Assembly (NCBI RefSeq): GCF_030269605.1
Contig: NZ_BSTQ01000001.1
Span: 496,001 to 560,000, forward strand
From: Lentzea sp. NBRC 105346
GTDB lineage: Bacteria; Actinomycetota; Actinomycetes; Mycobacteriales; Pseudonocardiaceae
DNA length: 64,000 nt
Direction: 5' to 3'
Shown: positions 1 through 64,000 of the stretch, in pieces
How positions within the stretch are numbered: the stretch's first letter is position 1
Layout of the letters: each line of letters opens with the position of its first letter
Translations under genes and position numbers: made by a program
Notes under the pieces: generated by a model
Database searches by the model: none
What the model was told of the DNA's origin: nothing
The model's input: the letters and a program-made list of their open reading frames with translations, nothing else

Positions 1-4
1 CACG

Positions 5-544
5 TCAGAAATCGTCTGCTGCGATCGGTCGCCCAGCGGTGAGGAGCCCGAGCCGGCCGACCGGCACGTCGTAGACGACGACGCCGGCGTCGGGCGGCCC
101 GGCACGCGCGCCGGGGCACAGCCGGCTGATCAGCGTGTGGGCGCTACGGTTGCCCACCAGCACGTGCGCCTTCACGTGGGTGATGCCGCGCGCCGCAGCG
201 CGCACCCCCAGGCGTACGGCGATGGCCGAACCGACCCCGCGGCCGTGCCACCCGTCATCGACGAGCAGGCAGACTTCGGCGCCGCGGCGTCGCATCGGCA
301 GCAGCGACCCGATACCGAGGATGGTCTCGGCACGGGTCGCGACCTCGGTGTGCTGCGCCTTGTCGCGTGTGATCGTGTCGAGATAGGACTCGCAGACGCC
401 GATCCCGGTGGCGAGAAATCGGTGCCGCAGCGCACGGGGTGAGCAACGGTCGACCATCGCGCGGACGGCCGGCAAATCCGCTGCCGCGTCCAGTGGTCGC
501 ACCGTCACCGCCGGACGCAGCTCGAGCGGCATCTGGCCGGTCAT
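5..544 (-). CDS. GNAT-family N-acetyltransferase
   Basis: A 179-residue protein with a GNAT fold signature. Starting at ATG 544, the chain opens with MTGQMPLELRP and carries the acetyl-CoA binding segment DDGWHGRGVGSAI (a Q/RxxGxG/A-type loop) near residues 95-107, followed by the helix and beta-bulge typical of the family. GNAT enzymes move an acetyl group from acetyl-CoA to an amine; nothing here identifies the substrate. An in-frame extension upstream of 544 overlaps the thioesterase gene and is rejected. The chosen start overlaps the thioesterase stop by four bases (ATGA), so the two genes are translationally coupled, and a role in the same biosynthetic cluster is likely. Confidence 0.85.
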   Translation of the reverse strand: MTGQMPLELRPAVTVRPLDAAADLPAVRAMVDRCSPRALRHRFLATGIGVCESYLDTITRDKAQHTEVATRAETILGIGSLLPMRRRGAEVCLLVDDGWHGRGVGSAIAVRLGVRAAARGITHVKAHVLVGNRSAHTLISRLCPGARAGPPDAGVVVYDVPVGRLGLLTAGRPIAADDF

Positions 545-1380
545 GCGGCATGCGCCGTCCGCGCAGAGGCGCCGCTCCAGTCCGTCTGGGTCCGAGGCCA
601 GCCGAGCTCGGCGAGCGCCAGGTCCGCGGGCACGGCGTGGACGAAGAAGTGGCCGCCCGGAAAGGACCGGTGGGTGACCGCCTCCGGCCTGGCGGTCACG
701 TCCGCCCACTGCCGCATCGTGCTCTGCGGCGCGTACCAGTCCTCGGCACCCGACCACGTGATCACGGGGCAGGTGATCGCGGCGCCGCGCGGTGCTGTGT
801 AGGTCTCACAGGCGGTGAGATCAGCCTTGATCACCGGTAGAACGCGACGTGTGAATTCGCGGTCGCGCAGGCGCTGTGGCGAGATCCCGCCCATCGCGAT
901 CAGGCGCCGGACCAGGTCGGTGTCGTGGAACTCGTGCAGGGGACGCGGGGGAGGGCACACCGGAGCACGGCTGCCCGACGCGATGAGCGCCTCGATGCCG
1001 GTGTCGTTGTGCTGCAGGCGAAGCAACACCTCGAACGCGAGCAGTGCGCCCAGACTGTGCCCGTAGAACGCGCAACTCCCGGCCGGTTCCTCGCGCATCG
1101 CCTCGGCGACCGCCCTGGCCATACGGCCCAGCTCAACCTCGAGCACCTCGTGACGCCGCCCCGCACGACCAGGCAGCTGGACAGCGACCAGCTCGACCGT
1201 TGGCGGCAGCTGCTCCGCCCACCGGTCGAACACCGCAGGCCCCGCGCCGGACCATGGAAAGCAGTAGAGCCGGTGAGCGGCACCCGGCTGGGGACGCGGC
1301 CGCACCAGGCAAGCCCGTGCACTGGACTCCACCGAGCCCCCGACGGGCGCTTCATGGGCGTCCCCGGCGGACAACATCAT
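541..1380 (-). CDS. Type II thioesterase (alpha/beta hydrolase)
   Basis: A stand-alone thioesterase of the kind that removes aberrant or stalled acyl groups from carrier proteins of polyketide or nonribosomal peptide synthases. Visible marks are the entry strand RLYCFPWSGAG, the nucleophile elbow GHSLG, the catalytic Asp in SGAEDWYAP and the catalytic His in FPGGHFFVH near the C-terminus. Total length (279 aa) fits the family. The ATG at 1380 follows a GGAAGGG ribosome site by six bases, which is better than the in-frame GTG at 1395. No PKS/NRPS module is in the window; the partner cluster, if any, lies beyond position 1. Confidence 0.92.
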   Translation of the reverse strand: MMLSAGDAHEAPVGGSVESSARACLVRPRPQPGAAHRLYCFPWSGAGPAVFDRWAEQLPPTVELVAVQLPGRAGRRHEVLEVELGRMARAVAEAMREEPAGSCAFYGHSLGALLAFEVLLRLQHNDTGIEALIASGSRAPVCPPPRPLHEFHDTDLVRRLIAMGGISPQRLRDREFTRRVLPVIKADLTACETYTAPRGAAITCPVITWSGAEDWYAPQSTMRQWADVTARPEAVTHRSFPGGHFFVHAVPADLALAELGWPRTQTDWSGASARTAHAA

Positions 1381-1934
1381 CGAAATCCCTTCCACGTGTT
1401 CATTTGCCCGATCGGAAACCCATTTCGGCGCCGAGCATCAGCGAATATGTGCCAGGTCATAGCGCGATAGCGGGATGTGCTTCCAGTGCACAATTCTGCC
1501 GTTTGGCGCACCATGTGCCGGAAGAGTTTCCGGAGATGGTCGCCGGTGGCAGTGTGGCGCCAATCGTCGGTTGACCCCTGCTTATCGATCTGCCCTGCAC
1601 ACTGGCAGATCATCGACGCAGAGTCACGTAACTGGGTCGATTTCCTGCGGTGATGCTGTGTGTGACGCTGATGTGACTGCGCTGGGTAGTCGACGTGTGC
1701 GGTGTCCGTGTTCGTTTTTCCGTTCGGCGGAAACGCAGTACTGTTCGCTGGTGGCTCTCGTCGGAAGGTGATTCTTCCGTCTGGTGGAGAAATTTTACGA
1801 GTCGTCGCCGCAGTGGTTATGGTCTCGGCCGTTGGCATCTTGGCGCACTGCATTCGGGACGACCGACAGCGTGAGACAAGGGCCTGCGGCGCGGCCGCAC
1901 CTAATTCACCTGGGCACTTGGGGGTCAGCTGACT
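1381..1934. other. Intergenic region between divergent genes
   Basis: About 550 bases, less GC-rich than the flanking genes, separating the leftward thioesterase operon from the rightward phosphatase-like gene. It must contain both promoters. I see no convincing conserved promoter pair, RNA or complete coding sequence. A leftward open frame here has shadow-like composition. Confidence 0.5.
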
Positions 1935-2816
1935 ATGTCACCGCGAGCGCACGAGCTGCAGAGCGTCGCCGAAGGCCTGGCGGCTGTGGCGGCCGAGTAC
2001 ATCCGCCGCGAGCGGGCCGCCGGAGGTGTCGGTCCGTGGACCGCGTCCCGAATCGCGAGCCGTGCCGGTCCCGACGTGTCGCTTGATGAAGACGCCGAGC
2101 GGCTGCTGCGAGATCAGGTCGCGCGTCACCGGCCGCACGATCACGTTGTCGGCAAAGAAGAAGGCGGCCACCTACGCACCGCCGGTGCGGAAGTCATCTG
2201 GATCGTCGATGCTCTCGACGGCGGCCCGAACTGCGCGGCGGGCATGCCCGCCTACTGCAGTTCGATCGCCGCGTTGGTCGACAGAGTCGTCGTCGCCAGT
2301 GCGGTATCGGAACCGCGGTCCGGTCGCGTCTGGTCGGCCGCGCTGGGTGAAGGCGCCAGGTTGTTCGACCCGGCTGTGTCCACCGACTGGCACCTCCTGC
2401 GGGTCAGGGAGACGCGAGACCTCGAGCGCTGTGTGCTCGCCACCGGCTACAGCGCACACGACCCGAACGAACGCGCCGACCAGGCAGCGGTGATCGCCTG
2501 CCTTCTCCCGCACATCCTCGACATCCGGCACTCCGGATCACCCGCGCTCGACCTGTGCCATGTCGCCGCCGGATGGGTTGACGCCTCCGTCCATCACGGA
2601 CTGAACATCTGGACCTGGGCGGCCGGGCTGCTCATCGCCGAGGAAGCAGGCGCGATCACCCATTGGCCCGGCACCGCAGGGCCCGGCGAACGCGTCGGCA
2701 ACCCAGCTCTCGCAGCTACACCCGGCATCACCGCCGACCTGCTGGACGCGCTGCACGACGCGGGCGCCCACACCCTGCACACCGGAAACCCGCGCGTTCT
2801 CGGCTCCCTGCCTTGA
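1935..2816 (+). CDS. Inositol monophosphatase-like protein with altered metal site
   Basis: A 293-residue member of the IMPase/FBPase/CysQ fold. The family motif WIVDPIDGTxNF appears as WIVDALDGGPNCAAG near residues 90-104, the upstream Glu motif as VGKEEGG, and the second metal motif WDxAAG as WTWAAGLLIAEEAGA. Two metal-associated positions have therefore changed (Pro-Ile to Ala-Leu with Thr to Gly, and the WD Asp to Thr). The protein may be a weak enzyme or a binding protein. A GGGGGT sequence lies about 9 bases before the ATG. The next gene follows after 58 bases on the same strand. Confidence 0.8.
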   Translation: MSPRAHELQSVAEGLAAVAAEYIRRERAAGGVGPWTASRIASRAGPDVSLDEDAERLLRDQVARHRPHDHVVGKEEGGHLRTAGAEVIWIVDALDGGPNCAAGMPAYCSSIAALVDRVVVASAVSEPRSGRVWSAALGEGARLFDPAVSTDWHLLRVRETRDLERCVLATGYSAHDPNERADQAAVIACLLPHILDIRHSGSPALDLCHVAAGWVDASVHHGLNIWTWAAGLLIAEEAGAITHWPGTAGPGERVGNPALAATPGITADLLDALHDAGAHTLHTGNPRVLGSLP

Positions 2817-2874
2817 CTGACTCGCGGCGACCCCCCAGGCGTTCCAAGCAAACACTGATGTTTCAAGGAGATTC

Positions 2875-3603
2875 ATGCGTGCACGCATCGAGATCCCGCG
2901 GTTCGATCCAGACGCGCTCAAGCTCGCCCGCCGCGAGGCCGGACTCACGCGCACGGCACTGGGCAAACGCCTCCGGCGGTCCAGGCACGCCGTGCTCACA
3001 TGGGAAGACGGAACCGCACCGATTCCCGCCCAGGATCTTCGTGCTGTGGCGGAGATCTTCGGCTGTACACCCGCAGACCTGCAGCACCCACCCCCAGGCG
3101 AACCCACACTCGCCGACCAGCGGATGCGCCTCGGGCTCACCGTTGACGAGCTCTGCGAGCGTTTCCACCACCGCGAACGCCAGCCGACCACCACCACGTG
3201 GCGGTCGCACGCGCGCGGCGGTGACCGGGAACGTCATCTCGTAGCGCTGCCGGCGTGGGCCATCGGCGCAGGACGCATCCACATCCGGGTGCGTCGGCTG
3301 AAGCTCTGGGAGGAGACGGGACGGCTCGGATCCGCCGACGAGGAACGCAACCCCATTGCACTGGCCAGTCTGCTGGGCACCTACGTCGATTCGATCACCA
3401 CCTATCTCAGCACCGGTGAGTTGCCCAGAGACATCGCCGGCGTGCTTGCCGCGGGGCTCCTGCTGCCCGTGACGCACGTACAGGCAGCGTTCGCTGCGTC
3501 CCGCAGGGCGCACGACGACGAGTCGCTTGAGGACGAGGCGCTCGACGATGACCGCGCCGCCGGCGAGCAGGCCGGCATCCCGGTTTTGGCAGGCCACCGG
3601 TGA
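2875..3603 (+). CDS. XRE-family helix-turn-helix regulator
   Basis: A 242-residue protein with a clear XRE helix-turn-helix at residues 12-65 (LARREAGLTRTALGKRLRRS then WEDGTAPIPAQDLRAVAEIFG) and a second, weaker HTH-like segment (LADQRMRLGLTVDELCERF) around residues 80-102. The remainder has no family I recognise and ends in an acidic stretch (DDESLEDEALDDD). A strong AAGGAG site precedes the ATG. Its stop codon overlaps the GTG start of a tiny membrane protein, so the two are probably co-translated. The target promoters are unknown. Confidence 0.8.
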   Translation: MRARIEIPRFDPDALKLARREAGLTRTALGKRLRRSRHAVLTWEDGTAPIPAQDLRAVAEIFGCTPADLQHPPPGEPTLADQRMRLGLTVDELCERFHHRERQPTTTTWRSHARGGDRERHLVALPAWAIGAGRIHIRVRRLKLWEETGRLGSADEERNPIALASLLGTYVDSITTYLSTGELPRDIAGVLAAGLLLPVTHVQAAFAASRRAHDDESLEDEALDDDRAAGEQAGIPVLAGHR

Positions 3604-3737
3604 GCCGCGCTCGGCACCGTGCCACGCCACCTCCGTCCCAGCGCGGTCTGGGGCACCGGCCACGGGTGCTGGCACTCGTCGCCGCCACCGCGCTGATCGG
3701 CGCCGCGATCGTCCTCGCCACACGCCGCCGCACCTGA
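3600..3737 (+). CDS. Tiny membrane protein coupled to the XRE regulator
   Basis: A 45-codon frame starting with GTG inside the GTGA overlap with the regulator's stop. The peptide has a basic N-terminus (MSRARHRATPPPSQRG), one predicted transmembrane helix (VLALVAATALIGAAIVLA, residues 23-40) and a TRRRT tail. The translational coupling and the single well-formed helix argue that it is real, though it is short. It could be a membrane anchor or signal-sensing partner of the regulator; that role is inference. Confidence 0.5.
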   Translation: MSRARHRATPPPSQRGLGHRPRVLALVAATALIGAAIVLATRRRT

Positions 3738-4099
3738 ACCTCGTGCGTGACAATCCGAGATCGCGACCTGGACTGGTCCCCAGTCCCGCGGCCTCGCCGG
3801 GCACCCCGACGACACCCGGCGATCACTGAATCAAACACGTCGATTTTCCAGACTCGCCATCACGCGGGACCAACGGTAACCGGAAACAGGGCAATAGACC
3901 GGCAGGTGGCTACCTGCCGATACTTCGTTGTTTCCTCTTCGCGAGAACCTTCCATGCATTACTTGCCTTGTTTTCGTTGACCGACTCTCAGTCGTTTCGT
4001 TCTCCTTGATACGCGCCGCCGCGTTCGCTGCACACGACTCTTGAATGCGATCGCAGCGGCCCGACTCGCCCACTTCTCACCCTTGAGGGGAACACCACA
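3738..4099. other. Intergenic leader of the DUF6355-like gene
   Basis: About 360 bases with several AT-richer patches, for example around 3950-3980. It probably holds the promoter of the secreted-protein gene at 4100. No coding sequence or strong hairpin was recognised. Confidence 0.4.
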
Positions 4100-4513
4100 G
4101 TGAATCGAAAGATCGTCGGCCGCTTCGCGGCATCGCTCGCCGTTGCCACCGCCATGCTCGGCGGCGGCTTCGCCGGAAGCGCCCATGCGCAGGTGGGCGC
4201 CCCTTGGACGGTCAACGCGGGCAGTTCGGCATCGAACATCCAGCTCAACGCCTGGGCCGGTGTCACCACCCGCGCCCCTGCCGCCAGCAACGAACTCTCC
4301 GCCACAGGGCAATGTGGCTTCTACCGCGACAGCCGCGACGCGTGGTACCGCCACTGTGGCGGCGGCATGCTCATCATCAAGGTGCGCTCGTGGTGGGGAG
4401 CCGAAGTCCGGGAACTCTGTGTGTGGCCCGGCGACACGAACCTTTCCCAGCACGACGGAACAAAAGGGATGGGCTACATCACCTACGCGTGGGCCGACCG
4501 TCCCGGATGCTGA
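4100..4513 (+). CDS. Secreted DUF6355-like four-cysteine protein (copy 1)
   Basis: A 137-residue protein with a signal peptide (residues 1-30, ending AGSAHA before QVGAP) and a small mature domain with four cysteines at 72, 86, 107 and 137. The core pattern is CGFYRD...WYRHCG...LCVWPGDTNLS. This matches my recollection of DUF6355, a domain annotated in actinobacteria as natural-product associated; its function is unknown. The paralog at 8573 has the same architecture, cysteine spacing and VNPGVTNLS segment. AGGGG lies upstream of the GTG start. Two disulfides in the exported protein are likely. Confidence 0.85.
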   Translation: MNRKIVGRFAASLAVATAMLGGGFAGSAHAQVGAPWTVNAGSSASNIQLNAWAGVTTRAPAASNELSATGQCGFYRDSRDAWYRHCGGGMLIIKVRSWWGAEVRELCVWPGDTNLSQHDGTKGMGYITYAWADRPGC

Positions 4514-4655
4514 GGAACTAGCTCCCGTCGCGCCGCACGTTCCGCGCCGCACTTTCCGTGTGTGCCGCTCTGTGGCGGCGATTCACAACTGATTCGCCGC
4601 CACAGAGTCCGCAGGTCGCCACTTCATCATTTTGGAATGCCAGGGGGATTTTCAC

Positions 4656-5702
4656 ATGCGCACACAGGCCACCGTCCTGGTGCTGTGCCTGACCGCCGCC
4701 GCTGCGGTCGCCTGCACCGCGGATCCGCCCCATCCCGCCGCGCCGAGCACCAGTGATGCGGCGCCCGTCCAGGTCAACGACGCCATCCCGCAGGAGCTGC
4801 GCGCCAAGGCCATCGCCTACGCCGGCTTCCGCGCCATCGACGCCTGCGGAATGCACGATCCGAAGGCCGCCGAGAAGATCACCGGTGACAAGGGCGACCA
4901 GATCGCGCCCGCCGCCAGGGGTCTCAACCAGTGCTCGCTCGACCTGAACAAGAGCGAGTTCGAGTCCACCTGGAGTTTCCAGATCGACGTCGGCGACGAC
5001 TTCGGTGCGGACCGGCGGCGGGAAGCCGCGCCCGAGGACATCGCCGGCATGCGGGTGTTTCGGCGCGAGTCCGATCGCAACTGCGAGCTCGTCCGCCCGC
5101 TCGACGACGAATACGGCATCCGGCTCACCGTCAGCCCGCGCACCGCGCGCGACCAGCCGCCGCCCAAGCCCGCCTGCGACGTCGCGCGCGAGTACGTGAA
5201 GGACACCGCCGAGCTGTGGAAGACCCCACCCCAGCGGGGGGCCGGCCGCACCAGTCCCGACCTGCCACTGGGCCGCGTGGACCCGTGCGACGCCTTGAGT
5301 GCGGCCTTGGCCGATCTCGGCGGCGAACCGGTCATGCGGCCCCGCGGCCCCTACGAGTGCCAGGCCAAAGCCAAGAACGGCGTAGTCCAAAAAGGACAAC
5401 CGCCGAACGAGATCTCGGTGACGCTCGGTGCCGACACCGACCCCACCGTCCTGCTCACCCTCGCGGGCAGCTCCTCCAAGGAGTACAAGGGCGCCGACAT
5501 CGCGGGCAGCAAAGCCGTGCTGATGCAGAGCAAGACCGGTTGCCGCACCGAAGTGATCTACAAGCCGGAGATCAGCCTCATCGCCGACGCCCGTGCCGAG
5601 GACGCCACACCCACCTACCAAGTCGTGGAAGTCCGCACGGCGTCCTGCGACATCGCCCCCGCCATCACCGAGAAGATCATGAACAAGATCGGCGGCCGCT
5701 GA
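4656..5702 (+). CDS. DUF3558-like lipoprotein
   Basis: A 348-residue lipoprotein. The ATG at 4656 follows an AGGGGG site; an in-frame ATG at 4632 is less well placed. The signal ends in AAAAVAC, a lipobox with Cys21 as the lipid anchor. The mature chain contains two repeats of a Cys-rich unit (DACGM...NQCSLD and VDPCDAL...PYECQAK) reminiscent of DUF3558, a family of actinobacterial cell-surface lipoproteins of unknown function. It is the first gene of a four-gene chain with one-to-fourteen-base junctions. No catalytic motif is visible. Confidence 0.85.
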   Translation: MRTQATVLVLCLTAAAAVACTADPPHPAAPSTSDAAPVQVNDAIPQELRAKAIAYAGFRAIDACGMHDPKAAEKITGDKGDQIAPAARGLNQCSLDLNKSEFESTWSFQIDVGDDFGADRRREAAPEDIAGMRVFRRESDRNCELVRPLDDEYGIRLTVSPRTARDQPPPKPACDVAREYVKDTAELWKTPPQRGAGRTSPDLPLGRVDPCDALSAALADLGGEPVMRPRGPYECQAKAKNGVVQKGQPPNEISVTLGADTDPTVLLTLAGSSSKEYKGADIAGSKAVLMQSKTGCRTEVIYKPEISLIADARAEDATPTYQVVEVRTASCDIAPAITEKIMNKIGGR

Positions 5703-6403
5703 TGAGCATCCGAACCGTCACGGCTCTGCTCGCCGCGATCACCCTCGCCGCCGGATGTACCGGCGTTGAGACGGGCGGTCCCGCTCCCAGCGCACCAGAC
5801 GGTGCCGGTAACACCTCCACCGGATCGGGGACATGCTCGCGGAGCGCCACACCCCAGACCTGCGTCGAGTGGGTCAAGACCACGCCCGCGACCGGCGACC
5901 AGCTCTTCGCCACCTGGAACGAAGACCAGAGCCGCGCCGTCCAGATGCTGTGCTCAGCCATCCCCGACGAGGCGCTGCAACGCTGGCTCGGTACCGGCTT
6001 CTATCGCGTGATCGAAGCCGAGCGCAGCTGCGCGATCTGGTCGGACAGCAACGAACTCGGCATCGAGCTCGGCCTCTACGGCCGCAACTCCCTCAGCGAC
6101 TACCTCAGCCACTACAAGTCGGACCCGCGCACGGCCAAGGACACCCAGGAGCTCACCTTCGGTGCAGTCCCTGCCATGCGGGTCGCCATCCCCGACGACG
6201 TTGACGGCAAGGGCCGTGACCAAGAGGACTACACCCTCGCCCCCACCGGCAACCCCGCCAAGCCCGGTGTTCTGCAGATCCGGCTGGTACTCGACCCACC
6301 ACGCGGCAAGGACCGCGGCCGCGCTCCGGTCAATCGCGCACGCCTCGAGTTCCGCGAACAGGTCGCCACCGAGCTGCTGAAAGTCCTTTTCCCACAACGA
6401 TAA
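5702..6403 (+). CDS. Lipoprotein, DUF3558-like
   Basis: A 233-residue protein with signal MSIRTVTALLAAITLAAGC, where the lipobox Cys19 is followed by a Gly/Ser/Thr-rich linker. The mature domain has paired cysteines (CSRSATPQTC and MLCSAIP...RSCAIW) and no enzyme motif. The start codon shares one base with the upstream stop (TGATG), indicating coupling with the previous lipoprotein. A membrane-anchored extracytoplasmic role is inferred from the signal only. Confidence 0.83.
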   Translation: MSIRTVTALLAAITLAAGCTGVETGGPAPSAPDGAGNTSTGSGTCSRSATPQTCVEWVKTTPATGDQLFATWNEDQSRAVQMLCSAIPDEALQRWLGTGFYRVIEAERSCAIWSDSNELGIELGLYGRNSLSDYLSHYKSDPRTAKDTQELTFGAVPAMRVAIPDDVDGKGRDQEDYTLAPTGNPAKPGVLQIRLVLDPPRGKDRGRAPVNRARLEFREQVATELLKVLFPQR

Positions 6404-6416
6404 CCAGGGGGACACC

Positions 6417-7106
6417 ATGCCTGTGAATGTCGTGATCCGCGCCTGTGTCACCGCAGCAGCGGCAGGCGCGATCCTGGCCGGATGCACCACCACCGTCACC
6501 GGAACACCGACCGCGCAACCAGCAAGCAGCGACGCCTCCGCCCCACAGAACACCGCACCCGACAGCCCCGGCCAACAGAACGATCAGGCAGCCGTCAAAC
6601 TCGGCGACCTCAACATACCCGCCGACGCCAAGTCCGTCGGCGCTCCGTTCGACCCGTGCCAGGTCGGATGGCCGGCTTTTCCCGAGGCGGTGCGCCCGCG
6701 GCAGGAGAAGAAGCCCAAGCTTCGGGATTCCGGCGGCGACATTCCGTTCGACACGGCATGCAGGTACGACAACAGCGACGACGTCAAAGGCACCGTCGAC
6801 CCGAAGACCGGCCAGGCCACGGTGAAGTCCGGAAAGGACTTGATCGCGTTGATCATATGGTCCAAGCCTGGCGGTATTCCGGGGAATCCGGCTGAGGTGA
6901 AGGGCGCAGTCGCGGCGACATTCGCTGGAAAGGCCGGCTGGACGAAGACGGGGGCCACCTCCAAGGGCAGTCCCATCTGCACCACCGCGGTCCAACTCGC
7001 CAACGGCGTCGGCGGCGTGTCCGTCACCAACTCCCGCTTCCCCCAGACCGACACCTGCGAGATCGCCAAGGCCGTCACCGACAAGATCGCCGCCGCAACG
7101 CCATGA
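6417..7106 (+). CDS. Lipoprotein, DUF3558-like
   Basis: A 229-residue lipoprotein (signal through AILAGC, lipid Cys23) with a Thr/Ser/Pro/Gln-rich linker and a domain containing FDPCQVGWPAF and DTACRYDNSDD, the Cys-pair pattern seen in DUF3558-type proteins. A CAGGGGGAC site precedes the ATG. The stop overlaps the next start by four bases (ATGA). It is the third of three consecutive lipoproteins that probably act together at the outer face of the membrane. Confidence 0.83.
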   Translation: MPVNVVIRACVTAAAAGAILAGCTTTVTGTPTAQPASSDASAPQNTAPDSPGQQNDQAAVKLGDLNIPADAKSVGAPFDPCQVGWPAFPEAVRPRQEKKPKLRDSGGDIPFDTACRYDNSDDVKGTVDPKTGQATVKSGKDLIALIIWSKPGGIPGNPAEVKGAVAATFAGKAGWTKTGATSKGSPICTTAVQLANGVGGVSVTNSRFPQTDTCEIAKAVTDKIAAATP

Positions 7107-8101
7107 CCACACACCGCGCGGAACCAGCGCCGACCAACCCCGAGAAAACCCTGCCGCTACCGAAACTCAGTGCCGCGCGACTACTCGCGCTCGCGCTGTA
7201 CCTCCCGGCGCGCGGCTGGTGGCACCGCACCGACACCGGAACCAAAATCCTGATCATCGTCCTGATCGCCGCGATCACCGTGATCAGTCTCCGCACCGCC
7301 GAGGCAGTCCCACCAGCGCCCGCAGCGCCGAACCCCACCACCAGCGCCACGGCGACGAGCCCCGCCGCGCCGACCGTGACCGCGACCCCGGCCGTCGAAG
7401 ACCCGGCGGCGATCCCGCCCCGACGACCCGACGCGGCGCAGCGACGCCTGCTGCCCGTCGCTCTGGTCGGCGCGACCATCCCGGACGCGCCCAGAGACCC
7501 TTCGCCGTACGCGGATCCGGGACCGACGGTCCTGCATCCCACCACCGAGGTCATCGCCTACACCGAACCTGGCGGCACGCCGATCGCACGGCTCCCGGAA
7601 CGCCAGATCATCGCCCCGACGCGCCTGCCCGTCATCGCCCGGCAGCCCGGCTGGGCCATGGTGCTGCTGCCTGGCACACCGGGCCCCGACGCCATCTCAC
7701 CCGCAGGCTGGATCCACCTCGAACCCGCTGTCGAACTCACCGACATCGGCCGGCGCATCGAAATCGACCACAGCACCGGAAGCATCGCCGTCCTCGCCGA
7801 ACTCGGCCGGGCCACGACCACATCGACCCTGACCACGCCGGTACCCGGCTCGGCCCCGCGCACGTTCGTCGCCATCGGCGCCGCCACCGCCAACCTTCCC
7901 TGGCCCCTGACACTGATGTGGCCCTTCACCATCACCGGGGACAAGCTGTGCGCCACCCTGTTCGGCGGCATCAGCGTCCCCGGCCTCCCCGCACGCTCGC
8001 CGCTCGGCACCCCAGACGCCACAGGCTGCCTGACAGCCCCCGCATCCCTGCATGACGCCCTCACTGCCGTCCCGGCCGGCGCAACGGTGATCAGCCGATG
8101 A
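7103..8101 (+). CDS. Membrane-anchored L,D-transpeptidase homolog lacking the catalytic His
   Basis: A 332-residue protein with a cytoplasmic N-terminus, one transmembrane helix (ILIIVLIAAITVIS, about residues 49-62) and a Pro/Ala/Thr linker. The C-terminal half follows the layout of the functional L,D-transpeptidase at 21823-22788: VLHPTTEVIAYTEPGGTPIA corresponds to VVHPTVKVAAYASPGGPAVA, and the end GCLTAPASLHDALTAVPAGATVISR lines up with GCIRVPPDALNLLSTEVPLGTPVLIR (only part of each shown here). Cys309 is kept, but the upstream His and the Ser/His before the Gly-Cys pair are absent. It is probably not a working transpeptidase and may bind peptidoglycan or partner the lipoproteins encoded just upstream. 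Confidence 0.75.
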   Translation: MTTHRAEPAPTNPEKTLPLPKLSAARLLALALYLPARGWWHRTDTGTKILIIVLIAAITVISLRTAEAVPPAPAAPNPTTSATATSPAAPTVTATPAVEDPAAIPPRRPDAAQRRLLPVALVGATIPDAPRDPSPYADPGPTVLHPTTEVIAYTEPGGTPIARLPERQIIAPTRLPVIARQPGWAMVLLPGTPGPDAISPAGWIHLEPAVELTDIGRRIEIDHSTGSIAVLAELGRATTTSTLTTPVPGSAPRTFVAIGAATANLPWPLTLMWPFTITGDKLCATLFGGISVPGLPARSPLGTPDATGCLTAPASLHDALTAVPAGATVISR

Positions 8102-8350
8102 CGGGTGTCGCGACCAGCGCCTTCGTTCACCACGGTGCTGACCATCCAGCGAGCGGTGCACCACGCGTCCGCCAGCTTCTCGGAATCCCTCCCTGCCCGA
8201 GATGGCATGCCACGAGGTGGCCAGTCAGCAGGCGCTCGTCGCGGTCGGACCGCCGCGCGGCGCGGCGAAGAGCACGTACGCCCCGCGATCCAGCCGTCGT
8301 GAGACGAGGCAATCGCGCCGCCGAGTTGTCGAAGGTTCTCAGAGCCATCA

Positions 8351-8390
8351 AATGCGCGACGTCCCGCGCATTGGTGTGCCTATAAATATC
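8351..8390 (+). promoter_or_regulatory. Candidate operator and -10 box before the second DUF6355-like gene
   Basis: A perfect 8-6-8 inverted repeat (AATGCGCG, 8351-8358; CGCGCATT, 8365-8372) is followed eight bases later by TATAAAT (8381-8387), a good -10 match. The rest of 8102-8572 shows no other structure. The site lies about 190 bases before the start at 8573, which would imply a long 5' leader. Regulatory function is inferred. Confidence 0.35.
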
Positions 8391-8572
8391 CCCCCGCATC
8401 CCGGCATTGCATGAGTTTGAACCACTGCGTTGACGCGTTCATGACTCTTCGAGTGTTCTGTGATTCAGATCGCAAAGCCATTTCGCCCTCCGATTGGGGT
8501 GTCGCGTCCGCGAATGGATTTCTTGCCGATCGACAGCAAGCGAATCGCTCAAACCAGGAAGAGGAAACTCTC

Positions 8573-8983
8573 ATGACGCATAGCGTCCATCGCCGGGTTT
8601 TCGGCACTCTCGCCCTCATGATCGTCCTCGCGCTGAGCCTCATGACCGGAACGGCGAACGCGCAGGTCCACCCAAGCGCCTCGGAGACCGTCAGTGCTCC
8701 GGCTGCCAGCACCGACATTGCAGGAAATAGTGCGCCCGCGGCGGGAGCCGCTTCACCCGACGGCCTCATCGCTTACGGCTGCGGCTTCTATCGCGGCTGG
8801 AACGGCACCGCCTACTACAACCACTGTGGCGATAAGCGCATCGCCATTACTGTCTGGTTCTACTTCTCCAGCTCCCGCTGGATCTGCGTGAACCCTGGCG
8901 TCACGAACCTGTCTGCGCATCCGCAGTTGCAAGGTGCGGGCCCGATTTCCGGCGCAGGCTATCTCGCTCGCTGCCAGCTCTAA
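8573..8983 (+). CDS. Secreted DUF6355-like four-cysteine protein (copy 2)
   Basis: A 136-residue paralog of the protein at 4100. Signal peptide residues 1-30 (ending GTANA before QVHPS), an Ala/Ser/Pro linker, then the domain with Cys at 70, 85, 105 and 134. Shared segments are CGFYRGWNGTAYYNHCG and WICVNPGVTNLSAH. The ATG is preceded by AGGAAGAGGA. A strong hairpin (9000-9038) ends the unit. Function is unknown; an extracellular disulfide-stabilised protein is the most that can be said. Confidence 0.85.
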   Translation: MTHSVHRRVFGTLALMIVLALSLMTGTANAQVHPSASETVSAPAASTDIAGNSAPAAGAASPDGLIAYGCGFYRGWNGTAYYNHCGDKRIAITVWFYFSSSRWICVNPGVTNLSAHPQLQGAGPISGAGYLARCQL

Positions 8984-8999
8984 CGTCCGCTGCATACTC

Positions 9000-9038
9000 G
9001 TCGGCGCCGCCGCTCAGAATCCGAGCGGCGGCGCCGAC
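9000..9038 (+). terminator. Strong hairpin terminator
   Basis: A perfect 16-bp stem (9000-9015 with 9023-9038) closes a 7-base loop, 16 bases after the DUF6355-like stop codon. There is no T tract, as is common in high-GC actinobacteria. The interval 9039-9221 that follows holds no gene I can support. Confidence 0.75.
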
Positions 9039-9221
9039 AGTCGCTGCGGACGGGCCAGCCATCCGGTGCTGTACCTGGCCGACCCACATCATGAGCGGGA
9101 ACGCGGCGATCAGGACGTCCCGGCGCATCTGCGGTGTGAACGACCAGGCGGCAGAGTTGGCACGCCCAGACACACCGTCGCGGCAGAGGATCCCGCCCCG
9201 CCACACTGCGAACGGTGAAGG

Positions 9222-9527
9222 ATGTCCAGCCCCTCGACGTGGACGATCGCGGTGCGCACCGCGATCATCGAGGCGATGACCGCCTCCGACGAACCGCTGT
9301 CCACTGAGGAACTACGCGACGCCCTTCACGGCCCGCTTCTGCCCTGGCGCAAAGACCCACGGCTGTACCACCACCTGCGTGCTTTGGAACGGATGGGCGT
9401 TTGCTGCCGGCAGCGCTGGCCGCAGGTGGAACGCCGGGTCGCCGACCCGCGTACCTCCCTGTACTGGAGATACACCCAGGACGAAGCAATCGCGGACCTG
9501 ATCACCGAACTCGACGCCGACCACTAG
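9222..9527 (+). CDS. Small winged-helix-like protein
   Basis: A 101-residue protein. The segment TAIIEAMTASDEPLSTEELRDAL followed by LYHHLRALERMGVC reads like the recognition helix and wing entry of a winged-helix DNA-binding domain. The remainder is basic and ends acidic. It sits four bases before the next gene (9531), so they probably form an operon. A regulatory role is inferred from the fold pattern only; no specific family is recognised. Confidence 0.6.
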   Translation: MSSPSTWTIAVRTAIIEAMTASDEPLSTEELRDALHGPLLPWRKDPRLYHHLRALERMGVCCRQRWPQVERRVADPRTSLYWRYTQDEAIADLITELDADH

Positions 9528-9530
9528 ACG

Positions 9531-10502
9531 GTGACTATGGTCGACGTCGTGCGAACGAGTGATCAGCAGGCACGAGTCGTCGGCCAGCTCGCCCTCGGGA
9601 TCAGAGAGGGCCGGCTGCTGATCGGTGCGCGGGATGTTGAATACCGCGTGGACGACCACGGCGCCATCGTCGTCGACTGGGTGGAAGGCCCCTATCCCAG
9701 TGAGGTCGCCGCGGGACTGGCCGCGTACAGCGCGGTGGGCTGGCTGCAGGTCGACGCCGTCGCCCCGGACCCGGTGCACAGCGGCACCGTGCGCGCGGAC
9801 CTGCTCGTCGACGGGCTACCGGTGACGCTGCTGGCCTATGACGCGATCGGCATGGAGCAGGCCGCCCGCGTCGCCCGCCCCAAACGAGCGCTGTCGCCGT
9901 GGAGGTGGCCCTCGCCGCTGACCGCAGAGGGCGCCGCGCGGGACACGGTGCTGTGGACATTTGATCGCGACCTCGGCCTGGTGGCCACTGTGGTGCGGCT
10001 GCCCATCGATCCGCAGGGCCCGTGGTGGACCGAAGACGGGACCAATGTCGCGGTGGCGCCGCAGGACATGCCGCCCGGCGTGCGGGCACGGCGGCGAGAG
10101 ATGATCGACGAGTTCCGTGACCACTGCGCGATCTTGTTGCGCTACGGGGCGACGTGGACACCTGAGGACGCCGACAAGTGGATGACCGCCGAGCTCGACC
10201 GCGCAGACCTTCGTGCGCCGGACTCCGTGGCGGTCGTGTGGCGCGGGCGGTGCATCATGCGCCGGTGGACCGGCCAGCGCATGGAGATCACCTGTGCCGA
10301 GCCACCGGCCCTGGCTCCCTGGACTTACGTGCCCTCCGCCGTGCACGCCTCGCTGGTGCGTGACCGCTCGCGCCGCGACCCGCCCGGCTCCCTCGGGATC
10401 CGCGCCTTCGGCAACGCGTCCAGTGTCCTGCGAGTCACGATCACCTCGACGTGGGGCGCGCCCAGCCAGCGTTTCTCTGACTCGCCAGGACTGCGCTGGT
10501 AG
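9531..10502 (+). CDS. Hypothetical protein
   Basis: A 323-residue soluble protein with no signal peptide or transmembrane helix and no motif I recognise. Good coding character continues to the end. The GTG at 9531 is taken; an in-frame ATG at 9537 is an alternative. It follows the small winged-helix-like gene by three bases and converges with the large minus-strand gene ending at 10589. Confidence 0.65.
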   Translation: MTMVDVVRTSDQQARVVGQLALGIREGRLLIGARDVEYRVDDHGAIVVDWVEGPYPSEVAAGLAAYSAVGWLQVDAVAPDPVHSGTVRADLLVDGLPVTLLAYDAIGMEQAARVARPKRALSPWRWPSPLTAEGAARDTVLWTFDRDLGLVATVVRLPIDPQGPWWTEDGTNVAVAPQDMPPGVRARRREMIDEFRDHCAILLRYGATWTPEDADKWMTAELDRADLRAPDSVAVVWRGRCIMRRWTGQRMEITCAEPPALAPWTYVPSAVHASLVRDRSRRDPPGSLGIRAFGNASSVLRVTITSTWGAPSQRFSDSPGLRW

Positions 10503-10588
10503 TCCCAAGGGATTGGCATCCCGCCTAGGAGCACGCAGTGGGCCTGATCGTCACGTGAGCGGCAGAGCCGCGGCGCCCCTCGATCGCG

Positions 10589-12658
10589 TCAGGGGGTATC
10601 GGGCTGACGCTCGTCCGTGACGTCGTGGCCGAGTTCCAGGTCGGCCGCGCTGATCGGCTCGACAAGGAAGTCCACGCGCTCACCGCCTGGGATCTCGCCC
10701 AGGTTCACGTAGTACGCGGGCGGCGGCCCCGGCTCCACCTGGTCCATGCCGCCGGTCAGCCGCCACGCGGCAAATTCGACAAAGCCGCGTTTACCGGCGT
10801 GCTGACCGCCCACGACCACGACCTTCGCGCTCCGAGGAAGCGCGTTGCGCTCCGCGGACAGCACGCGATCGGCGCCGCCAGCCGCCCGTTGTAGGTAGAC
10901 CTCGATCAGCGGCCGGGGTGCGCAGTGGCCGCCGATGGACCACCGCGGCGGCCAGTCCGGGCCCCGGCCGGTCAGCTCGCCGGTCACCTCGTCGACCGGC
11001 CACGTCCGGTGCAGCCATGCCCACATCAGCGACACCGGGTCGGCCGCGACCGCCTCATCGAGCTGGTGGCCGGCCGCGCCGAGCTCGCTGCGGACCAGCG
11101 CGTCGAATTTCTCGCCGTCGAACAGCGGCACGGCCAGCCGATCCACGCCGACCTGCCGCACGTCGGTCACCTGATGGCGCAGCGCGAGCGCGTATGCGGC
11201 CAGTGCGATGATGCCCGCGGTCGCGCGGTGATCGAAGCCGGGCGGTCCCTGCAGGGCCAGGCCCGCCAGCTCGGTGCCCCAGGCTTGGGCGGCGCGCCAG
11301 AGCTCGGGTACACCGGGCGCCGGTTCGGCGTCAGGATCGGCGAGTGCGAGATGACGGGCGAGTTCGGGACGGAACTGCGCCAGGAACACCTGCTCGGTCC
11401 GGTCGGACGGTCCGATGTGCAGGTGGGCGCCGGTGATCACGCCGCCCGCGCGCCGAACGTACTGCTGCCACTGGTCGACGGCGGCCTGCATGGTGGCGAA
11501 CGCGGCGGGATGCTCGACGATCTCCTGGGCGGTCAGGCCGTCCTGGGTGAGCAGCCGGTGCAGATCGCAGTAGGCGGTGTGACCAGGGTCGCCCGCTGTG
11601 GGCGTCACGCCGAGACTGCTGTCGACGAACTCCAGGGTGACGGTGAGCGGCTTGAGATGACGCAGCTGCACCACGGTCAGCGACAGGGTCTCCAGCGCGG
11701 TAACCGACTCCAGCGGCTCCAACCGGTTCACGGGCAACAGGCCGTCGCGGGCTGCGGCGATGCTGATTGCCCGCGCCAGCAACACCTTCACCTCGTCGGT
11801 CTGGTGCTGGGCAGACATCCCCGGCAGGCCGGTCAGCACCTCGGCCCAGGCCCACGCCGCCTGCCACACAGGCACCGTCCCACCCAGCGCCGCGGGCACC
11901 GCGGTCGTGGCCTCGGCCTCGGGTTCCGCGGAGCCGCGGACGCGCTCGCCGAGGTCGCCAAGAATGGCCCCGAGCCGCTGAAGCTCCGCCACCCGATCAG
12001 GCACGAATCCGGGCTGCAGAAACAAGTACGCGGCCATCGCGGCCTCGACATGCAGCGCCGCCACCGGTTCCCGCCGGGCGTGCCGGTCGATCTCCGCCCG
12101 CTGGCGCCGCACCGCGTCGCTGGTCAGCGGGGTCTCCGTGGCGGCCTTGTCGGCGGCCAGGCGGTCGGCGATCAAGCCCATCGCGGCCTCCTGGCGCCCA
12201 GGCGGGCACAACGCGCGGATGAACCGCTGTGCGGCCTCCAACCCCGCGCCCGGCGGCGGCGTAATCGCGTCGGCGAGCTCCGCCGCCAGCGGCGGACCGC
12301 TCGGGCCATCCGGGAAGTACGCGGCGTCCATCCAATCCCGCGCCACCGTCATCACCGCCCGGCCCACCACGCCCGCCCATGAACGCGGCACCCTCTCGAG
12401 CACATAAACACAACCCTGTGCGTGCTCACGCGCCTCGGGAGAATCCTCGTCCTGGCCGCCGGCGAGCAGCTCGTCGCCGCGCACAGCGGCATAGGACAAG
12501 TACACGTCGAGAAACCACAGCGCCAGGTAACGAATCTTCCGTTGCTGATCGGCGTAGCCAGGCTGACGCTCACCAAGCAAAGGCTGGTCCCGCGCCATCT
12601 CCCACTTCGGCTGCGACCCGCCGTTCCCTCGTCGCTCGCTCACACCCTGGCCCCTCAT
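10589..12658 (-). CDS. Large hypothetical protein with a C-terminal KOW-like segment
   Basis: About 689 residues, mostly helical, without signal or membrane segments. Near the C-terminus (roughly residues 620-650) the sequence SAKVVVVGGQHAGKRGFVEF has the Gly spacing of a KOW motif, a small beta-barrel element found in RNA-binding and translation proteins. The frame stays open to 12757, but the ATG at 12658 follows GGAAGGGG, and a GTG slightly downstream is also possible. The function is unknown. Confidence 0.65.
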   Translation of the reverse strand: MRGQGVSERRGNGGSQPKWEMARDQPLLGERQPGYADQQRKIRYLALWFLDVYLSYAAVRGDELLAGGQDEDSPEAREHAQGCVYVLERVPRSWAGVVGRAVMTVARDWMDAAYFPDGPSGPPLAAELADAITPPPGAGLEAAQRFIRALCPPGRQEAAMGLIADRLAADKAATETPLTSDAVRRQRAEIDRHARREPVAALHVEAAMAAYLFLQPGFVPDRVAELQRLGAILGDLGERVRGSAEPEAEATTAVPAALGGTVPVWQAAWAWAEVLTGLPGMSAQHQTDEVKVLLARAISIAAARDGLLPVNRLEPLESVTALETLSLTVVQLRHLKPLTVTLEFVDSSLGVTPTAGDPGHTAYCDLHRLLTQDGLTAQEIVEHPAAFATMQAAVDQWQQYVRRAGGVITGAHLHIGPSDRTEQVFLAQFRPELARHLALADPDAEPAPGVPELWRAAQAWGTELAGLALQGPPGFDHRATAGIIALAAYALALRHQVTDVRQVGVDRLAVPLFDGEKFDALVRSELGAAGHQLDEAVAADPVSLMWAWLHRTWPVDEVTGELTGRGPDWPPRWSIGGHCAPRPLIEVYLQRAAGGADRVLSAERNALPRSAKVVVVGGQHAGKRGFVEFAAWRLTGGMDQVEPGPPPAYYVNLGEIPGGERVDFLVEPISAADLELGHDVTDERQPDTP

Positions 12659-12750
12659 CTGGCCCCTTCCAGCGGAGTCAAGAGCCAACCATATCGCGAG
12701 GTCACGACCCGTTCCGGTCTGCGGTCGTGGACCGCTGAACGTCGAACACG

Positions 12751-12936
12751 CGCTCAAACGGTGTCGCGACGACGATCCGACTCTGCACCTACAACCTCCT
12801 GGACCTCGGCTACCTGGTTGTCCCAGCCGATGAGGCCAGCTGGGACAACCAGGTAGCCGAGGTGATCACGCAGCTGGGAGCCGACGTGCTGCCGGAGATC
12901 TCGCGAGACCAAGGCCAACGCCATTGCTGGCACTGA
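12751..12936 (+). pseudogene. Remnant of an endonuclease/exonuclease/phosphatase-family gene
   Basis: One open frame here reads TIRLCTYNLLDLG and then ASWDNQVAEVITQLGADVL, the N-terminal pattern of the EEP (DNase I-like) superfamily. It has no start codon, since an in-frame TGA lies at 12736, and it stops after about 60 codons at 12934 without the following conserved Gln-Glu motif. The segment between the two conserved parts is occupied by one arm of a large inverted repeat. It is a decayed 5' fragment, not a working gene. Confidence 0.5.
12803..12863. repeat. 25-bp perfect inverted repeat
   Basis: Arms 12803-12827 and 12839-12863 are perfectly complementary around an 11-base spacer. The right arm encodes the plausible family sequence WDNQVAEV, while the left arm encodes GYLVVPA, which does not fit the family. 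This suggests that the left arm was copied from the right in inverted orientation. Confidence 0.85.
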
Positions 12937-13052
12937 GGCCGTCAAGCGAGCAGCGGCCGTTGCCACGGTTGTTGATCAGACTGCCTAACGCGACGTCGAC
13001 CGCTTGGCCGCATGCCGAGTCAGCTGTCCCTACCGCCTGATCGCTCCGGAGA

Positions 13053-13769
13053 CTAGAGCGCCTTCGTTACGACAACCGGAACGTTCGGACAGGCTGCCGC
13101 TTTCTGCGTGAGCACCGCCTGTTCGGCCGCATCGACGGTCAGGCTCCACCGCGTCTTGACCGCCACCCAATCGGTGACGTAGCCGCACTGTGCCGGCTGA
13201 TATGGCGGCAGCCACTCGCGCGGATCTTGGTCAGACTTCGAGCGGTTGGACTTGGCGGTTACGGCGATAAGGGCCCGCGGCTCGTCGAGGTCGTTGGCGT
13301 AGGCCTCGCGCTCCTTGGCTGTCCAACTGCGGGCACCGCTGTCCCAAGCTTCGGCGAGCGGCACCATGTGGTCGATGTCGCTGGCTTTCGCCTCGGCGAC
13401 ATAGACGTCGTCGTACGACGAGTACCAGGACCCGCCAGAGATCGCGCACTTTGCTCCGACCTGAGGCGGCATGACGGCTTCATCGATGAGCACTTCGGCG
13501 CGGGTCGAGCAGCCGTCGCGATCAGCGTCGATCCAGTGGCGGAACTTGGTGCGCTCGTAGCCATCCCGCACTTCGTCGGCCACTACCAATGCGGCAACGG
13601 CCTCTCGCAGCGGCAGACGCACGTGACCGACCGCAACTGTTCCAGCTGAGGCCTGCGCTGTTGTGACTACCAGGCCGACGCTGAAGACCGCGGTGGCACT
13701 GACGATGGCCGTGCGGATTGCTCGGCGCATGATCGAACTGCTGAAGTGGTTGCCGCCGCCCCGAACCAT
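13053..13769 (-). CDS. Exported HNH nuclease (DUF1524/GmrSD C-terminal-like)
   Basis: A 238-residue exported protein. The ATG at 13769 follows a perfect AGGAGG site, and the N-terminus carries a signal-like segment (RRAIRTAIVSATAVFSVGLV ending in TAQASA). The nuclease core is KASDIDHMVPLAEAWDSGA with AYANDLDEPRALIAV, and residues KSDQDPREWLPP downstream. The DHxxPL-type HNH metal site is intact. Similar secreted proteins are common in actinobacteria and probably degrade extracellular DNA. Cysteines in GCSTR, AKCAIS and AQCGY could form disulfides outside the cell. Confidence 0.88.
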   Translation of the reverse strand: MVRGGGNHFSSSIMRRAIRTAIVSATAVFSVGLVVTTAQASAGTVAVGHVRLPLREAVAALVVADEVRDGYERTKFRHWIDADRDGCSTRAEVLIDEAVMPPQVGAKCAISGGSWYSSYDDVYVAEAKASDIDHMVPLAEAWDSGARSWTAKEREAYANDLDEPRALIAVTAKSNRSKSDQDPREWLPPYQPAQCGYVTDWVAVKTRWSLTVDAAEQAVLTQKAAACPNVPVVVTKAL

Positions 13770-14180
13770 GCCGGATCCTCCTTGTCTACCAACGCGTTTC
13801 GCCGCGCTGGGCCGCAAGGTCTGTCCTAGCTACAGAGTGCTGTCAGGGTCCAGCACCGGACCTGCTTCTCACCGTTTGGTGCGAAACAGTTCACGCGACT
13901 GAGGGATCCTGCCCAACCAGCGACGCTACGAGGTCACCGTCATCCGGCGTGTCGACCACAGAGTCATAGCGCGACGGGGTCGAGGGGGCGGCCTGTGCGA
14001 CGGCTGACGCTATGTTGCAGAACAGGCCCGTGCGCAGCTAATCCACCAGGGCAGAGACCAGCGCGTCTAGCACCAATGCCGAGCACTCCATGGAGGAAAC
14101 TCGGCACTGGTGCATGTTCATGTGTGGCGGATCGTCCCGGCGCCCGACGATGACACAGGAGCCTGGCTGCTATCCCGATG
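13770..14180. other. Intergenic region with one imperfect hairpin
   Basis: Arms 14070-14083 and 14100-14113 pair 13 of 14 bases around a loop that contains its own 10-bp palindrome, CTCCATGGAG. It lies 67 bases downstream of the metalloprotease stop (14181, minus strand) and may be its terminator. The rest of the interval shows no gene. Confidence 0.5.
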
Positions 14181-15572
14181 TCACCACCAGGCCACGACCG
14201 CCTGACGGTATTCCGGTGAGGCGAGGAAGCCTGCGGCCAAGTCCTGGTGCGCCAGTCCAGCCTTCACGCGGTTGACCCACTCGTCCCAGCCACCCTGATC
14301 CGGCGTGCGCCGCAGGAACCGCGCGTAAGCCTCGCGGACCAGGTTGCGGGTGTACTCCTCCGACTCGAGGAACGCGCGGGCGACGTCGCGAACCGTCATG
14401 CCGCGCTTCATCTGCTCAACCCAGCCTTCGATCGCACCCGGTTCCGGTGCTCGGTCGAGCAGCCGGCGGTACAGCGACTCGACAAAGCGTTCCGGCGTCG
14501 GGTTCTTCAGCCCGTACTCGGTGCTCTCGGCGATCCCCATGATGAGAGCCTGACGGCTCATTCCCTTGCGCAGCAGGTTCGACCAGCCGATGAGACCGCC
14601 TGGTTCGGGAGCGCGGTCGAGCAACTTGAGGTACAGCTGCCTGACGATGTATTCCGAGTACTCCAGGGAGTAGCAGAATCCGCGGGTGATGCCTTCGGTG
14701 GTGGCTCCGCTGGCCAGGCGATACCGCACCCAGCCGTCGAGGCCGGCCTCGTCGTGCCGGCGGCCGAGGAGATCCCGGTAGATCGACGCCATCCAGATGT
14801 GCTCTCGGTAGATTTGCCGGACACCGGCCCGGTCATCGGCCGCAGGCGTGCTGGGTGTGGGGTAGAAGGGGTTCATCGTCGAATTGGGCACGTCGGTGTG
14901 CCGCAGTCCGAGCGCGTGCCCGATCTCATGGACCAGCACGGTGAGCAGGTCGATGCCGGCCCCACCTACACCTTCTTGCCAGGTCTCGTCTTCGTCGAGG
15001 TGGACGTCACCGGCGAGTTCTTCGGCGTTGGGCGGAGGGAAGAAGGCGTGAGCCAGCACCCGGCCGGGACCATCGAAAGCTGGGTCCAGCTCAAGCCGGT
15101 ACGGACCGTTGTGCTCGCCAGCGCCGAACAGGATCCGGATGTCGCTGTCACCTCCAGGGCCAACCTCGACGAACACCAGCGGCACCACGGCCGACCACTT
15201 CTTGAAGGCATCGCGGACGATCTGCAGCTGCCGCTCGCCATCGAAGTGCTGTGAGGTGTTGTAGAGGCGATAGGTGATGATCGCCTGCGGCCAGCGCGTA
15301 CCGGACGCGACGAACTCGCCGGACTCGTCCGTGCTGAACGGATCGGCTGCGACCTGGTCCGGGAAGCCGCACCGCGGCCGCTCCATTGCCTCACGCGTCG
15401 CCTGGTCCAGTTCACCCGTGACCGGCACGTGGGCCATCTGCTGGAACTGGGCCAGCGCGACCTGCTGGAGGCTCTCGTTCTCGGACGCCGAGCGCTTGCC
15501 GTCCGCAGCGTCGGCCTGCGTGTGATAGCCGTAATGGGTCAGGTACTGGAGTTCCCTGTCGTTGTTTGCCAT
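14181..15572 (-). CDS. M10-family matrixin-like metalloprotease with DUF4214 repeats
   Basis: A 463-residue protein laid out like an animal matrix metalloprotease. Residues 30-65 resemble a peptidoglycan-binding-like prodomain, followed by the cysteine-switch motif PRCGFPD (66-72). The zinc site HEIGHALGLRH (215-225, followed by TD) and the Met-turn STMNP (231-235) are complete. Residues about 260-463 hold four DUF4214-type repeats (for example YLKLLDRAPEPGGLIGW and YRRLLDRAPEPGAIEGW). There is no signal peptide, although the switch implies a secreted zymogen. GGGAGG precedes the ATG. It may use a non-classical exit route, or the true N-terminus may be misjudged. Confidence 0.9.
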   Translation of the reverse strand: MANNDRELQYLTHYGYHTQADAADGKRSASENESLQQVALAQFQQMAHVPVTGELDQATREAMERPRCGFPDQVAADPFSTDESGEFVASGTRWPQAIITYRLYNTSQHFDGERQLQIVRDAFKKWSAVVPLVFVEVGPGGDSDIRILFGAGEHNGPYRLELDPAFDGPGRVLAHAFFPPPNAEELAGDVHLDEDETWQEGVGGAGIDLLTVLVHEIGHALGLRHTDVPNSTMNPFYPTPSTPAADDRAGVRQIYREHIWMASIYRDLLGRRHDEAGLDGWVRYRLASGATTEGITRGFCYSLEYSEYIVRQLYLKLLDRAPEPGGLIGWSNLLRKGMSRQALIMGIAESTEYGLKNPTPERFVESLYRRLLDRAPEPGAIEGWVEQMKRGMTVRDVARAFLESEEYTRNLVREAYARFLRRTPDQGGWDEWVNRVKAGLAHQDLAAGFLASPEYRQAVVAWW

Positions 15573-15695
15573 GTGGCTCTACCTCCCTTGAGCGGCTGTG
15601 ACTGCTCTTGGTTGGCAAGCCTGTGGCTATGGTGTTCCTGATGACCGGGGACACGAACCCGATGTGACGGGAGGCTGTCCCATCCGTAGCAGCGC

Positions 15696-16349
15696 TTAAG
15701 AAGATGCACTACCCAGGCCGGCTGTGCGTGCCCGCCGAGCCAGGTGCGGGCGGTCCGGTTCACCGAGCTTGGTCAAGATCAGGGACACCAGGTTGGCGAC
15801 CGTTTTGGTAGAGATGCCGAGGCGGCGGGCGATGGCGGCGTTGCCGTGGTCTGCGGCGACGAGGTCGAGTACCTCGCGTTCGCGGCTGGTGAGTTCCTTG
15901 AACGGCGGTTCCTGCAGTACCGGTGGTGCCTGCAGCAAAGCAAGAACCGCGGCGGCGACTCCTGGGCCGAAAATGGCCTGGCCACCACTGACCGCGTGGA
16001 TCGCCGACACCACGTCATCGCCGTCCGCGTCTTTGAGTAGGTATCCCTTGGCACCGGCCCGGATAGCGGCGAGGAGCGAGCCATCGTCGTCCGACATGGT
16101 GAGCGCAATGACTGCGGGCGGAGGCTGCAGTGCGCCGAGTCGCCGTGTGGCCTCGATGCCGTTCATGCGCGGCATGCCGAGATCCATCAGGACGACGTGC
16201 GGTTGACGCTCGCGCGCCACATGCAGGGCTTCAACGCCGTCTGCAGCCAGCCCGACCACCTCGATGTCGGCACGGGTAGCCAGCAGCGCGGAGATCCCTT
16301 CGCGGACGACCGCGTGATCGTCGACCACCACGACCCGAACCAGACTCAT
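15696..16349 (-). CDS. NarL/LuxR-type response regulator
   Basis: A 217-residue regulator. The receiver domain (residues 1-120) has acidic Asp10/Asp11, phospho-acceptor Asp56 in VVLMDLGMP, Thr in ALTMSDDD and Lys in GYLLKDAD. The C-terminal LuxR-type HTH is LTSREREVLDLVAADHGNAAI and onward. The start codon at 16349 overlaps the kinase stop by four bases, so an upstream in-frame extension is rejected. It is the cognate partner of the kinase at 16346. The recognition helix (ISTKTVANLVS) is slightly unusual. Confidence 0.92.
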   Translation of the reverse strand: MSLVRVVVVDDHAVVREGISALLATRADIEVVGLAADGVEALHVARERQPHVVLMDLGMPRMNGIEATRRLGALQPPPAVIALTMSDDDGSLLAAIRAGAKGYLLKDADGDDVVSAIHAVSGGQAIFGPGVAAAVLALLQAPPVLQEPPFKELTSREREVLDLVAADHGNAAIARRLGISTKTVANLVSLILTKLGEPDRPHLARRARTAGLGSASS

Positions 16350-18406
16350 GGCTCCACCTCGGCTGGCTGTGTGGGCCCCTCTTCCGAGCCTTGATCGACT
16401 CCAGCCGGAAGATCGGCCCGAACCACACTGCCGCCACCCTCGCGCGCGCTGATCTGGCACTGGCCGCCCAACTCCTCGGCGCGTTCGACCATGGAAGCAA
16501 GGCCAAGCCCTGTCCTGGCAAGGGTTGGCTCAATTCCACTGCCGTCGTCTTCAACTGTCACGGTCAGGGTGTCGGCGTGGCGGCTCAGCCTGATGTCACA
16601 CCGGCGGGCTGCTGCGTGGCGAGCAGTGTTGGTCAGTGCCTCGGCGGCGATGGCGTAGGCCGCCACTTCGGTGGCTGCGGTCAGCTCGCCGAGCTCTTCG
16701 CCGTGAACCTCGACCACCAGCGTTGGGTTCGTGTGCAAGGCGGCCAGCTCCCGCAGGGCACAGGCGAGTCCCAGTTGATCAAGTAGTGTCGGGCGCAGCT
16801 GACGCACGACCCGGCGAACGAGTTGCGACGCTTCGCGTAGCTGGGTGCGGGCCTCGGTGGCGAGCGCCTCGCTGTTGTCGGACCCGACTGCCGAACGGCG
16901 CAAGGCGTCGAGTGTGAATCCCACCCCGGACAGCACCGGTCCCAGGCCGTCATGCAGATCCCTGGCGATGCGGCGCCGTTCCTGCTCGCGCGTCACGACA
17001 AGCTGCTCACGGGCCCGTCGCAATTCTTCAGCGCGGTGCGCCGCCGCGACCGCCGGCGCCGCGGTGCTAGTGAGATCGGTCAGCAGTGACCTCTCGGCCT
17101 TGTCGAGGTCGAGTCCGGACAGGATGATCTCGATGCGGCCGAGCCGAACACCTTGGAACTGCAGTGGGTATGTCTGATCAACGGGTCGCTCGGCGTCGCC
17201 ACGGGTAACCCGACGCAGCTCCCGGTCGGCCGACATGAGCACCACCGCTACCGCATCGACTGGCAGGGCTCGGGCCACAGAGTCAGCAACGGCGGACAGA
17301 ACGCCATCTGGCCCGGCCGCCGTGGCCAGACGCTGCCTGAGCTCCGCCGCGATCTCTGCCGGGCTCCCTCGTTTGCCATAGATCAGGCGGCTCACTCGGC
17401 TGCTGAGCCAACCATGGAGGTGCGGTGCTACGAGCGCTAAGCCCACTGCGGAGCATGTCGCCACCAGCGCTCCTGAGCCGAGCAACATGCGCAGCACCAA
17501 GAAGCTGGCTGTGAGAATTGTGACGAGCACGGCATAGAGCAACAGCTGACGCAGCAAGGGATTGAGAACCACCAGGTCGTAGCGCAAGATCGCGATGCCG
17601 CATGCGATAGGTAGAGCGAGCTTGGATCCAAGCGCCGCAATGACCTCGAGCGGCTCACCAAACCTTCCTTCCAGGTACACGTAGAGCACCAGCAGCCAGG
17701 CTCCCAGCGCGATCCACAGCAGCTGAGACCGTGTATGCCCCTTAGAGAGCACCAAACGGTGTACCAGGCTGGCGAGGCCGAGCAGCGCACAACTGCCAAA
17801 GACGACCAAGACCGCGCCGTTCGACTCGTCCGACCAAGTCAAGCTGGGGATGCCGATGGGATTCGGAGGAGAATCGGGCCGACTTGGAATGAAGGGAGAT
17901 AGCGCGATCAAGGTGGTGATCACCAAGATGACCACTCGGGCCACGGGACGCCAGAACCGGGGCGGCAGCCTCCCATCCGGCAAGACGAAGGGCAGGACGG
18001 TCAGGGGCGGGATCACGCCGACTGCCCAGATCCACCCTCCGAGCCACCAAGCCCACACGACACCAGGTAGCTGATGCTGATCGGCAGCCTTGATATAGGC
18101 CTCCGCCACGTAGCTGACTGCGACGAACGCCGGCGTGAGGAACAGGATGCCAGCCCAGTTGCGCGGCTGACGCGACAAGACGAGCGCTCCGACCGTAGTG
18201 AAGCCGAGCACCGAGATGGCATCGCCGACGAAGTACTGGCCGCTGTCGATGAAGGAGCCAACGACGACCCACAGGCACACGAAGGCTAGCGTCCCCCAGC
18301 CGATGATCGGTGTGACTCGGGTCAGCGCTCGCTTCGCCATTTCCTCATGGTGATGAGCTAGATTCCCGTTGTCCCGGGCCAATGTTCCCGACTCTCCGGG
18401 ACCCAT
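16346..18406 (-). CDS. NarL-type sensor histidine kinase
   Basis: A 686-residue membrane kinase. Residues 30-330 contain about eight to ten transmembrane helices (a large multi-helix sensor region), then a GAF-like region (350-450) and the HisKA_3 dimerisation motif EQERRRIARDLHDGLGP, with phospho-accepting His485. The ATPase domain follows (AEALTNTARHA, VEDDGSGI, TGLGLASMVERAEELGG). It phosphorylates the coupled regulator encoded at 15696. An alternative start is Met23 (18340); neither candidate has a convincing ribosome site. The signal sensed is unknown. Confidence 0.92.
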   Translation of the reverse strand: MGPGESGTLARDNGNLAHHHEEMAKRALTRVTPIIGWGTLAFVCLWVVVGSFIDSGQYFVGDAISVLGFTTVGALVLSRQPRNWAGILFLTPAFVAVSYVAEAYIKAADQHQLPGVVWAWWLGGWIWAVGVIPPLTVLPFVLPDGRLPPRFWRPVARVVILVITTLIALSPFIPSRPDSPPNPIGIPSLTWSDESNGAVLVVFGSCALLGLASLVHRLVLSKGHTRSQLLWIALGAWLLVLYVYLEGRFGEPLEVIAALGSKLALPIACGIAILRYDLVVLNPLLRQLLLYAVLVTILTASFLVLRMLLGSGALVATCSAVGLALVAPHLHGWLSSRVSRLIYGKRGSPAEIAAELRQRLATAAGPDGVLSAVADSVARALPVDAVAVVLMSADRELRRVTRGDAERPVDQTYPLQFQGVRLGRIEIILSGLDLDKAERSLLTDLTSTAAPAVAAAHRAEELRRAREQLVVTREQERRRIARDLHDGLGPVLSGVGFTLDALRRSAVGSDNSEALATEARTQLREASQLVRRVVRQLRPTLLDQLGLACALRELAALHTNPTLVVEVHGEELGELTAATEVAAYAIAAEALTNTARHAAARRCDIRLSRHADTLTVTVEDDGSGIEPTLARTGLGLASMVERAEELGGQCQISAREGGGSVVRADLPAGVDQGSEEGPTQPAEVEP

Positions 18407-18593
18407 CCCGATCGCTTATCGCGATCATCAGCACCAGCGCAGCCAACGAGTAGGCGGCGCACGATCCAGGTGCGGCGATGCCCTGACGCCACTGAGTTGA
18501 TCAGCGCGCTACCGTTGGCGGCCAGCCAGATCAGCCTTCGTCCCGTACGCCAAGCGTCTGGGGGCCGATGGAGGACAGCATGGGAGCAACCGC

Positions 18594-18953
18594 ATGCGAG
18601 GAGACGAAGCGCTTGTCGTTGGCTCGTTCTGTTCCTGGCTGCGTGCTCAAGATTGGAAAGTCGAAGTCGAGGCCCAGTTCTGGGATGTCGTCGCATCACG
18701 GGATGGCGTTAAGTTGTGCTGCGAAGCCAAGGGCAAGACCGCCGCTGCTGGCCTCGACATGCACACAGCCTATGGCCAGCTGCTGTGTCGCCAGCCGGAG
18801 GTTGATGATCCGGCCACCCGTTACGGGTTGGTGATCCGTGATGACCCCAAATCGGTGCGAGCGGCGCTGCGAGCACCAGCTCGGGTGCGGCAGTTGCTGC
18901 GGATTTCGATCTATGCAGTGGCTGACGATGGTTCAGTCCGCTTGGTTCCATAG
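18594..18953 (+). CDS. Small PD-(D/E)XK nuclease-like protein
   Basis: A 119-residue protein beginning VVGSFCSWLRAQDWKVEVEA. The order Glu24...Asp31...Glu44-Ala-Lys46, then Gln62 in TAYGQLLCRQ, matches the PD-(D/E)XK core of restriction and repair nucleases, here in a single minimal domain. The C-terminus (RYGLVIRDDP, LRISIYAVADDGSVRLVP) fits the closing strands. No methyltransferase or helicase is adjacent. The next gene encodes an RHIM-like membrane protein 70 bases downstream on the same strand. Activity is inferred from the motif and has not been shown. Confidence 0.6.
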   Translation: MRGDEALVVGSFCSWLRAQDWKVEVEAQFWDVVASRDGVKLCCEAKGKTAAAGLDMHTAYGQLLCRQPEVDDPATRYGLVIRDDPKSVRAALRAPARVRQLLRISIYAVADDGSVRLVP

Positions 18954-19023
18954 GTCCGATGAACATTCGAGCGCCGCCTGGGGCGCACGGTGACCACGCT
19001 GATGCGGTGCGTAACGTGTAGGA

Positions 19024-19863
19024 ATGCCCGACTCCGACCGGAATCCACCGCTCGGCGAAGACGACCGTCTGCCAAGCGAGCCTGCGCCTGCCCCGTTGGA
19101 CCACACCGAAAACCGACCGGATGAGCGCCCACAGGATGAGTCCCCCGCACCGGTCACCAACCGAGCGGTGGGGGTGTTCCGCCAGCTGCTCCAGGTGGGC
19201 ACCATCGTTGGGGATGTACATCTGTACCCGTCGCGCCGGGTAGGCCTGGCGGTGGTAGTTGCCGTGTGGCTGCCGGCTCTCGTTACGGTGTTCTCGCTGG
19301 TACCAGCAGATTCGGTGCGTCTGTCTCCAACCGCGGCTCCTACGAACACAACGGCGTCGGCCACTGGCGGTCCGACGAGCGCCGGGCAGAGTTCGTCCGC
19401 GGCGGCGACCTCGTCGGCAGGAGCACCAGTACGGTCTGAGGAGGAGCGCACCGTTGTCGTACAGGTGCCTGGTGATCCGGTCACCGTGATGGATGGGTTG
19501 CGGATCGCCGTACACACTGCGGGGTTCACATCCACCCACGACGGCACTGTTGACTGTGGCGGGGGTGGCAAGGGGCCTGGAGGGGGCAGTTGCACTGCCG
19601 TCGGCGGCAATACTTCCGGAACGAGCGTCATCGGGGTGATCGACTTTAGTGTGCTTACACCCGCGCTGACTTGCACGGTCAGTAGCGTGCATGTCAGCGA
19701 GTCCGCCGTTGTGACCGAACCCGGCGGTCGGTGGATCCGGATCGTGGTCCGGGGAATCGGTCCGAATGATCGAAACAGCTCGACATTGCCGATCTCCTTT
19801 GACCTCTCTTGGGGGCGCGGTTCGCCTGCTCCCCAGAGTCCCAAGGTCTGCGTTCCGAGGTAA
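19024..19863 (+). CDS. Single-pass membrane protein with RHIM-like amyloid motif
   Basis: A 279-residue protein in three parts. A polar N-terminus (1-45) leads to residues 46-68, where RQLLQVGTIVGDVHLY matches the bacterial RHIM-like amyloid signalling motif (typical form VVQAGTIHGDVHFH). A transmembrane helix follows (VGLAVVVAVWLPALVTVF, about 73-90), then a Thr/Ser/Ala linker and an extracytoplasmic domain with a Gly-rich Cys pair (DCGGGGKGPGGGSC) and two further cysteines. The RHIM-like motif is on the presumed cytoplasmic side. Such motifs in actinobacteria link sensor proteins to effectors by prion-like templating. Confidence 0.75.
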   Translation: MPDSDRNPPLGEDDRLPSEPAPAPLDHTENRPDERPQDESPAPVTNRAVGVFRQLLQVGTIVGDVHLYPSRRVGLAVVVAVWLPALVTVFSLVPADSVRLSPTAAPTNTTASATGGPTSAGQSSSAAATSSAGAPVRSEEERTVVVQVPGDPVTVMDGLRIAVHTAGFTSTHDGTVDCGGGGKGPGGGSCTAVGGNTSGTSVIGVIDFSVLTPALTCTVSSVHVSESAVVTEPGGRWIRIVVRGIGPNDRNSSTLPISFDLSWGRGSPAPQSPKVCVPR

Positions 19864-19894
19864 CGCCCGGCCCGTGGTGAGCGAGGCGCCCGTA

Positions 19895-20172
19895 TCACGC
19901 TGGCCAGATCTGGATCAGCCACCGCTCCAGATCGTCGTCTTCGGCCTCATCCTCTATGTCGGTGTCATCTACCTGGCCCTAGGCGAATGCCCGCACGTGA
20001 TAGGAGCCGGCAGGTGGCAAGACGAGCGTGTGTTCCCCCATGGCGGCCGTGATTGACTAAAAGACGCAGTTCAGCGCTGTCGGCGACGAAGGCGTAGTGC
20101 AACCCTGAAAACCAGCCGAACGCGGCCGGCTTCGTGCTCAGGAAACCACGCTGCGCAGCACGGCCGCGCCAG
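19895..20172 (-). pseudogene. Broken gene for a small protein ending in LIQIWPA
   Basis: On the minus strand one frame reads GWFSGLHYAFVADSAELRLLV. After an apparent frameshift near 20040, another frame continues GEHTLVLPPAGSYHVRAFA, an in-frame TAG, then GQVDDTDIEDEAEDDDLERW and LIQIWPA to a stop at 19895. The continuous protein-like character across the frame change and the amber codon indicate a recently inactivated gene. The LIQIWPA ending is common in small actinobacterial proteins of unknown function. It immediately follows the minus-strand gene ending at 20176. Confidence 0.55.
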
Positions 20173-20175
20173 GAC

Positions 20176-20697
20176 TCAGTGGTCGACGATCGATTGATCA
20201 ATGGTCTCGTCGGTTAGGGCCCACGGGCGCCCTCCGACGTGAAGGGTTGCTGTGAGGCTGACTACTAGCCGCGGTCCGGTGACGGAGTCGGGGGTCCATG
20301 AGTAGCGCGGCGGGGCCGTATCGCGGCACACGCCATACGGCTGGAGCGCCACCCCTAGTGGGATTCGCTCAAGGAGCTGGATGACCTCGAACGGCAAACG
20401 GTGCATCACCACCAAGGCGTTCGCCGTGGCGATCCGGACCGAAGCACCGGCAAGGTCGGCCCACAACTCCCCGCGGCGGTAGGGCAGTGACGCGCCAGTC
20501 GCCAGATCGAGCGAATCCGCCTCATGCTGCGTGATCTCGCGAGTACCTCTGTCGATCAGTTTATGGCGGACACCGTTTCGTTCGACGCCGTGCATACCCA
20601 GCCACGTGCTCAGCACGACGGTCAGACAGTTGCCGGCGCGGATCAGTGTCACCAGGCTACGCATGCGCGCCTCGACGTCGTTGGTATTCAACGGCAT
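20176..20697 (-). CDS. Chorismate-lyase/UTRA-fold-like protein
   Basis: A 173-residue protein. The segments GVRHKLIDRG, ATANALVVMHRLPFEVIQLLER and IPLGVALQPYGV resemble the chorismate pyruvate-lyase / UTRA small-molecule binding fold, in which a PLG turn precedes the last strands. I cannot identify catalytic residues with confidence. A GGAG sequence lies eight bases before the ATG. It could be a ligand-binding protein or a lyase forming a 4-hydroxybenzoate-type precursor; both are inference. Confidence 0.55.
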   Translation of the reverse strand: MPLNTNDVEARMRSLVTLIRAGNCLTVVLSTWLGMHGVERNGVRHKLIDRGTREITQHEADSLDLATGASLPYRRGELWADLAGASVRIATANALVVMHRLPFEVIQLLERIPLGVALQPYGVCRDTAPPRYSWTPDSVTGPRLVVSLTATLHVGGRPWALTDETIDQSIVDH

Positions 20698-20762
20698 GGG
20701 TCTCTCCGAGTGGATCCAGGCCCCCTGGACGATGCTCGGCGTGTGCTGCTGTCTGGGATGTG

Positions 20763-20806
20763 TGGATGAAGCCCACCCTCGGGGAAGGGAGGGTGGGCTT
20801 CATCCA
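20763..20806 (-). terminator. Perfect 18-bp hairpin terminator
   Basis: Arms 20763-20780 and 20789-20806 are perfectly complementary with an 8-base loop (GGGGAAGG). It lies 24 bases beyond the stop of the minus-strand gene at 20830 and 66 bases upstream of the gene starting at 20697, so it ends the 20830-21168 transcript. Confidence 0.85.
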
Positions 20807-20829
20807 GTGTGGACGGTCGTCCGCGGTGA

Positions 20830-21168
20830 TCAGCCGGTGACCGGCAAGCGCACCACCACCTGCGCGGGTCGCGGCGCGATCACGATGGGCTGCAGCTGCT
20901 TCTCGACCGTGTTAGTCACCGTCGGCACGGACGGCTTGGTGGTGTCACTCGGCTGCGAGGTCGTCGGGACCGACGGAGTCGTGCTGCCCGGAACTGACGG
21001 CTTGGTGGTGTCACTGGGCTTGGTCGACGTGCTCGGCGGCACCGAGGCGCCGGCGGCTCCTGATGTCGCCGCCACCGCGCTGCCAGCGCCACCGATGATG
21101 GCGATCGCTCCGAGAACGCCAGCGGCTACCGCCCGGCGGCGCGAGTGTGTGTGAGAAGTGCGGGGCAC
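20830..21168 (-). CDS. Secreted Ser/Thr/Pro-rich protein ending in LPVTG
   Basis: A 112-residue protein with a basic N-terminus (RTSHTHSRRR), a signal-like helix (AVAAGVLGAIAIIGGAGSAVA) and a low-complexity stalk in which KPSDTTKPSVP and SQPSDTTKPSVP are repeated. The last residues are VVVRLPVTG followed at once by TGA. LPxTG is the sortase recognition motif, but the hydrophobic helix and basic tail that must follow it are missing. It may be a truncated surface protein, or the motif may be coincidental. A strong terminator follows. Confidence 0.7.
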   Translation of the reverse strand: MPRTSHTHSRRRAVAAGVLGAIAIIGGAGSAVAATSGAAGASVPPSTSTKPSDTTKPSVPGSTTPSVPTTSQPSDTTKPSVPTVTNTVEKQLQPIVIAPRPAQVVVRLPVTG

Positions 21169-21276
21169 GATCCCTCCGATTGCTTCTGGGCCCCCGGACA
21201 GGGGCGCTGTGTGGGTTCTTTCCGACCGGCCTGCGCCGTACCGGCGTGACCGGACAACCTGAGACGAGACGCTGAC

Positions 21277-21780
21277 CTAGTGGTGTGTGCTCGGGGCAAC
21301 GCCGCCGGCATGGGTGAGTGCCGGACGGGCGCGAGTCTGCGTGGGGGATGAGCGCCGGACACGGCATGCACGGCGAAGGGCCGGAGTGGTGCGACGTATC
21401 TCGGCGGATACCTCGTCGGCCCTCGGTCTCGGTACTGACCAACGGCGAACTCGATCGCCTTCGTGACCATGACGATGCTGTCGATCACCGTGCCTGCGGT
21501 GCCAGGGGATCGGCGCGGCCGGGCAGCGCAGTACCCGCGCGGTTGTGGAGCGGGTGAGCGTCACCGCCCGCTGCCACCTCGCTGGCGATGTGGCTACGGA
21601 GGTGAGGTTCAGCCGCGCCGTGATGCCCCCGACTGCGAGTGCTGGGGCGCCGGGCGGGTAAGGCGGCGCTGCCGCGTGCGCGTCGGAGAGCATGGCCGTC
21701 ACAAGTGCGGCGGCGACCGCTCCGATGGCCAGGGCCACCAGTGCGGCCCTGATGGCGGTTGTGCTGCTGACGGGAACCAC
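21277..21780 (-). CDS. Exported small protein, possibly frameshifted
   Basis: The N-terminal 60 residues look real: a signal-like helix (AIRAALVALAIGAVAAALVT) ending in SDAHA, then PPYPPGAPALAVGGITARLN. After about residue 85 the composition becomes Arg/His-rich and shadow-like. The other frame (near 21488) reads GTVIDSIVMVTKAIEFAVGQ, which looks more like protein. A frameshift between about 21490 and 21540 is possible. It lies 42 bases upstream of nothing else on its strand and 43 bases after the L,D-transpeptidase stop, so it is likely transcribed with that gene. Confidence 0.4.
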   Translation of the reverse strand: MVPVSSTTAIRAALVALAIGAVAAALVTAMLSDAHAAAPPYPPGAPALAVGGITARLNLTSVATSPARWQRAVTLTRSTTARVLRCPAAPIPWHRRHGDRQHRHGHEGDRVRRWSVPRPRADEVSAEIRRTTPALRRACRVRRSSPTQTRARPALTHAGGVAPSTHH

Positions 21781-21822
21781 ACGGTCTCCTTGTCCGAATC
21801 GACTCGATCAGCCGGGGGTCGG

Positions 21823-22788
21823 CTAGCGGATGAGCACTGGAGTGCCGAGTGGGACCTCGGTGCTGAGGAGGTTCAGCGCGTCGGGTGGCACCCGGATGCA
21901 GCCGTCGGAGCTGGCTTGGCCGTAGACGTCGGTCGGCCAGGTGTGCACGGCCACGGTGCCGGGTCCGCCGCCATAGGTGAGGTGAGTGTCGCTGTGTGCT
22001 CCGAGCGGCAGCACGACCGGCGACCAGGACTGCTGCTGGTCCTTAATGGACGCGAGGATGAAGGTCCTGCCGGGTGGTGTGATCGCGCTCGGTTTGCCGA
22101 TGCCGACCGTCCACTGTGCGACCTGCTGGCCGTCGCGCATCAGCGTCAGCCGGAACGCCGCGCGATCAACCTTGATCTGGTACGGCGTGCGGGCCAGCGT
22201 AAGTGCATCGGTCATCGCCAGCCACGCGGTGGAGTTGTTGGGCCTTGCGGGAAGCAGCACCTGAATCCAGCCCGGCTGTTCACCGACCACTGGCAGCCAC
22301 GTGTCGGACGTCCCGAGCTGCTTGACGGGGATCGCAGCGACCGCGGGTCCGCCGGGCGAGGCATAGGCGGCCACTTTCACCGTCGGGTGCACAACACCTC
22401 CACTCGGGTCTGCTGCGGGCGCCGGGTCCCGGGGTGCGCCGGACACCGTCGTGAACGTCGTTGCCTCGGTCAGCGCGCCGAGGTCGGCGGCGTCGACCGG
22501 TTGCGCCGGCATCACCGTTGAAGCGGCTGCGTTGAGCGCGCTGGAAGACTCCACTGTGGCCTGTCCTGCCTCGGTGACGACCGGCGGTCGCGGCGTTGAC
22601 GTGAACGGCCCGGCGATGCCGAGGACCAAGACGACGAGCGCGGCGACAGACGCGAGGAGCACATAGACGACAGGTCGCCGCGAGCGGCTCGGTGCTGGGT
22701 GCGTCGAGTCGCTCGACGCGGTGCCGCCGAGCAGGTCGACAAGGTCGGCATCGGGATCATCCGTCGAGCGCTGATGTTGTGGGGCCAC
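21823..22788 (-). CDS. L,D-transpeptidase (YkuD domain), membrane anchored
   Basis: A 321-residue enzyme that forms 3-3 cross-links or attaches proteins in peptidoglycan. The GTG at 22788 follows AAGGAG. A cytoplasmic N-terminus precedes one transmembrane helix (VVYVLLASVAALVVLVLGIA). An SH3-like region (VVHPTVKVAAYASPGG) follows, and then the YkuD domain with the catalytic motif His282...Ser-Ser-Asp-Gly-Cys297-Ile-Arg. The usual Ser-His-Gly-Cys has Asp in the His position, as in some family members. Its inactive-looking relative is encoded at 7103. Confidence 0.92.
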   Translation of the reverse strand: MAPQHQRSTDDPDADLVDLLGGTASSDSTHPAPSRSRRPVVYVLLASVAALVVLVLGIAGPFTSTPRPPVVTEAGQATVESSSALNAAASTVMPAQPVDAADLGALTEATTFTTVSGAPRDPAPAADPSGGVVHPTVKVAAYASPGGPAVAAIPVKQLGTSDTWLPVVGEQPGWIQVLLPARPNNSTAWLAMTDALTLARTPYQIKVDRAAFRLTLMRDGQQVAQWTVGIGKPSAITPPGRTFILASIKDQQQSWSPVVLPLGAHSDTHLTYGGGPGTVAVHTWPTDVYGQASSDGCIRVPPDALNLLSTEVPLGTPVLIR

Positions 22789-23239
22789 AGCGTTGCTCCT
22801 TGAGGGGCAGGCGATCGAGATCGGTCTGGGGGTGCGGTGGCGCGCGGACGTGCTGGGGGGTGTTGATCCGCGCACCACCGCGGGGGACGGCCGCTACCGG
22901 CCGGGCTGAAGGGAACGAGAGCACTCGGGCGTCGGCGCACCAGCGGTCGTCGACATCACGTCAGGGCGTGCTGCTGCCATGCCCTGCTTCCGCTCCATAG
23001 ACGTGACACTGAGGTGCATCGAATCGGCGCGACGATTCGCGGCGCCATCTGCGCAGTGGCCGCAGTCCCCGAGCAAGGCATCTGTGTTCGCGCTGCTCAC
23101 TGTGCTCGGCACTTGAACAGATCGGCAACGACCTACCAGCACGTCATGCAGGGCGATTCTCGGCGCTAGTCGGCGTGGTGCCGTCTGAACCAGCGTTGGG
23201 GCGATACTCCGTCGACGGTGGCGTGCGCCGCGAGCTGTG
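22789..23239. other. Intergenic region
   Basis: About 450 bases between the L,D-transpeptidase start and the IclR-like stop. It holds the transpeptidase promoter. A leftward open frame at 22894-23142 has no recognisable features or ribosome site and I do not support it. Confidence 0.4.
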
Positions 23240-23605
23240 TCATTGGCTCGGCGAGAGGTTCGCAGCGTCAGGCTGATGGTTCGCCGACTGTGACACGACC
23301 TGGATCCACTTCGGACCCATGGTCCACAACCTGCGACGGTTCTGGTGCAGCACGTCCTGCTCCTGCAGCTGATGCAGCAACCGATGCGCCGTGCTCGACG
23401 GCAAGTCCGCTTGGTGCGCGATCTCTGTCAGTCCAACCCCATCGGGGCTACCACTGACTATCTCCAGGATTCGCCACGTGCGGGCGACCACAGAATCTGC
23501 CGCAGGTGGAGCCGGTTCCTCCACATGTACCCGCCTGGGCACCGCACGCGCCGACGCGACGTGACCGCGTCGACGGTCCATCATCACGGCACGACCGGCA
23601 AGCAT
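23240..23605 (-). CDS. IclR-type HTH protein lacking an effector domain
   Basis: A 121-residue protein with an IclR-like winged helix: TWRILEIVSGSPDGVGLTEI followed by AHQADLPSSTAHRLLHQL, then LHQNRRRLWTMGPKW as the wing. Full IclR regulators are about 250 residues; the effector-binding half is absent and the chain ends in a short polar tail. AGGAGG lies seven bases before the ATG, so the start is sound. It may act as a DNA-binding-only regulator of nearby genes, or be a truncated gene. Confidence 0.75.
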   Translation of the reverse strand: MLAGRAVMMDRRRGHVASARAVPRRVHVEEPAPPAADSVVARTWRILEIVSGSPDGVGLTEIAHQADLPSSTAHRLLHQLQEQDVLHQNRRRLWTMGPKWIQVVSQSANHQPDAANLSPSQ

Positions 23606-24425
23606 GCGCGTCCTCCTGTTCCCACCGCTGCAGGCGCGCCGAGCAGGACACGGAGTGGTGCGTGGTCAACCGCCGGGCCCGGCAAGGCCAGGCGGGCAAT
23701 ACGTGGATGGATCATGTTCGTCCCCCTGGAGCGTTCGGTTCACGTCCACCGTTCACACAGCGCCTGCGACGTCCTCGATCTGTAAGACGAGCTCCGCAAT
23801 GCGCTTGTTCGGTGGACGGGGCGACCATAACCGAACTTCAATCGTTCAGGGAACACCATTGACGTGAATTCGCTGCGTTTTCCGCTGTGCGGCAAAATGG
23901 CGTGCGGAGTGTGTTTCGAAGAATACTCTCGGCGACGATGACGTCTCGTCATTCGCATTATGGCAGGTATTTTTACGTAGGTCGCCGATCCTGTGCATGC
24001 GGGACGTCGTAGTCACGGTGCGTGGCGACAGGCGGTTGTTACTAGGCTGTTCGGCCTAGCCGGTCAGACGGTTCGGCCGTCGCTTCGAGTGCGTAGTGTC
24101 ATCGGCATCCGCGCGCGGAACCGGGAAGCGCCCTCGCTGGCGAACACCGACCGACTCACCGAGTTGCGCCTTGCAAAGTCACACTCGTCCCCATGCCGTG
24201 TTTGGTCAACAGCGAAGTCCGGGCAGATGTTCTGCTTGCTCACGACTGCGGACCCGGCGGATTGTTCAAGCAATGCAGGCAATGTGACTGCCGCGCCTGG
24301 TCCTCATTCGCTGCGGGTGATCCTCCCCGAGGCAGAACCGCCGGAACCTCACCGAAAGCTACACGGCGCATGCGGCGCAACACCTAGAGTGAGCGGGGAC
24401 GAGTCGTGCGGCCTGGGGGAGCGGT
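23606..24425. other. 820-base intergenic region upstream of the MFS gene
   Basis: This long stretch includes an AT-richer core (about 23840-23990) and a short stem (ATGACG/CGTCAT around TCT near 23950). No complete gene is convincing on either strand. It probably holds divergent promoters for the IclR-like gene and the transporter. Confidence 0.45.
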
Positions 24426-25664
24426 GTGGGAAACCGGGGAGCGGGGACCTGGCGGCGTGCGCTGGCGGCGCCGGAGGTGAGGGTGCTGTGGGCTGCGGAG
24501 GCGCAGTCCACAGCGGGGGATCAACTCGCTCGCGTAGCCGTGCTGCTGCTGGTCTACGAGCGGACAGGATCGGCCGCGTGGTCCGGGCTGATGCTGGCAC
24601 TGACGTATCTCCCGGATCTTCTCGGCACCCTCGGGATGTCGTGGCTGGCCGACCGTCATCGCCGTCGAACCGTGATGATCGCGAGCGCGGGCGTGCAGGC
24701 CGCCGCGTTCGCCGCGATGGCAGTGCCCGGTGCGCCGATGTGGATGCTCGCTGTGCTGATCAGTCTGGCGACGATCGCGCTCGCCCCGTACCGCGCCGCC
24801 GCGCAGGCCTTGCTCTACGAACTGGTGGTGGAGGATGACGAACGACTTGCCGCACAGAGCGTCTTCCACACGACCCGCATGATCGGCCAGGTCGCCGGGC
24901 TCGGCGCCGGTGGCGGGATCGTCGCCTTGATCGGCGCGAACACAGCCCTCCTGATCAACGCCCTCACCTTCGGCGTCGCCGCCGTCCTGCTCGCGTGTGG
25001 TGTGCGCCGCGGGAGCCGGCCACCATCGTCAGCGTCGACCGCGGTCTGGTTCACCAGGAACGCGATCACGACCCTCGCAGCCGATCCTCGACTGCTCAGC
25101 GCGCTCGGACTGATGTGCCTCGCGGCGGTCACCGCCGTACCGGAAGCTGTGGCGGCGTTACTCGCCGACCAGCTGCGCGTCGGTTCTGCCGGTGTCGGCG
25201 CCTTGCTGGCGGCTCACCCTGTCGGCATGGCCGTGGGCATCGCGTTCGCTGTGCCTCGCGGCAGTGCGGCCGCGTCGCGGCGTGCCGCATGGCTGGTGTG
25301 GACATCGCTCCTACCGCTGGCTGGGTTCGCGATGCTCTTCCTACAGCCGTCGTACTGGATCGCACTGTCGTTGTTGACGGTGTCCGGCATCGGCCTGGCT
25401 TACCACCCGGTGCTGCAGACCGAGTTCTCGAGCGCCGCGCCGCCAGAGCTGCTCGGAAGTATTACCGGCCTCGCCCGTATGGCACTGCGGCTGTCCCAGG
25501 GCTGCGGTCTGCTGCTCGGCGGGGTCGCCGCACAAGCCACCGGTTCGGCAGCGGCGGCGGTCGCGGGCGCGGCAGTCATCGGCTGCGGTCTCGCCGCCTG
25601 CGGACTGAGGATCCGCCGCCGCGCGGTGTCCTCAATGGAGTCGGACACGCCGGCGACTACATAG
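24426..25664 (+). CDS. MFS exporter
   Basis: A 412-residue major facilitator superfamily protein with about twelve transmembrane helices. The loop after helix 2 carries GMSWLADRHRRRTVM, the MFS motif A (GxxADRxxRR), and the middle loop RRGSRPPSSAS separates the two six-helix halves. It resembles the drug/siderophore exporter group (MefA/EntS-like) and most likely exports a small molecule by proton antiport. GGGGAG precedes the GTG. A hairpin 250 bases downstream may end the transcript. The substrate is unknown. Confidence 0.9.
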   Translation: MGNRGAGTWRRALAAPEVRVLWAAEAQSTAGDQLARVAVLLLVYERTGSAAWSGLMLALTYLPDLLGTLGMSWLADRHRRRTVMIASAGVQAAAFAAMAVPGAPMWMLAVLISLATIALAPYRAAAQALLYELVVEDDERLAAQSVFHTTRMIGQVAGLGAGGGIVALIGANTALLINALTFGVAAVLLACGVRRGSRPPSSASTAVWFTRNAITTLAADPRLLSALGLMCLAAVTAVPEAVAALLADQLRVGSAGVGALLAAHPVGMAVGIAFAVPRGSAAASRRAAWLVWTSLLPLAGFAMLFLQPSYWIALSLLTVSGIGLAYHPVLQTEFSSAAPPELLGSITGLARMALRLSQGCGLLLGGVAAQATGSAAAAVAGAAVIGCGLAACGLRIRRRAVSSMESDTPATT

Positions 25665-25911
25665 ACCGCACAACAGGTGTTTCTGCGGATGGCGCGCCGC
25701 ACACCGTCCGAGGGAGCCTGTGTGCCGACGGCAATCGGGGCCGTCGAACCAACACCACGACAGTGAGAGACCTTGTTTCGTGTCGCCGACCCCCAGCTGG
25801 CGAGCGAACGAATCCGGTGTTCCAACGAGCCAACACGGCGGTCACTGGGGAGCGACCGCGGACGCCGGACTCCTCTCACCTTCGTGGTCGAGGTAGCGGG
25901 GAAGTGTGATC

Positions 25912-25950
25912 GGGTTGGGTGCCGCCAGTAGTGCCGGCGGCACCCAACCC
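25912..25950. terminator. Hairpin terminator between convergent units
   Basis: Arms 25912-25926 and 25936-25950 form a perfect 15-bp stem with a 9-base loop. It lies 28 bases beyond the putative small minus-strand gene (25978) and downstream of the MFS gene, so it could serve both directions. Confidence 0.75.
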
Positions 25951-25977
25951 AGCCCGTGTGCGCCCTGCGATCGCCGA

Positions 25978-26160
25978 TCAGTAAGCCCACGCGAGCCGTC
26001 GCCAACGTGGCCCGTTGCTCGCCGACGTGGCGATGATGACTCGTCGAGCCCGGCGTGGTGGGTGTTCCCGCCGGCGATGGTCACGGCACCAGCATGGTCG
26101 CCCCCTCAACCTGACGGCCGCGGCAGCGTGCCCGAAACGGCCACTCGCCTGGCGGGCCAT
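25978..26160 (-). CDS. Possible small basic protein
   Basis: A 60-codon frame beginning MARQASGRFGHAAAAVRLRG. It has a GGAGG site seven bases before the ATG and a strong hairpin 28 bases after the stop, which argues for a real gene. The composition is very Arg-rich (REHPPRRARR) with a CWC pair, so it may also be chance coding. No family is recognised. Confidence 0.3.
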   Translation of the reverse strand: MARQASGRFGHAAAAVRLRGRPCWCRDHRRREHPPRRARRVIIATSASNGPRWRRLAWAY

Positions 26161-26295
26161 GATCGTGCCTCCAGGCGAGCGAGGCGCCGGGCGTGGCGGT
26201 GCAACCCACCATGAGCGACAGGGGCCGAGCCTGCTCAACATTCCTTGAAGACTGGGATGCTCTGATTCGAAGGCAGGCGCTCGGGTGTGGCGTCG

Positions 26296-28776
26296 TCAGC
26301 GGGCCGCGGCGCGTCGATCGTGATCGTCAGCCGGGTCGTCGGCATCAAGCGGCCGGTACTCGCGGTATGTGGCACCGATCCCTGAGCGCCGGCTCACACC
26401 CAGCGTCCGGAGAATGTTCGACATGTGTCCGTCCACGGTGCGATGCGACACGACCAGGCGGGCCGCGATCTGCTTGTTGGTCAACCCCTGCGCGGCGTAG
26501 CCCGCGATCTCATACTCGCGCGCCGACAACCGCGCACGTCCCGCATCAACGTCGGGCAGCTCGGTCAACGCCATGGAGACGACCTGCTGAAAGCCCATCT
26601 CGACACCGATCTCGTAATGCGCGGCGTGCACATCGGAGCCCAGCCGACGGCGTGTCAACCGTTCGGCCTGTTCTTCGACCCGCGCCAGCGGAATCAGCCC
26701 GTCCCCGATCACGTGGATGGCCTTCTGCTCGCGGTGCGCCCCGCCGAACAGCTGTGCCGAGTGCTCGAACAGACCGAGCCGGGCGGCCAGACACGCGAGC
26801 AGCCAGACCGACCACACCGGACCCCAGCGGTCTCCCATGTCGCGCTGCATCGCCAATGCCTGCTGCACCACGCGATAGCCGCCGCGCAGATCACCGCCAT
26901 GGGTCAGCTCGAACAAGCCCTGCACCCACAGCGACCACGAGTGTGACCACGCGGAACGGTGCGCTTCCGTCGTAGCGGTGACGTCGTCCACGGCCGACCG
27001 GGCAGTATCGCGATCACCGTAGAAGCATGCCGCGACCGCAACGAACAGCGTCATCATCTGCGTGTCACCGGCATAACCATCGCGCCGCGAGATCTGCGCG
27101 GCCCTCACCAGCAGCGGCAGAGATTGCTTCGCCTGCTCAGGATCCCGCGTTGCAAACAGCAGCCGCGCTCCTTCGGTGTACAGCAGGGGCGCCGCGACAT
27201 CCCGCACACCGAGTCCGTCGGCCACTTCACGCGCCCGCGCCAAGTACGGCACAGCCACGTCCTGATCCCCCTGGATCAGCGCGATCCACGCGCCCAGCGC
27301 CGCCGCGCCCAGCACCAGCGGCGGCGACTGGCCTTCTGCCTCGAAAGCCTGCTGCAACAGATGCCGGTACTGCCCCAGACTGCCACTGAAGATGGCGAAG
27401 CGCGTCCGTCCGCCGTCGATCGCCATCTGCGCCCCAGAGGCGATCTGATCCGGCTGCGACAGATAGAACCCGATTGCCCCGCGGATGTTGTGCCACTCCT
27501 CGTGCAAGCCACGCATCAACGCGACCTCCCGCGGGGACAGCCAGTCCTGCGCGGCATCCGCCAGCAGCTGACGGTAGTAGTCCGCGTGGGACTGCTGCAG
27601 GGCGCGACGGCACGGCTCCTGCACCAGCTCCGCGCCGAACAACCGGATGGATTGCAACATCCGATAACGGACCCTGCGGGAGACCGAACTCGTCGCCGAC
27701 ACCAGGATGCTCTTGCGAACCAGGCCGCCGAGCAGATCGAGCACCTCGCCGCGGTCGATCCCGTCACCCGTGCACACCGCCTCCACAGCGACCCGCTCGA
27801 AGTCCGCGGGAAAAACCGACAAGCGAGCCCACAGCTCCCGCTCGGCCGGCGAGCAGCGAGCCGCGGACCACTCCAGGGCCCGACGCAGCGTCTGGTGAGC
27901 ACGCCTGCCCGCCGGGTCCCCGTCGACCAGCAACGCGAACCGGCCATCCCGGTCGCGATCATCCTCCCGCTCAACAGCGAGCTGGCTCAGAATCTCCCGC
28001 ACGCTGAGCTCGCCCAGACGCACCGCGGCGAGCTCGATGGCCAGCGGCAAGCCGTCGAGCAACGCACACAGCTCGATCGCCAAGGGATAGTCCGCCTCGG
28101 CGATCGGCACGCCCGCTGCCTCGGCACGGTCGACCAGCAGCCGAGCCGCCTCACCGAGACCATCGCGACCGGTGCCCTCACCACAATCCCCCTCACCGCA
28201 CACGCACAACGGCGGGACCCGTACGATGTGCTCGCCGGCAACACCGAGCCGCTCCTGACTCGTCACGAGCACGGTCACATCACCGCAGCCGCGCAGCAAC
28301 GCACTCGCCAGCTGCTGCGCCGGTTCGAGCAGGTGCTCGCAGTTGTCGAGAATCAACAGCAAATGCTTGTCGCGCAAGGCGTCCGCGAGATGAGCGAAGC
28401 CAGACCCCGAGGTGTTGTCGACGACACCGATCGCGTCAGCCACCGCGCGACCGAGCAGATCGGGCTCCCGCAAGCCGGCCAGCGAGACCAGCCACACCCC
28501 GTCACGGAACAACCGCGCCGACCGGCACCGATCGCCGAACTGCCGGGCTGCACGTGTCTTGCCGACGCCGGCAGGCCCGGTCAGCGTGATCAGCCTGCGC
28601 CCGGCGTCCCGTCGGTCCTCGAGCTCAGAAAGCAGCCGATCACGCCCGACGAACGAACTGATCTCCGCCGGCAGATTGCCGGCTTCCGCGGGATCCGCTG
28701 ACCCTTCGCCCAGGCGCAGAGCGGATGCACTGGGCGCCAGCTGGCGCTGACTTCTCGGCATCGCGTTGTCGCTCAC
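26296..28776 (-). CDS. MalT/LAL-type ATPase transcriptional regulator (paralog 1)
   Basis: An 826-residue STAND-type regulator. An N-terminal NTPase has the P-loop GPAGVGKT (67-74) and Walker B LLLILDNCEHLL. Next come the GLPLAIELAA signature and a winged-helix segment (ARLSVFPADF), a long tetratricopeptide-like middle, and a C-terminal LuxR HTH (LSAREYEIAGYAAQGLTNKQ, SHRTVDGHMSNIL). Such proteins bind a signal in the helical region, hydrolyse ATP and activate transcription. Two close paralogs lie at 30881 and 33623. The GTG at 28776 lies just after GGGGA. Confidence 0.9.
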   Translation of the reverse strand: MSDNAMPRSQRQLAPSASALRLGEGSADPAEAGNLPAEISSFVGRDRLLSELEDRRDAGRRLITLTGPAGVGKTRAARQFGDRCRSARLFRDGVWLVSLAGLREPDLLGRAVADAIGVVDNTSGSGFAHLADALRDKHLLLILDNCEHLLEPAQQLASALLRGCGDVTVLVTSQERLGVAGEHIVRVPPLCVCGEGDCGEGTGRDGLGEAARLLVDRAEAAGVPIAEADYPLAIELCALLDGLPLAIELAAVRLGELSVREILSQLAVEREDDRDRDGRFALLVDGDPAGRRAHQTLRRALEWSAARCSPAERELWARLSVFPADFERVAVEAVCTGDGIDRGEVLDLLGGLVRKSILVSATSSVSRRVRYRMLQSIRLFGAELVQEPCRRALQQSHADYYRQLLADAAQDWLSPREVALMRGLHEEWHNIRGAIGFYLSQPDQIASGAQMAIDGGRTRFAIFSGSLGQYRHLLQQAFEAEGQSPPLVLGAAALGAWIALIQGDQDVAVPYLARAREVADGLGVRDVAAPLLYTEGARLLFATRDPEQAKQSLPLLVRAAQISRRDGYAGDTQMMTLFVAVAACFYGDRDTARSAVDDVTATTEAHRSAWSHSWSLWVQGLFELTHGGDLRGGYRVVQQALAMQRDMGDRWGPVWSVWLLACLAARLGLFEHSAQLFGGAHREQKAIHVIGDGLIPLARVEEQAERLTRRRLGSDVHAAHYEIGVEMGFQQVVSMALTELPDVDAGRARLSAREYEIAGYAAQGLTNKQIAARLVVSHRTVDGHMSNILRTLGVSRRSGIGATYREYRPLDADDPADDHDRRAAAR

Positions 28777-29337
28777 GTCCCCATGCCTTCGTCGCTAATC
28801 CGCGGCAGTTCGCGGCCACTCTTTGGCCTGTGACTGGCCGTCACCCCCCACAGTTGCACATTACGCCATTTGGGCTAGTTGTGCGTCGGGTGGCCACACT
28901 GCGAGGAGCTGGCCCGACTCGGCGCAGCATGCCACAACGGTGTGAATTAGCGCAGCTCAGACACGCGTACGCCCGGCCTCTCGCCGGATTGGGAGGGCCG
29001 GGCGCACTGCTCTGGACACCAGTTGCGGCTTGTACGGACAGTCACCGCCGCATCATGACCTGCTTGACGCGCGGAGCGCATACAACGGTCCAAGTGTCAC
29101 CCGTTCGGGCTACACAGTTTCCCGGACGTTGTGACGCTCCGTCGATTGGGTGTCGAACTCCAGCGAGTTATGTGGACACCCGGCCCCCCAGCGCGGATAG
29201 CGTCGGATCACAGATGGCAGACCGGCCGTATTGCGGTGGTTCGCGACGGGGAGCGACGGGCCGGCGGCGACGTCACCAGTCGATGTCGCCGTCGCCGCCC
29301 TGGTACAGCCAGTCGATGTCGCCAGAACGGGGGAGCA
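28777..29337. other. Divergent promoter region
   Basis: About 560 bases between the leftward regulator and the rightward GGDEF gene. The sequence CCAGTCGATGTCGCC occurs twice within 50 bases (about 29277 and 29310), close to the GGDEF start. Whether this is a binding-site pair is unclear. No gene or RNA was recognised. Confidence 0.4.
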
Positions 29338-30783
29338 GTGCAAGGGCGTGAGCCACAACAACCTCCAATAATCACGCACACGCAGCGATCCACCTCGCCA
29401 ACTGAGGCGAACACGGCAGCCGCGCATGCTGGGGAGCAACGAACCGACACCAGGATCTCGACCCCGGCCGCCGCGTCCAAGGCCCGATCGGCTCGACTGT
29501 TGATCACTGTGCGTTCATGGGCGCTGTGGAGCACACCGCGGCGCGTCGTCTGCTATGTGCTGACGATCGAAGCACTCGCCTGCGCCATGATCGCCATGGA
29601 TCTGCTCGACGGCATCGACATCACCGCCGGGCAATGGGGTCGCTTCGCGATCCTGCTGACCGTGGCGCACGCCCACCAGCTGCTCTCGCGCGATCACGAG
29701 GCACGGCGAAGGGCAGACCACGGGTCTGAAGGGCTGCACGCCGACCTGACCGCGGTCTTCACTTTCGCCGCCGCAGCGCTGTTGCCCATGCCATTGACAG
29801 TGGTCCTGATCGTGACCGTGCGGGCCGCGCGGTACACGATCGCGAGAAAGCCTCCCTACAAGTTCGTCCTCGCGACAGCGTCGATCATCCTCGCCGCCTA
29901 CAGCGTGCACACCCTGCTGCACCCGGCCGGCGCGTTCGGCACACCGGAGTCGAGATGGAGCCTGAAGGGACAAGCCCTCCTCGTGGCCGCCGGAGTGCTC
30001 TACATCGCTCAGCAGATGCTCACCATCGGCGCCGCAGTCGTGCTCGCCGCCAATGGCCGACGACCATCGGCGGTGGCGATCTTCGGCAACCGCGAGCACC
30101 TGGCCAGCGTCCTGCTCAGCGTCAGCCTCGGCATCGTGTTCGCCGCGACCGGCGCCGCCCCCGTCACCGCGGCAATCATGCTGTTCGCCGCCGTGTCGAT
30201 CAACAGCCTGATCGGGCACCGCGAACGTGGCCGCCGAGATGGCCACACGGGGCTGCCGACCAAGCAACGATGGTCCGAGCTGGCGGACGCCGCCATCCGC
30301 GTCGCGACACGCAGCCAGCTCCGGCCGGCGGTGCTGGTGATCGACCTCGACCACTTCAAGCAGGTCAACGACACCTGGGGTCATCTCGTCGGCGACCTGT
30401 TCCTGCTACGTGTCGCCACGGTGCTCACCCACACACTGCGCGACGGCGACATCGCCGGGCGCTTCGGCGGTGAGGAGTTCGTCGTCCTGCTCAGCGACGG
30501 CGAAGACGTACGGGGTGTCGCCGAGCGGATTCGGGAGGAGATCGCGCGGATCGAGCTGATCTTCGAGCGAGCCGCGGGCGGGAAGAAGGACACCCTGTCG
30601 GGCCGAACCGCCTCGGTCGGCGCCGCCCTCACCTCGACGCCGCGTGAAACCACCCTCCGCGAGCTGCTCGGCGCCGCCGACGCCGCCGCCTACGCGGCCA
30701 AGCGCAACGGACGCAACCAGGTTCGAGTCGCGGTGGTCCCCGAACCGCGAGATGCGAAGCGCACCCCGGTGCTGTCGCTCTGA
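29338..30783 (+). CDS. Membrane GGDEF diguanylate cyclase
   Basis: About 481 residues from the GTG at 29338 (preceded by GGGGGAG). The frame is open further upstream, but that part is basic and shadow-like. Six or seven transmembrane helices form the sensor half. The catalytic domain has the substrate segment VLVIDLDHFKQVNDTWGH, the GGEEF active site (377-381) and an intact inhibitory I-site RDGD exactly five residues before it (368-371). It should make cyclic di-GMP with product inhibition. It lies between MalT-like regulators and could feed a c-di-GMP signal into local control. Confidence 0.9.
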   Translation: MQGREPQQPPIITHTQRSTSPTEANTAAAHAGEQRTDTRISTPAAASKARSARLLITVRSWALWSTPRRVVCYVLTIEALACAMIAMDLLDGIDITAGQWGRFAILLTVAHAHQLLSRDHEARRRADHGSEGLHADLTAVFTFAAAALLPMPLTVVLIVTVRAARYTIARKPPYKFVLATASIILAAYSVHTLLHPAGAFGTPESRWSLKGQALLVAAGVLYIAQQMLTIGAAVVLAANGRRPSAVAIFGNREHLASVLLSVSLGIVFAATGAAPVTAAIMLFAAVSINSLIGHRERGRRDGHTGLPTKQRWSELADAAIRVATRSQLRPAVLVIDLDHFKQVNDTWGHLVGDLFLLRVATVLTHTLRDGDIAGRFGGEEFVVLLSDGEDVRGVAERIREEIARIELIFERAAGGKKDTLSGRTASVGAALTSTPRETTLRELLGAADAAAYAAKRNGRNQVRVAVVPEPRDAKRTPVLSL

Positions 30784-30880
30784 TCGTGAATGGCCCGCGG
30801 AACCGCTGACGCGAGCCGATGGCCGGATCCGCGAACACTGGTGTGCAACCTGGCACAGCGGCGACACCGAGGCGCCGGTG

Positions 30881-33277
30881 TCACGGATTTGCGGGTCGGG
30901 TGGACGAGCCGTCGACATGGGTGTGCAGCCAGCTCGCGATCGCGGTCCGGTTGGGGAGGCCAAGTTTCGTTCGAAGATTGAACACGTGCCGGTCCACGGT
31001 GCTGGCCGCGATGGCGAGGTCGGCCCCGATCTGCTCACTGGTCTTGCCGGCCGCGACGAGCTGGGCGATCGCGAACTCCCGGCGCGTCAACCCGTCCGGC
31101 GGTGCCTGCGCGGACGATGTGACGTGGTGCTGGGACCTGGCGTCTGTGAGCGCGAGGTCGACCGCATCGGCAAAGGGCATGGCCGCGCCCGAGGCCACCT
31201 GCTCGGCATAGGCAGTCTCACCGAGACGCTCGACGGCCACCGTGTGTGCCCGCTGCTGAAGGCGTTGCCAGGGCCGCAGCCCCGGCAGCGTGATCTCGTT
31301 GACCTGTTGCAGTCGGCGTGATGCACCCAGCAGCCGTGCTGCTCGGGCGGCGTCGCCGAGGTGCGCGGCCGCGCAGGCGATACCCCACAGACACCACGTG
31401 GGCTCGCCCATGTCACCGAGATCCCGCTGCATCCTCAGCCCGCGCTGGAACAACGCGATCGCATCGACAGCGGCGCGCGGCATCTCGCCGTGCAGTAGCT
31501 CGCCCATGCCTCGCGCCCACCAGGTCCACGACAGACTCCATTGCGCGCCGTGGGACTCCGCAGCGAGCTGCGCTCGCTCGCCTGCCGCTCGCGCGGTCTC
31601 GGTGTCACCGAGGAAAGCCGCCGCGAGTGCCTCGAAGTACAGGGCCGCGTACCGGTCGGACTGCTCCTCGGCCGGGATTCGTGCGGAGGCCTCGGCGAGC
31701 AGGTCGACAGCCTGCACGGCGCGCTGCTCGTCGGGCTCCGCCAACCACATCCGTGTGCCCTCGACATAGAGCAGCAGCGGCTCCAGATCTGGCTCGTCGA
31801 CCACCTCGGCGGCCGACCGTGCCCACTGGATCAGGACATCGGCTTCGTCACTTCGCCCCAGCGTCAGCGCGATCCACGCCTGGTTGGCCAGCAACCGGAC
31901 CAGCAGCCGGGTCGGTGTCGGCGGGTGCGCCGCGATTCCCCACTGGAGCCACTGCCGCACGTCGGCCATGATCGACGTCCACGCCCAATGCCGCAGCCGG
32001 CTGAGGTTGACAGCCATCTCGGCACCGGCCAACTCCTGATCCCGGCGGCCGAACAGATACGTTATCGCCGCACGGATGTTGGACCACTCCTGCCGCACGA
32101 GCAGCATCCAGCTGACCTCGTCGGGCGAGATCCACTGCAGCGCCGCGCGCCTGACGAGCGTGCGGTAGTAGTCGGCGTGCGCGTCCCGCGCAGCTCGAAT
32201 CTCGGCGTCGCTGCCGATGACGTGCATGGCGTACTGGCGAACCGTCTCCAGCATGCGATAGCGGTTCTCATCGCTGAGCCGCTCCACACCCACAATCGAC
32301 TGCCGGATCAAGGTCGTCAGCATCTCCAGGCCCTCGGCCCGCGATCCGACAACATCGCTGCAGACGGACTGGGCTGCGTCGAGTGTGAAGCCGCCCCGAA
32401 ACGCTGCCAGTCGGACCCACATCCGCTGCTGGGCAACGGTCAGTCGCGCACGGGACCACTCGAATGTCCGGCGAAGTGTCTGATGGTGCGATCGAGAACC
32501 ACGTGGCCCGCCGACCAGCAGGTCAAACCTCGCGCCGGTTCCGTCGGTATGATCCTCACGTTCCTCGCCGAGCTGGTCGACGAGTCCGACAAGCGACAGG
32601 TCCATCAGCCGACCGGCAGCCAGTTCAATCGCGAGTGGCAGTCCGTCGAGCAGCGTGCACAGGCGCCGGGCGTCGTCGAGATCCTCCTCGAGGAGAACCA
32701 CACCTGCCGACTCAGCGCGTTCGACCAGCAGACGCACCGCCTCACTCTCGGACAGCCCACGTGTGCCCCTGACCGACAGGGGAGGCACATCGATCACCCG
32801 TTCTCCGTAGATCCCCAGCTTCTCCCGGCTGGTCGCCAGGATGTCCAGGCCCGCAGCGGCGACCAGAAGTCCATACGCCACCTGCCGGACCGCCGCCAGC
32901 ACGTGCTCGCAGTTGTCCAGTAGCAACAGCAGCTTCCTGCCCGCGAGCCTGCCGGCAAGCAGGTCCACCGACCAGCGGTCCGGTTCGCCCACGATCTTCA
33001 GAGCTGCGGCGATCGCGCCGCACACGTGGCTGGCGGTGTCGGTGTCGGCCTCCGCCAGGTCCACGAGCCAGGCGCCGTCGTCGTACCGATCGGCGACGGC
33101 ATCGGCGGCACGCAGGGCGAGCCGGGTCTTGCCGATGCCACCGACGCCAGCCAAGGTGACCAGCCTGATGCTCGGCCGCGCCAATCGTGCCGCGACGTCG
33201 GCCACGAGCCTTTCCCGGCCTACGAACGACGTGACCTCTGGGCGAAGGTTGCCGCGAACAGGTTCCTCGCCTGCCAT
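30881..33277 (-). CDS. MalT/LAL-type ATPase transcriptional regulator (paralog 2)
   Basis: About 798 residues. The layout is the same as at 26296: NLRPEVTSFVGRERL at the N-terminus, P-loop GVGGIGKT (44-51), Walker B LLLLLDNCEHVL, GLPLAIELAAGRL, a helical repeat region and a C-terminal LuxR HTH (LTRREFAIAQLVAAGKTSEQ, AASTVDRHVFNL). The ATG at 33277 follows GGGAGAGG; an in-frame GTG lies 18 bases upstream. It is the most diverged of the three paralogs. The target genes are unknown. Confidence 0.9.
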   Translation of the reverse strand: MAGEEPVRGNLRPEVTSFVGRERLVADVAARLARPSIRLVTLAGVGGIGKTRLALRAADAVADRYDDGAWLVDLAEADTDTASHVCGAIAAALKIVGEPDRWSVDLLAGRLAGRKLLLLLDNCEHVLAAVRQVAYGLLVAAAGLDILATSREKLGIYGERVIDVPPLSVRGTRGLSESEAVRLLVERAESAGVVLLEEDLDDARRLCTLLDGLPLAIELAAGRLMDLSLVGLVDQLGEEREDHTDGTGARFDLLVGGPRGSRSHHQTLRRTFEWSRARLTVAQQRMWVRLAAFRGGFTLDAAQSVCSDVVGSRAEGLEMLTTLIRQSIVGVERLSDENRYRMLETVRQYAMHVIGSDAEIRAARDAHADYYRTLVRRAALQWISPDEVSWMLLVRQEWSNIRAAITYLFGRRDQELAGAEMAVNLSRLRHWAWTSIMADVRQWLQWGIAAHPPTPTRLLVRLLANQAWIALTLGRSDEADVLIQWARSAAEVVDEPDLEPLLLYVEGTRMWLAEPDEQRAVQAVDLLAEASARIPAEEQSDRYAALYFEALAAAFLGDTETARAAGERAQLAAESHGAQWSLSWTWWARGMGELLHGEMPRAAVDAIALFQRGLRMQRDLGDMGEPTWCLWGIACAAAHLGDAARAARLLGASRRLQQVNEITLPGLRPWQRLQQRAHTVAVERLGETAYAEQVASGAAMPFADAVDLALTDARSQHHVTSSAQAPPDGLTRREFAIAQLVAAGKTSEQIGADLAIAASTVDRHVFNLRTKLGLPNRTAIASWLHTHVDGSSTRPANP

Positions 33278-33622
33278 GACCTCTCCCGTACCCACGACAC
33301 CTACCGCCCGCCGGGCGCGCCCTGTCTCGCAAACCAGCTGCTAACTACCTGAAGTAGCTGATTGGCGCGACGCTACGCATGGCTTGACTGCAAGGGATCC
33401 GCACCGCGCCGTGAGTCCTGTGTGGAACCGGATGGCCCGGTGAACAGGATCGATCGTCATGTTTCCATCATTGCTCACGGACACGGAGTCGGCTGGCAAT
33501 GACGACCCGCGAGTCGCTCGGACGCTGACTGACCACCACGTTGTTACTGAGAGTGTGGTCCACCGGGAGGCGGGGGCGACATTGACCTGTGCTGCGTAGT
33601 TCGGCCGCGGATGCCTGTCCCA

Positions 33623-36043
33623 TCACAGCGAGCTCGCACCCGTTGGACCACTCCACACGTCATTGAGCGGCCGGGGGAGCGCTGCAGCCGTGGCCCGATA
33701 CCACGCCGCCAGCGCGGCACGATTGGCGAGCCCAAGCTTCGCGCGGGCGTTCATGAGGTGCGTTTCCACAGTACGCGGCGAAATTCCCAGGCGATCGCCG
33801 ATGTCCTTGCTGGACAATGCATCGGCGACCAGGGCGGCGATCCTGAACTCCTGCTCAGTGAGGCCGCCGGGGATCCTCGCCTCGCCTTCCGACTGCCACT
33901 CCGCATCGGGGATGTCTTCCAGCGCCTCGACCAGCAGGTCCTGAAAGGACATTCGTGACCCGAGGTGCATGGCCTCATCGAAGTCGTCATGCCCGATCGA
34001 GTGGCGGCACCGTTGCTCGATCCGATCCTGAACCCGCGCCCACGGACCCAGTCCCGCGAACCGCACCCGCACAATCGAGGCTTGCGTCCGCACACCCCCG
34101 AACAGGCGCGCGGCGCGGGCCGACGCCCCGAGCTCGCCCGCCGCGCACGCCAACAACCACAGAGTGAACGATGGCCCCCACGTGTCACGGATCTCGAGCT
34201 GGATGGCCAACGCCCGCTGCCCGAGCTGGAAGGCTCTGCCCGGATCGGCGTGCAGCAGCTCGAACAGCCCACGCGTCCACAACGCCCAGGACATCGACCA
34301 GCGCGCGTGATGCTCTTCGACCGACGCCAACAGCGCCGCGGTCCTGGTGTCCGCGTCTTGGCGATCGCCGAGGAAACAGGCCGTCATCGCGGCGAACAAC
34401 TCAACCATGTGCGTGTCACCACGAGCACTCACACGGCGAAACTCCGCGAACAGGTCGGCGAACATCGAGACGGACGCACGGGCGCGTGCTGGAGCACGCT
34501 CCGCGAGGAAGGTCTCGCTCGCCTTGGCGTAACGCAGCTGCAGGGCAATCTCATCCGTGTCACCGCTGACCGCGCTCGCGTCGTGCACCTGCGCCAGATA
34601 GGGCATGGCCGCGTCAGTATCTCCCTGCACGAGAGCTATCCACGCGTTGTGCGCCAAGATCGCCATTCGCACATCACCACGTTCGGCGGGAAGTGCGGCG
34701 AGCACCCTGTCGAGAAGATCTTGTGTCTGTCCGAGCATGCCGGCGAAGCATCCGAACCGGGTACGGCTGACATCGATTGCGACCTCGGCGCCCACCGTCT
34801 CCAAGCCCGGCTGCGCGAGGTAAAACGCGATCGCGGCCCGGATGCCCGGCCACTCCTCCAGAAGCGTGCCCATCCAGCGGACCTCACGCGGTGAGAACCA
34901 ATCCTCGGCAGCCGATCGAACCAGCCTCCTGACGTAGCCGGCGTGCGCCCGCGCCAGCTGCTGGCGATCGGTGCGCCGGCCCAGGTGCTGGGCGCCATAC
35001 TGCGCGACCGTCTCGAGCATGCGATATCGGGAACGCCGGGTCACCCCGCTGGGCTGCGCGATCAAGATCGACTTACGCACCAGGCTGGTGAGCAACTCAG
35101 CGAGCTGGTCGGCCTCGATGCCATTTCCGGCACACACCTCGATGACCGCATCCCGCGCAAAGTCTGCGGGAAAGATCGACAGCCGTGCCCACAGCTCCCG
35201 CTCGGCCGGGCTGCAACGCTGCGCCGACCAGTCCAGCGCTCGCTGCAAGGTGCGATGGTGCTGCTGACCCGTGCGGTCGCCGTTGACCAGCAGCGTGAAG
35301 CGTTGGTCGGTCATGTCCAGCGGGAACGCGTCGCGTGTGGACAGTTGCTCCCGGATCTCGGTCACCGCCAACTCACCCAGCCGCGCCGCCGCCAGTTCAA
35401 TCGCCAGCGGCAGGCCGTCCAGCAGAGCGCACACGTGGGCCACCTCTGGCAGCTCGTCTTCGTCGATCGAGTGACCCGCATCGGTCGCGCGGTCCACGAA
35501 CAACTGGACGGCCTCATGTAGCCGACCCAGCTCGTCCGCATGGTTCACACCGTCGACGCACAACGGTGGTACCCGGATGATTCGCTCGCCATAAACGTCG
35601 AGCTGCTCACGGCTTGTCGCGAGCACGGTCACCTTGCTGCATCCCTGAAGAAGCCCGTGCACCAGTTCCTGGACCGCCGCCAGGAGGTGCTCGCAGTTGT
35701 CGAGAATGAGCAGCAGATGCTTGTCCTGCAGTGCCTCCAACAGATGGACAAGGCCCGCCTCACGCGAGTTGTCCACAATCGACAGCGATCGAGCCACCGT
35801 ACGGGCCAGACTCCCAGGCTCCCTGAGCCCGGCCAGCTGGACGAACCAGACGCCGTCGAGATAGTCACCTCGCTGCCGAACCTGCTCACCCACCTTGAGC
35901 GCCACACGCGTCTTGCCGACCCCGCCAGCGCCAATCAATGTCACCAGAGGCCCGCTGCCAAGACTCGCCACCGTTGCGGCAAGGAGACGATCGCGGCCGA
36001 CGAAGGTGGTCGGATCGGCGGGCAGATTGCCACGAAACGTCAT
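33623..36043 (-). CDS. MalT/LAL-type ATPase transcriptional regulator (paralog 3)
   Basis: About 806 residues from ATG 36043, which follows GGGGGG by five bases and aligns with the paralog starts; the longer open frame is not needed. P-loop GAGGVGKT (38-45), Walker B LLLILDNCEHLL, GLPLAIELAAARL, a winged helix (ARLSIFPADF), a helical repeat region (EDWFSPREVRWMGTLLEEWP closely parallels QDWLSPREVALMRGLHEEWH in paralog 1) and a LuxR HTH (LTEQEFRIAALVADALSSKD, SPRTVETHLMNA). Paralogs 1 and 3 are closest to each other. Confidence 0.9.
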   Translation of the reverse strand: MTFRGNLPADPTTFVGRDRLLAATVASLGSGPLVTLIGAGGVGKTRVALKVGEQVRQRGDYLDGVWFVQLAGLREPGSLARTVARSLSIVDNSREAGLVHLLEALQDKHLLLILDNCEHLLAAVQELVHGLLQGCSKVTVLATSREQLDVYGERIIRVPPLCVDGVNHADELGRLHEAVQLFVDRATDAGHSIDEDELPEVAHVCALLDGLPLAIELAAARLGELAVTEIREQLSTRDAFPLDMTDQRFTLLVNGDRTGQQHHRTLQRALDWSAQRCSPAERELWARLSIFPADFARDAVIEVCAGNGIEADQLAELLTSLVRKSILIAQPSGVTRRSRYRMLETVAQYGAQHLGRRTDRQQLARAHAGYVRRLVRSAAEDWFSPREVRWMGTLLEEWPGIRAAIAFYLAQPGLETVGAEVAIDVSRTRFGCFAGMLGQTQDLLDRVLAALPAERGDVRMAILAHNAWIALVQGDTDAAMPYLAQVHDASAVSGDTDEIALQLRYAKASETFLAERAPARARASVSMFADLFAEFRRVSARGDTHMVELFAAMTACFLGDRQDADTRTAALLASVEEHHARWSMSWALWTRGLFELLHADPGRAFQLGQRALAIQLEIRDTWGPSFTLWLLACAAGELGASARAARLFGGVRTQASIVRVRFAGLGPWARVQDRIEQRCRHSIGHDDFDEAMHLGSRMSFQDLLVEALEDIPDAEWQSEGEARIPGGLTEQEFRIAALVADALSSKDIGDRLGISPRTVETHLMNARAKLGLANRAALAAWYRATAAALPRPLNDVWSGPTGASSL

Positions 36044-36764
36044 TTCCGCCCCCCGTATCGACGGGGAAGCAAGCCCCGCCACCGAGGCGCAGGTCGTGAC
36101 GACACGCGTACCCAGGCCTTGTCGCGTGCGCCTTCCAACGACAGAAGTTGCACCACGACCCCCAGTCATCTCCAGCGCTGATCACCTCGTGGCCGCTGCC
36201 CGACGTCACGGCCGGTGCCGAGCAATGCTCACGGCCGCAGGACCGCCGGCACCGACAAGCACGTGGACTAGGACGGAGCCCGGTCGGATATGAAGCGCCC
36301 CGTCAACCGTAGACGATCGATGTCCTCCATTCGGCTCAATTGAATGTGGTGCGGACCACAGGTGACAACGACCGTCGCAGCATCTCGCGTCGGTCGTCGC
36401 GCCTCGACGCGGTAATGCGCGTTGAACGCTTGGCCTCGACACTTGCTGCTTGCGGAGCCGCCCGGCGGCGATCACAAACTCGAGCACGGGCACGGCGATG
36501 GCTCGATCGCGCCTGCTCCATCGGTCGGTGCCCATGAATGTCAACTGATCTGATTCGAACCTTCGTTCGACAAGCCTGTGGGCGGGTGATCCACACGGGA
36601 GATGGGCCGACGCGAGCCAGAGCTTTCCGCTCCGAACTGACCGGTTCCTGGTATCGGACAACCTCCGCCGACTCGCCGACGAAACATCGCATCGAATCCG
36701 CCCGCCCTCGACCCCCAAGCCGGCGCACTGGCGACCAGCTCCATGTAGGACAGAATGGAGGACC
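36044..36764. other. 720-base divergent intergenic region
   Basis: It lies between paralog 3 (leftward) and the DUF6221-like gene (rightward). A long leftward open frame that runs through it overlaps the DUF6221-like gene in antisense and has shadow-like composition. No gene or strong structure is supported. Confidence 0.4.
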
Positions 36765-37169
36765 ATGAGCAACGACCCGGTGACGTGGCTGCGCGAGCAG
36801 ATTGCCGATACGGAACAGGCAGCGCTTCCGAACCTGTACGCCCCAGATGACGTGCAGCGCACCGCACGCGACGCACTGGCCCAGTGCGAAGCCCATACCG
36901 CGATCCTCGACTTCATCGAGCGCAACACCAAGCCCGACGTCCAGTTGGGCGCAGCAGCAGGCGAAGCATTCATCGCCGAGCTGTACCTGTCGCTGAACAT
37001 GCACGAGCTCCTCGGCCACCTTGCGCTCGCCTACCAGCACCGGCCTGGCTACGCGGAGACGATCGCGGCACTGAACGAGGCCACCGCGCGGGTCACACTC
37101 ACCCTCAGCGACAAGGCCAAGGACGACGAGCTGGCCGCGCGACGCCTCAAGCGCCAGGACGAACGCTGA
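36765..37169 (+). CDS. DUF6221-like protein
   Basis: A 134-residue soluble protein. Its start, DPVTWLREQIADTEQAAL, the central DALAQCEAHTAILDFIE and the segment LGHLALAYQHRPGYAETI match the DUF6221 pattern found very widely in actinobacteria (typical ending LALPYADHPGY). The function is unknown. GGAGGACC precedes the ATG. It stands as a single gene, followed by a tiny frame at 37188. Confidence 0.8.
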   Translation: MSNDPVTWLREQIADTEQAALPNLYAPDDVQRTARDALAQCEAHTAILDFIERNTKPDVQLGAAAGEAFIAELYLSLNMHELLGHLALAYQHRPGYAETIAALNEATARVTLTLSDKAKDDELAARRLKRQDER

Positions 37170-37187
37170 CGAGCCCGCGCGGTACCG

Positions 37188-37364
37188 GTGTTCAACACCG
37201 TTATCGTCGTTTGCCGCCGCTGGCGACGGTCGTTGACGGCCGCGCTGTGTGATCTGTCGCTGGACGCCGACGGCATCGATGCGCGCGGCGCAACCAGGCT
37301 CGTGCGCCGCCTCGAGCTCGCTCAGGCTCTCGCCATGGACGCGCGCGTCGAGGTTACTGGCTGA
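37188..37364 (+). CDS. Small hypothetical protein
   Basis: A 58-codon GTG-start frame: MFNTVIVVCRRWRRSLTAAL continuing through CDLSLDADGIDARGATRLVR to EVTG. The second half is a regular amphipathic helix pattern, which favours real coding. It lies 18 bases after the DUF6221-like gene, and its 3' end overlaps the convergent methyltransferase-like gene by 11 bases. The function is unknown. Confidence 0.4.
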   Translation: MFNTVIVVCRRWRRSLTAALCDLSLDADGIDARGATRLVRRLELAQALAMDARVEVTG

Positions 37365-38259
37365 CACCTGGACTGCGCGTCGCACCAAGCCGCCAATCCA
37401 CAGGCAAGAACAGTTCCACGCCGGCCACCTCGCGGAGCTCACAGCGCCAGCGGCGAGCCGGTGGTCTCCCTGCCGCCAGCCAACACTGCACCATAGCGAT
37501 CAACCGCAGCCGCAGATGTTCGTTACCAGTGAGGCTGATCGAGCCATCGCGGTGAATCCACGCCGCGGTCATATCCAATGGATCGACTAACGTCAGCGTG
37601 CCTCGCCTGGGATCGAATGCCGCATCCTCGGCTTCCGCGCAGGTGACATGCCAGTCCTCGCTCGCTAGAAACAGGCACAAGTCGTCGTAGGCCACCGGGT
37701 CGAACTCGACACCAGGCACACCCTCAACCTCACACAGACCCGCGGCTGACAGAACACCTCGGTGAAACAGACCAGGTGGGCTGAGCGAGCCAGTGATCCG
37801 AGGCACGTCATTCACGGCGAGCACACGACCCAACAAGGTGTCTGATCGAGCAGAGCTGCGTCGAGCGACGACGAACGGATACCGACCGCCGCGTGCCAAC
37901 GGCGCGACGATGACACCAGACGGAGACAGCCGATCAAACCACTGAGGGGGAATACCTGCCACACCGGCGGTGACGAGCACGCGATCGAGGGAGCCAACAC
38001 CCTGAGCAAACACGTCACCGGTCTCCAGCCGGACGCGAACCCGGCAGTGCAAACCGGCGTCCCGCACGGCCCGGTGCGCACCATCGACGCAGTCGGCGTC
38101 GGTGATCACACTGGTCATCCGGCCCGCACGCCGCGCTGCCTCGATCGCGATCGCCGGCAGATCAGTACCGACATGGAGGACATGAAGATCCGGCTTGAGG
38201 GCCAACGCCTCGACGATCTCCGAGACGCTTTGTCGCGCTGGATCTGCTTGTGCGGCCAT
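37354..38259 (-). CDS. PCMT-like SAM methyltransferase homolog with degenerate motif I
   Basis: About 301 residues. The order LHVLHVGTDLPAIAIEAARR (motif I position), then SVITDADCVDGAHRAVRDAG and FDRLSPSGVIVAPLARGGRY, follows the protein-L-isoaspartate O-methyltransferase fold. The Gly-rich SAM loop is reduced (VGTD in place of GTGxGY). The C-terminal region (CLFLASEDWHVTCAEAEDAA) is outside the family core. ATG 38259 is chosen, although the upstream frame is open. It lies 3 kb from the lasso cluster's own PIMT, so a related role is possible but unproven. Confidence 0.6.
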   Translation of the reverse strand: MAAQADPARQSVSEIVEALALKPDLHVLHVGTDLPAIAIEAARRAGRMTSVITDADCVDGAHRAVRDAGLHCRVRVRLETGDVFAQGVGSLDRVLVTAGVAGIPPQWFDRLSPSGVIVAPLARGGRYPFVVARRSSARSDTLLGRVLAVNDVPRITGSLSPPGLFHRGVLSAAGLCEVEGVPGVEFDPVAYDDLCLFLASEDWHVTCAEAEDAAFDPRRGTLTLVDPLDMTAAWIHRDGSISLTGNEHLRLRLIAMVQCWLAAGRPPARRWRCELREVAGVELFLPVDWRLGATRSPGVSQ

Positions 38260-38486
38260 AGAACTCTGCTTTCTGGGGGCGACATAGTCCGCATGCGGGC
38301 TGCCCTCATCGCGGAAGCCGGCGACGTCGTCCACTTGGGCCTGGATGCGCTCAAGGTTGATCCGAGCGAGCCGCGGCAGACGCTGTTCGAGCGGCAGCCT
38401 TGAGGTGCCTCCGCGGCGGTCCGATTCTCTGCGCGGAGCGGCCTGGTGGCACCAGATCGGCCAGCCTCGCGCTGGCGGGCCGCGAC

Positions 38487-40091
38487 CTAGTCGATCAGGT
38501 GCTTCCGATGGGTCCAGGCGAGGTGCAGCGCCGCTGCCGCGCCGGGGGACAGCCTGTTGGACTCGCTGAGCCACCTCAGCGTGTTCTCCTCGAACGGGAA
38601 GGCCCGCGCGGGCACCGAGCCCTCCGAGTTGTTATCGACGGCGTTCGCGAACAGCTCGTCGTACGTGTCCGGGGCGATGATCGTGACCGTCAGAATGTCG
38701 CCGGCGAGCGTCAGCGCGTCGAGCGTGACGCCGAGGCAGGACACCCGAATATGACCATCGCGCAGCGCCGAATCCATCGTGGTGAACGGTTCCAGCTTGT
38801 CGTATCGGATCGGCCTGCCCGAGCCGTCGTATTCGTCGTGCCCCAGCAGCTCTTCGGCGAACTCACGCTGGATGTTGCGCCAGATCGAAAAGTCCGCCGC
38901 GACAGCGGCCGGAAGCACGGAGGACGGTTGGAAGATGCCGGCGGGCAAGAGGTGCACCATCCCGCCGCCGCCCGCGACACTGGCGGAGTCGCGCTGGTGT
39001 AGCACGACGCTGGGGCTGCCACCACCCCGGATGGTCAGCGTGCCAATCGCGCCCATCAGCGGTCGGCGGCTCAGATCGAACGGGTCTGCCACCAGCTTGC
39101 GGAATGCCAGCCGTCGCATGGAGGCGCGCGGCATGACGGATTCGGTGTCGCCGTCGATGGCCAGGTGGTGGGCCGCGAATTCGTGGGCCAGCGCCTCGTT
39201 GGTGTCCATGGCGTCGAAGAAGCCCATCTGCGCGAATTGCATACTCGGCTGGGTCCAGTCGATCCCGAGCAGACGAAAGCAGAGCCGGTTCTCGAACAGA
39301 CGTGGTGCGGCGAGGTCGCGGATGGCGTCGTGGTAGCGACGATACCGGGCGTCGGGTGTCGCCAGAGGCCGAACCGGGGCGCTTTCGGGTTCTTCTCCGG
39401 TGATCGTGGGCTCGGCGACCGCGGAGTCCAACTTCAGCGTGATCGCGTCCAAGGGGACCGGCTCGGCTGGTATCCATGCGGGCGTACTGATGGCCCCGGT
39501 GTTCTCAAATGCTCGGACACTGTGGTCGCGATACAGGGATTCGGCGAGCACCGCGAGTGCGCGGCGATGCCTACCGAGGGCCGAACGAATCCGGCGCCAC
39601 TCGTCCTGGTTACGCCCGACATGCGGCTCGGTAGCAGCGGGCGAGCTGGCGAACGACAGCGGGGCCGGAAGGGAATCGGTCCGTTCCGGCTCGGATCGGG
39701 AATGAAGCGGCCTGCGGAAGCCGAGTTCGTCGCCCGCGCAGCCGAAGAAATCGGCGAGCAGCCGACGGTAGAAGGGCTGAGGCCATACGACTTCGCCGCG
39801 TTCCCACCGACCAATGGTCTTGCGGGTGATTTGCGGATACTTGCCGTACCGGGTGGCGGCGAGACTCGTCAGCTCGTCAGCCAGGTCCTGTTGGGACAGC
39901 CCGGCACGCTCGCGCAAGGCGACCAGCACGGTGTTCGGTACGCGGGGCTCGTCGGGCGACACAGGATCAAGGTAGGGCCTGCCGGACTTGCAGATCAGGA
40001 ATGTCCCCTCAATGTCCCCCATCTGCCCCAACTGTGGGCACTCGCTGTGGTCGTGTTCGTCATTGCCGACTGGTGAACTCGTAGACGTCAT
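38487..40091 (-). CDS. XRE regulator fused to a Nudix-like domain
   Basis: Up to 534 residues. An XRE helix-turn-helix (VALRERAGLSQQDLADELTS, TRKTIGRWERGEVVWPQPF) lies around residues 55-110, followed by a linker with helical segments. The C-terminal half contains NIQREFAEELLGHDEYDGSG, a partial Nudix box (RExxEEL). Such fusions act as ligand-sensing regulators rather than hydrolases. The start is uncertain: ATG 40091 lacks a ribosome site and an internal ATG (Met24) lies after GGGGCAG. The target is unknown; the lasso cluster lies about 940 bases away. Confidence 0.7.
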   Translation of the reverse strand: MTSTSSPVGNDEHDHSECPQLGQMGDIEGTFLICKSGRPYLDPVSPDEPRVPNTVLVALRERAGLSQQDLADELTSLAATRYGKYPQITRKTIGRWERGEVVWPQPFYRRLLADFFGCAGDELGFRRPLHSRSEPERTDSLPAPLSFASSPAATEPHVGRNQDEWRRIRSALGRHRRALAVLAESLYRDHSVRAFENTGAISTPAWIPAEPVPLDAITLKLDSAVAEPTITGEEPESAPVRPLATPDARYRRYHDAIRDLAAPRLFENRLCFRLLGIDWTQPSMQFAQMGFFDAMDTNEALAHEFAAHHLAIDGDTESVMPRASMRRLAFRKLVADPFDLSRRPLMGAIGTLTIRGGGSPSVVLHQRDSASVAGGGGMVHLLPAGIFQPSSVLPAAVAADFSIWRNIQREFAEELLGHDEYDGSGRPIRYDKLEPFTTMDSALRDGHIRVSCLGVTLDALTLAGDILTVTIIAPDTYDELFANAVDNNSEGSVPARAFPFEENTLRWLSESNRLSPGAAAALHLAWTHRKHLID

Positions 40092-40423
40092 TGCACCAGG
40101 TCAACAGGGGGCGGAACACCGATGGATGATCGCGCACGCGCCACTCGCCGACCGCTGATCGCGCCCCTCGTGCCGGGAGTACCCGGACCGGCGACGGAGA
40201 TCTGCCTCTGTCGCCGACCTGGCAGGCCGCGGCTGGTTCGTCCACCAGGAACCACCGACTCGCCGAGCACGCGGTCTGGCTGGAGAAGCCAGTCGGCTGA
40301 GCGGCCTCCTGAGGGGCACCGTCCCTCCACAACGGACTCGAACCCAGATCTCGCATCAACCATCGGTCGCAGAGATCGTCGCACGGGTTGCCACCACATC
40401 AAGTCCTCAGCAGGAGGCCGACC
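40092..40423. other. Divergent intergenic region
   Basis: 330 bases between the XRE-Nudix gene and the rightward gene at 40424. No coding sequence, hairpin or promoter pair was convincing. Confidence 0.35.
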
Positions 40424-40927
40424 ATGAACATCACCCCGACCATGCGGACCCAGCTCAGCTCGCTGCGAGAGCTGTCCGACGCGAAGGCGCAGTACGAGGA
40501 ACTGCACGGATGGCGGACGTCGGTGGATGTCGGCCACCAGCGGCTGGTCCTGCCTGTCGGGGAAGAGATGGACGCGGTGACCATGCCATTGCGGCTCGCC
40601 GAAGCCGCGGCAGTCCACCTGCGCATCGCGATGCTGGCCGGGCCAATGATGGCCGCACCGGGCGGGCAATGGCTGACGTTCCTGACCGCACCGGCAACGG
40701 CTTCCCGACCGGACCTCCCGGTCGAGCTACGTCGCGCACGGGTACAACTTGTTCCGCGGGGCGGCCAGGTGGTCATCCCCACCTCATCCGAGGCGGGTCA
40801 TGATCTCCGCGTATGGCGGTGGGTGGAGCCACCACAGCCCCGCCGGGCCCTCCCTCCGTGGCCTGCAGTCATCGCCGCTGCTCGTCGAGCGGTATCCGGC
40901 GATCAGCTTGGTGGTGCGTCCTCGTGA
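40424..40927 (+). CDS. Small protein resembling a prim-pol N-terminal domain
   Basis: A 167-residue protein with a very good AGGAGG site before the ATG. The pattern YEELHGWRTSVDVGHQRLVLP, WLTFLTAP, LPVELRRARVQLVPRGGQVV and RVWRWVEPPQPRRALPPWP recalls the truncated bifunctional primase-polymerase N-terminal domains found as single genes in actinobacteria, but no catalytic acidic pair is visible. It lies directly upstream of the lasso precursor on the same strand and could share its promoter. A function in the lasso pathway is not indicated by sequence. Confidence 0.55.
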   Translation: MNITPTMRTQLSSLRELSDAKAQYEELHGWRTSVDVGHQRLVLPVGEEMDAVTMPLRLAEAAAVHLRIAMLAGPMMAAPGGQWLTFLTAPATASRPDLPVELRRARVQLVPRGGQVVIPTSSEAGHDLRVWRWVEPPQPRRALPPWPAVIAAARRAVSGDQLGGASS

Positions 40928-41031
40928 CCGGCGATTGAGACGGCCGTCCCGGCGCACCACAGCCGCTCGCATGTCTCGTGCGTTTGCGGCACGAAGCCAC
41001 TCAACGACGAATCTGAAGGGAGGTGATGACA

Positions 41032-41148
41032 GTGGACAGCCAGCCCTACGAGGCACCGGTGCTGACCGACCTCGGTACGGTCGCCGACTTCGCTCTCGGG
41101 ACCGGCGAGCACGACACCGCAGACATGGACACCGCACGTTACTGGTGA
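41032..41148 (+). CDS. Lasso peptide precursor
   Basis: A 38-residue peptide too short for routine gene calling. The GTG at 41032 lies eight bases after GGGAGG; an ATG at 41026 is too close. The leader carries the RRE-binding pattern Y6-x2-P9-x-L11-x3-G15 (YEAPVLTDLG). By analogy with leaders ending Thr-Leu before Gly1, the core is GTGEHDTADMDTARYW (residues 23-38, bases 41098-41145), with Ala at the usual Thr(-2). Gly1 to Asp9 would form a nine-residue ring. Asp6-Thr7 inside the ring is the expected target of the cluster's PIMT-like enzyme. Cyclase, RRE protein and protease follow directly. Confidence 0.88.
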   Translation: MDSQPYEAPVLTDLGTVADFALGTGEHDTADMDTARYW

Positions 41149-41220
41149 CCGGCGGATGAGGTGGTGGCTCGCACCAGAGTTGGTTCGGGCCACCACCTCT
41201 TGCCGGAGACAGGACAGCTC

Positions 41221-43104
41221 ATGACGCCGACCGCGCCACGTCGATGCTTCGTTGGCTGGGCAGGACCGGATCCACACCCACCCCGCACTCCGGCGAACGC
41301 CACGCTCGTCTGGACCGGGAACAAGCCACTGTGGACTGTCGGAGACTGGCGGCCCGACGAGGTCGTGGTTGTCACCCGACCGCAGGCACGCGCAGCGTTC
41401 CTCGGCACCTGCCTGGCAACCGAGGACGAGCTCCGCACCGCCGTGCACGATGCCATCGCGGGGCACGGTTTCGAGGCGCTGCAGGCGTTGCCGGGCTCCT
41501 ACGTCGCCGTGCTCGACGATGGCCGCCGTATACATGTGATCACCGATCGAGCAGGATTGCACCCGGTGTTCTACACCGACCTCGCCGGCAACACGCTGTT
41601 CTGCACCGATGCGCTGATGACGGCCTCAGTGCATCACCGCAGCCTCGCCGCGGCGGTCAACCCTCTGGTGGTGGCCGTCGGGCTGTTTCTTCCGGACCTG
41701 CCAGAGCCTCGCGGCCAGGACAGCGTGTTCCACCGAGTAGGCCGTGCCGGCGCGGCACAGGTTCTGACCATGACGCCACACCGTAGACCGCTGGTGCATG
41801 CGCTACCGCAGAGACACGCAGCGATGAGCCTTGAAGCTGCGGCACCGACACTCGCCAATGCACTGGTCACGGCGGTCCACCGCCGCGTCACCCGCACCAG
41901 CCGGGTCAGCACCGACTTGTCCGGTGGACTCGACTCGTCCTCATGCGCCGTTCTGGCGGCACAGGCCGGTGCCGCACCGCTCGCGGTGACCTACGCGGAC
42001 CCGCGTTCGGTCAACGATGAGGACGTTCGGTTCGCCAGCGCCGTAGCCTCCGCAGAACCCACCCTGCGCCAGCTGGTCAGCATCGGCAGCAGCGCCACGC
42101 TGCCGTTCACCGACATGTACTCGACACCGGTCTGTGACGAGCCCAGCCTCGACGCTGTCATTATCTCCCGGACTCGCCACCGGCTGGCCCCGGCGGTCGA
42201 GCACCGCAGCGAGTGTCACCTCACGGGCTCCGGCGGAGACGCTGTGCTGACCGCGCCCGGACTGAACTACTTGGGCGACCTCGCCCGCACTGATCGCCGC
42301 GCGCTCACGTACGAAGCCAGCGGATGGGCCCGGCTGCGACACCGCCCTGCCCGACACGTGCGCAGGGCGGCGACACGACTGGCCCGAACCAGCTGGCCCG
42401 CCACAATCCAGACACTCACGGCTCAGCTCACCGACCCGCATCTGACAGCACCGGCACGACGCGGACTGGACACTCACCTGTCCTGGGCCGCGCTGTCGCC
42501 GAGCGCCGCCTGGGGCACCCTGCCCATGCGGCGGACGCTCGCAGCGCGACTGGGCACAACGGCAGCATCGCCGCCGGACGGAATCCGGCCCGACAGCGCC
42601 GACGGCGCCGCCTGGCGCGCGGTGCGGTGGCACGGCGCGGCCACCCGCAGCCTCCAGCAGATCGCACGAACCTGGGGACTCATCGTGCACAGCCCATTCC
42701 TCGACAGCCACGTCGTCGACGCCTGCATGGCCGTGCCGATCGTCGAACGGACCACCGTAGACAGGCCTAAACCCTTACTGGCCGCCGCGCTCGGTGATCG
42801 GCTTCCCCCCGATCTGCTGCAACGCCGAACGAAGGGGGACTACAGCACGTGCGAGTACCACGGACTACGGGTCAACACCGACACGCTGCAGGCCCTGCTG
42901 GCCAGATCCCAGCTGTCCGAAATGGACATCATCAACCCGCAAGGTCCACAAGACGCGCTCCGGCAGGGCCTGGCAGGCGCATCCTCACCGATCGGCGCAC
43001 TCGGCTCGGTGATCGCCACCGAAATCTGGCTGCGCTCCCTGCACGCCCTCGACTCCACCAGCTGGTGGCACACCCCGACTACCCGAGAGGAGCTCCCGCG
43101 ATGA
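41221..43104 (+). CDS. Lasso cyclase (asparagine synthetase-like, C protein)
   Basis: About 627 residues, ATP-dependent. It adenylates the acceptor Asp side chain of the core and closes the isopeptide ring. The N-terminal half is a glutaminase-like domain without a catalytic Cys2, and the synthetase half has the PPi loop SGGLDSS (234-240) and EHRSECHLTGSGGDAVL. The ATG at 41221 after AGGA is preferred over a GTG 60 bases upstream. The stop overlaps the B1 start by four bases. Length and order match known lasso C genes. Confidence 0.93.
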   Translation: MTPTAPRRCFVGWAGPDPHPPRTPANATLVWTGNKPLWTVGDWRPDEVVVVTRPQARAAFLGTCLATEDELRTAVHDAIAGHGFEALQALPGSYVAVLDDGRRIHVITDRAGLHPVFYTDLAGNTLFCTDALMTASVHHRSLAAAVNPLVVAVGLFLPDLPEPRGQDSVFHRVGRAGAAQVLTMTPHRRPLVHALPQRHAAMSLEAAAPTLANALVTAVHRRVTRTSRVSTDLSGGLDSSSCAVLAAQAGAAPLAVTYADPRSVNDEDVRFASAVASAEPTLRQLVSIGSSATLPFTDMYSTPVCDEPSLDAVIISRTRHRLAPAVEHRSECHLTGSGGDAVLTAPGLNYLGDLARTDRRALTYEASGWARLRHRPARHVRRAATRLARTSWPATIQTLTAQLTDPHLTAPARRGLDTHLSWAALSPSAAWGTLPMRRTLAARLGTTAASPPDGIRPDSADGAAWRAVRWHGAATRSLQQIARTWGLIVHSPFLDSHVVDACMAVPIVERTTVDRPKPLLAAALGDRLPPDLLQRRTKGDYSTCEYHGLRVNTDTLQALLARSQLSEMDIINPQGPQDALRQGLAGASSPIGALGSVIATEIWLRSLHALDSTSWWHTPTTREELPR

Positions 43105-43367
43105 ATGCCCTCGCGGCACCCTGCACCATCGCGCGCGTCGCCAACGAGGACGGCGCGGTCCTGCTCGACGGAGACAGCGGCCGCATGTACGGCCTCAACC
43201 CGACAGCGAGCACGATCTGGCAGGCCCTGGCCGACGGCCACAGCATCGAGCAGATCAGCCGGGACCTCGCCGCCCGCTTCACAACTACTCCCGACCGCGC
43301 CCTCACCGACGTGCAGGCCCTCGTGGCCCAGCTGCGCGACCACGGCCTACTCACGCCGAAGGCCTGA
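43101..43367 (+). CDS. Lasso B1: PqqD-like RiPP recognition element
   Basis: An 88-residue PqqD-fold protein that binds the leader peptide and delivers it to the protease and cyclase. Visible marks are VLLDGDSGRMYGLNPTAS (beta strands) and the helical TIWQALADGHSIEQISRDLA, with LVAQLRDHGLLTPKA at the end. It is translationally coupled to the cyclase (ATGA) and three bases from B2. It is a discrete B1, as usual in actinobacterial clusters with split B proteins. Confidence 0.92.
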   Translation: MNALAAPCTIARVANEDGAVLLDGDSGRMYGLNPTASTIWQALADGHSIEQISRDLAARFTTTPDRALTDVQALVAQLRDHGLLTPKA

Positions 43368-43370
43368 ACC

Positions 43371-43793
43371 ATGACCGCCCCCATGGCGCTGGACAATTCC
43401 GCCACACCACAGCTCGGCAGCCGCTGGGACCGGTTCGCCGCGAGCCTGTGTCTCACCCTGGCCACCTGGCTGCTGCGACTACGCTTCGGTCACGTGCTGG
43501 CGATCGTCGGACAGATCAAACGAGCATGCCCCCGCGAGGCCGATGCCACCGAGGCAGCACACATGAACGCCGCGATCCGGCTCGCCGGTCGGCACCGCTC
43601 AAACCGGGTCGCCTGCATGGAAGTCTCCCTCGGCACCGTGCTGCTCGCAGCGGCCCGCCGGCTGTCCGTCGACTGGTGCATCGGCGCCCGGCTCATGCCC
43701 TACGGCGCGCATGCGTGGATCGAAGTCGACCGCACTCCCATCGGCGAACCCGATACCCGAGACCGGCCCTATCAGCTCCTGCGACGCATCTGA
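43371..43793 (+). CDS. Lasso B2: leader peptidase (transglutaminase-like)
   Basis: A 140-residue cysteine protease that removes the leader peptide. The active-site Cys82 lies in RVACMEVSLG and His114 in PYGAHAWIEVD, giving the Cys-His-Asp arrangement of the transglutaminase-like B2 family. Residues 21-50 include a hydrophobic helix (LCLTLATWLLRLRFGHVLAI), common in B2 proteins. It lies directly after B1. With the next gene (27 bases on) it completes the A-C-B1-B2-methyltransferase operon. Confidence 0.9.
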   Translation: MTAPMALDNSATPQLGSRWDRFAASLCLTLATWLLRLRFGHVLAIVGQIKRACPREADATEAAHMNAAIRLAGRHRSNRVACMEVSLGTVLLAAARRLSVDWCIGARLMPYGAHAWIEVDRTPIGEPDTRDRPYQLLRRI

Positions 43794-43819
43794 CCGAACA
43801 CAGCAAAAGGACCACCCTC

Positions 43820-44860
43820 ATGACCGCCTATTCGAAGGCACTCACCCAGGCGCTGGCCGAGGTCGACGAAGACACCTTCGTCCGCCGCCCCGACGGCAAG
43901 CTGGTCGCCCAGAGCTCTGCACAGGCCATCATCGCCACCATGATCGACCGCCTCGACATCCAACCCGGCATGCGCGTACAGGAAATCGGCACCGGCTCCG
44001 CCTATTCCACCGCCCTCCTCGCACGCACGGTGGGACCCAGCGGCCACGTCGTCAGCATCGACGTCGTCCCCGAGCTCGTCGACCGCGCCCGGCGCCTCAT
44101 ACCCGCCCACGGCATCGACAACACCACGCTGCTGCACGGCGACGGCGCTCAAGGCGCGCCCGAGCACGGCCCCTTCGACCGCATCATCGCCTGGACCACC
44201 GCCCCGCACCTGCCCGCCGCCTGGATCACCCAGCTCTCCATCGACGGCACGCTTGTCGCCCCCCTTTCCGCAGCACCGATCAGCAAGAGCGGCCTAGGCG
44301 CACGCATCAGGCTCAGCGACGACGCCACACCGCAGGTCGACCAACTCTTCTCCGCGGGGTTCGTCGAGATGTCCGGCGTAGCGCTCGACCAGTGGCTGGT
44401 CCCGCCCTACGGAGTCGACGTACTGCGCCACGACAACCAGCACCGCCCCTGGTGGCTGTCCGGCGAATGGATCCGCAACCCGCATCACTACGTCGACGGG
44501 CAACGCGTCCTCGACGCCCTCATCACCGACCACCGCCACATCGCAGGCCCACTGCAGCCCGACGAGTCCGCCGTCGATTGGCGCGCCTGGCTGCTCGCCA
44601 CCCGACCGGCCGGCCTCACCACCGCGGCGCTGGGTGATCCGCTATGGCGCATCGGCCACACCCACCCCACGGGCGCCGCGCTCACCGACGCACGCACCGC
44701 CACCCAGACCGTGATCACCTCAGATAACGCCGACGCCGAAGTCCTCACTGACTGGGCCGACGCGTGGCGGGCAGCGGGACGACCCGGACTCGCTGATCTC
44801 CACCCACGTCTCGACGCCTTCCACGACGGCTGGGTGCTCCACGCCAAGGCCCGGCGGTGA
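43820..44860 (+). CDS. PIMT-like O-methyltransferase of the lasso cluster
   Basis: A 346-residue homolog of protein-L-isoaspartate O-methyltransferase. The N-terminal half has the intact SAM motif VQEIGTGSAYS (53-63), then GHVVSIDVVPELVDRARRL and FDRIIAWTTAPHLP. The C-terminal 150 residues (WLVPPYGVDVLRHDNQHRPW and onward) are an extension seen in RiPP-associated PIMTs. In the lasso peptides lihuanodin and cellulonodin-2 a related enzyme methylates a ring Asp and drives aspartimide formation. The core here has a matching Asp-Thr. It is the last gene of the operon. Confidence 0.88.
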   Translation: MTAYSKALTQALAEVDEDTFVRRPDGKLVAQSSAQAIIATMIDRLDIQPGMRVQEIGTGSAYSTALLARTVGPSGHVVSIDVVPELVDRARRLIPAHGIDNTTLLHGDGAQGAPEHGPFDRIIAWTTAPHLPAAWITQLSIDGTLVAPLSAAPISKSGLGARIRLSDDATPQVDQLFSAGFVEMSGVALDQWLVPPYGVDVLRHDNQHRPWWLSGEWIRNPHHYVDGQRVLDALITDHRHIAGPLQPDESAVDWRAWLLATRPAGLTTAALGDPLWRIGHTHPTGAALTDARTATQTVITSDNADAEVLTDWADAWRAAGRPGLADLHPRLDAFHDGWVLHAKARR

Positions 44861-45051
44861 GGAGACGAACGGAAGATCACGAGTGCTCGCGTGGCGACGG
44901 GCCTCCGCCGTCACCACGCCCATCCGGACTCTGTTCGGCCAGTGAGAATCCGGGTCACCGGCTGCGCGAATAACAGATGAATGCCGTCTACACCGATAGC
45001 CCCAGCTGGCGGCGATTCCAGGCGAAGGTCCGCAACGAGTCAGGAGAGTTG

Positions 45052-45690
45052 ATGCTCGACACACGCGGCTACCGATGGATCAAGGACGAGCGATACGACG
45101 CAGTCACCATCGCCATCGCAGAGGGAGTATCCGAGGATGCCGTGATCCGGACTTACGGCGGCGACCCTGGCTCGTCCAACCTCGCCACATTCGACCAGTC
45201 GATCGGCATGGTGAACGGCGATGACGACTTCCATCTGCAGACGTTGACCGCGGGCGGGCTCGTAGTCGCCATCGAGAACAACGGATGGACAGGCGCGGTC
45301 GCGGAGATCGCGCGACGCGCCACGGCCGACGGTGGACGCTGGCTCTCGGTGTACTGGAACGGTGCCATCGTCAACTTCACGGTGATCTACGCGGTCAACG
45401 GAACGATCGAGGGCTGGTACAACGACCGTTCGTGCGGCCAAGGCAAAAAGCCGGCATCGACTCCCGAGTGGGACGAAGGTGTCTCGTCCCAGGAAGGCTG
45501 GTCGATCGCCCCCTCCCTTGCGCTTATGGAACACCTCATGGGCGTCAAGATCATGGAGGAGTGGTTTACCACACCGCAGCGGACCACACGCATACCAGAC
45601 GTTGACAGCCTCCTGCCCCAAGTTGTTCTCGGGAAGAACATTTCTGGTGGCGACATCATCCAAAGCGACCCAGCAGCGTGGACGCCTTGA
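45052..45690 (+). CDS. DUF6461-like hypothetical protein
   Basis: About 212 residues from ATG 45052, which follows AGGAG by five bases; an earlier in-frame ATG at 44977 has no ribosome site. It contains DAVTIAIAEGVSEDAVIRTY, GGLVVAIENNGWTGA and SVYWNGAIVNFTVIYAVNG, a pattern I associate with DUF6461 (function unknown, single-domain cytoplasmic proteins). It begins 190 bases after the lasso methyltransferase on the same strand. A role in immunity is possible but only by position. Confidence 0.65.
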   Translation: MLDTRGYRWIKDERYDAVTIAIAEGVSEDAVIRTYGGDPGSSNLATFDQSIGMVNGDDDFHLQTLTAGGLVVAIENNGWTGAVAEIARRATADGGRWLSVYWNGAIVNFTVIYAVNGTIEGWYNDRSCGQGKKPASTPEWDEGVSSQEGWSIAPSLALMEHLMGVKIMEEWFTTPQRTTRIPDVDSLLPQVVLGKNISGGDIIQSDPAAWTP

Positions 45691-45838
45691 CGTGACTGCC
45701 ACAGAGCAGAACGGGTCGTCCGCTCTCGATACCGGCGATGCTTTCCCACCAGCCGTTCAACGGCGCCCTCTAGAGGGGGAGCCGCACGGTTCAGGGAGTC
45801 CTTGCAGGCATGATCATCTGATCGGATACTTTGCGTGA

Positions 45839-46477
45839 ATGGGGTTCCGTGGTGACAGGTGGCTGCAGTGTCAGAAGCGTGCGGACGGTCTGTTGACCTC
45901 CACTAGCGAATGGTCAGGGTCTATCGGAGAGCACCACGTTCGGTCCCTTGTGGCGTTAGTGATCTATGCGCGCGCGGCACTCTTCGAGCAACCAATCACA
46001 GCAGTCGGTGTAGCGGAAGTTCGCTATGCCTTGGGCTGTGGCGATCATGTGCGGGCACACATCCTGGCTGGACTCAGTCACGTTGGTCATTGCCTAGGTG
46101 TCGGCCAACCGTATGCCGTGCTGGACTCTGTCGCCCACGCCTGGTGGCGTCTGGCCACCGCGCGTGCGGAATGGCCTGATGCCGTAGTTCGTGGCATGAC
46201 CGAGGCTAACGCCAGCACGCTCGTACTCGCGGCACGATCGGCGGCACGCATCCTCGACCGTACGTTGGTGAAAGAGCAGGGAGGTTGGCAGCTCGGCGAT
46301 CTAGTAAAGGTCCGCTTCGGGGACTATGCAGGGCAGTCGGTTCGGTTGATCGGTGCGTGGTGGCGCGAGGATCACGAGCTGGAGCGCATCGCTTCAGGAC
46401 GGCCGATCGCATATGACGCGCGACAAGAGAGCGGTACGTCACTCGCCACGCTCCGTGTCTTCCCGGACGAGCTATAG
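45839..46477 (+). CDS. Hypothetical protein with C-terminal KOW-like segment
   Basis: Up to 212 residues, start uncertain: ATG 45839 has no ribosome site and a GTG near 45949 is possible. The centre is helical (AHAWWRLATARAEWPDAVV). The C-terminus reads LGDLVKVRFGDYAGQSVRLI, with the Gly spacing of a KOW motif. It lies 180 bases upstream of the small-peptide operon, same strand, and could belong to it. No further family assignment. Confidence 0.55.
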   Translation: MGFRGDRWLQCQKRADGLLTSTSEWSGSIGEHHVRSLVALVIYARAALFEQPITAVGVAEVRYALGCGDHVRAHILAGLSHVGHCLGVGQPYAVLDSVAHAWWRLATARAEWPDAVVRGMTEANASTLVLAARSAARILDRTLVKEQGGWQLGDLVKVRFGDYAGQSVRLIGAWWREDHELERIASGRPIAYDARQESGTSLATLRVFPDEL

Positions 46478-46657
46478 CGCGTGATCGCGCTCAAGAATCG
46501 CTCATCTGGCCGTACCGTCTTGTCGTCCCACGTTACGGATGGCAAGCAGGACGACAACCTGTGTCGCCGAGCGGAACCCAGTCGGCGGTACAAGGCGTCG
46601 GCGGCGTTCCGTAACGTCGCGAGGCAGTGATCGTTTGACTCGATGAGGGGTGGAGTC

Positions 46658-46747
46658 GTGGCCGAACCAGTCAAGAAGGATCAGAGCCAGAAGAAGGTTT
46701 GGCGGCGTCCGCAGTGGCGGGCCCGGAACGTGCGGACACACTGCTGA
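46658..46747 (+). CDS. Candidate RiPP precursor peptide ending in His-Cys
   Basis: A 29-codon frame (GTG 46658; AGGGG seven bases before; an in-frame ATG at 46643 would add five residues). The peptide starts AEPVKKDQSQ and its last 18 residues are KKVWRRPQWRARNVRTHC. It has two Trp five residues apart, a run of Arg, and C-terminal His-Cys. It lies first in an operon with a PqqD-like protein and two radical SAM enzymes, where a short substrate peptide is expected. It overlaps the next gene in another frame. The substrate role is inference. Confidence 0.55.
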   Translation: MAEPVKKDQSQKKVWRRPQWRARNVRTHC

Positions 46748-47466
46748 CCGTCCATGGGCAGTCGGTACCTGCCCTAATTCCTACTTCCTCACTTCCGGAT
46801 GCGTTGCCCGAGGTCGAGGAGGGCTTGCTGCGTCGTGAACCGTGTACGCGGTTTGAGGACTTCCTGCCGGCCGTCGTGGCGGACGCGCTAGAGCTAGAAC
46901 TTGCTGACGGCCTGGTGTACGAGCGCGTCGAACTGGGTGAACTGACCGCTCAGTGGCGAGGGCGTCGGCCACTCGGCGATGTCTACTTTGGACCGATGCA
47001 ACGTCGCGACGGTTGGTCGACCGCCACATGCGTTACCGATGCCCTGGCATTCTTCGAGTCCGCTGGATTCGTGGAGTGGCTGGGACGACTGGCGGGCGAG
47101 GAACTGGAGTTCCTGCGCCCCGTTACGGCCTACCGCCTAGAACGCGGCGATCGAATCTGCCTGCATGACGACATGTCTGATCCAGACCATGCCGTATCGG
47201 TGGCATATAACCTCAGTCGCGACTGGACATCCGTCGATGGCGGATGCACGATCTTCGGCTCTGTCACTGGTATCACTCCGTTGCCCACACCGGTCGATTC
47301 GCCGATCCCCCTGCAGCGGTGGGAGATCACCGACGAGGAGGTCTTCGTGCCCAGCTTCAACTCCCTGTTGGTGATGAAGTTGGGTCAGGAGTTTGCCCAC
47401 GGCGTTGACGAGGTCACCGGGAGTCGGCCCCGTCTGTCGCTGGTGGGCATCTACGGTCGCCGCTAA
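46699..47466 (+). CDS. 2-oxoglutarate/Fe(II)-dependent oxygenase
   Basis: About 255 residues from a TTG at 46699; a GTG at 46714 is an alternative. The double-stranded beta-helix core has the iron triad: His156 and Asp158 in RICLHDDMSDPDH, and His234 in GQEFAHGVDEVTG. Arg245 in RPRLSLVGIYGRR is placed to bind the 2OG carboxylate. This matches the prolyl-4-hydroxylase-like group, which hydroxylates peptides or small molecules. Its 5' end overlaps the candidate precursor by about 50 bases in another frame, so the two are tightly linked. A peptide substrate is likely. Confidence 0.83.
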   Translation: MAASAVAGPERADTLLTVHGQSVPALIPTSSLPDALPEVEEGLLRREPCTRFEDFLPAVVADALELELADGLVYERVELGELTAQWRGRRPLGDVYFGPMQRRDGWSTATCVTDALAFFESAGFVEWLGRLAGEELEFLRPVTAYRLERGDRICLHDDMSDPDHAVSVAYNLSRDWTSVDGGCTIFGSVTGITPLPTPVDSPIPLQRWEITDEEVFVPSFNSLLVMKLGQEFAHGVDEVTGSRPRLSLVGIYGRR

Positions 47467-47508
47467 GCCGACCCAAATACGCCCCATCAAACGGGTGAGG
47501 AGGCCTTG

Positions 47509-47796
47509 GTGTCAGAACGGTACAGGTTGGCTGAGAACGTCGTGCGACGTTCCACGACCACTGGGCTGAGCATGCTCTTTGACCGGCGCAAGGGCGTTAT
47601 GTATGAGCTGAACGAGACCGCCTCTGCAGTGGTCGACCTCCTTGATGCAGGCACGGACACCCTCGAGCGAGTCGTGACCGCATTGGCGGAACAGTTCGAC
47701 GCTGCGCCTGAGGAGATCAGCGGGGACGTACAGCGCATGCTCGCGGACTTCACCGACGGTGGCCTAGTCGTCGTGCATGAGCACGAGGTCGCGTGA
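47509..47796 (+). CDS. PqqD-like peptide-binding (RRE) protein
   Basis: A 95-residue PqqD-fold protein. RRSTTTGLSMLFDRRKGVMY then ELNETASAVVDLLDAGTDTL and VQRMLADFTDGGLVVVHEHE give the winged-helix RRE. It presents a leader peptide to the radical SAM enzyme. The GTG at 47509 follows AGGAGG by five bases. The stop overlaps the SPASM enzyme start by four bases (GTGA), the usual coupling of PqqD with a PqqE-like partner. Confidence 0.9.
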   Translation: MSERYRLAENVVRRSTTTGLSMLFDRRKGVMYELNETASAVVDLLDAGTDTLERVVTALAEQFDAAPEEISGDVQRMLADFTDGGLVVVHEHEVA

Positions 47797-48971
47797 GGGA
47801 CATGTCCGCGCGGGCGGAACCAGCCGACTTCCAGCTGCCCGAGTCAGCCGTGCCGATCCTCGTGCAACTCGGCCTCACCTATCGATGCAACCTCGCCTGC
47901 AAGCACTGCTATGCGCTCTACCGACGCGACCGGAACGAGTTCACCCTCGCGGAGATCCGGACACTGGCCGACGAGCTCTATGACGCCGGATCGGCTGCTG
48001 TTGTGTACTCCCACGGCGAGAACATGATCAGGCGTGACTTTCACGACGCGGCAAGCATCTTCGCAGAGCGAGACTTCTATCAGACGCTGATGCTCAATGG
48101 CTTCTATGTGCGTTCCACTGTGGACGCCACTCGCCTTGCCGAGGCAGGTATCAACCGCACGATGGTGTCGGTCGACAGCGCCGATCCGAAGGTACACAAC
48201 GAAGTGCGTGGCAAGGACGGAGCATTCGACCGCGCCCTCGAAGCTGTGGATCACTTGCTGGCGTCCGACATCAATACGGTCGGGTTCTCCTGCACCATCG
48301 ACAAGCACAACTACGACGACATCGATCTCATCGTTGAGCTTGCACTAGAGCGCGGCGTACACGCCGTCAGCTTCATGCAGAACCGCTACAACCTGCGTGA
48401 CGTGTTCGACCGCACGCTGTGGGCTCGATACCAGCAAGTATGTCGCGACCTGTACGAACTGATGCTTCGCCACCGAGGTCGGTTGGACATCTACACCCAC
48501 GATCCGTTCATGTTGACCCTTCTCGACCAGCGGCTCGACGACAACGCCGCGAGAGAAGACTTCATCGGCGCCAACCTCTGCAACGTGGGCACGAGCATGG
48601 TATCGATCGATCCAGTCGGCAACGTCACAGGCTGCAACTTCATCAACGAGTCGATCGGCAATGTTCGTGAGGAACCCTTCGCCGACATCTGGTCCCGACT
48701 GGTGGATCGGTACTCGGATCGCACCGATCCGCCACGTGGCGCCTGCACGGACTGTTCTGCCCTGTCGGCCTGTATGGGCGGCTGCAAGGCCTACCACTAC
48801 GTCGACAAGTACGACGAGCGATGTGGCCAGGTGCGTTTCGGCGAGCCAACGCCGCACGGCCTCCCGGCCGCCACCGTCGAGGCACTTATCCCGGACCGAG
48901 CGGCTGGCGTGTTCCTGGGGATGCCTCGTCTGGAGACGCGTCTGACCGCGGACGGCGAGGCGGCGCGATGA
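47793..48971 (+). CDS. Radical SAM/SPASM peptide-modifying enzyme
   Basis: A 392-residue enzyme. The SAM [4Fe-4S] motif is CNLACKHCY (Cys32, 36, 39), followed by the barrel (MVSVDSADPKVHNEVRG). The C-terminal SPASM domain has cysteines in LCNVGTS, VTGCNFINE and CTDCSALSACMGGC for two auxiliary clusters. SPASM enzymes paired with PqqD-like proteins form C-C, C-S or C-O links in peptides or epimerise residues. The two Trp of the short peptide at 46658 are plausible sites. It is coupled to the next gene by ATGA. Confidence 0.92.
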   Translation: MRDMSARAEPADFQLPESAVPILVQLGLTYRCNLACKHCYALYRRDRNEFTLAEIRTLADELYDAGSAAVVYSHGENMIRRDFHDAASIFAERDFYQTLMLNGFYVRSTVDATRLAEAGINRTMVSVDSADPKVHNEVRGKDGAFDRALEAVDHLLASDINTVGFSCTIDKHNYDDIDLIVELALERGVHAVSFMQNRYNLRDVFDRTLWARYQQVCRDLYELMLRHRGRLDIYTHDPFMLTLLDQRLDDNAAREDFIGANLCNVGTSMVSIDPVGNVTGCNFINESIGNVREEPFADIWSRLVDRYSDRTDPPRGACTDCSALSACMGGCKAYHYVDKYDERCGQVRFGEPTPHGLPAATVEALIPDRAAGVFLGMPRLETRLTADGEAAR

Positions 48972-50359
48972 GGGTGATGTTCGTCAACCCCCACTACCCA
49001 CACGATCCACGGACGCTGCTGCTGCATCCACCGCTGTGCTACGCCTACATGGCCACGCACCTCAAGGCGGCAGGTCATGACGTGCTGCACTGCGACCTGC
49101 CGTTCTTGGGCAACGATCCGCAGAAGCTCGCCCAGTGGCTTGATGACTACCAGCCAGACCTTGTCGGGATTACGTCGGTCGCGCAGTCCTACTGTCAAGC
49201 GCTGGAGTTGGCTCAGCTCGTCAAGCAAATCCGCCCGCAGGCGAAGGTGGTCTTCGGCGGCCCACACGTCACCTTCATTGCGGCCGAATGCCTCGCTCGG
49301 CACACATCCGTGGATTTCGTGCTCCTCTACGACGCCGAAACCTCCCTCGTGGAGTTGTGCGCCGCGCTGACCGATGGCCGAGGAGAGGAAGCCGCACTGC
49401 GGCGAGTGTCCGGACTCTGTTTCCGCGCCGGCGAGGGCACCGTGACGACGCCACCCGCCCCACCTGTCATGGACCTCGATCAGGCTGGCCGCCCTGACCG
49501 ATCGATCTTCGACCTCGCTCCGTATCGGGACTATGACTACGAGACTGTGGTCATGACCGCTCGTGGGTGTCCGAGCCGGTGCACTTTCTGTTCAACCACC
49601 ATCGCCGGACGCCGCGCTCGCTGGCACAGCCCCAGCCACGTGTGCGACGAACTAGAGGAGGTCATCGACCTCGGGTTCGAGTCGGTCTTCTTCGGCGACG
49701 ACACATTCTCAGGCGACCCCAAGCGCGCGGTCGCGATCTGCGAGGAGATCGTCCGCCGCGACATCCGGATCCCGTGGACCTCCAACATGCGCGCACAGGA
49801 CGCACGTCCGGTTGTGCTGGATGCCATGCGTGCTGCCGGCGCCTACCGGGTCTTCATGGGATTCGAGTCGATCCAGCGGGCAACCCTGCGTCTTGTGCAC
49901 AAGGGGGCGACCCCAGAGCGAATGATTACCAAAGCTCGACTGGTGCAGGAAGCTGGATTGGAACTGCACGCCTCGTTTATCGTTGGTGCTCCAGGAGATA
50001 CTCACGCCACCCTGTCCGCGACGCTGGACTACATCCGGTTGCTCAACCCGACAGTGGCGACGTTCAACGTGATGGAGCCCAGACCCGGCACCGATGTGTA
50101 CAGCAACCCCGACCGCTACGGCATAACGATGCCTGATCCGTTGTGGTACGAGACCGCCTCCTGGCTGGATTTGCCTGTCTCCCACACGGAGCAGTTGTCG
50201 CAAGTCGAGATTCGCGACTGGGTGGACCGTTGCTACATGGAGTTCTGCAGTCCTGACTTCCGCTCGTCCGCGCACCTTGCCCGGTTGGGCGACATCGAGG
50301 AAACCTGGGCCCGTGACGGCCTGGCCGTGCCGGACGTCGCGGGCGCGGCATGCGGGTAG
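48968..50359 (+). CDS. Cobalamin-dependent radical SAM enzyme
   Basis: A 463-residue class B radical SAM protein. The N-terminal Rossmann domain (VMFVNPHYPHDPRTLLLHPP, PDLVGITSVAQSYCQALELA, VVFGGPHVTF) is the B12-binding fold, without a DxHxxG motif. The radical SAM site is RGCPSRCTFCST (Cys201, 205, 208), followed by FFGDDTFSGDP. These enzymes methylate unreactive carbons or carry out ring rearrangements. A second modification on the same peptide, after the SPASM enzyme, is the simplest role. It overlaps the following gene by ten bases. Confidence 0.92.
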   Translation: MRVMFVNPHYPHDPRTLLLHPPLCYAYMATHLKAAGHDVLHCDLPFLGNDPQKLAQWLDDYQPDLVGITSVAQSYCQALELAQLVKQIRPQAKVVFGGPHVTFIAAECLARHTSVDFVLLYDAETSLVELCAALTDGRGEEAALRRVSGLCFRAGEGTVTTPPAPPVMDLDQAGRPDRSIFDLAPYRDYDYETVVMTARGCPSRCTFCSTTIAGRRARWHSPSHVCDELEEVIDLGFESVFFGDDTFSGDPKRAVAICEEIVRRDIRIPWTSNMRAQDARPVVLDAMRAAGAYRVFMGFESIQRATLRLVHKGATPERMITKARLVQEAGLELHASFIVGAPGDTHATLSATLDYIRLLNPTVATFNVMEPRPGTDVYSNPDRYGITMPDPLWYETASWLDLPVSHTEQLSQVEIRDWVDRCYMEFCSPDFRSSAHLARLGDIEETWARDGLAVPDVAGAACG

Positions 50360-51354
50360 CCCTCATCGGAAGCGGAGTCGCTGGACGATCGCATCTACTT
50401 GACCTGGTGACCAATTCCCGGTTCGACGTCCGCGCTGTGGTCGCGCAACATCTCGAGCAGGCGCGACGAACTGCCGAAGAATTCGCGATACCCGCGGCTC
50501 ACAGTGACGTGACCGAGATGCTGAGCAGCGTGAATCCGGATGCGGTCGTCGTGGCCACGCCGCCATCGGCCACGCCTTCCATCCTGCGCACCGTGATCGA
50601 CCACGGCTGCCTGGTCCTTGTGGACAAGCCCGCCGGCAGCCGCAGCCGCGAACTGCGAGAAATTGTTGCCGACAGCCCCGATGCGTCAGTAGTGGTGAGC
50701 TACAACCGTCGTTATCAAGTTCCCGTGCGTGCTTGCCGGGCGCTGCTCAGTGACGTCGACACGGCAGACGTCCATCGAATCCGCTGCACCTGGCGCGGCC
50801 CGTTCGCCGCCCGCTACAACAGCTCCGCCACCCACCGACACGCTGTCCGATTTGGCGACGGAGTACTACTGGACACTGCCAGTCATGTGCTCGATACCCT
50901 GAACTATCTCGGCGTTGTACCTACGACGGTTGTTGGGGTGCGGGCGCGGCAAGGCGGCGCGGCGGGAGCAGACATCGAGGTCGACATGCAGCTGACCACA
51001 CATCAGGGCGCGCGAGTGCAGATCAGCATCCGCAACGACGACGCTGTTGATGGCGACCTCTGGTGTGTTGAGTTCAGCGGTGGGCACGGCCAGCTGGACA
51101 TGACGCGCGATGTTCTCGTCGGAACGTGGCACGGCCAGGCAGTCTCCGTGGGCGCTGCCGACGTCCGGCGGCCCGTCGATGACTTGCTCGCCTTGGCGGA
51201 CGGTACGGATGTGTGCGGCGCAACACTCGCCGAAGCCGTCCGCGTTCTTGAACTATTGGACAGTGCCCGGCAGCACGTCGAGAATGCCCATGAACTGCGG
51301 CGATGGCAGCGCCCACGGGCTAAAGCCCTCGGTCGACTCAACGGCGCATGCTGA
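50350..51354 (+). CDS. Gfo/Idh/MocA-family oxidoreductase
   Basis: A 334-residue NAD(P)-dependent enzyme. The dinucleotide motif GSGVAGRSH is at residues 7-15, and the EKP-type motif appears as LVDKPAGSRSREL with Asp in place of Glu, so the catalytic Lys remains. The C-terminal domain (FGDGVLLDTASHVLDTLNYL) holds the conserved His region. Family members oxidise or reduce sugars, imines and bilins; in a peptide pathway it might reduce an imine or dehydro residue. It overlaps both neighbours (10 and 7 bases). Confidence 0.88.
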   Translation: MRVALIGSGVAGRSHLLDLVTNSRFDVRAVVAQHLEQARRTAEEFAIPAAHSDVTEMLSSVNPDAVVVATPPSATPSILRTVIDHGCLVLVDKPAGSRSRELREIVADSPDASVVVSYNRRYQVPVRACRALLSDVDTADVHRIRCTWRGPFAARYNSSATHRHAVRFGDGVLLDTASHVLDTLNYLGVVPTTVVGVRARQGGAAGADIEVDMQLTTHQGARVQISIRNDDAVDGDLWCVEFSGGHGQLDMTRDVLVGTWHGQAVSVGAADVRRPVDDLLALADGTDVCGATLAEAVRVLELLDSARQHVENAHELRRWQRPRAKALGRLNGAC

Positions 51355-51968
51355 TCACGATCGAGGGCGTTTCTGGAGCGGGAAAGACCACACTGACCCG
51401 TTGCCTCATTGCGCGGTTGCGCGAAAGCGAGCAGGACGTCATCGACCTCGCTGAGGTCGAGCAGATCAGTGCCGACCCGGCCTGGCACTTGGGACAACTC
51501 ATGCGCGCGATGACCACGCAATTCGCTGACCGTGAGGCCGCGTTGCTCTATACCGCGCGAACAGCTGGCCGCGTCCGCCTCGCCTGCGAACGGATGGCCG
51601 ATTGGGCCATACCGGTAGTGGTCGCTGACAGGCTCGGCCTGTCGCTGAGCGTCCAGTTGCGCAGAGCAGGGCTCGATACCTCGACTCGCCATGCTCTGTA
51701 CGCAATGGCGATGAGCGGCCTACCTCAGCCAGTGACAGTCCTGCTGGAGGTCAGCCATCACGAGCACGTACGACGCTTGCGAGCCCGCGGCCATCGGCCA
51801 CTCCCTGAGCCGACGTTCAACGATCAACGGAACCTCTTTCGGTCCGAGTACGACCGCTGTCAGCAGCCGAGATTGCTCGTCGATACAAGCGGCATGGACG
51901 CCTCCGAAGTCGAGGCTGCCGTGCTCAACCTGATCTGCCCGTTGACAGCAGGCCCGGCGACGTCATGA
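51348..51968 (+). CDS. Thymidylate-kinase-like P-loop protein
   Basis: A 206-residue nucleoside-monophosphate-kinase fold. The P-loop is EGVSGAGKTT (6-15). VVADRLGLSLSVQLRRAG replaces the DR(Y/F) motif of dTMP kinases, and LLEVSHHEHVRRLRARGHR is the usual lid-region sequence. The active site differs from housekeeping dTMP kinase (no DRYxxS). It may phosphorylate a pathway intermediate. It overlaps the upstream gene by 7 bases and the next by 4. Confidence 0.8.
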   Translation: MLITIEGVSGAGKTTLTRCLIARLRESEQDVIDLAEVEQISADPAWHLGQLMRAMTTQFADREAALLYTARTAGRVRLACERMADWAIPVVVADRLGLSLSVQLRRAGLDTSTRHALYAMAMSGLPQPVTVLLEVSHHEHVRRLRARGHRPLPEPTFNDQRNLFRSEYDRCQQPRLLVDTSGMDASEVEAAVLNLICPLTAGPATS

Positions 51969-52525
51969 AACGGATAGTCCTCACCGGTGGCCACGGAGTC
52001 GGCAAATCCTCGCTGCTGCTCGTGCTCGAGGAACGCGGCGAGCATGTGGTGTTCGAAGCGGCCCGGGACGTGCGACTGCTCGCCCGCTCCCGCGGTGTCG
52101 CCTTTCCCGATGACCAACCCGACTTCGAATCGCGTGTCCTTGCACGGCACCTCAGCCGCGAGGACAACGTGCCCACACACGTTCGACGTCTGTTCCTAGA
52201 CCGCGGCGCCCCTGATCACCTTGCCTACGCCACCGTCGGACGCTGGCCGCTCACCGCCGCCGAGATCACCGCATGTCGAGCTCGGCGCTATGACCTGATA
52301 GTGCTCGTCGACGGTCCACCACAAGGTGTGCCAACACTCGATCGGGTGGAGCAGCGATTCTGTGAGCGCCTCGTGGACGCACTCGAGGAGACCTACACGC
52401 AGCTCGGCATGCGCCTGCACCGGCTCGCGTGGGCCGATGTAGACAGCCGAGCCGAAACGATCTTGAAACTAGTCTCCGATACCCTAGGCGACTGTGGTCT
52501 CCATCCGCGTGACCGCGACCCATGA
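51965..52525 (+). CDS. AAA-type P-loop ATPase/kinase (NadR/AAA_28-like)
   Basis: A 186-residue protein. The P-loop is VLTGGHGVGKSSLL (6-19), then FEAARDVRLLARSRGVAFP and RLFLDRGAPDHLAYATVGRW, the pattern of small AAA_28/NadR-like ATPases, some of which act as kinases. The role here is unknown; it and the previous protein form a pair of P-loop enzymes in the operon. The next gene, a HisRS, follows after 19 bases. Confidence 0.8.
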   Translation: MKRIVLTGGHGVGKSSLLLVLEERGEHVVFEAARDVRLLARSRGVAFPDDQPDFESRVLARHLSREDNVPTHVRRLFLDRGAPDHLAYATVGRWPLTAAEITACRARRYDLIVLVDGPPQGVPTLDRVEQRFCERLVDALEETYTQLGMRLHRLAWADVDSRAETILKLVSDTLGDCGLHPRDRDP

Positions 52526-52544
52526 CACGAAGGAAGCCAGAACC

Positions 52545-53855
52545 GTGCCCGAATACCTGCCAACCGCGCCCTACCGTGGGACCAGGGACTTCCTGCCCCA
52601 GGAGATGTCGATTCGCACGCAGGTATTCCATCGGCTTTACGACGTCATCGAGCGCTACGGCTTCCTCCGCTACGACGGCCCCATCCTCGAGTCGGCGGAG
52701 ATCTACGAGGCCAAGTCCGGCCGCGAGATCGCCGACCAGCAGCTCTACACCCTCACCGACCGCGGCGGGCGGCGCTTGGCGCTGCGCCCCGAGATGACTC
52801 CGTCGGTCGCCCGGATGATCGCCGGTAACGCCGGGCAACTGCAGTTCCCTGTGCGTTGGTACACCAACGTCAATTGCCACCGCTACGAGCGCCCCCAGCG
52901 CGGGCGGGTACGCGAGCACTGGCAGATCAACGTCGACATCTTCGGCTCAGATAGTGCCAGCTGTGAGATCGAAATCTTCGAGCTGATCCACGACATGATG
53001 GCCGCCCTAGGCGCCAGCACGGACATGTGGAAGCTGCGCGCCAACGACCGAGTCCTGCTGGAAAGTATCCTCACCGACATCGTCGAGATCCCAGCCGACA
53101 AACTCCGTGACGTCTCCTCGGTGGTCGACCGCTGGGAGAAGTACCCGCGGGAACAGCTTGCAGAGCAGGCGAGCGAACTCGGCGTCAGCGACAAGCAGTT
53201 CGACCGACTCGCCGAGGCTCTGACCAGCGGGGCATCGGTACTAGACGACATTTCCCAGGACGCGCGCGAACGGTCCCACCTGATGCACGTGCTCAACAGC
53301 AGCGCGGCCGACCTAGTGATCTTCGATCCACTGATCGTCCGCGCCTTCGAGTACTACACCTCGACCGTGTTCGAAGTGTTCGACGCCAATCCAGCCAACA
53401 ACCGGTCGCTATTCGGCGGTGGCCGCTACAGCAACCTCGCCAGCCTGTTCACGCCCCAGCAGATTCCCGGAATCGGCTTCGGCATGGGCGACGTCACCAT
53501 CCACGACTTCCTCGACACTCACGGCCTGCGGCCCGAGCCACGCAGTGAAGTCGACGTTGTCGTCATTCCACTCGACGAGTCACTCGCCGAACCGGCCCGC
53601 CAGGTCGCACGGCAACTTCGGGGAGCTGGCCTGCGCACCAGTACACCGCTGGAGGCCCGCAAACTCGGCAAGGAACTTGCCCGCGCCAGCCGCGCCGGAG
53701 CGCAAGCCGTCGTGATCATCGGACCCGATGAGTGGAACGCCGGCACCGTCACCGTGCGTGCCATGGCGACCAAGGACCAACGGCAAGTACCAGTTGCGTC
53801 CGCAGTGGAGGCCGTGCAAGTGATAACCGCTGGAGCGGAGACGCCCAGCAGCTGA
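52545..53855 (+). CDS. hisS: Histidyl-tRNA synthetase in the peptide operon
   Basis: A complete 436-residue class II synthetase. It starts with PYRGTRDFLPQEM (GTG 52545, with AAGGAAG nine bases before). The His-A/motif 2 region is HRYERPQRGRVREHWQINVDIFG, the second HisRS motif is RAFEYYTSTVFEVF with GGGRYSNL, and an anticodon-binding domain ends the chain. All visible catalytic parts are present. A housekeeping hisS would not usually sit in such an operon, so this may be a second copy: a self-resistance version or a supplier of His-tRNA for peptide extension. Which of these is unknown. Confidence 0.9.
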   Translation: MPEYLPTAPYRGTRDFLPQEMSIRTQVFHRLYDVIERYGFLRYDGPILESAEIYEAKSGREIADQQLYTLTDRGGRRLALRPEMTPSVARMIAGNAGQLQFPVRWYTNVNCHRYERPQRGRVREHWQINVDIFGSDSASCEIEIFELIHDMMAALGASTDMWKLRANDRVLLESILTDIVEIPADKLRDVSSVVDRWEKYPREQLAEQASELGVSDKQFDRLAEALTSGASVLDDISQDARERSHLMHVLNSSAADLVIFDPLIVRAFEYYTSTVFEVFDANPANNRSLFGGGRYSNLASLFTPQQIPGIGFGMGDVTIHDFLDTHGLRPEPRSEVDVVVIPLDESLAEPARQVARQLRGAGLRTSTPLEARKLGKELARASRAGAQAVVIIGPDEWNAGTVTVRAMATKDQRQVPVASAVEAVQVITAGAETPSS

Positions 53856-53870
53856 CCGGCGGGACGGCGC

Positions 53871-53904
53871 GAATGGCACCCGTGCGTGCGGCCGGGTGCC
53901 ATTC
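53871..53904 (+). terminator. Terminator of the radical SAM/HisRS operon
   Basis: A perfect 12-bp stem (53871-53882 with 53893-53904) and a 10-base loop, 15 bases after the HisRS stop. It marks the likely end of the operon that begins at 46658. Confidence 0.75.
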
Positions 53905-54710
53905 CTGTTGGCGAGACACCACCACAAGGCGCAGGGCGCCCTGGTTCGTTCACAAGCTTGCTGATCAAGATGTTTGGTCCAACGGTGTGAAAGGGCTCGT
54001 CAGAGCTCGCGTGATCCTGATGTCCTTGCTTCGCGTTGTTGTCGAGTAGCTCATGCACTGAGGTGTGGGTGGCCCGGACATGATCGGCGTACTGGGTTTG
54101 TCTGCGATAGCCGCCTCGGGCAGACAGAACTGATTGTGACCGCGAGAACCGACCGCACGTGTCCGCGTCTTCTGACCGCAGTAAATGATCTCCGACATGA
54201 TCAATGTCGCTCAGAAGCGGTCGCACTGGCCATCCTCGCGGCCCAGTGTCGGCGATGCTCCTCGCGCCTCCTCCAGGTCGTTCGTCCTCGCTTCGCTGCG
54301 GGCGCTCCACCTGGACCTGCGACGTCGCACCGGCCGAAGGCAGCCAGGATCGAGAAAGGCTCAACTTTGCCCCGCGGCTCAGGTGCGGTCACCGTTCGCG
54401 AGCACAAGCCTCTCGGCCGAGCGAGGCGCGAGCGGTTCTCGCGGAGAAACGCGGTCGAAACTCGCGAACAGAACCACAGAACCATTCGGCGCCGCCAGCG
54501 AGTTCTGCCAAGTCGACGCGGCATCTTGCCGACTAGCACCTCGAGCGACCCCGTCGACCGCACGGACTGGTACTCCTCTCTGCCCCGACCCAGCTCACCT
54601 GAGTTCGCGATCACCAGCCACACGGGTGAAGCCGCTCCCGAGATCGGAACATCGTCTGGATCAGGCAGAGCCTGCTTTCCCTTAGTACCGGCCGTCATCG
54701 GCTATGAGTG
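53905..54710. other. Non-coding or decayed stretch
   Basis: About 800 bases between the terminator and the convergent EAL gene. Several long open frames overlap here on both strands, but none has a ribosome site, a recognisable motif or consistent codon bias. It may contain remnants of a lost gene. I support no feature in it. Confidence 0.4.
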
Positions 54711-57086
54711 CTATGAGGCCTCGACAAGGGCTTGCATGCTGGCGTGGGCGTCGAGCCGTACACGGCGTGAGATCTCCTGGGGTGGCGCGGAGGGACCGAC
54801 GAGCTTTCCTTGGATGAACCGGGCTTCCAGGGCTTGGGCGGCGTGCAGCTGGTCAAGGGTGTCGACGCCTTGCAATGTCACGGTCAGCTCCAGATTGTGA
54901 GCCATCGATACTAGTGCTGACGTGATGGCGTGACAGCATTGATGTTCCGGTTTGGTCCCGCCGAGCCGGGAAGTCAGGCCGGGAGGGACCGCGATGCCCT
55001 CGATCGTGACCTGGGGCAGGAGGTCGAACCGTTCGAAACTGCTGCCGAAGTCGTTGAGACGCAACGGTATCCCGAGGGCACTCAGGCTCACCAGGTGCTC
55101 GACCTTGACTCCCCTCCACGTGGGGGAGCCTGCGTGGTTGAGACCTAGGCGCAGGTGCTCAGGGCGAGCTCGGCTGACGGTGAGGACGGTGCGTACGTCG
55201 TCGACGAGCCGATCACCTTGGGTCAGGCGGCGGGGGATGTTGATGGCGACGAACGGCGTATCCGAGCCCAGGGTGTCCCACCAGATCCTGGCTTGGCGTG
55301 CGGCTTGCTGAAGCATCCACGGCGTGAGGCCGAGGTCAAGTCCGATGTCGTCGGCCATCGTGAGGAGATCGTCGATGCGCAGGTCGCCGTGCTCGGGATG
55401 ACGCCAATGCACGGCCGCTTCGGCACCGGCCAGCGTCGCGTCGTGGGGATCGACGATAGGAATGTAGGCCAGTTCGAGCTCCCTGTTGTCGATACCCGCC
55501 GGCAGCTCCGCGAGCAGATGGCTGCGCCACTGGTCGCCTTCGCCGCGGCGGGTCTCCGTGATGACCGGTCGCCGTCGGGTCGACGCCGCGGTGTGCTGCA
55601 GCACCTGCTCCGCCCGCAGCACCAACTCTTCCGCCGTGACCGCGCCCGCCGCTGCACGCACGACACCGATCCGCGGCATCACGGCGAATTCGTAGTCGCC
55701 CAGATGGACGGTCTCGCTTAGCCAGCCCGACATGTTCTCCACGAGCTCGTCCACCCGCCCCCACATGGCAGAGTCGGTGATCACCACGCAGAAGCTCGTT
55801 CGATCGTGGCGGGCCACCAGGTCCGCCACGCCGCCGGTGGCTCCCCTCAGTCGGGAGGCCAGCACCTTGATCAAGTTCTCGCTGACCGTCGATCCCAGCG
55901 CGCCCGTGATCGAATCGATCTCGTCCAGCCCCACGACGCAAAGCCCCACGGTGCCCCGCGGCCCCGCGGCGCGCAGGACGTCGTCGAGCCGGCGTTGCAG
56001 GCATTGCCGATTGGGCAGCTCGGTCGTGTCGTCGCGGGCTGCCGCCTGATCGAGTCTGGAATGCCACAAGTGCGAGTCGGTCACGTCGTCCATCACGACG
56101 TGGGCATGACCGGAGCCATCCCGGTCGGGAACCCATGTGATGGTCATACTCGCCCACAGCGAACAGTCGCGGCCAAGAGCGAGGAGTTCGATCGCGTCGC
56201 AGGACACGGTGCGGTGATGACGCAGAACCTCCTCGCAGGCTCGCTGCACTTGGCGCGCATCGTCCTCGTTCAGGACGAAGTCAGTGAGCGTTCGACCGAC
56301 GATACGATCACCCGACTGTCCAAGTAGGATCTCCAGTGCGTGGTTCGCCTGCGTTATCCGCCCTTGATCGTCCATGAGGCACATGCCCAGGCGTGAATCG
56401 GGAAACGACGATTCGAAGCGGTCAGGATCGGCGACAAGTGCCTCGTGTTGTTTGCGATGGGCGCGGTCGACGGCGTCGGCGATGGCCATCTGCTCGTCGA
56501 GGACCCGCTGACGGGCGCCGTCGGTGAAGCCCTCCGCGAGGCCGCCCAGCAGGCGTGCCCGCTGTTCGGGATCCGGGTGGGCGGACGTGGCCTGGATCTG
56601 TTCGGTGAACGGCCCGAGCACTTCCAGCGTGTGGCGCAGCACTGAGGTGCTCAGCTCCAGGTCGTAGGCCAGCTGCCGGCCGATCAGCGCAGGAGATAGG
56701 CGGGCGCTGACAGGGTCGGCCAGCCAGCAGGCCATTTGCTGCGCGAAGTCCATGAGTTGCGTGCGCAGCTGCGTGTGGTCCATCGCGAGATAGCTGTTGC
56801 GCGCGATCGCCACCACCCAGGCGTCGACCGTCGATGCGACGACCTCGCTCACAGGCTCGAGGGCCTCCGCCGCAGCGGGATCAACGGCATCGTGACGGCG
56901 GGCGTTGTCGGCCGAGTGGCCCCCGAGGATCGCCTCCAGGACCATCTGACGCTTCGTGTCATCAACCGGCCGCCAGGTCAGCGCATGCACCTGTGCGACG
57001 TAGCTGGACATCCGCTGATCCACCTGGCGGTGCGAGTACGCCCTCGCGCCCGGAATCCACCGCCGAAGCCATCCGATGAAATCCAT
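54711..57086 (-). CDS. PAS-GGDEF-EAL protein with degenerate catalytic motifs
   Basis: A 791-residue soluble protein. An N-terminal helical sensor region is followed by a PAS domain (RITQANHALEILLGQSGDRI), then a GGDEF-type domain whose active site reads RHDRTSFCVV instead of GGDEF, then an EAL-type domain with GAEAAVHWRHPEHG for the EAL loop and LNDFGSSFERFDLL for the DDFG(T)G loop. Several metal ligands are absent, so neither synthesis nor hydrolysis of c-di-GMP is expected. It may bind the nucleotide as a receptor. GAGGAG precedes the ATG. It follows an ECF sigma gene by three bases. Confidence 0.88.
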   Translation of the reverse strand: MDFIGWLRRWIPGARAYSHRQVDQRMSSYVAQVHALTWRPVDDTKRQMVLEAILGGHSADNARRHDAVDPAAAEALEPVSEVVASTVDAWVVAIARNSYLAMDHTQLRTQLMDFAQQMACWLADPVSARLSPALIGRQLAYDLELSTSVLRHTLEVLGPFTEQIQATSAHPDPEQRARLLGGLAEGFTDGARQRVLDEQMAIADAVDRAHRKQHEALVADPDRFESSFPDSRLGMCLMDDQGRITQANHALEILLGQSGDRIVGRTLTDFVLNEDDARQVQRACEEVLRHHRTVSCDAIELLALGRDCSLWASMTITWVPDRDGSGHAHVVMDDVTDSHLWHSRLDQAAARDDTTELPNRQCLQRRLDDVLRAAGPRGTVGLCVVGLDEIDSITGALGSTVSENLIKVLASRLRGATGGVADLVARHDRTSFCVVITDSAMWGRVDELVENMSGWLSETVHLGDYEFAVMPRIGVVRAAAGAVTAEELVLRAEQVLQHTAASTRRRPVITETRRGEGDQWRSHLLAELPAGIDNRELELAYIPIVDPHDATLAGAEAAVHWRHPEHGDLRIDDLLTMADDIGLDLGLTPWMLQQAARQARIWWDTLGSDTPFVAINIPRRLTQGDRLVDDVRTVLTVSRARPEHLRLGLNHAGSPTWRGVKVEHLVSLSALGIPLRLNDFGSSFERFDLLPQVTIEGIAVPPGLTSRLGGTKPEHQCCHAITSALVSMAHNLELTVTLQGVDTLDQLHAAQALEARFIQGKLVGPSAPPQEISRRVRLDAHASMQALVEAS

Positions 57087-57089
57087 CCG

Positions 57090-57734
57090 TCAGTTCTCCT
57101 CGTCGTCGTGGCGGTGTTGTCTCGACTCTGCGACCGCGGCAGTGCCGTCAGCGCCGTGGTCCTGCGATCCGTCCGGTTTGCTGGTGCGCTCGGCAGGCCC
57201 GTGCCCTTTCCCGCGGCCGCGACGGCGGAACCGCTTGCCGGTCAGGTCGGCCATGCGGTCACGCGCCTGCGACAAGTAGTGCGACACCGAGGCGGGCTTG
57301 CAGTTCATGGCCTCGGCGATGTCCTCACGCGACCAGCCGTAGGCGTGCATGAGCAACGCCGTACGCAGACGAGGCGGCAGCTCGCCAAGCGCCTCATTGA
57401 TCTGCTGGGCCTCGACACCGGCCTCCGCCGTCAGCATTCCAGCGCCGACCATGTGCTCGTCAATGTCGGCCAACGACATCGGCACCTCGTGGCGCCGCCA
57501 TGCGTCGATGGCCAGATTCTTCGCCACGCGCATCGCCCATTTGATCCGGTCACCGGTGATATGCTCCCAGCTTTTCCATACCTTCTCGAATGTTGCGTTG
57601 ACAATGGATTCCGAGTCGAACTGGGGCCAGTGAGAATGGACGTACTGGTGTACCTCGCGGTAATGGCCGTCGAAAAACTCGGTAAACGCGCGCTGAGCGG
57701 AGTCATCGTCGACCGGAGGGCGGGCATCGGTCAC
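57090..57734 (-). CDS. ECF-type RNA polymerase sigma factor
   Basis: A 214-residue sigma-70 family protein. Region 2 reads FTEFFDGHYREVHQYVHSHW with ATFEKVWKSWEHI, and region 4 reads LGELPPRLRTALLMHAYGWS with MNCKPASVSHYLSQARDRM (HTH). A basic/acidic tail of about 45 residues (RRRGRGKGHGPAER...) is unusual. The GTG start lies in a GTGA overlap with the small gene upstream. Co-transcription with the degenerate GGDEF-EAL protein suggests that this partner controls the sigma factor's activity in response to c-di-GMP. Confidence 0.9.
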   Translation of the reverse strand: MTDARPPVDDDSAQRAFTEFFDGHYREVHQYVHSHWPQFDSESIVNATFEKVWKSWEHITGDRIKWAMRVAKNLAIDAWRRHEVPMSLADIDEHMVGAGMLTAEAGVEAQQINEALGELPPRLRTALLMHAYGWSREDIAEAMNCKPASVSHYLSQARDRMADLTGKRFRRRGRGKGHGPAERTSKPDGSQDHGADGTAAVAESRQHRHDDEEN

Positions 57735-57991
57735 GCCGGGTTGTCCTCACCCGTTTCGCAGCCGGGGGAGAGGTAGGGCATCACACGCGAGGCCCAGCAA
57801 CCCCCGCGCCGCCCCGCCACAACGGCCTGCACAAATCGGTCCCCCATGACCCGCAGGTCGACAACCACCCACAACGTTCGACAGAAACCCATCAGCGGCA
57901 CACGCGTTTCCGCGCCGGTCCCGCTGCTGGACAGCCGCACGCCATGGCACGTAACCACGGCCGCAATGACGGCGGTGATCAGGTCTACCAA
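57731..57991 (-). CDS. Small protein upstream of the sigma factor
   Basis: An 86-residue frame with TTG start and an excellent AGGAGGGGG site seven bases before it. The N-terminus is hydrophobic (VDLITAVIAAVVTC). Three further cysteines are present (GFCRT, GGCWAS, PGCETG). It overlaps the sigma factor by four bases, so it is translationally coupled. No family is recognised; an anti-sigma or sensing role is possible from position only. Confidence 0.55.
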   Translation of the reverse strand: MVDLITAVIAAVVTCHGVRLSSSGTGAETRVPLMGFCRTLWVVVDLRVMGDRFVQAVVAGRRGGCWASRVMPYLSPGCETGEDNPA

Positions 57992-58348
57992 CGCCGAACC
58001 CCCTCCTAGACACTGAATTACTCGCAGATCAAAACCCCTTCACCCCCTCCACGGTCGAACCCGCCGCCTATTGACACCGAGACGCCCTATATCACCTGAA
58101 TGAGTGAATGGCTCGGCACGCTCCGCAAGGCCCGTACAGCGACGAACCTGGCGAGTACCCACGTGCCGCCGGCCCTCACCGTGTCGATCGTCGGCGTAGT
58201 TCGCGTCTCGAGGCCGGGCCGAGCCGTGCGTGAGCTCGTGACGACTGGCGACCAGAGTGCCCGCACTCAGGCGGAATCACGCCCGGACAGCGGAACCCCC
58301 GCCGCGACGCGCTCGATACGATGATCATCAACGGAGGAGGGAGCGGCC
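57992..58348. other. Divergent promoter region
   Basis: 357 bases between the sigma operon and the DUF574 methyltransferase. TTGACA at 58071 and TATATC at about 58088 are only 11 bases apart, so they are not a normal promoter pair. A 74-codon frame at 58100 has no ribosome site. No gene is supported. Confidence 0.35.
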
Positions 58349-59164
58349 GTGGCACAACAGTCCAACCCCAACCCCGATCTCACCAAGGTCAACCCGGCCC
58401 GTGTCCACGACTGGTTTCTCGGCGGAACACTCAACACCCCGATCGACCGCGCAGCAGGCAAACGGATCGATAACGCGCTGCCCGAGCTCAGATCAATGGT
58501 GCAAGCCAACCGGGTGTTCCTCCGCCACGCCGTGAACTACATGCTTGACCAGGGCGTCAGACAGTTCCTCGAACTGGGTTCCGGCTTACCCACGGCACGA
58601 CACGTCCACCACGTGATTCGCGAGGCGCAACTCGACGCGGCCGTGGTCTACATCGACTGGGACCCAGCAGTCGTCACGGCCGGCCAGGCCGCCGTACGCG
58701 GAACCGACCGCGCCGCCCTCGTGCAAGCCGACCTGCGCGACCCGCGAGCGGTGCTGGACCACCCCTTCACCCGACAGCTGATCAACTTCGCCGAACCAGT
58801 CGGACTCCTGATGATCGGCATTCTGCACACCATTCCCGACGACGCCCATCCCGACCAGGTGATCGCCCTGTACCGGCAGGAACTCTGCTCTCACAGTCAC
58901 CTAGCACTGAGCCACCCAACGCAGCATGGCGCGCCCACCGAACCTCCCCTCCATGCCGAGGAGACCTACCTCGCCCAGGTCGACGTGCTCGGCCACATCA
59001 CCACTCGCAGCCACGCCACACTCGACTCCTGGCTGGAAGGCCTCACCCTCATCCCACCAGGCCTGGCGCCGATGTCCGACTGGCTGCAACCGAGCAGAGG
59101 CGACACCTCCGAACCAGTCAGTGCCCCGCTCGATACTCTCGCCGCAATCGGATACGAGCCATAA
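58349..59164 (+). CDS. SAV2177-family (DUF574) SAM-dependent methyltransferase
   Basis: A 271-residue enzyme of the Methyltransf_19/DUF574 family, very abundant in actinomycetes. The signature NPARVHDWFLGGTLNTPIDR lies at the N-terminus, followed by the SAM site FLELGSGLPTARHVHHVI, the acidic loop VVYIDWDPAVV and VGLLMIGILHTIPD. The GTG follows GGAGGAGGGAG. The substrates are unknown. It stands alone. Confidence 0.92.
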   Translation: MAQQSNPNPDLTKVNPARVHDWFLGGTLNTPIDRAAGKRIDNALPELRSMVQANRVFLRHAVNYMLDQGVRQFLELGSGLPTARHVHHVIREAQLDAAVVYIDWDPAVVTAGQAAVRGTDRAALVQADLRDPRAVLDHPFTRQLINFAEPVGLLMIGILHTIPDDAHPDQVIALYRQELCSHSHLALSHPTQHGAPTEPPLHAEETYLAQVDVLGHITTRSHATLDSWLEGLTLIPPGLAPMSDWLQPSRGDTSEPVSAPLDTLAAIGYEP

Positions 59165-59625
59165 CGAGCCCCCCTTCTGGGGCGGCGCGTCAAACCCACG
59201 CTCGTTTCGGGCAAGTGGCTGGCATCTCGCACAGAGTCTGCGCTGACCTGCTTCAACGACGTCAGGTCCCGGACGGGTCGCTCCGTCGGTAAACGACGTC
59301 GTGCAGAGGTTTCGCGCAAACGCGACACGCCAGCGCAATGCTGGAGCGCGGCTCGACAGCCGAGGCCGCAGACGAACCGGGCTGGCGCTGCTCTTGAACT
59401 TCGAGAGCCTGAGCGGCGATGCACAGCCGGGGCCGGAATGGTGAAAAACCCCCAAAATGGGGACGTGCATCCATTCGAGCTGTGAATACGAACGTGTGAC
59501 GTCGCGCCGATTGAGTTCGTCACAGCGATTCTGTGGAGTCATTGGGGGCCGTGTATGAGTGCCAGAGGCATGCTGATATCACTGGGCCTGACAATGATAC
59601 TGTCTGTTGATACCGTCTCCACGGC
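59165..59625. other. Intergenic region upstream of AbrB-integrase module 1
   Basis: About 460 bases with no gene supported on either strand. The GCCCCC...GGGGC hairpin shortly after the methyltransferase stop (about 59168-59184) may be a weak terminator. Confidence 0.35.
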
Positions 59626-60303
59626 ATGCATGACTTGGCCGGTACTTACTGGGGTGACGCGAAGGTTCGGTGCGACAGTGCATTGGTGGAACTCGTTAGG
59701 CAGGCGGTCGTTGAGGAGGAAATCTGCTTTCGCATGCCGCAGGTGATCAGCAGCCAGGGCACGGTCATGCGCGGTGAGATGCCACCGCCGACAAGACAAG
59801 ACGCGACGTCTGCCTCCGGTCGAGTCTCCAGCCGCAGCGTCGCGGAGGTGCTTGTCAGCGCGGTAGTGCCTCGACTCGCGCCCAACCGGGTGACAGTCCA
59901 GCCGCTGCCCAACGTCAACCTGGGCACGCTCCATCGCGACGGTTCCACCCTATTCGGGATGGCGACCATCGACGACCACGGGCGGCTCGCCGACAGGCAA
60001 CTCCTCCAAGCACTGGGCTGGACCAAGGAGCACCGTCTTGAGATCGCCCTCAACGCCCACGCCATCCTGGTCCGCAGAAGTCCCGAAGGCGCGCTTACGT
60101 TGACGTCCAAGGGACTAGTGCAGATCCCGGCGCCAGTGAGGCGCTGGAGTGCGCTGTCGACAGGTGATCGCGTTCTCCTCGTTGCAATGCCCGAGTTCGA
60201 TCTACTAGTGCTATATGGACAGTCGACCCTGGACGCAATGCTCGTCAACTTCTACACACGACTAGATCTAGACAATGGAAGCCCAACGACCGGAGTCCGC
60301 TGA
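59626..60303 (+). CDS. AbrB/SpoVT-like protein paired with an integrase (module 1)
   Basis: Up to 225 residues; a start at Met52 (59779) would match the length of its paralog at 62610. Two swapped-hairpin AbrB-like units are visible: FGMATIDDHGRLADRQLLQA and LTLTSKGLVQIPAPVRRWSA followed by DRVLLVAMPEFDLLVL. The second unit matches the AbrB consensus (TSKGxVxIPxxxR). It overlaps the integrase gene by 29 bases, so expression is coupled. It probably represses or tunes integrase expression, or assists DNA binding at the site. Confidence 0.8.
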   Translation: MHDLAGTYWGDAKVRCDSALVELVRQAVVEEEICFRMPQVISSQGTVMRGEMPPPTRQDATSASGRVSSRSVAEVLVSAVVPRLAPNRVTVQPLPNVNLGTLHRDGSTLFGMATIDDHGRLADRQLLQALGWTKEHRLEIALNAHAILVRRSPEGALTLTSKGLVQIPAPVRRWSALSTGDRVLLVAMPEFDLLVLYGQSTLDAMLVNFYTRLDLDNGSPTTGVR

Positions 60304-61381
60304 CCTTGCTGCGGCGAGGCTGGTGCTGGCGCGGCTCGGTGTTTCGCCCGAGGATCTCCTTGCCGCTCCTGCGTTGAGGGCCTCCGCCCCTACGTTCGAT
60401 GTATACGTCCCGGCTGTGTCCGAGGCGGTCAGCGACAGCACTCGTCGCGCGTACGCCCCGTACTGGAGTCGAGCCATCGCTAGGTGGCCGGCGCGCCGCA
60501 TCGACGACGTGATCGCGTCTGAGATCGCCGCCCTGGTCGAGTACACCAAGGCGAACGCAGTCAAGCGGAAGAACGGGCGGGGGGGCCGCAGCGCCGGCGA
60601 GCACATGGTTGCTGCGCTTCGCTGCTTGTACAAACACGCCGTTGCCGACGGCTACATCGACGCGGACAAAAATCCTGCAGCCAAGGTGCCGAAGCCGCGG
60701 CGGTTGCCGTCCACACGACGAGGGCTAGCCGACAAGCGGATCGAGGAGATCATCGGGGTCGCGTCGAACACAGGCGACGATCCAGTCCTGGACTGTCTAC
60801 TGATCCGGCTGCACATTGAGACCGCATGTCGACGTGGTGCAGCACTCTCCTTGCGCCCGACTGATCTCGATCAGGAGCAGTGCCTCATTCTGCTCCGGGA
60901 GAAGGGCGGCGTCTATCGACGGCAACCGGTGTCGCCGACCTTGATGACCCACCTTCTCGACCACGCCACGGCCAGAGGCAGTCTTGAGCCCGAAGGCCCG
61001 CTGCTGCGATACAAGAACGGTCGGCCGCTGACCACCCGGCGCTATGACGGGCTATGGAAGCGGATCTGCGACCACCTCGCTTGGGCGGGCCATGAAGGCG
61101 GGGTCAGCACGCACTGGCTCCGGCACACCACACTCACCTGGGTCGAACGCAACTTCGGCCTCGCGGTAGCTCAGGCCTACGCCGGCCACTCGAGCTCAAG
61201 TGACAGCACCACAACGACCACCTACATCCGGGCGAGTCTTCACGAAGTCGCGACAGCCCTCGCGGCGATGACCGGGGAGACGCACCCACTCGCGGTAGCT
61301 TCAGCTGAGGGAGCCAGGACCGGATGCGCAAGCGATAGGCGTGACACCACCACAGAGTTCCGACGGGAGGCCGGAACATAG
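60275..61381 (+). CDS. Tyrosine recombinase/integrase (module 1)
   Basis: A 368-residue phage-type integrase. The N-terminal SAM-like/core-binding region (AYAPYWSRAIARWPARRIDD) is followed by the catalytic domain with Arg in ETACRRGAALSL, His-x-x-Arg in THWLRHTTLTW, the GH box (AYAGHSSSS) and the nucleophile Tyr in TTTYIRASLHEV. It is closely similar to the convergent integrase at 61570 over most of its length (for example the shared SAGEHMVAALRCLYKHAVAD). The C-terminal 30 residues are unique. Confidence 0.93.
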   Translation: MEAQRPESADLAAARLVLARLGVSPEDLLAAPALRASAPTFDVYVPAVSEAVSDSTRRAYAPYWSRAIARWPARRIDDVIASEIAALVEYTKANAVKRKNGRGGRSAGEHMVAALRCLYKHAVADGYIDADKNPAAKVPKPRRLPSTRRGLADKRIEEIIGVASNTGDDPVLDCLLIRLHIETACRRGAALSLRPTDLDQEQCLILLREKGGVYRRQPVSPTLMTHLLDHATARGSLEPEGPLLRYKNGRPLTTRRYDGLWKRICDHLAWAGHEGGVSTHWLRHTTLTWVERNFGLAVAQAYAGHSSSSDSTTTTTYIRASLHEVATALAAMTGETHPLAVASAEGARTGCASDRRDTTTEFRREAGT

Positions 61382-61569
61382 CCTCGTCGGTGCACCAGTC
61401 CCCGCCGTCTACGGATCCAACTCACCCAGGTCACAGAACACCCAAGTACTGCTCGGCCTGCACGTCATTGATCCGGGGGCTACGAAGCACGTTGATGCAG
61501 TCGTGGCCGAACCGAAGTGCATGCGGTGGGGTGGCTCATTTGCAATCGAGAGACCCCACCGCCGCGACG

Positions 61570-62613
61570 CTATTCAGTGGATAGAGCCATCGGATGGTAC
61601 TCGCCGGTCATAGCCGCGAGAGCTGTCGCAACTTCGTGAAGACTCGCGCGGATATATGTGGTGGTAGTGAGATTGTCGTTGGTGGTCTGGTGGCCAGCGT
61701 AAGCCTGAGCCACTGCGAGGCCGAAGTTGCGTTCGACCCAGGTCAGCGTGGTATGCCGCAGCCAGTGCGTGCTGACGTCCTGTTGGTCCGCCCACGGTAG
61801 GTGCTCACAGACCCGGCTCCACAACGTGTCGTAGCGTCGTTTTGTGATTGGGTGGCCATCGAGGTAGCGCAGCAAGTGGCTCTGCGGTTCGAGGCTCCCG
61901 CGCGCATTGGAGTGTTCGATGAGGTGTGCCATGAGCGTGGGAGTCACAGGTTGCCAGCGGTAAATGCCACCCTTTTCCCGCAGCATGATCAGGCACTGGT
62001 CGGGATCGAGATCCATTCGCCGAAGATTGATGGCGGCACCGCGCCTGCACGCGGTTTCGAGGTGCAGGCGGATCAACAGGCTGTCCAGCACAGGGTCGTT
62101 GCCGGTACTCGATGCGACATTGATGATCTCCTCTATCCGCTGGTCGGCTAGTCCACGACGATTCGAGGGTTGCCGTCGCGGCTTTGGCACCTTGGCGGCC
62201 GGATTCTTGTCGGCGTCGATGTAGCCGTCAGCGACGGCGTGTTTGTAGAGGCAACGCAAGGCGGCGACCATATGTTCGCCAGCGCTATTGCCGCCTCTCG
62301 CATTCTTGCGTTTGACCGTATGTGTTTTGGTGTACTCGACAAGAGCTGAGATCTCGGATGGAGGCACGTCGTCGATACGGCGCCCAGACCATCGTGCGAG
62401 GGCTCGCTTCCAATATGAGCCATATGCTCGCCGAGTACTGTTGGTAACTGCGGCGGACACGATCGGGATGTACTCGTCGAACGTCGGAGCGGGTGGGCGT
62501 ACGACTGCCTGGGACAAGAGATCCTCGGGCGCGATGCCCATTTGCTGCAACATCAGCCGGGCGGCTGCGAGAAGATCTCCATTGGTGGCAGTCGTGGGCG
62601 CAACAATCGTCAT
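61570..62613 (-). CDS. Tyrosine recombinase/integrase (module 2)
   Basis: A 347-residue integrase convergent with and paralogous to module 1. The catalytic set is intact: ETACRRGAAINL (Arg), THWLRHTTLTW (His-x-x-Arg), AYAGHQTTND and TTTYIRASLHEV (Tyr). The ATG at 62613 overlaps the AbrB-like stop by four bases; an upstream in-frame start is unlikely. It lies 0.6 kb from tRNA-Leu. Likely functions are site-specific integration or excision of an element at the tRNA, or inversion between sites near the two modules. Confidence 0.93.
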   Translation of the reverse strand: MTIVAPTTATNGDLLAAARLMLQQMGIAPEDLLSQAVVRPPAPTFDEYIPIVSAAVTNSTRRAYGSYWKRALARWSGRRIDDVPPSEISALVEYTKTHTVKRKNARGGNSAGEHMVAALRCLYKHAVADGYIDADKNPAAKVPKPRRQPSNRRGLADQRIEEIINVASSTGNDPVLDSLLIRLHLETACRRGAAINLRRMDLDPDQCLIMLREKGGIYRWQPVTPTLMAHLIEHSNARGSLEPQSHLLRYLDGHPITKRRYDTLWSRVCEHLPWADQQDVSTHWLRHTTLTWVERNFGLAVAQAYAGHQTTNDNLTTTTYIRASLHEVATALAAMTGEYHPMALSTE

Positions 62614-63086
62614 GAGGCATCGCCTTCTGACAACGCGGCGCAACGTTCCCGGACCAACTCGTCCAGAACGGCGATGTCAGTAACGACCAGGAGATCGTTG
62701 CTGGGAGCTGCGACCAGCAGAACGCGGGTAGCGCTCGACAATGAACACCAATGCCTTATACGTGCTGGGATTTGCACGAGGCCTTTTGACGTGACCCGAA
62801 ATGCGCTGCCGGGTCGCGACTGGATGACGACATTCCCGTTCACGGCCGACATGTCAACCACGTGCCCAGGCGACCAACCGAGATCGCGAAGGATCGCCTT
62901 ACTGGCGATCCGTCCGTGATCGTCCATCACCGCGATGTCGTACTGGAACGCCGTACTCGAGGGCAGCTGTGCCAGCTCGCCGACAGGCAGCAGCCGTTGC
63001 GCTTGCGACTGCACGAGACGAGAAGCAGAACTGGGAGCGGATAGAGATCTGGTCCGTGCCAGCGGCCGGACAATCTTTTCAGGCAC
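62610..63086 (-). CDS. AbrB/SpoVT-like protein paired with an integrase (module 2)
   Basis: A 158-residue paralog of the module 1 protein. It starts at GTG 63086 with GGGAGG seven bases before. The two AbrB-like units are IAVMDDHGRIASKAILRDLG and FRVTSKGLVQIPARIRHWCS followed by RVLLVAAPSNDLLVV. The paralogs align across both units. It is translationally coupled to the integrase at 61570. Confidence 0.85.
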   Translation of the reverse strand: MPEKIVRPLARTRSLSAPSSASRLVQSQAQRLLPVGELAQLPSSTAFQYDIAVMDDHGRIASKAILRDLGWSPGHVVDMSAVNGNVVIQSRPGSAFRVTSKGLVQIPARIRHWCSLSSATRVLLVAAPSNDLLVVTDIAVLDELVRERCAALSEGDAS

Positions 63087-63191
63087 CGAGCCACCTCCCG
63101 TGGTGGGAGGGGCGGGGCGTGGACGACCAGTGCCGAGTTCGCACGTCTAGTGGGAACCCTGCGCAGCGATCGCTGTTGTACCTGTGCGTAC

Positions 63192-63210
63192 TCCGGGGAG
63201 CTATCCCCAG
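63192..63210 (-). terminator. Possible terminator of tRNA-Leu
   Basis: Read on the minus strand, CTGGGGA and TCCCCGG pair around a 4-base loop (one G-T pair), starting four bases after the tRNA 3' end. Short, and unverified. Confidence 0.4.
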
Positions 63211-63213
63211 TGG

Positions 63214-63299
63214 TGGTGTCCGAGGGGGGACTTGAACCCCCACCCCCTTGCGGGGACTAGCACCTCAAGCTAGCGCGTCTGCCATTCCGCCACCCGGAC
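63214..63299 (-). tRNA. tRNA-Leu (anticodon GAG)
   Basis: On the minus strand the acceptor stem GTCCGGG pairs with CTCGGAC (one G-T), and the 3' CCA is encoded. The anticodon loop CTTGAGG gives GAG. A long variable arm (CCCCGCAAGGGGG type) and the T arm GGGGTTCAAGTCCCC complete a class II tRNA-Leu. The 3' end points to the integrase modules, as expected for an integration site. Confidence 0.95.
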
Positions 63300-63502
63300 T
63301 TGCGGCTCTCGCCGTGGTGTGGACATAGATTACATGATCGTCAGCGCGCACCAAAATCGGCCCCCCGCGCGCCGATAGGCCCTGGTCAGGGGGGAGGAGC
63401 CGGGGGCGCCCGCAGGCCGCAGCCCTGGGCACTCCATGACACCAGAACAGACGGCTGTGGGACAGGACCTCTTCGTGGGAAGGACAGTGGTAGGAAGACT
63501 GG

Positions 63503-64000
63503 GTGAGCACTTATGCCGAGGACGAGGTCATCACCCTGGCCAGCGAGTTGATCCGGATCGACACGACCAACACGGGCGACCCGGACACGCTGGTGGGGGA
63601 GCGGAAGGCCGCCGAATGGGTGGCCGAGAAGCTCAGCGACGTCGGGTATGAGACGACCTACGTCGAGTCCGGGGCCAAGGGGCGCGGCAACGTGATCGCC
63701 CGGCTGAGGGGGAGCGACGACAGCCGGGGTGGGCTGCTCGTGCACGGGCACCTCGACGTGGTGCCCGCGGATGCCAGCGAGTGGTCGGTGCATCCGTTCA
63801 GTGGCGCGGTGCAGGACGACTATGTGTGGGGGCGCGGCGCGGTCGACATGAAGGACATGGTGGCCATGTCCCTTGCCGTCGCGCGGCAGTACAAGCGGGA
63901 GAATTTCGTGCCGCCGCGGGACATTGTGTTCGCGTTTCTCGCGGACGAGGAGGCCGGCGGGCTGTTCGGGGCCAAGTGGCTCGTCGAGAACCGGCCCGAG
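63503..64000 (+). CDS. M20-family metallopeptidase, partial (5' end)
   Basis: The first 166 codons of an M20/M25/M40 dizinc hydrolase; the gene runs off the window end. The zinc ligand motif VHGHLDVVP, the catalytic GRGAVDMKD and the general-base pair DEEAGG are all visible. Family members cleave peptides or deacylate amino-acid derivatives. The GTG at 63503 lies in AGACTGGGTGAGC; no strong ribosome site is seen. It lies outside the integrase-tRNA region and looks like a chromosomal housekeeping gene. Confidence 0.9.
   Translation, partial: MSTYAEDEVITLASELIRIDTTNTGDPDTLVGERKAAEWVAEKLSDVGYETTYVESGAKGRGNVIARLRGSDDSRGGLLVHGHLDVVPADASEWSVHPFSGAVQDDYVWGRGAVDMKDMVAMSLAVARQYKRENFVPPRDIVFAFLADEEAGGLFGAKWLVENRPE

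Follow-up and report, generated by a model that had tools for sequence, protein, structure and literature searches.

The mycofactocin precursor MftA has conserved C-terminal residues and ends in Val-Tyr, and MftC acts on a tyrosine of its own peptide by oxidative decarboxylation. In the microcin C system, immunity is conferred by the MccF peptidase. Microcin C is a RiPP that inhibits AspRS (PMC7136475, excerpt), and AcmD (AlaRS) and SbzA (IleRS) are synthetase copies that lie in gene clusters and give self-resistance, of which SbzA both confers resistance and transfers an aminoacyl group (PMC12945691, excerpt).

A nine-gene operon was analyzed in a window of 64,000 nucleotides (the whole stretch of DNA examined) from Lentzea sp. 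NBRC 105346 (contig NZ_BSTQ01000001.1, positions 496,001 to 560,000). It shares a short peptide, an RRE protein, and a SPASM radical SAM enzyme with mycofactocin but adds a B12 radical SAM enzyme, a 2OG oxygenase, a Gfo/Idh oxidoreductase, and a histidyl-tRNA synthetase (HisRS); its precursor ends in RTHC and has no NCBIfam match, and mycofactocin was rejected because the SPASM enzyme, whose best NCBIfam model is MftC, scores 129.8 bits against a cut-off of 265. With microcin C it shares a very short ribosomal precursor and a proposed target among the aminoacyl-tRNA synthetases (PMC7136475, excerpt), but Pfam matched none of the operon's nine proteins to an MccB-like adenylating enzyme, and the proposed protection is a second HisRS. 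A further synthetase gene lying within a biosynthetic cluster recalls AcmD and SbzA, although the pathway here is based on a ribosomal peptide, and a peptide scaffold with chemistry at the C-terminus recalls PEARL pathways (PMC12945691, excerpt). The latter were rejected, as no LanB-like Pfam match was found among the window or accessory proteins scanned, and the cysteine is encoded rather than added. A lasso peptide was likewise rejected: P0003 scored 49.4 bits with the lasso PqqD model, against a cut-off of 70, and the lasso genes at 41161-44860 form a separate cluster that was not counted with the nine genes. Literature searches on such pathways turned up no characterized match to this RiPP gene set, in keeping with the earlier note, which could place the operon in no RiPP class it knew, and those on synthetase self-resistance gave no example of a clustered HisRS resistance copy.

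Results

The earlier note had described nine tightly packed genes on one strand closed by a hairpin, and this layout was borne out, with all nine reading frames on the + strand and neighboring frames either overlapping or leaving gaps of no more than about 40 bases. They encode a 29-residue precursor peptide (46658..46747), a 2OG-Fe(II) oxygenase with a prolyl-hydroxylase-like fold (46699..47466), a PqqD-family RiPP recognition element (47506..47796), a SPASM radical SAM enzyme (47793..48971), a B12-binding radical SAM enzyme with an intact CxxxCxxC motif (48968..50359), a Gfo/Idh/MocA oxidoreductase (50350..51354), two accessory proteins, namely a thymidylate-kinase-like P-loop protein (51348..51968) and an AAA_28 P-loop ATPase/kinase (51965..52525), and a second, full-length HisRS (52494..53855). 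For the oxygenase the start is TTG 46699 or GTG 46714, so that its frame overlaps that of the peptide; for HisRS, GTG 52545 is the probable start. The hairpin (53871..53904, + strand) has a 12-bp stem, 53871-53882 pairing with 53893-53904, and folds only moderately better than shuffled sequence (z -1.9; 7 of 200 shuffles equally good).

Pfam and NCBIfam agreed with the domains first read from the translations: 2OG-Fe(II) oxygenase, PqqD, radical SAM with SPASM, B12-binding with radical SAM, Gfo/Idh, and AAA_28. The "dTMP kinase" label held for the Pfam thymidylate kinase family (33.3 vs 27 bits) but not for the NCBIfam dTMP kinase model (42.9 vs 83.25 bits). No exporter or peptidase was recognized among the nine genes. 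Between 42000 and 56000 no Rfam element matched at the gathering threshold, and RNA control elements were thus rejected as part of the locus. Of the proteins encoded upstream, P0010-P0012 (43448-46477) were the ones searched for with tblastn, and none of the three was matched in the nine relatives; the cyclase, PqqD, and B2 genes lay outside this search.

A single scan of 84,980 species returned nine further clusters (six in Nocardia and one each in a Saccharothrix, a Nonomuraea, and Mucilaginibacter, the last in another phylum than the others), and two more Nocardia clusters found later bring the total to 12, window included. The peptide, PqqD, the SPASM enzyme, the B12 radical SAM enzyme, and Gfo/Idh are present in all 12; the 2OG oxygenase and HisRS are each present in 11, the twelfth being N. 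seriolae, where the contig is cut. A neighborhood comparison of the SPASM gene, the check proposed earlier, thus found that the peptide, the 2OG enzyme, and HisRS recur with it. The claim that all nine genes belong together survived for this core set only: the Nocardia clusters gave no match to the TmpK-like or the AAA_28 protein, so by the refuting condition of the earlier note two of the nine genes are dispensable, and the idea of an indivisible unit was rejected. Tailoring genes (PhyH, carbamoyltransferase, methyltransferase, DUF6687) vary among species. SPASM searches of the order (298 genomes, 1e-40) and the class (394 genomes, 1e-45) found only the genome of origin, and among 150 Nocardia genomes the SPASM gene (1e-100) occurred in eight, a cluster-type HisRS (1e-60) in nine, and SPASM without HisRS in none. 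Plasmid or viral carriage was rejected on searches in which, among plasmids, the SPASM query returned nothing but MftC-like and other SPASM proteins (at most 33% identical), the 2OG query matched only Pseudomonas proteins covering 45% of the query, and the B12 enzyme had no match at 1e-60; viral contigs gave a single 20% match.

The C-terminal 15 residues of the peptide are WRRPQWRARNVRTHC, and the pattern WR[RK]Px[WS]RARN[VI]RTHC forms the C-terminal end in 12 of 12 clusters, with 12 residues invariant among the 10 peptides aligned and the shortest peptides having as few as 20 residues. The peptide called in the earlier note is taken as a real gene because a purine stretch like a ribosome-binding site lies 5' of it and because, across 10 loci, variation affects 14 of 15 core codon columns but only 4 of 15 amino-acid columns. 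A conserved ribosomal precursor lies beside modifying enzymes in all 12 clusters, and the window's PqqD protein scores 58.3 bits against a cut-off of 23.4. By this gene content the set is a RiPP pathway, the product itself being only predicted, and the ribosomal peptide substrate first read from PqqD and SPASM is supported by the recurrence of the peptide with the SPASM gene.

Alignments of the pathway enzymes included 10 of the 12 clusters (G916 and G980 left out), the SPASM alignment omitting N. beijingensis (L017), where the gene is split over two frames, and the 2OG alignment omitting L013, where the contig ends. MLFDR.KGVMYELNE.AS is invariant in 10 PqqD proteins, HxD...H and an arginine are invariant in nine oxygenases, and the SPASM enzyme has CxxxCxxC and all seven SPASM cysteines intact.

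The clustered HisRS, called full in the earlier note, matches TIGR00442 over its full length with 341.7 bits (cut-off 286.75), includes the anticodon domain, and retains the catalytic residues. The residues corresponding to E. coli 83 (E or D), 85, 113, 127, 259, 263, and 264 and the GGRY motif are kept in a table of nine of the 10 cluster copies plus G438, with cl_Nbeijingensis and four Nocardia housekeeping rows left out. The enzyme therefore looks functional, its activity being predicted. At least two HisRS genes were matched in each of the 10 host genomes, a second synthetase thus standing beside the housekeeping copy in all; one lies inside the cluster in nine, and the extra copy of N. 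seriolae, of Nocardia type, lies on a separate short contig.

The cluster copies form three lineages that share 24-28% identity with one another and, in the seven of 10 hosts tabulated, again 24-28% with the host's own housekeeping enzyme; these identities count aligned columns only, with matrix columns for seven of the 10 cluster copies and spurious N-terminal extensions in some housekeeping rows. In a 36-row tree, which carries a long-branch warning, the cluster copies fall in three separate clades outside their hosts' housekeeping enzymes, with the Nocardia clade falling toward the housekeeping type of Mucilaginibacter and the Mucilaginibacter copy toward E. coli and the actinobacterial housekeeping type. 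The tree omits four Nocardia housekeeping rows and two extra Saccharothrix HisRS-like proteins and took eight of 14 loci of L126-L139 and 10 of 19 loci of L140-L158. The Mucilaginibacter copy is of canonical bacterial type, 38-40% identical to actinobacterial housekeeping enzymes, and among 61 genomes of its host family a second HisRS gene above the cut-off was found in that genome only; 109 of 148 genomes sampled from the phylum encode HisRS at 37-45% identity to this copy, whose foreignness is accordingly claimed for the family and not for the phylum. The nearest solved chains to the window HisRS are 3hri and 3hrk, which we take to be trypanosomal.

Two genomes have HisRS without a detected SPASM gene. 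The fragmented genome G438 (850 contigs, 93% complete) has a 72% identical HisRS and an AAA_28 gene; it gave no SPASM match when the class sample was searched, nor a B12 match in a search that had no positive control. G1005 has HisRS, a methyltransferase, and part of a carbamoyltransferase, with no SPASM match.

Discussion

A conserved precursor, an RRE, two radical SAM enzymes, a 2OG oxygenase, and Gfo/Idh are, by gene content, a set that co-travels across two phyla with a second HisRS. A pathway beside a spare HisRS suggests that the product poisons HisRS and that the spare copy protects the maker; we give slightly better than even chances to the reading that the clustered enzyme is an insensitive second copy and the peptide-derived product an inhibitor of HisRS. 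Judged from sequence, the product probably inhibits HisRS and probably derives from the C-terminal residues, the invariant Arg-Thr-His-Cys end; an origin at the His-Cys end, as first suggested, fits the invariant Thr-His-Cys. PqqD would present the peptide, the SPASM and B12 enzymes would rebuild its C-terminal end, the 2OG enzyme would hydroxylate, Gfo/Idh would carry out hydride transfer, and peptidases would release a product that may fill the HisRS active site as a mimic of histidine or histidyl-adenylate.

HisRS would have been recruited separately in three lineages; against the reading stands the small number of cases, about three recruitments and two HisRS-only genomes. Divergence of HisRS alone is a weak sign of recruitment, and the case rests on the tree, because only the two radical SAM enzymes stay 55-88% identical to the window proteins, the others ranging lower (Gfo/Idh 23-60%, 2OG 34-75%, PqqD 39-75%). 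The notion that a eukaryote-like HisRS is resistant as such was rejected, since the Mucilaginibacter cluster copy is canonical bacterial and its housekeeping copy is not; lineage alone thus cannot explain insensitivity.

The same intact enzyme with its anticodon domain could instead be biosynthetic, supplying His-tRNA or histidyl-adenylate or transferring His to the peptide or an intermediate. AcmF and SbzA do act as aaRS-like aminoacyl transferases (PMC12945691, excerpt), HisRS recurs as often as the 2OG gene, and because SbzA both resists and transfers, such a role keeps some weight, though we hold it to be doubtful. Three HisRS clades serve one pathway, His is already encoded in the peptide, G438 and G1005 have HisRS without SPASM, and no LanB/PEARL, GNAT/FemX, or cyclodipeptide-synthase-type enzyme was seen among the proteins scanned (which covered part of the flanking genes). 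The earlier note's extension with His from His-tRNA consequently found no candidate enzyme there, and self-resistance fits better, given the differing descent of HisRS and its apparent outliving of the pathway in the two genomes that retain it.

A redox cofactor resembling PQQ or mycofactocin, with HisRS as passenger or regulator, would account for the near-invariant precursor, PqqD, and the MftC-like SPASM score; we consider it quite improbable, as the distribution is very patchy in the order and class samples, the tailoring genes vary by species as is typical of a secondary metabolite, and HisRS is left unexplained. Very improbable is an anti-phage or stress system in place of an antibiotic pathway: PADLOC matched the B12 enzyme and the TmpK-like protein to the candidate pair PDC-M51A and PDC-M51B, but only weakly (51.5 and 29.3 bits) and over folds of a general kind, the TmpK-like gene has no match in the Nocardia clusters, and the peptide and RRE point to RiPP chemistry.

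If self-resistance is correct, this would be a ribosomal-peptide pathway aimed at HisRS, in which the resistance copy names the target in advance, and SPASM and B12 radical SAM chemistry would be paired on a peptide that can be only 20 residues long. As trypanosomal HisRS differs from the bacterial and human enzymes (PMC9978631, excerpt), a selective inhibitor from nature would be worth having.

A small puzzle is why the oxidoreductase should mimic the substrate peptide at its end. Its C-terminal tail (WQRPRAKALGRLNGAC, 51304..51354, + strand), W..P..K...C, resembles the peptide in 12 of 12 clusters, a suggestive and apparently new likeness. It may be a substrate copy built into the enzyme, which the machinery acting on the peptide in a natural HisRS inhibitor pathway would bind and might also modify, with Gfo/Idh as catalyst plus second precursor or scaffold; taken jointly, this is unlikely. 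Alignment of tail and peptide was modestly significant (4 to 1690 of 5000 shuffles as good over 16 pairs), and 73 of 3000 joint column permutations did as well. The pattern W..P..[KR].{7,9}C*, written after both were viewed, matched only the peptide and the tail in the window and nothing in 1,225,544 bases of other DNA (19,968 frame ends). Residues 319-334 of Gfo/Idh have pLDDT below 50 and are predicted to be disordered.

All nine genes that an earlier note had placed at 46658-53904 of the window (+ strand) are there, in the order peptide, 2OG oxygenase, PqqD, SPASM radical SAM enzyme, B12 radical SAM enzyme, Gfo/Idh oxidoreductase, TmpK-like protein, AAA_28 protein and histidyl-tRNA synthetase (HisRS); domain searches confirmed the eight larger proteins and gave no family match for the peptide. 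Among 298 sampled genomes of the order and 394 of the class, its own genome alone had the SPASM gene, and a scan of a collection described as 84,980 species returned 438 relatives; among the 78 loci listed with identities, nine are 58-81% identical and the remaining 69 at most 33%. The nine belong to Saccharothrix sp. ALI-22-I, six Nocardia species, Nonomuraea sp. G32 and Mucilaginibacter psychrotolerans, and two more Nocardia clusters (genomes G916 and G980) make 12 with the window.

The SPASM neighbourhood comparison that the note had proposed showed the suspected partners recurring: the peptide in 12 of 12 clusters, and the 2OG and HisRS genes in 11 each, the missing one each time being N. 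seriolae, where the contig ends and an extra HisRS lies on a different short contig. PqqD, SPASM, B12 and Gfo/Idh genes are also in all 12. AAA_28 occurs in four (window, Saccharothrix, Nonomuraea, Mucilaginibacter), TmpK-like in three (tblastn), with a P-loop protein in the TmpK-like setting of the Mucilaginibacter cluster as judged by eye, PhyH oxygenase in all seven uncut Nocardia clusters, and carbamoyltransferase plus methyltransferase in two Nocardia clusters. Because the Mucilaginibacter genes are spread over both strands, the set does not recur as a single frozen operon. DUF6687 proteins, a family of unknown function, lie inside the Nonomuraea (locus L015, 15123-16118) and Mucilaginibacter (L016, 12507-13499) clusters and are 43% identical across phyla. 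An HPr-kinase-like protein (L015, 13055-14296, - strand; 22 bits, below cut-off) lies inside the Nonomuraea cluster on the opposite strand. In Nocardia beijingensis NBRC 16342 the SPASM gene (L017, 8676-9793) is split over two frames, by either decay or sequencing error, and the HisRS frame is open.

Judged from their sequences, the operon enzymes look active. The CxxxCxxC motif and all seven SPASM cysteines (n=9 aligned), CxxxCxxC of the B12 enzymes (n=10), the HxD...H triad and downstream Arg of the 2OG proteins (n=9) and the PqqD core MLFDR.KGVMYELNE.AS (n=10) are invariant, and we take the conserved motif residues of the enzymes to have metal-binding and active-site roles. Predicted models of the 2OG (mean pLDDT 88.5) and Gfo/Idh (85.8) proteins are consistent with their families, and the 50 folds listed for the former are mostly prolyl hydroxylases or the related Tpa1/OGFOD1; the invariant peptide proline could be its substrate.

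The peptide has 20 to 53 residues across clusters, depending on the starts chosen, and ends in WR[RK]Px[WS]RARN[VI]RTHC. Twelve residues are invariant (n=10 aligned), 11 in this last-15 stretch plus a Lys three positions ahead of its Trp; within the stretch, 14 of 15 codon columns vary versus 4 of 15 amino-acid columns. A purine-rich, ribosome-binding-like stretch precedes the nine actinobacterial peptide genes compared and is absent for the Mucilaginibacter copy. Because the shortest peptides have almost no separate leader, recognition and core probably share the same 15 residues. All 12 clusters have a Gfo/Idh whose last residues follow W..P..[KR]...C (W319, P322, R323, K325, G332 and C334 invariant, n=10 aligned), a tail that in the window protein coincides exactly with predicted disorder at residues 319-334; this ending is in none of eight other Gfo/Idh matches of its own genome. 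We take the tail as a real conserved motif. It shares the W..P..[KR] spacing and terminal Cys with the peptide, a suggestive resemblance for which the alignment test was modest (73 of 3000 permutations; 4 to 1690 of 5000 shuffles per pair).

Each of ten host genomes tested holds two or more genes matched as HisRS, and in nine of them one of these sits within the cluster. The cluster copies belong to three lineages: one joins the window, Saccharothrix and Nonomuraea (66-88% identical), another is that of Nocardia (73-83%; columns tabulated) and the third is Mucilaginibacter. Identity is 24-28% from one lineage to another, and again 24-28% when a cluster copy is compared with the housekeeping HisRS of its host (seven hosts tabulated). 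The cluster copies fall in three separate clades of a 36-row tree, which carries a long-branch warning. Only the two radical SAM enzymes keep 55-88% identity with the window proteins; Gfo/Idh (23-60%), 2OG (34-75%) and PqqD (39-75%) diverge too, so the case for separate HisRS recruitment rests on tree and sequence type, not percent identity. The Mucilaginibacter housekeeping HisRS groups with its own family (71-82% against the ten relatives included), and only the cluster-bearing genome, out of 61 in that family, carries another HisRS gene that clears the cut-off, second matches elsewhere being adjoining pieces of one frame. Weighing the other way, 109 of 148 genomes sampled from the phylum carry a HisRS 37-45% identical to the Mucilaginibacter cluster copy, so its type is not uncommon across the wider group.

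Catalytic and histidine-binding positions are kept in the cluster HisRS, and the solved chains nearest the window copy are 3hri and 3hrk, presumably trypanosomal HisRS. T. brucei HisRS reportedly binds histidine and adenylate in a way very unlike the bacterial and human enzymes (PMC9978631). On another contig, the Saccharothrix genome has two more HisRS-like genes about 10 kb apart (loci L108 and L112), unlike both its housekeeping and cluster copies.

Among 150 Nocardia genomes, eight have SPASM and HisRS, one HisRS only, none SPASM only and 141 neither. The HisRS-only genome, G1005, has HisRS, a methyltransferase and the C-terminal part of a carbamoyltransferase at 3165-6674 of locus L170, with no core gene matched in that interval and no SPASM match at 1e-100. 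Genome G438 (850 contigs, 93% complete) has a 72% identical HisRS directly following an AAA_28 gene that matches except for its first six residues, flanked by genes that by eye appear unrelated. It gave no SPASM match at 1e-45 (in the class sample, to which its handle presumably assigns it) and no B12 match at 1e-10 in a search run without a positive control; of 35 genomes searched in its order, it alone had cluster-type HisRS at 1e-60.

We lean slightly towards a RiPP pathway whose product would inhibit HisRS, the clustered gene being a product-insensitive second copy, because HisRS is always present, of more than one origin, active-looking, unlike the host's and appears to outlast the pathway, and no tRNA-using enzyme was seen among the proteins scanned. 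That last point weighs against a biosynthetic role for the clustered HisRS, which we regard as rather unlikely. Between them, AcmD and SbzA (PMC12945691) and microcin C (PMC7136475) illustrate the two halves of this reading. In mycofactocin synthesis, the radical SAM enzyme oxidatively decarboxylates the precursor and forms a C-C bond, acting on its tyrosine and valine (PMC8326336), which makes it plausible that the SPASM enzyme acts on the peptide's C-terminal Cys or His. HisRS is known to be mildly inhibited by histidinol (PMC4695845), so a warhead made by reducing or decarboxylating the histidine end would make sense. Literature searches taking in few subscription papers found none on clustered HisRS with natural-product self-resistance, none joining radical SAM, HisRS and a precursor peptide, none joining aaRS self-resistance, RiPP and radical SAM, and none on DUF6687.

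In PADLOC, 48968-50359 and 51348-51968 of the window matched PDC-M51A and PDC-M51B, a candidate defence pair, only weakly. A separate lasso-peptide cluster lies at 41161-44860, with an albusnodin/ikarugamycin-family cyclase, a lasso PqqD, a B2 protease and a PIMT-like methyltransferase.
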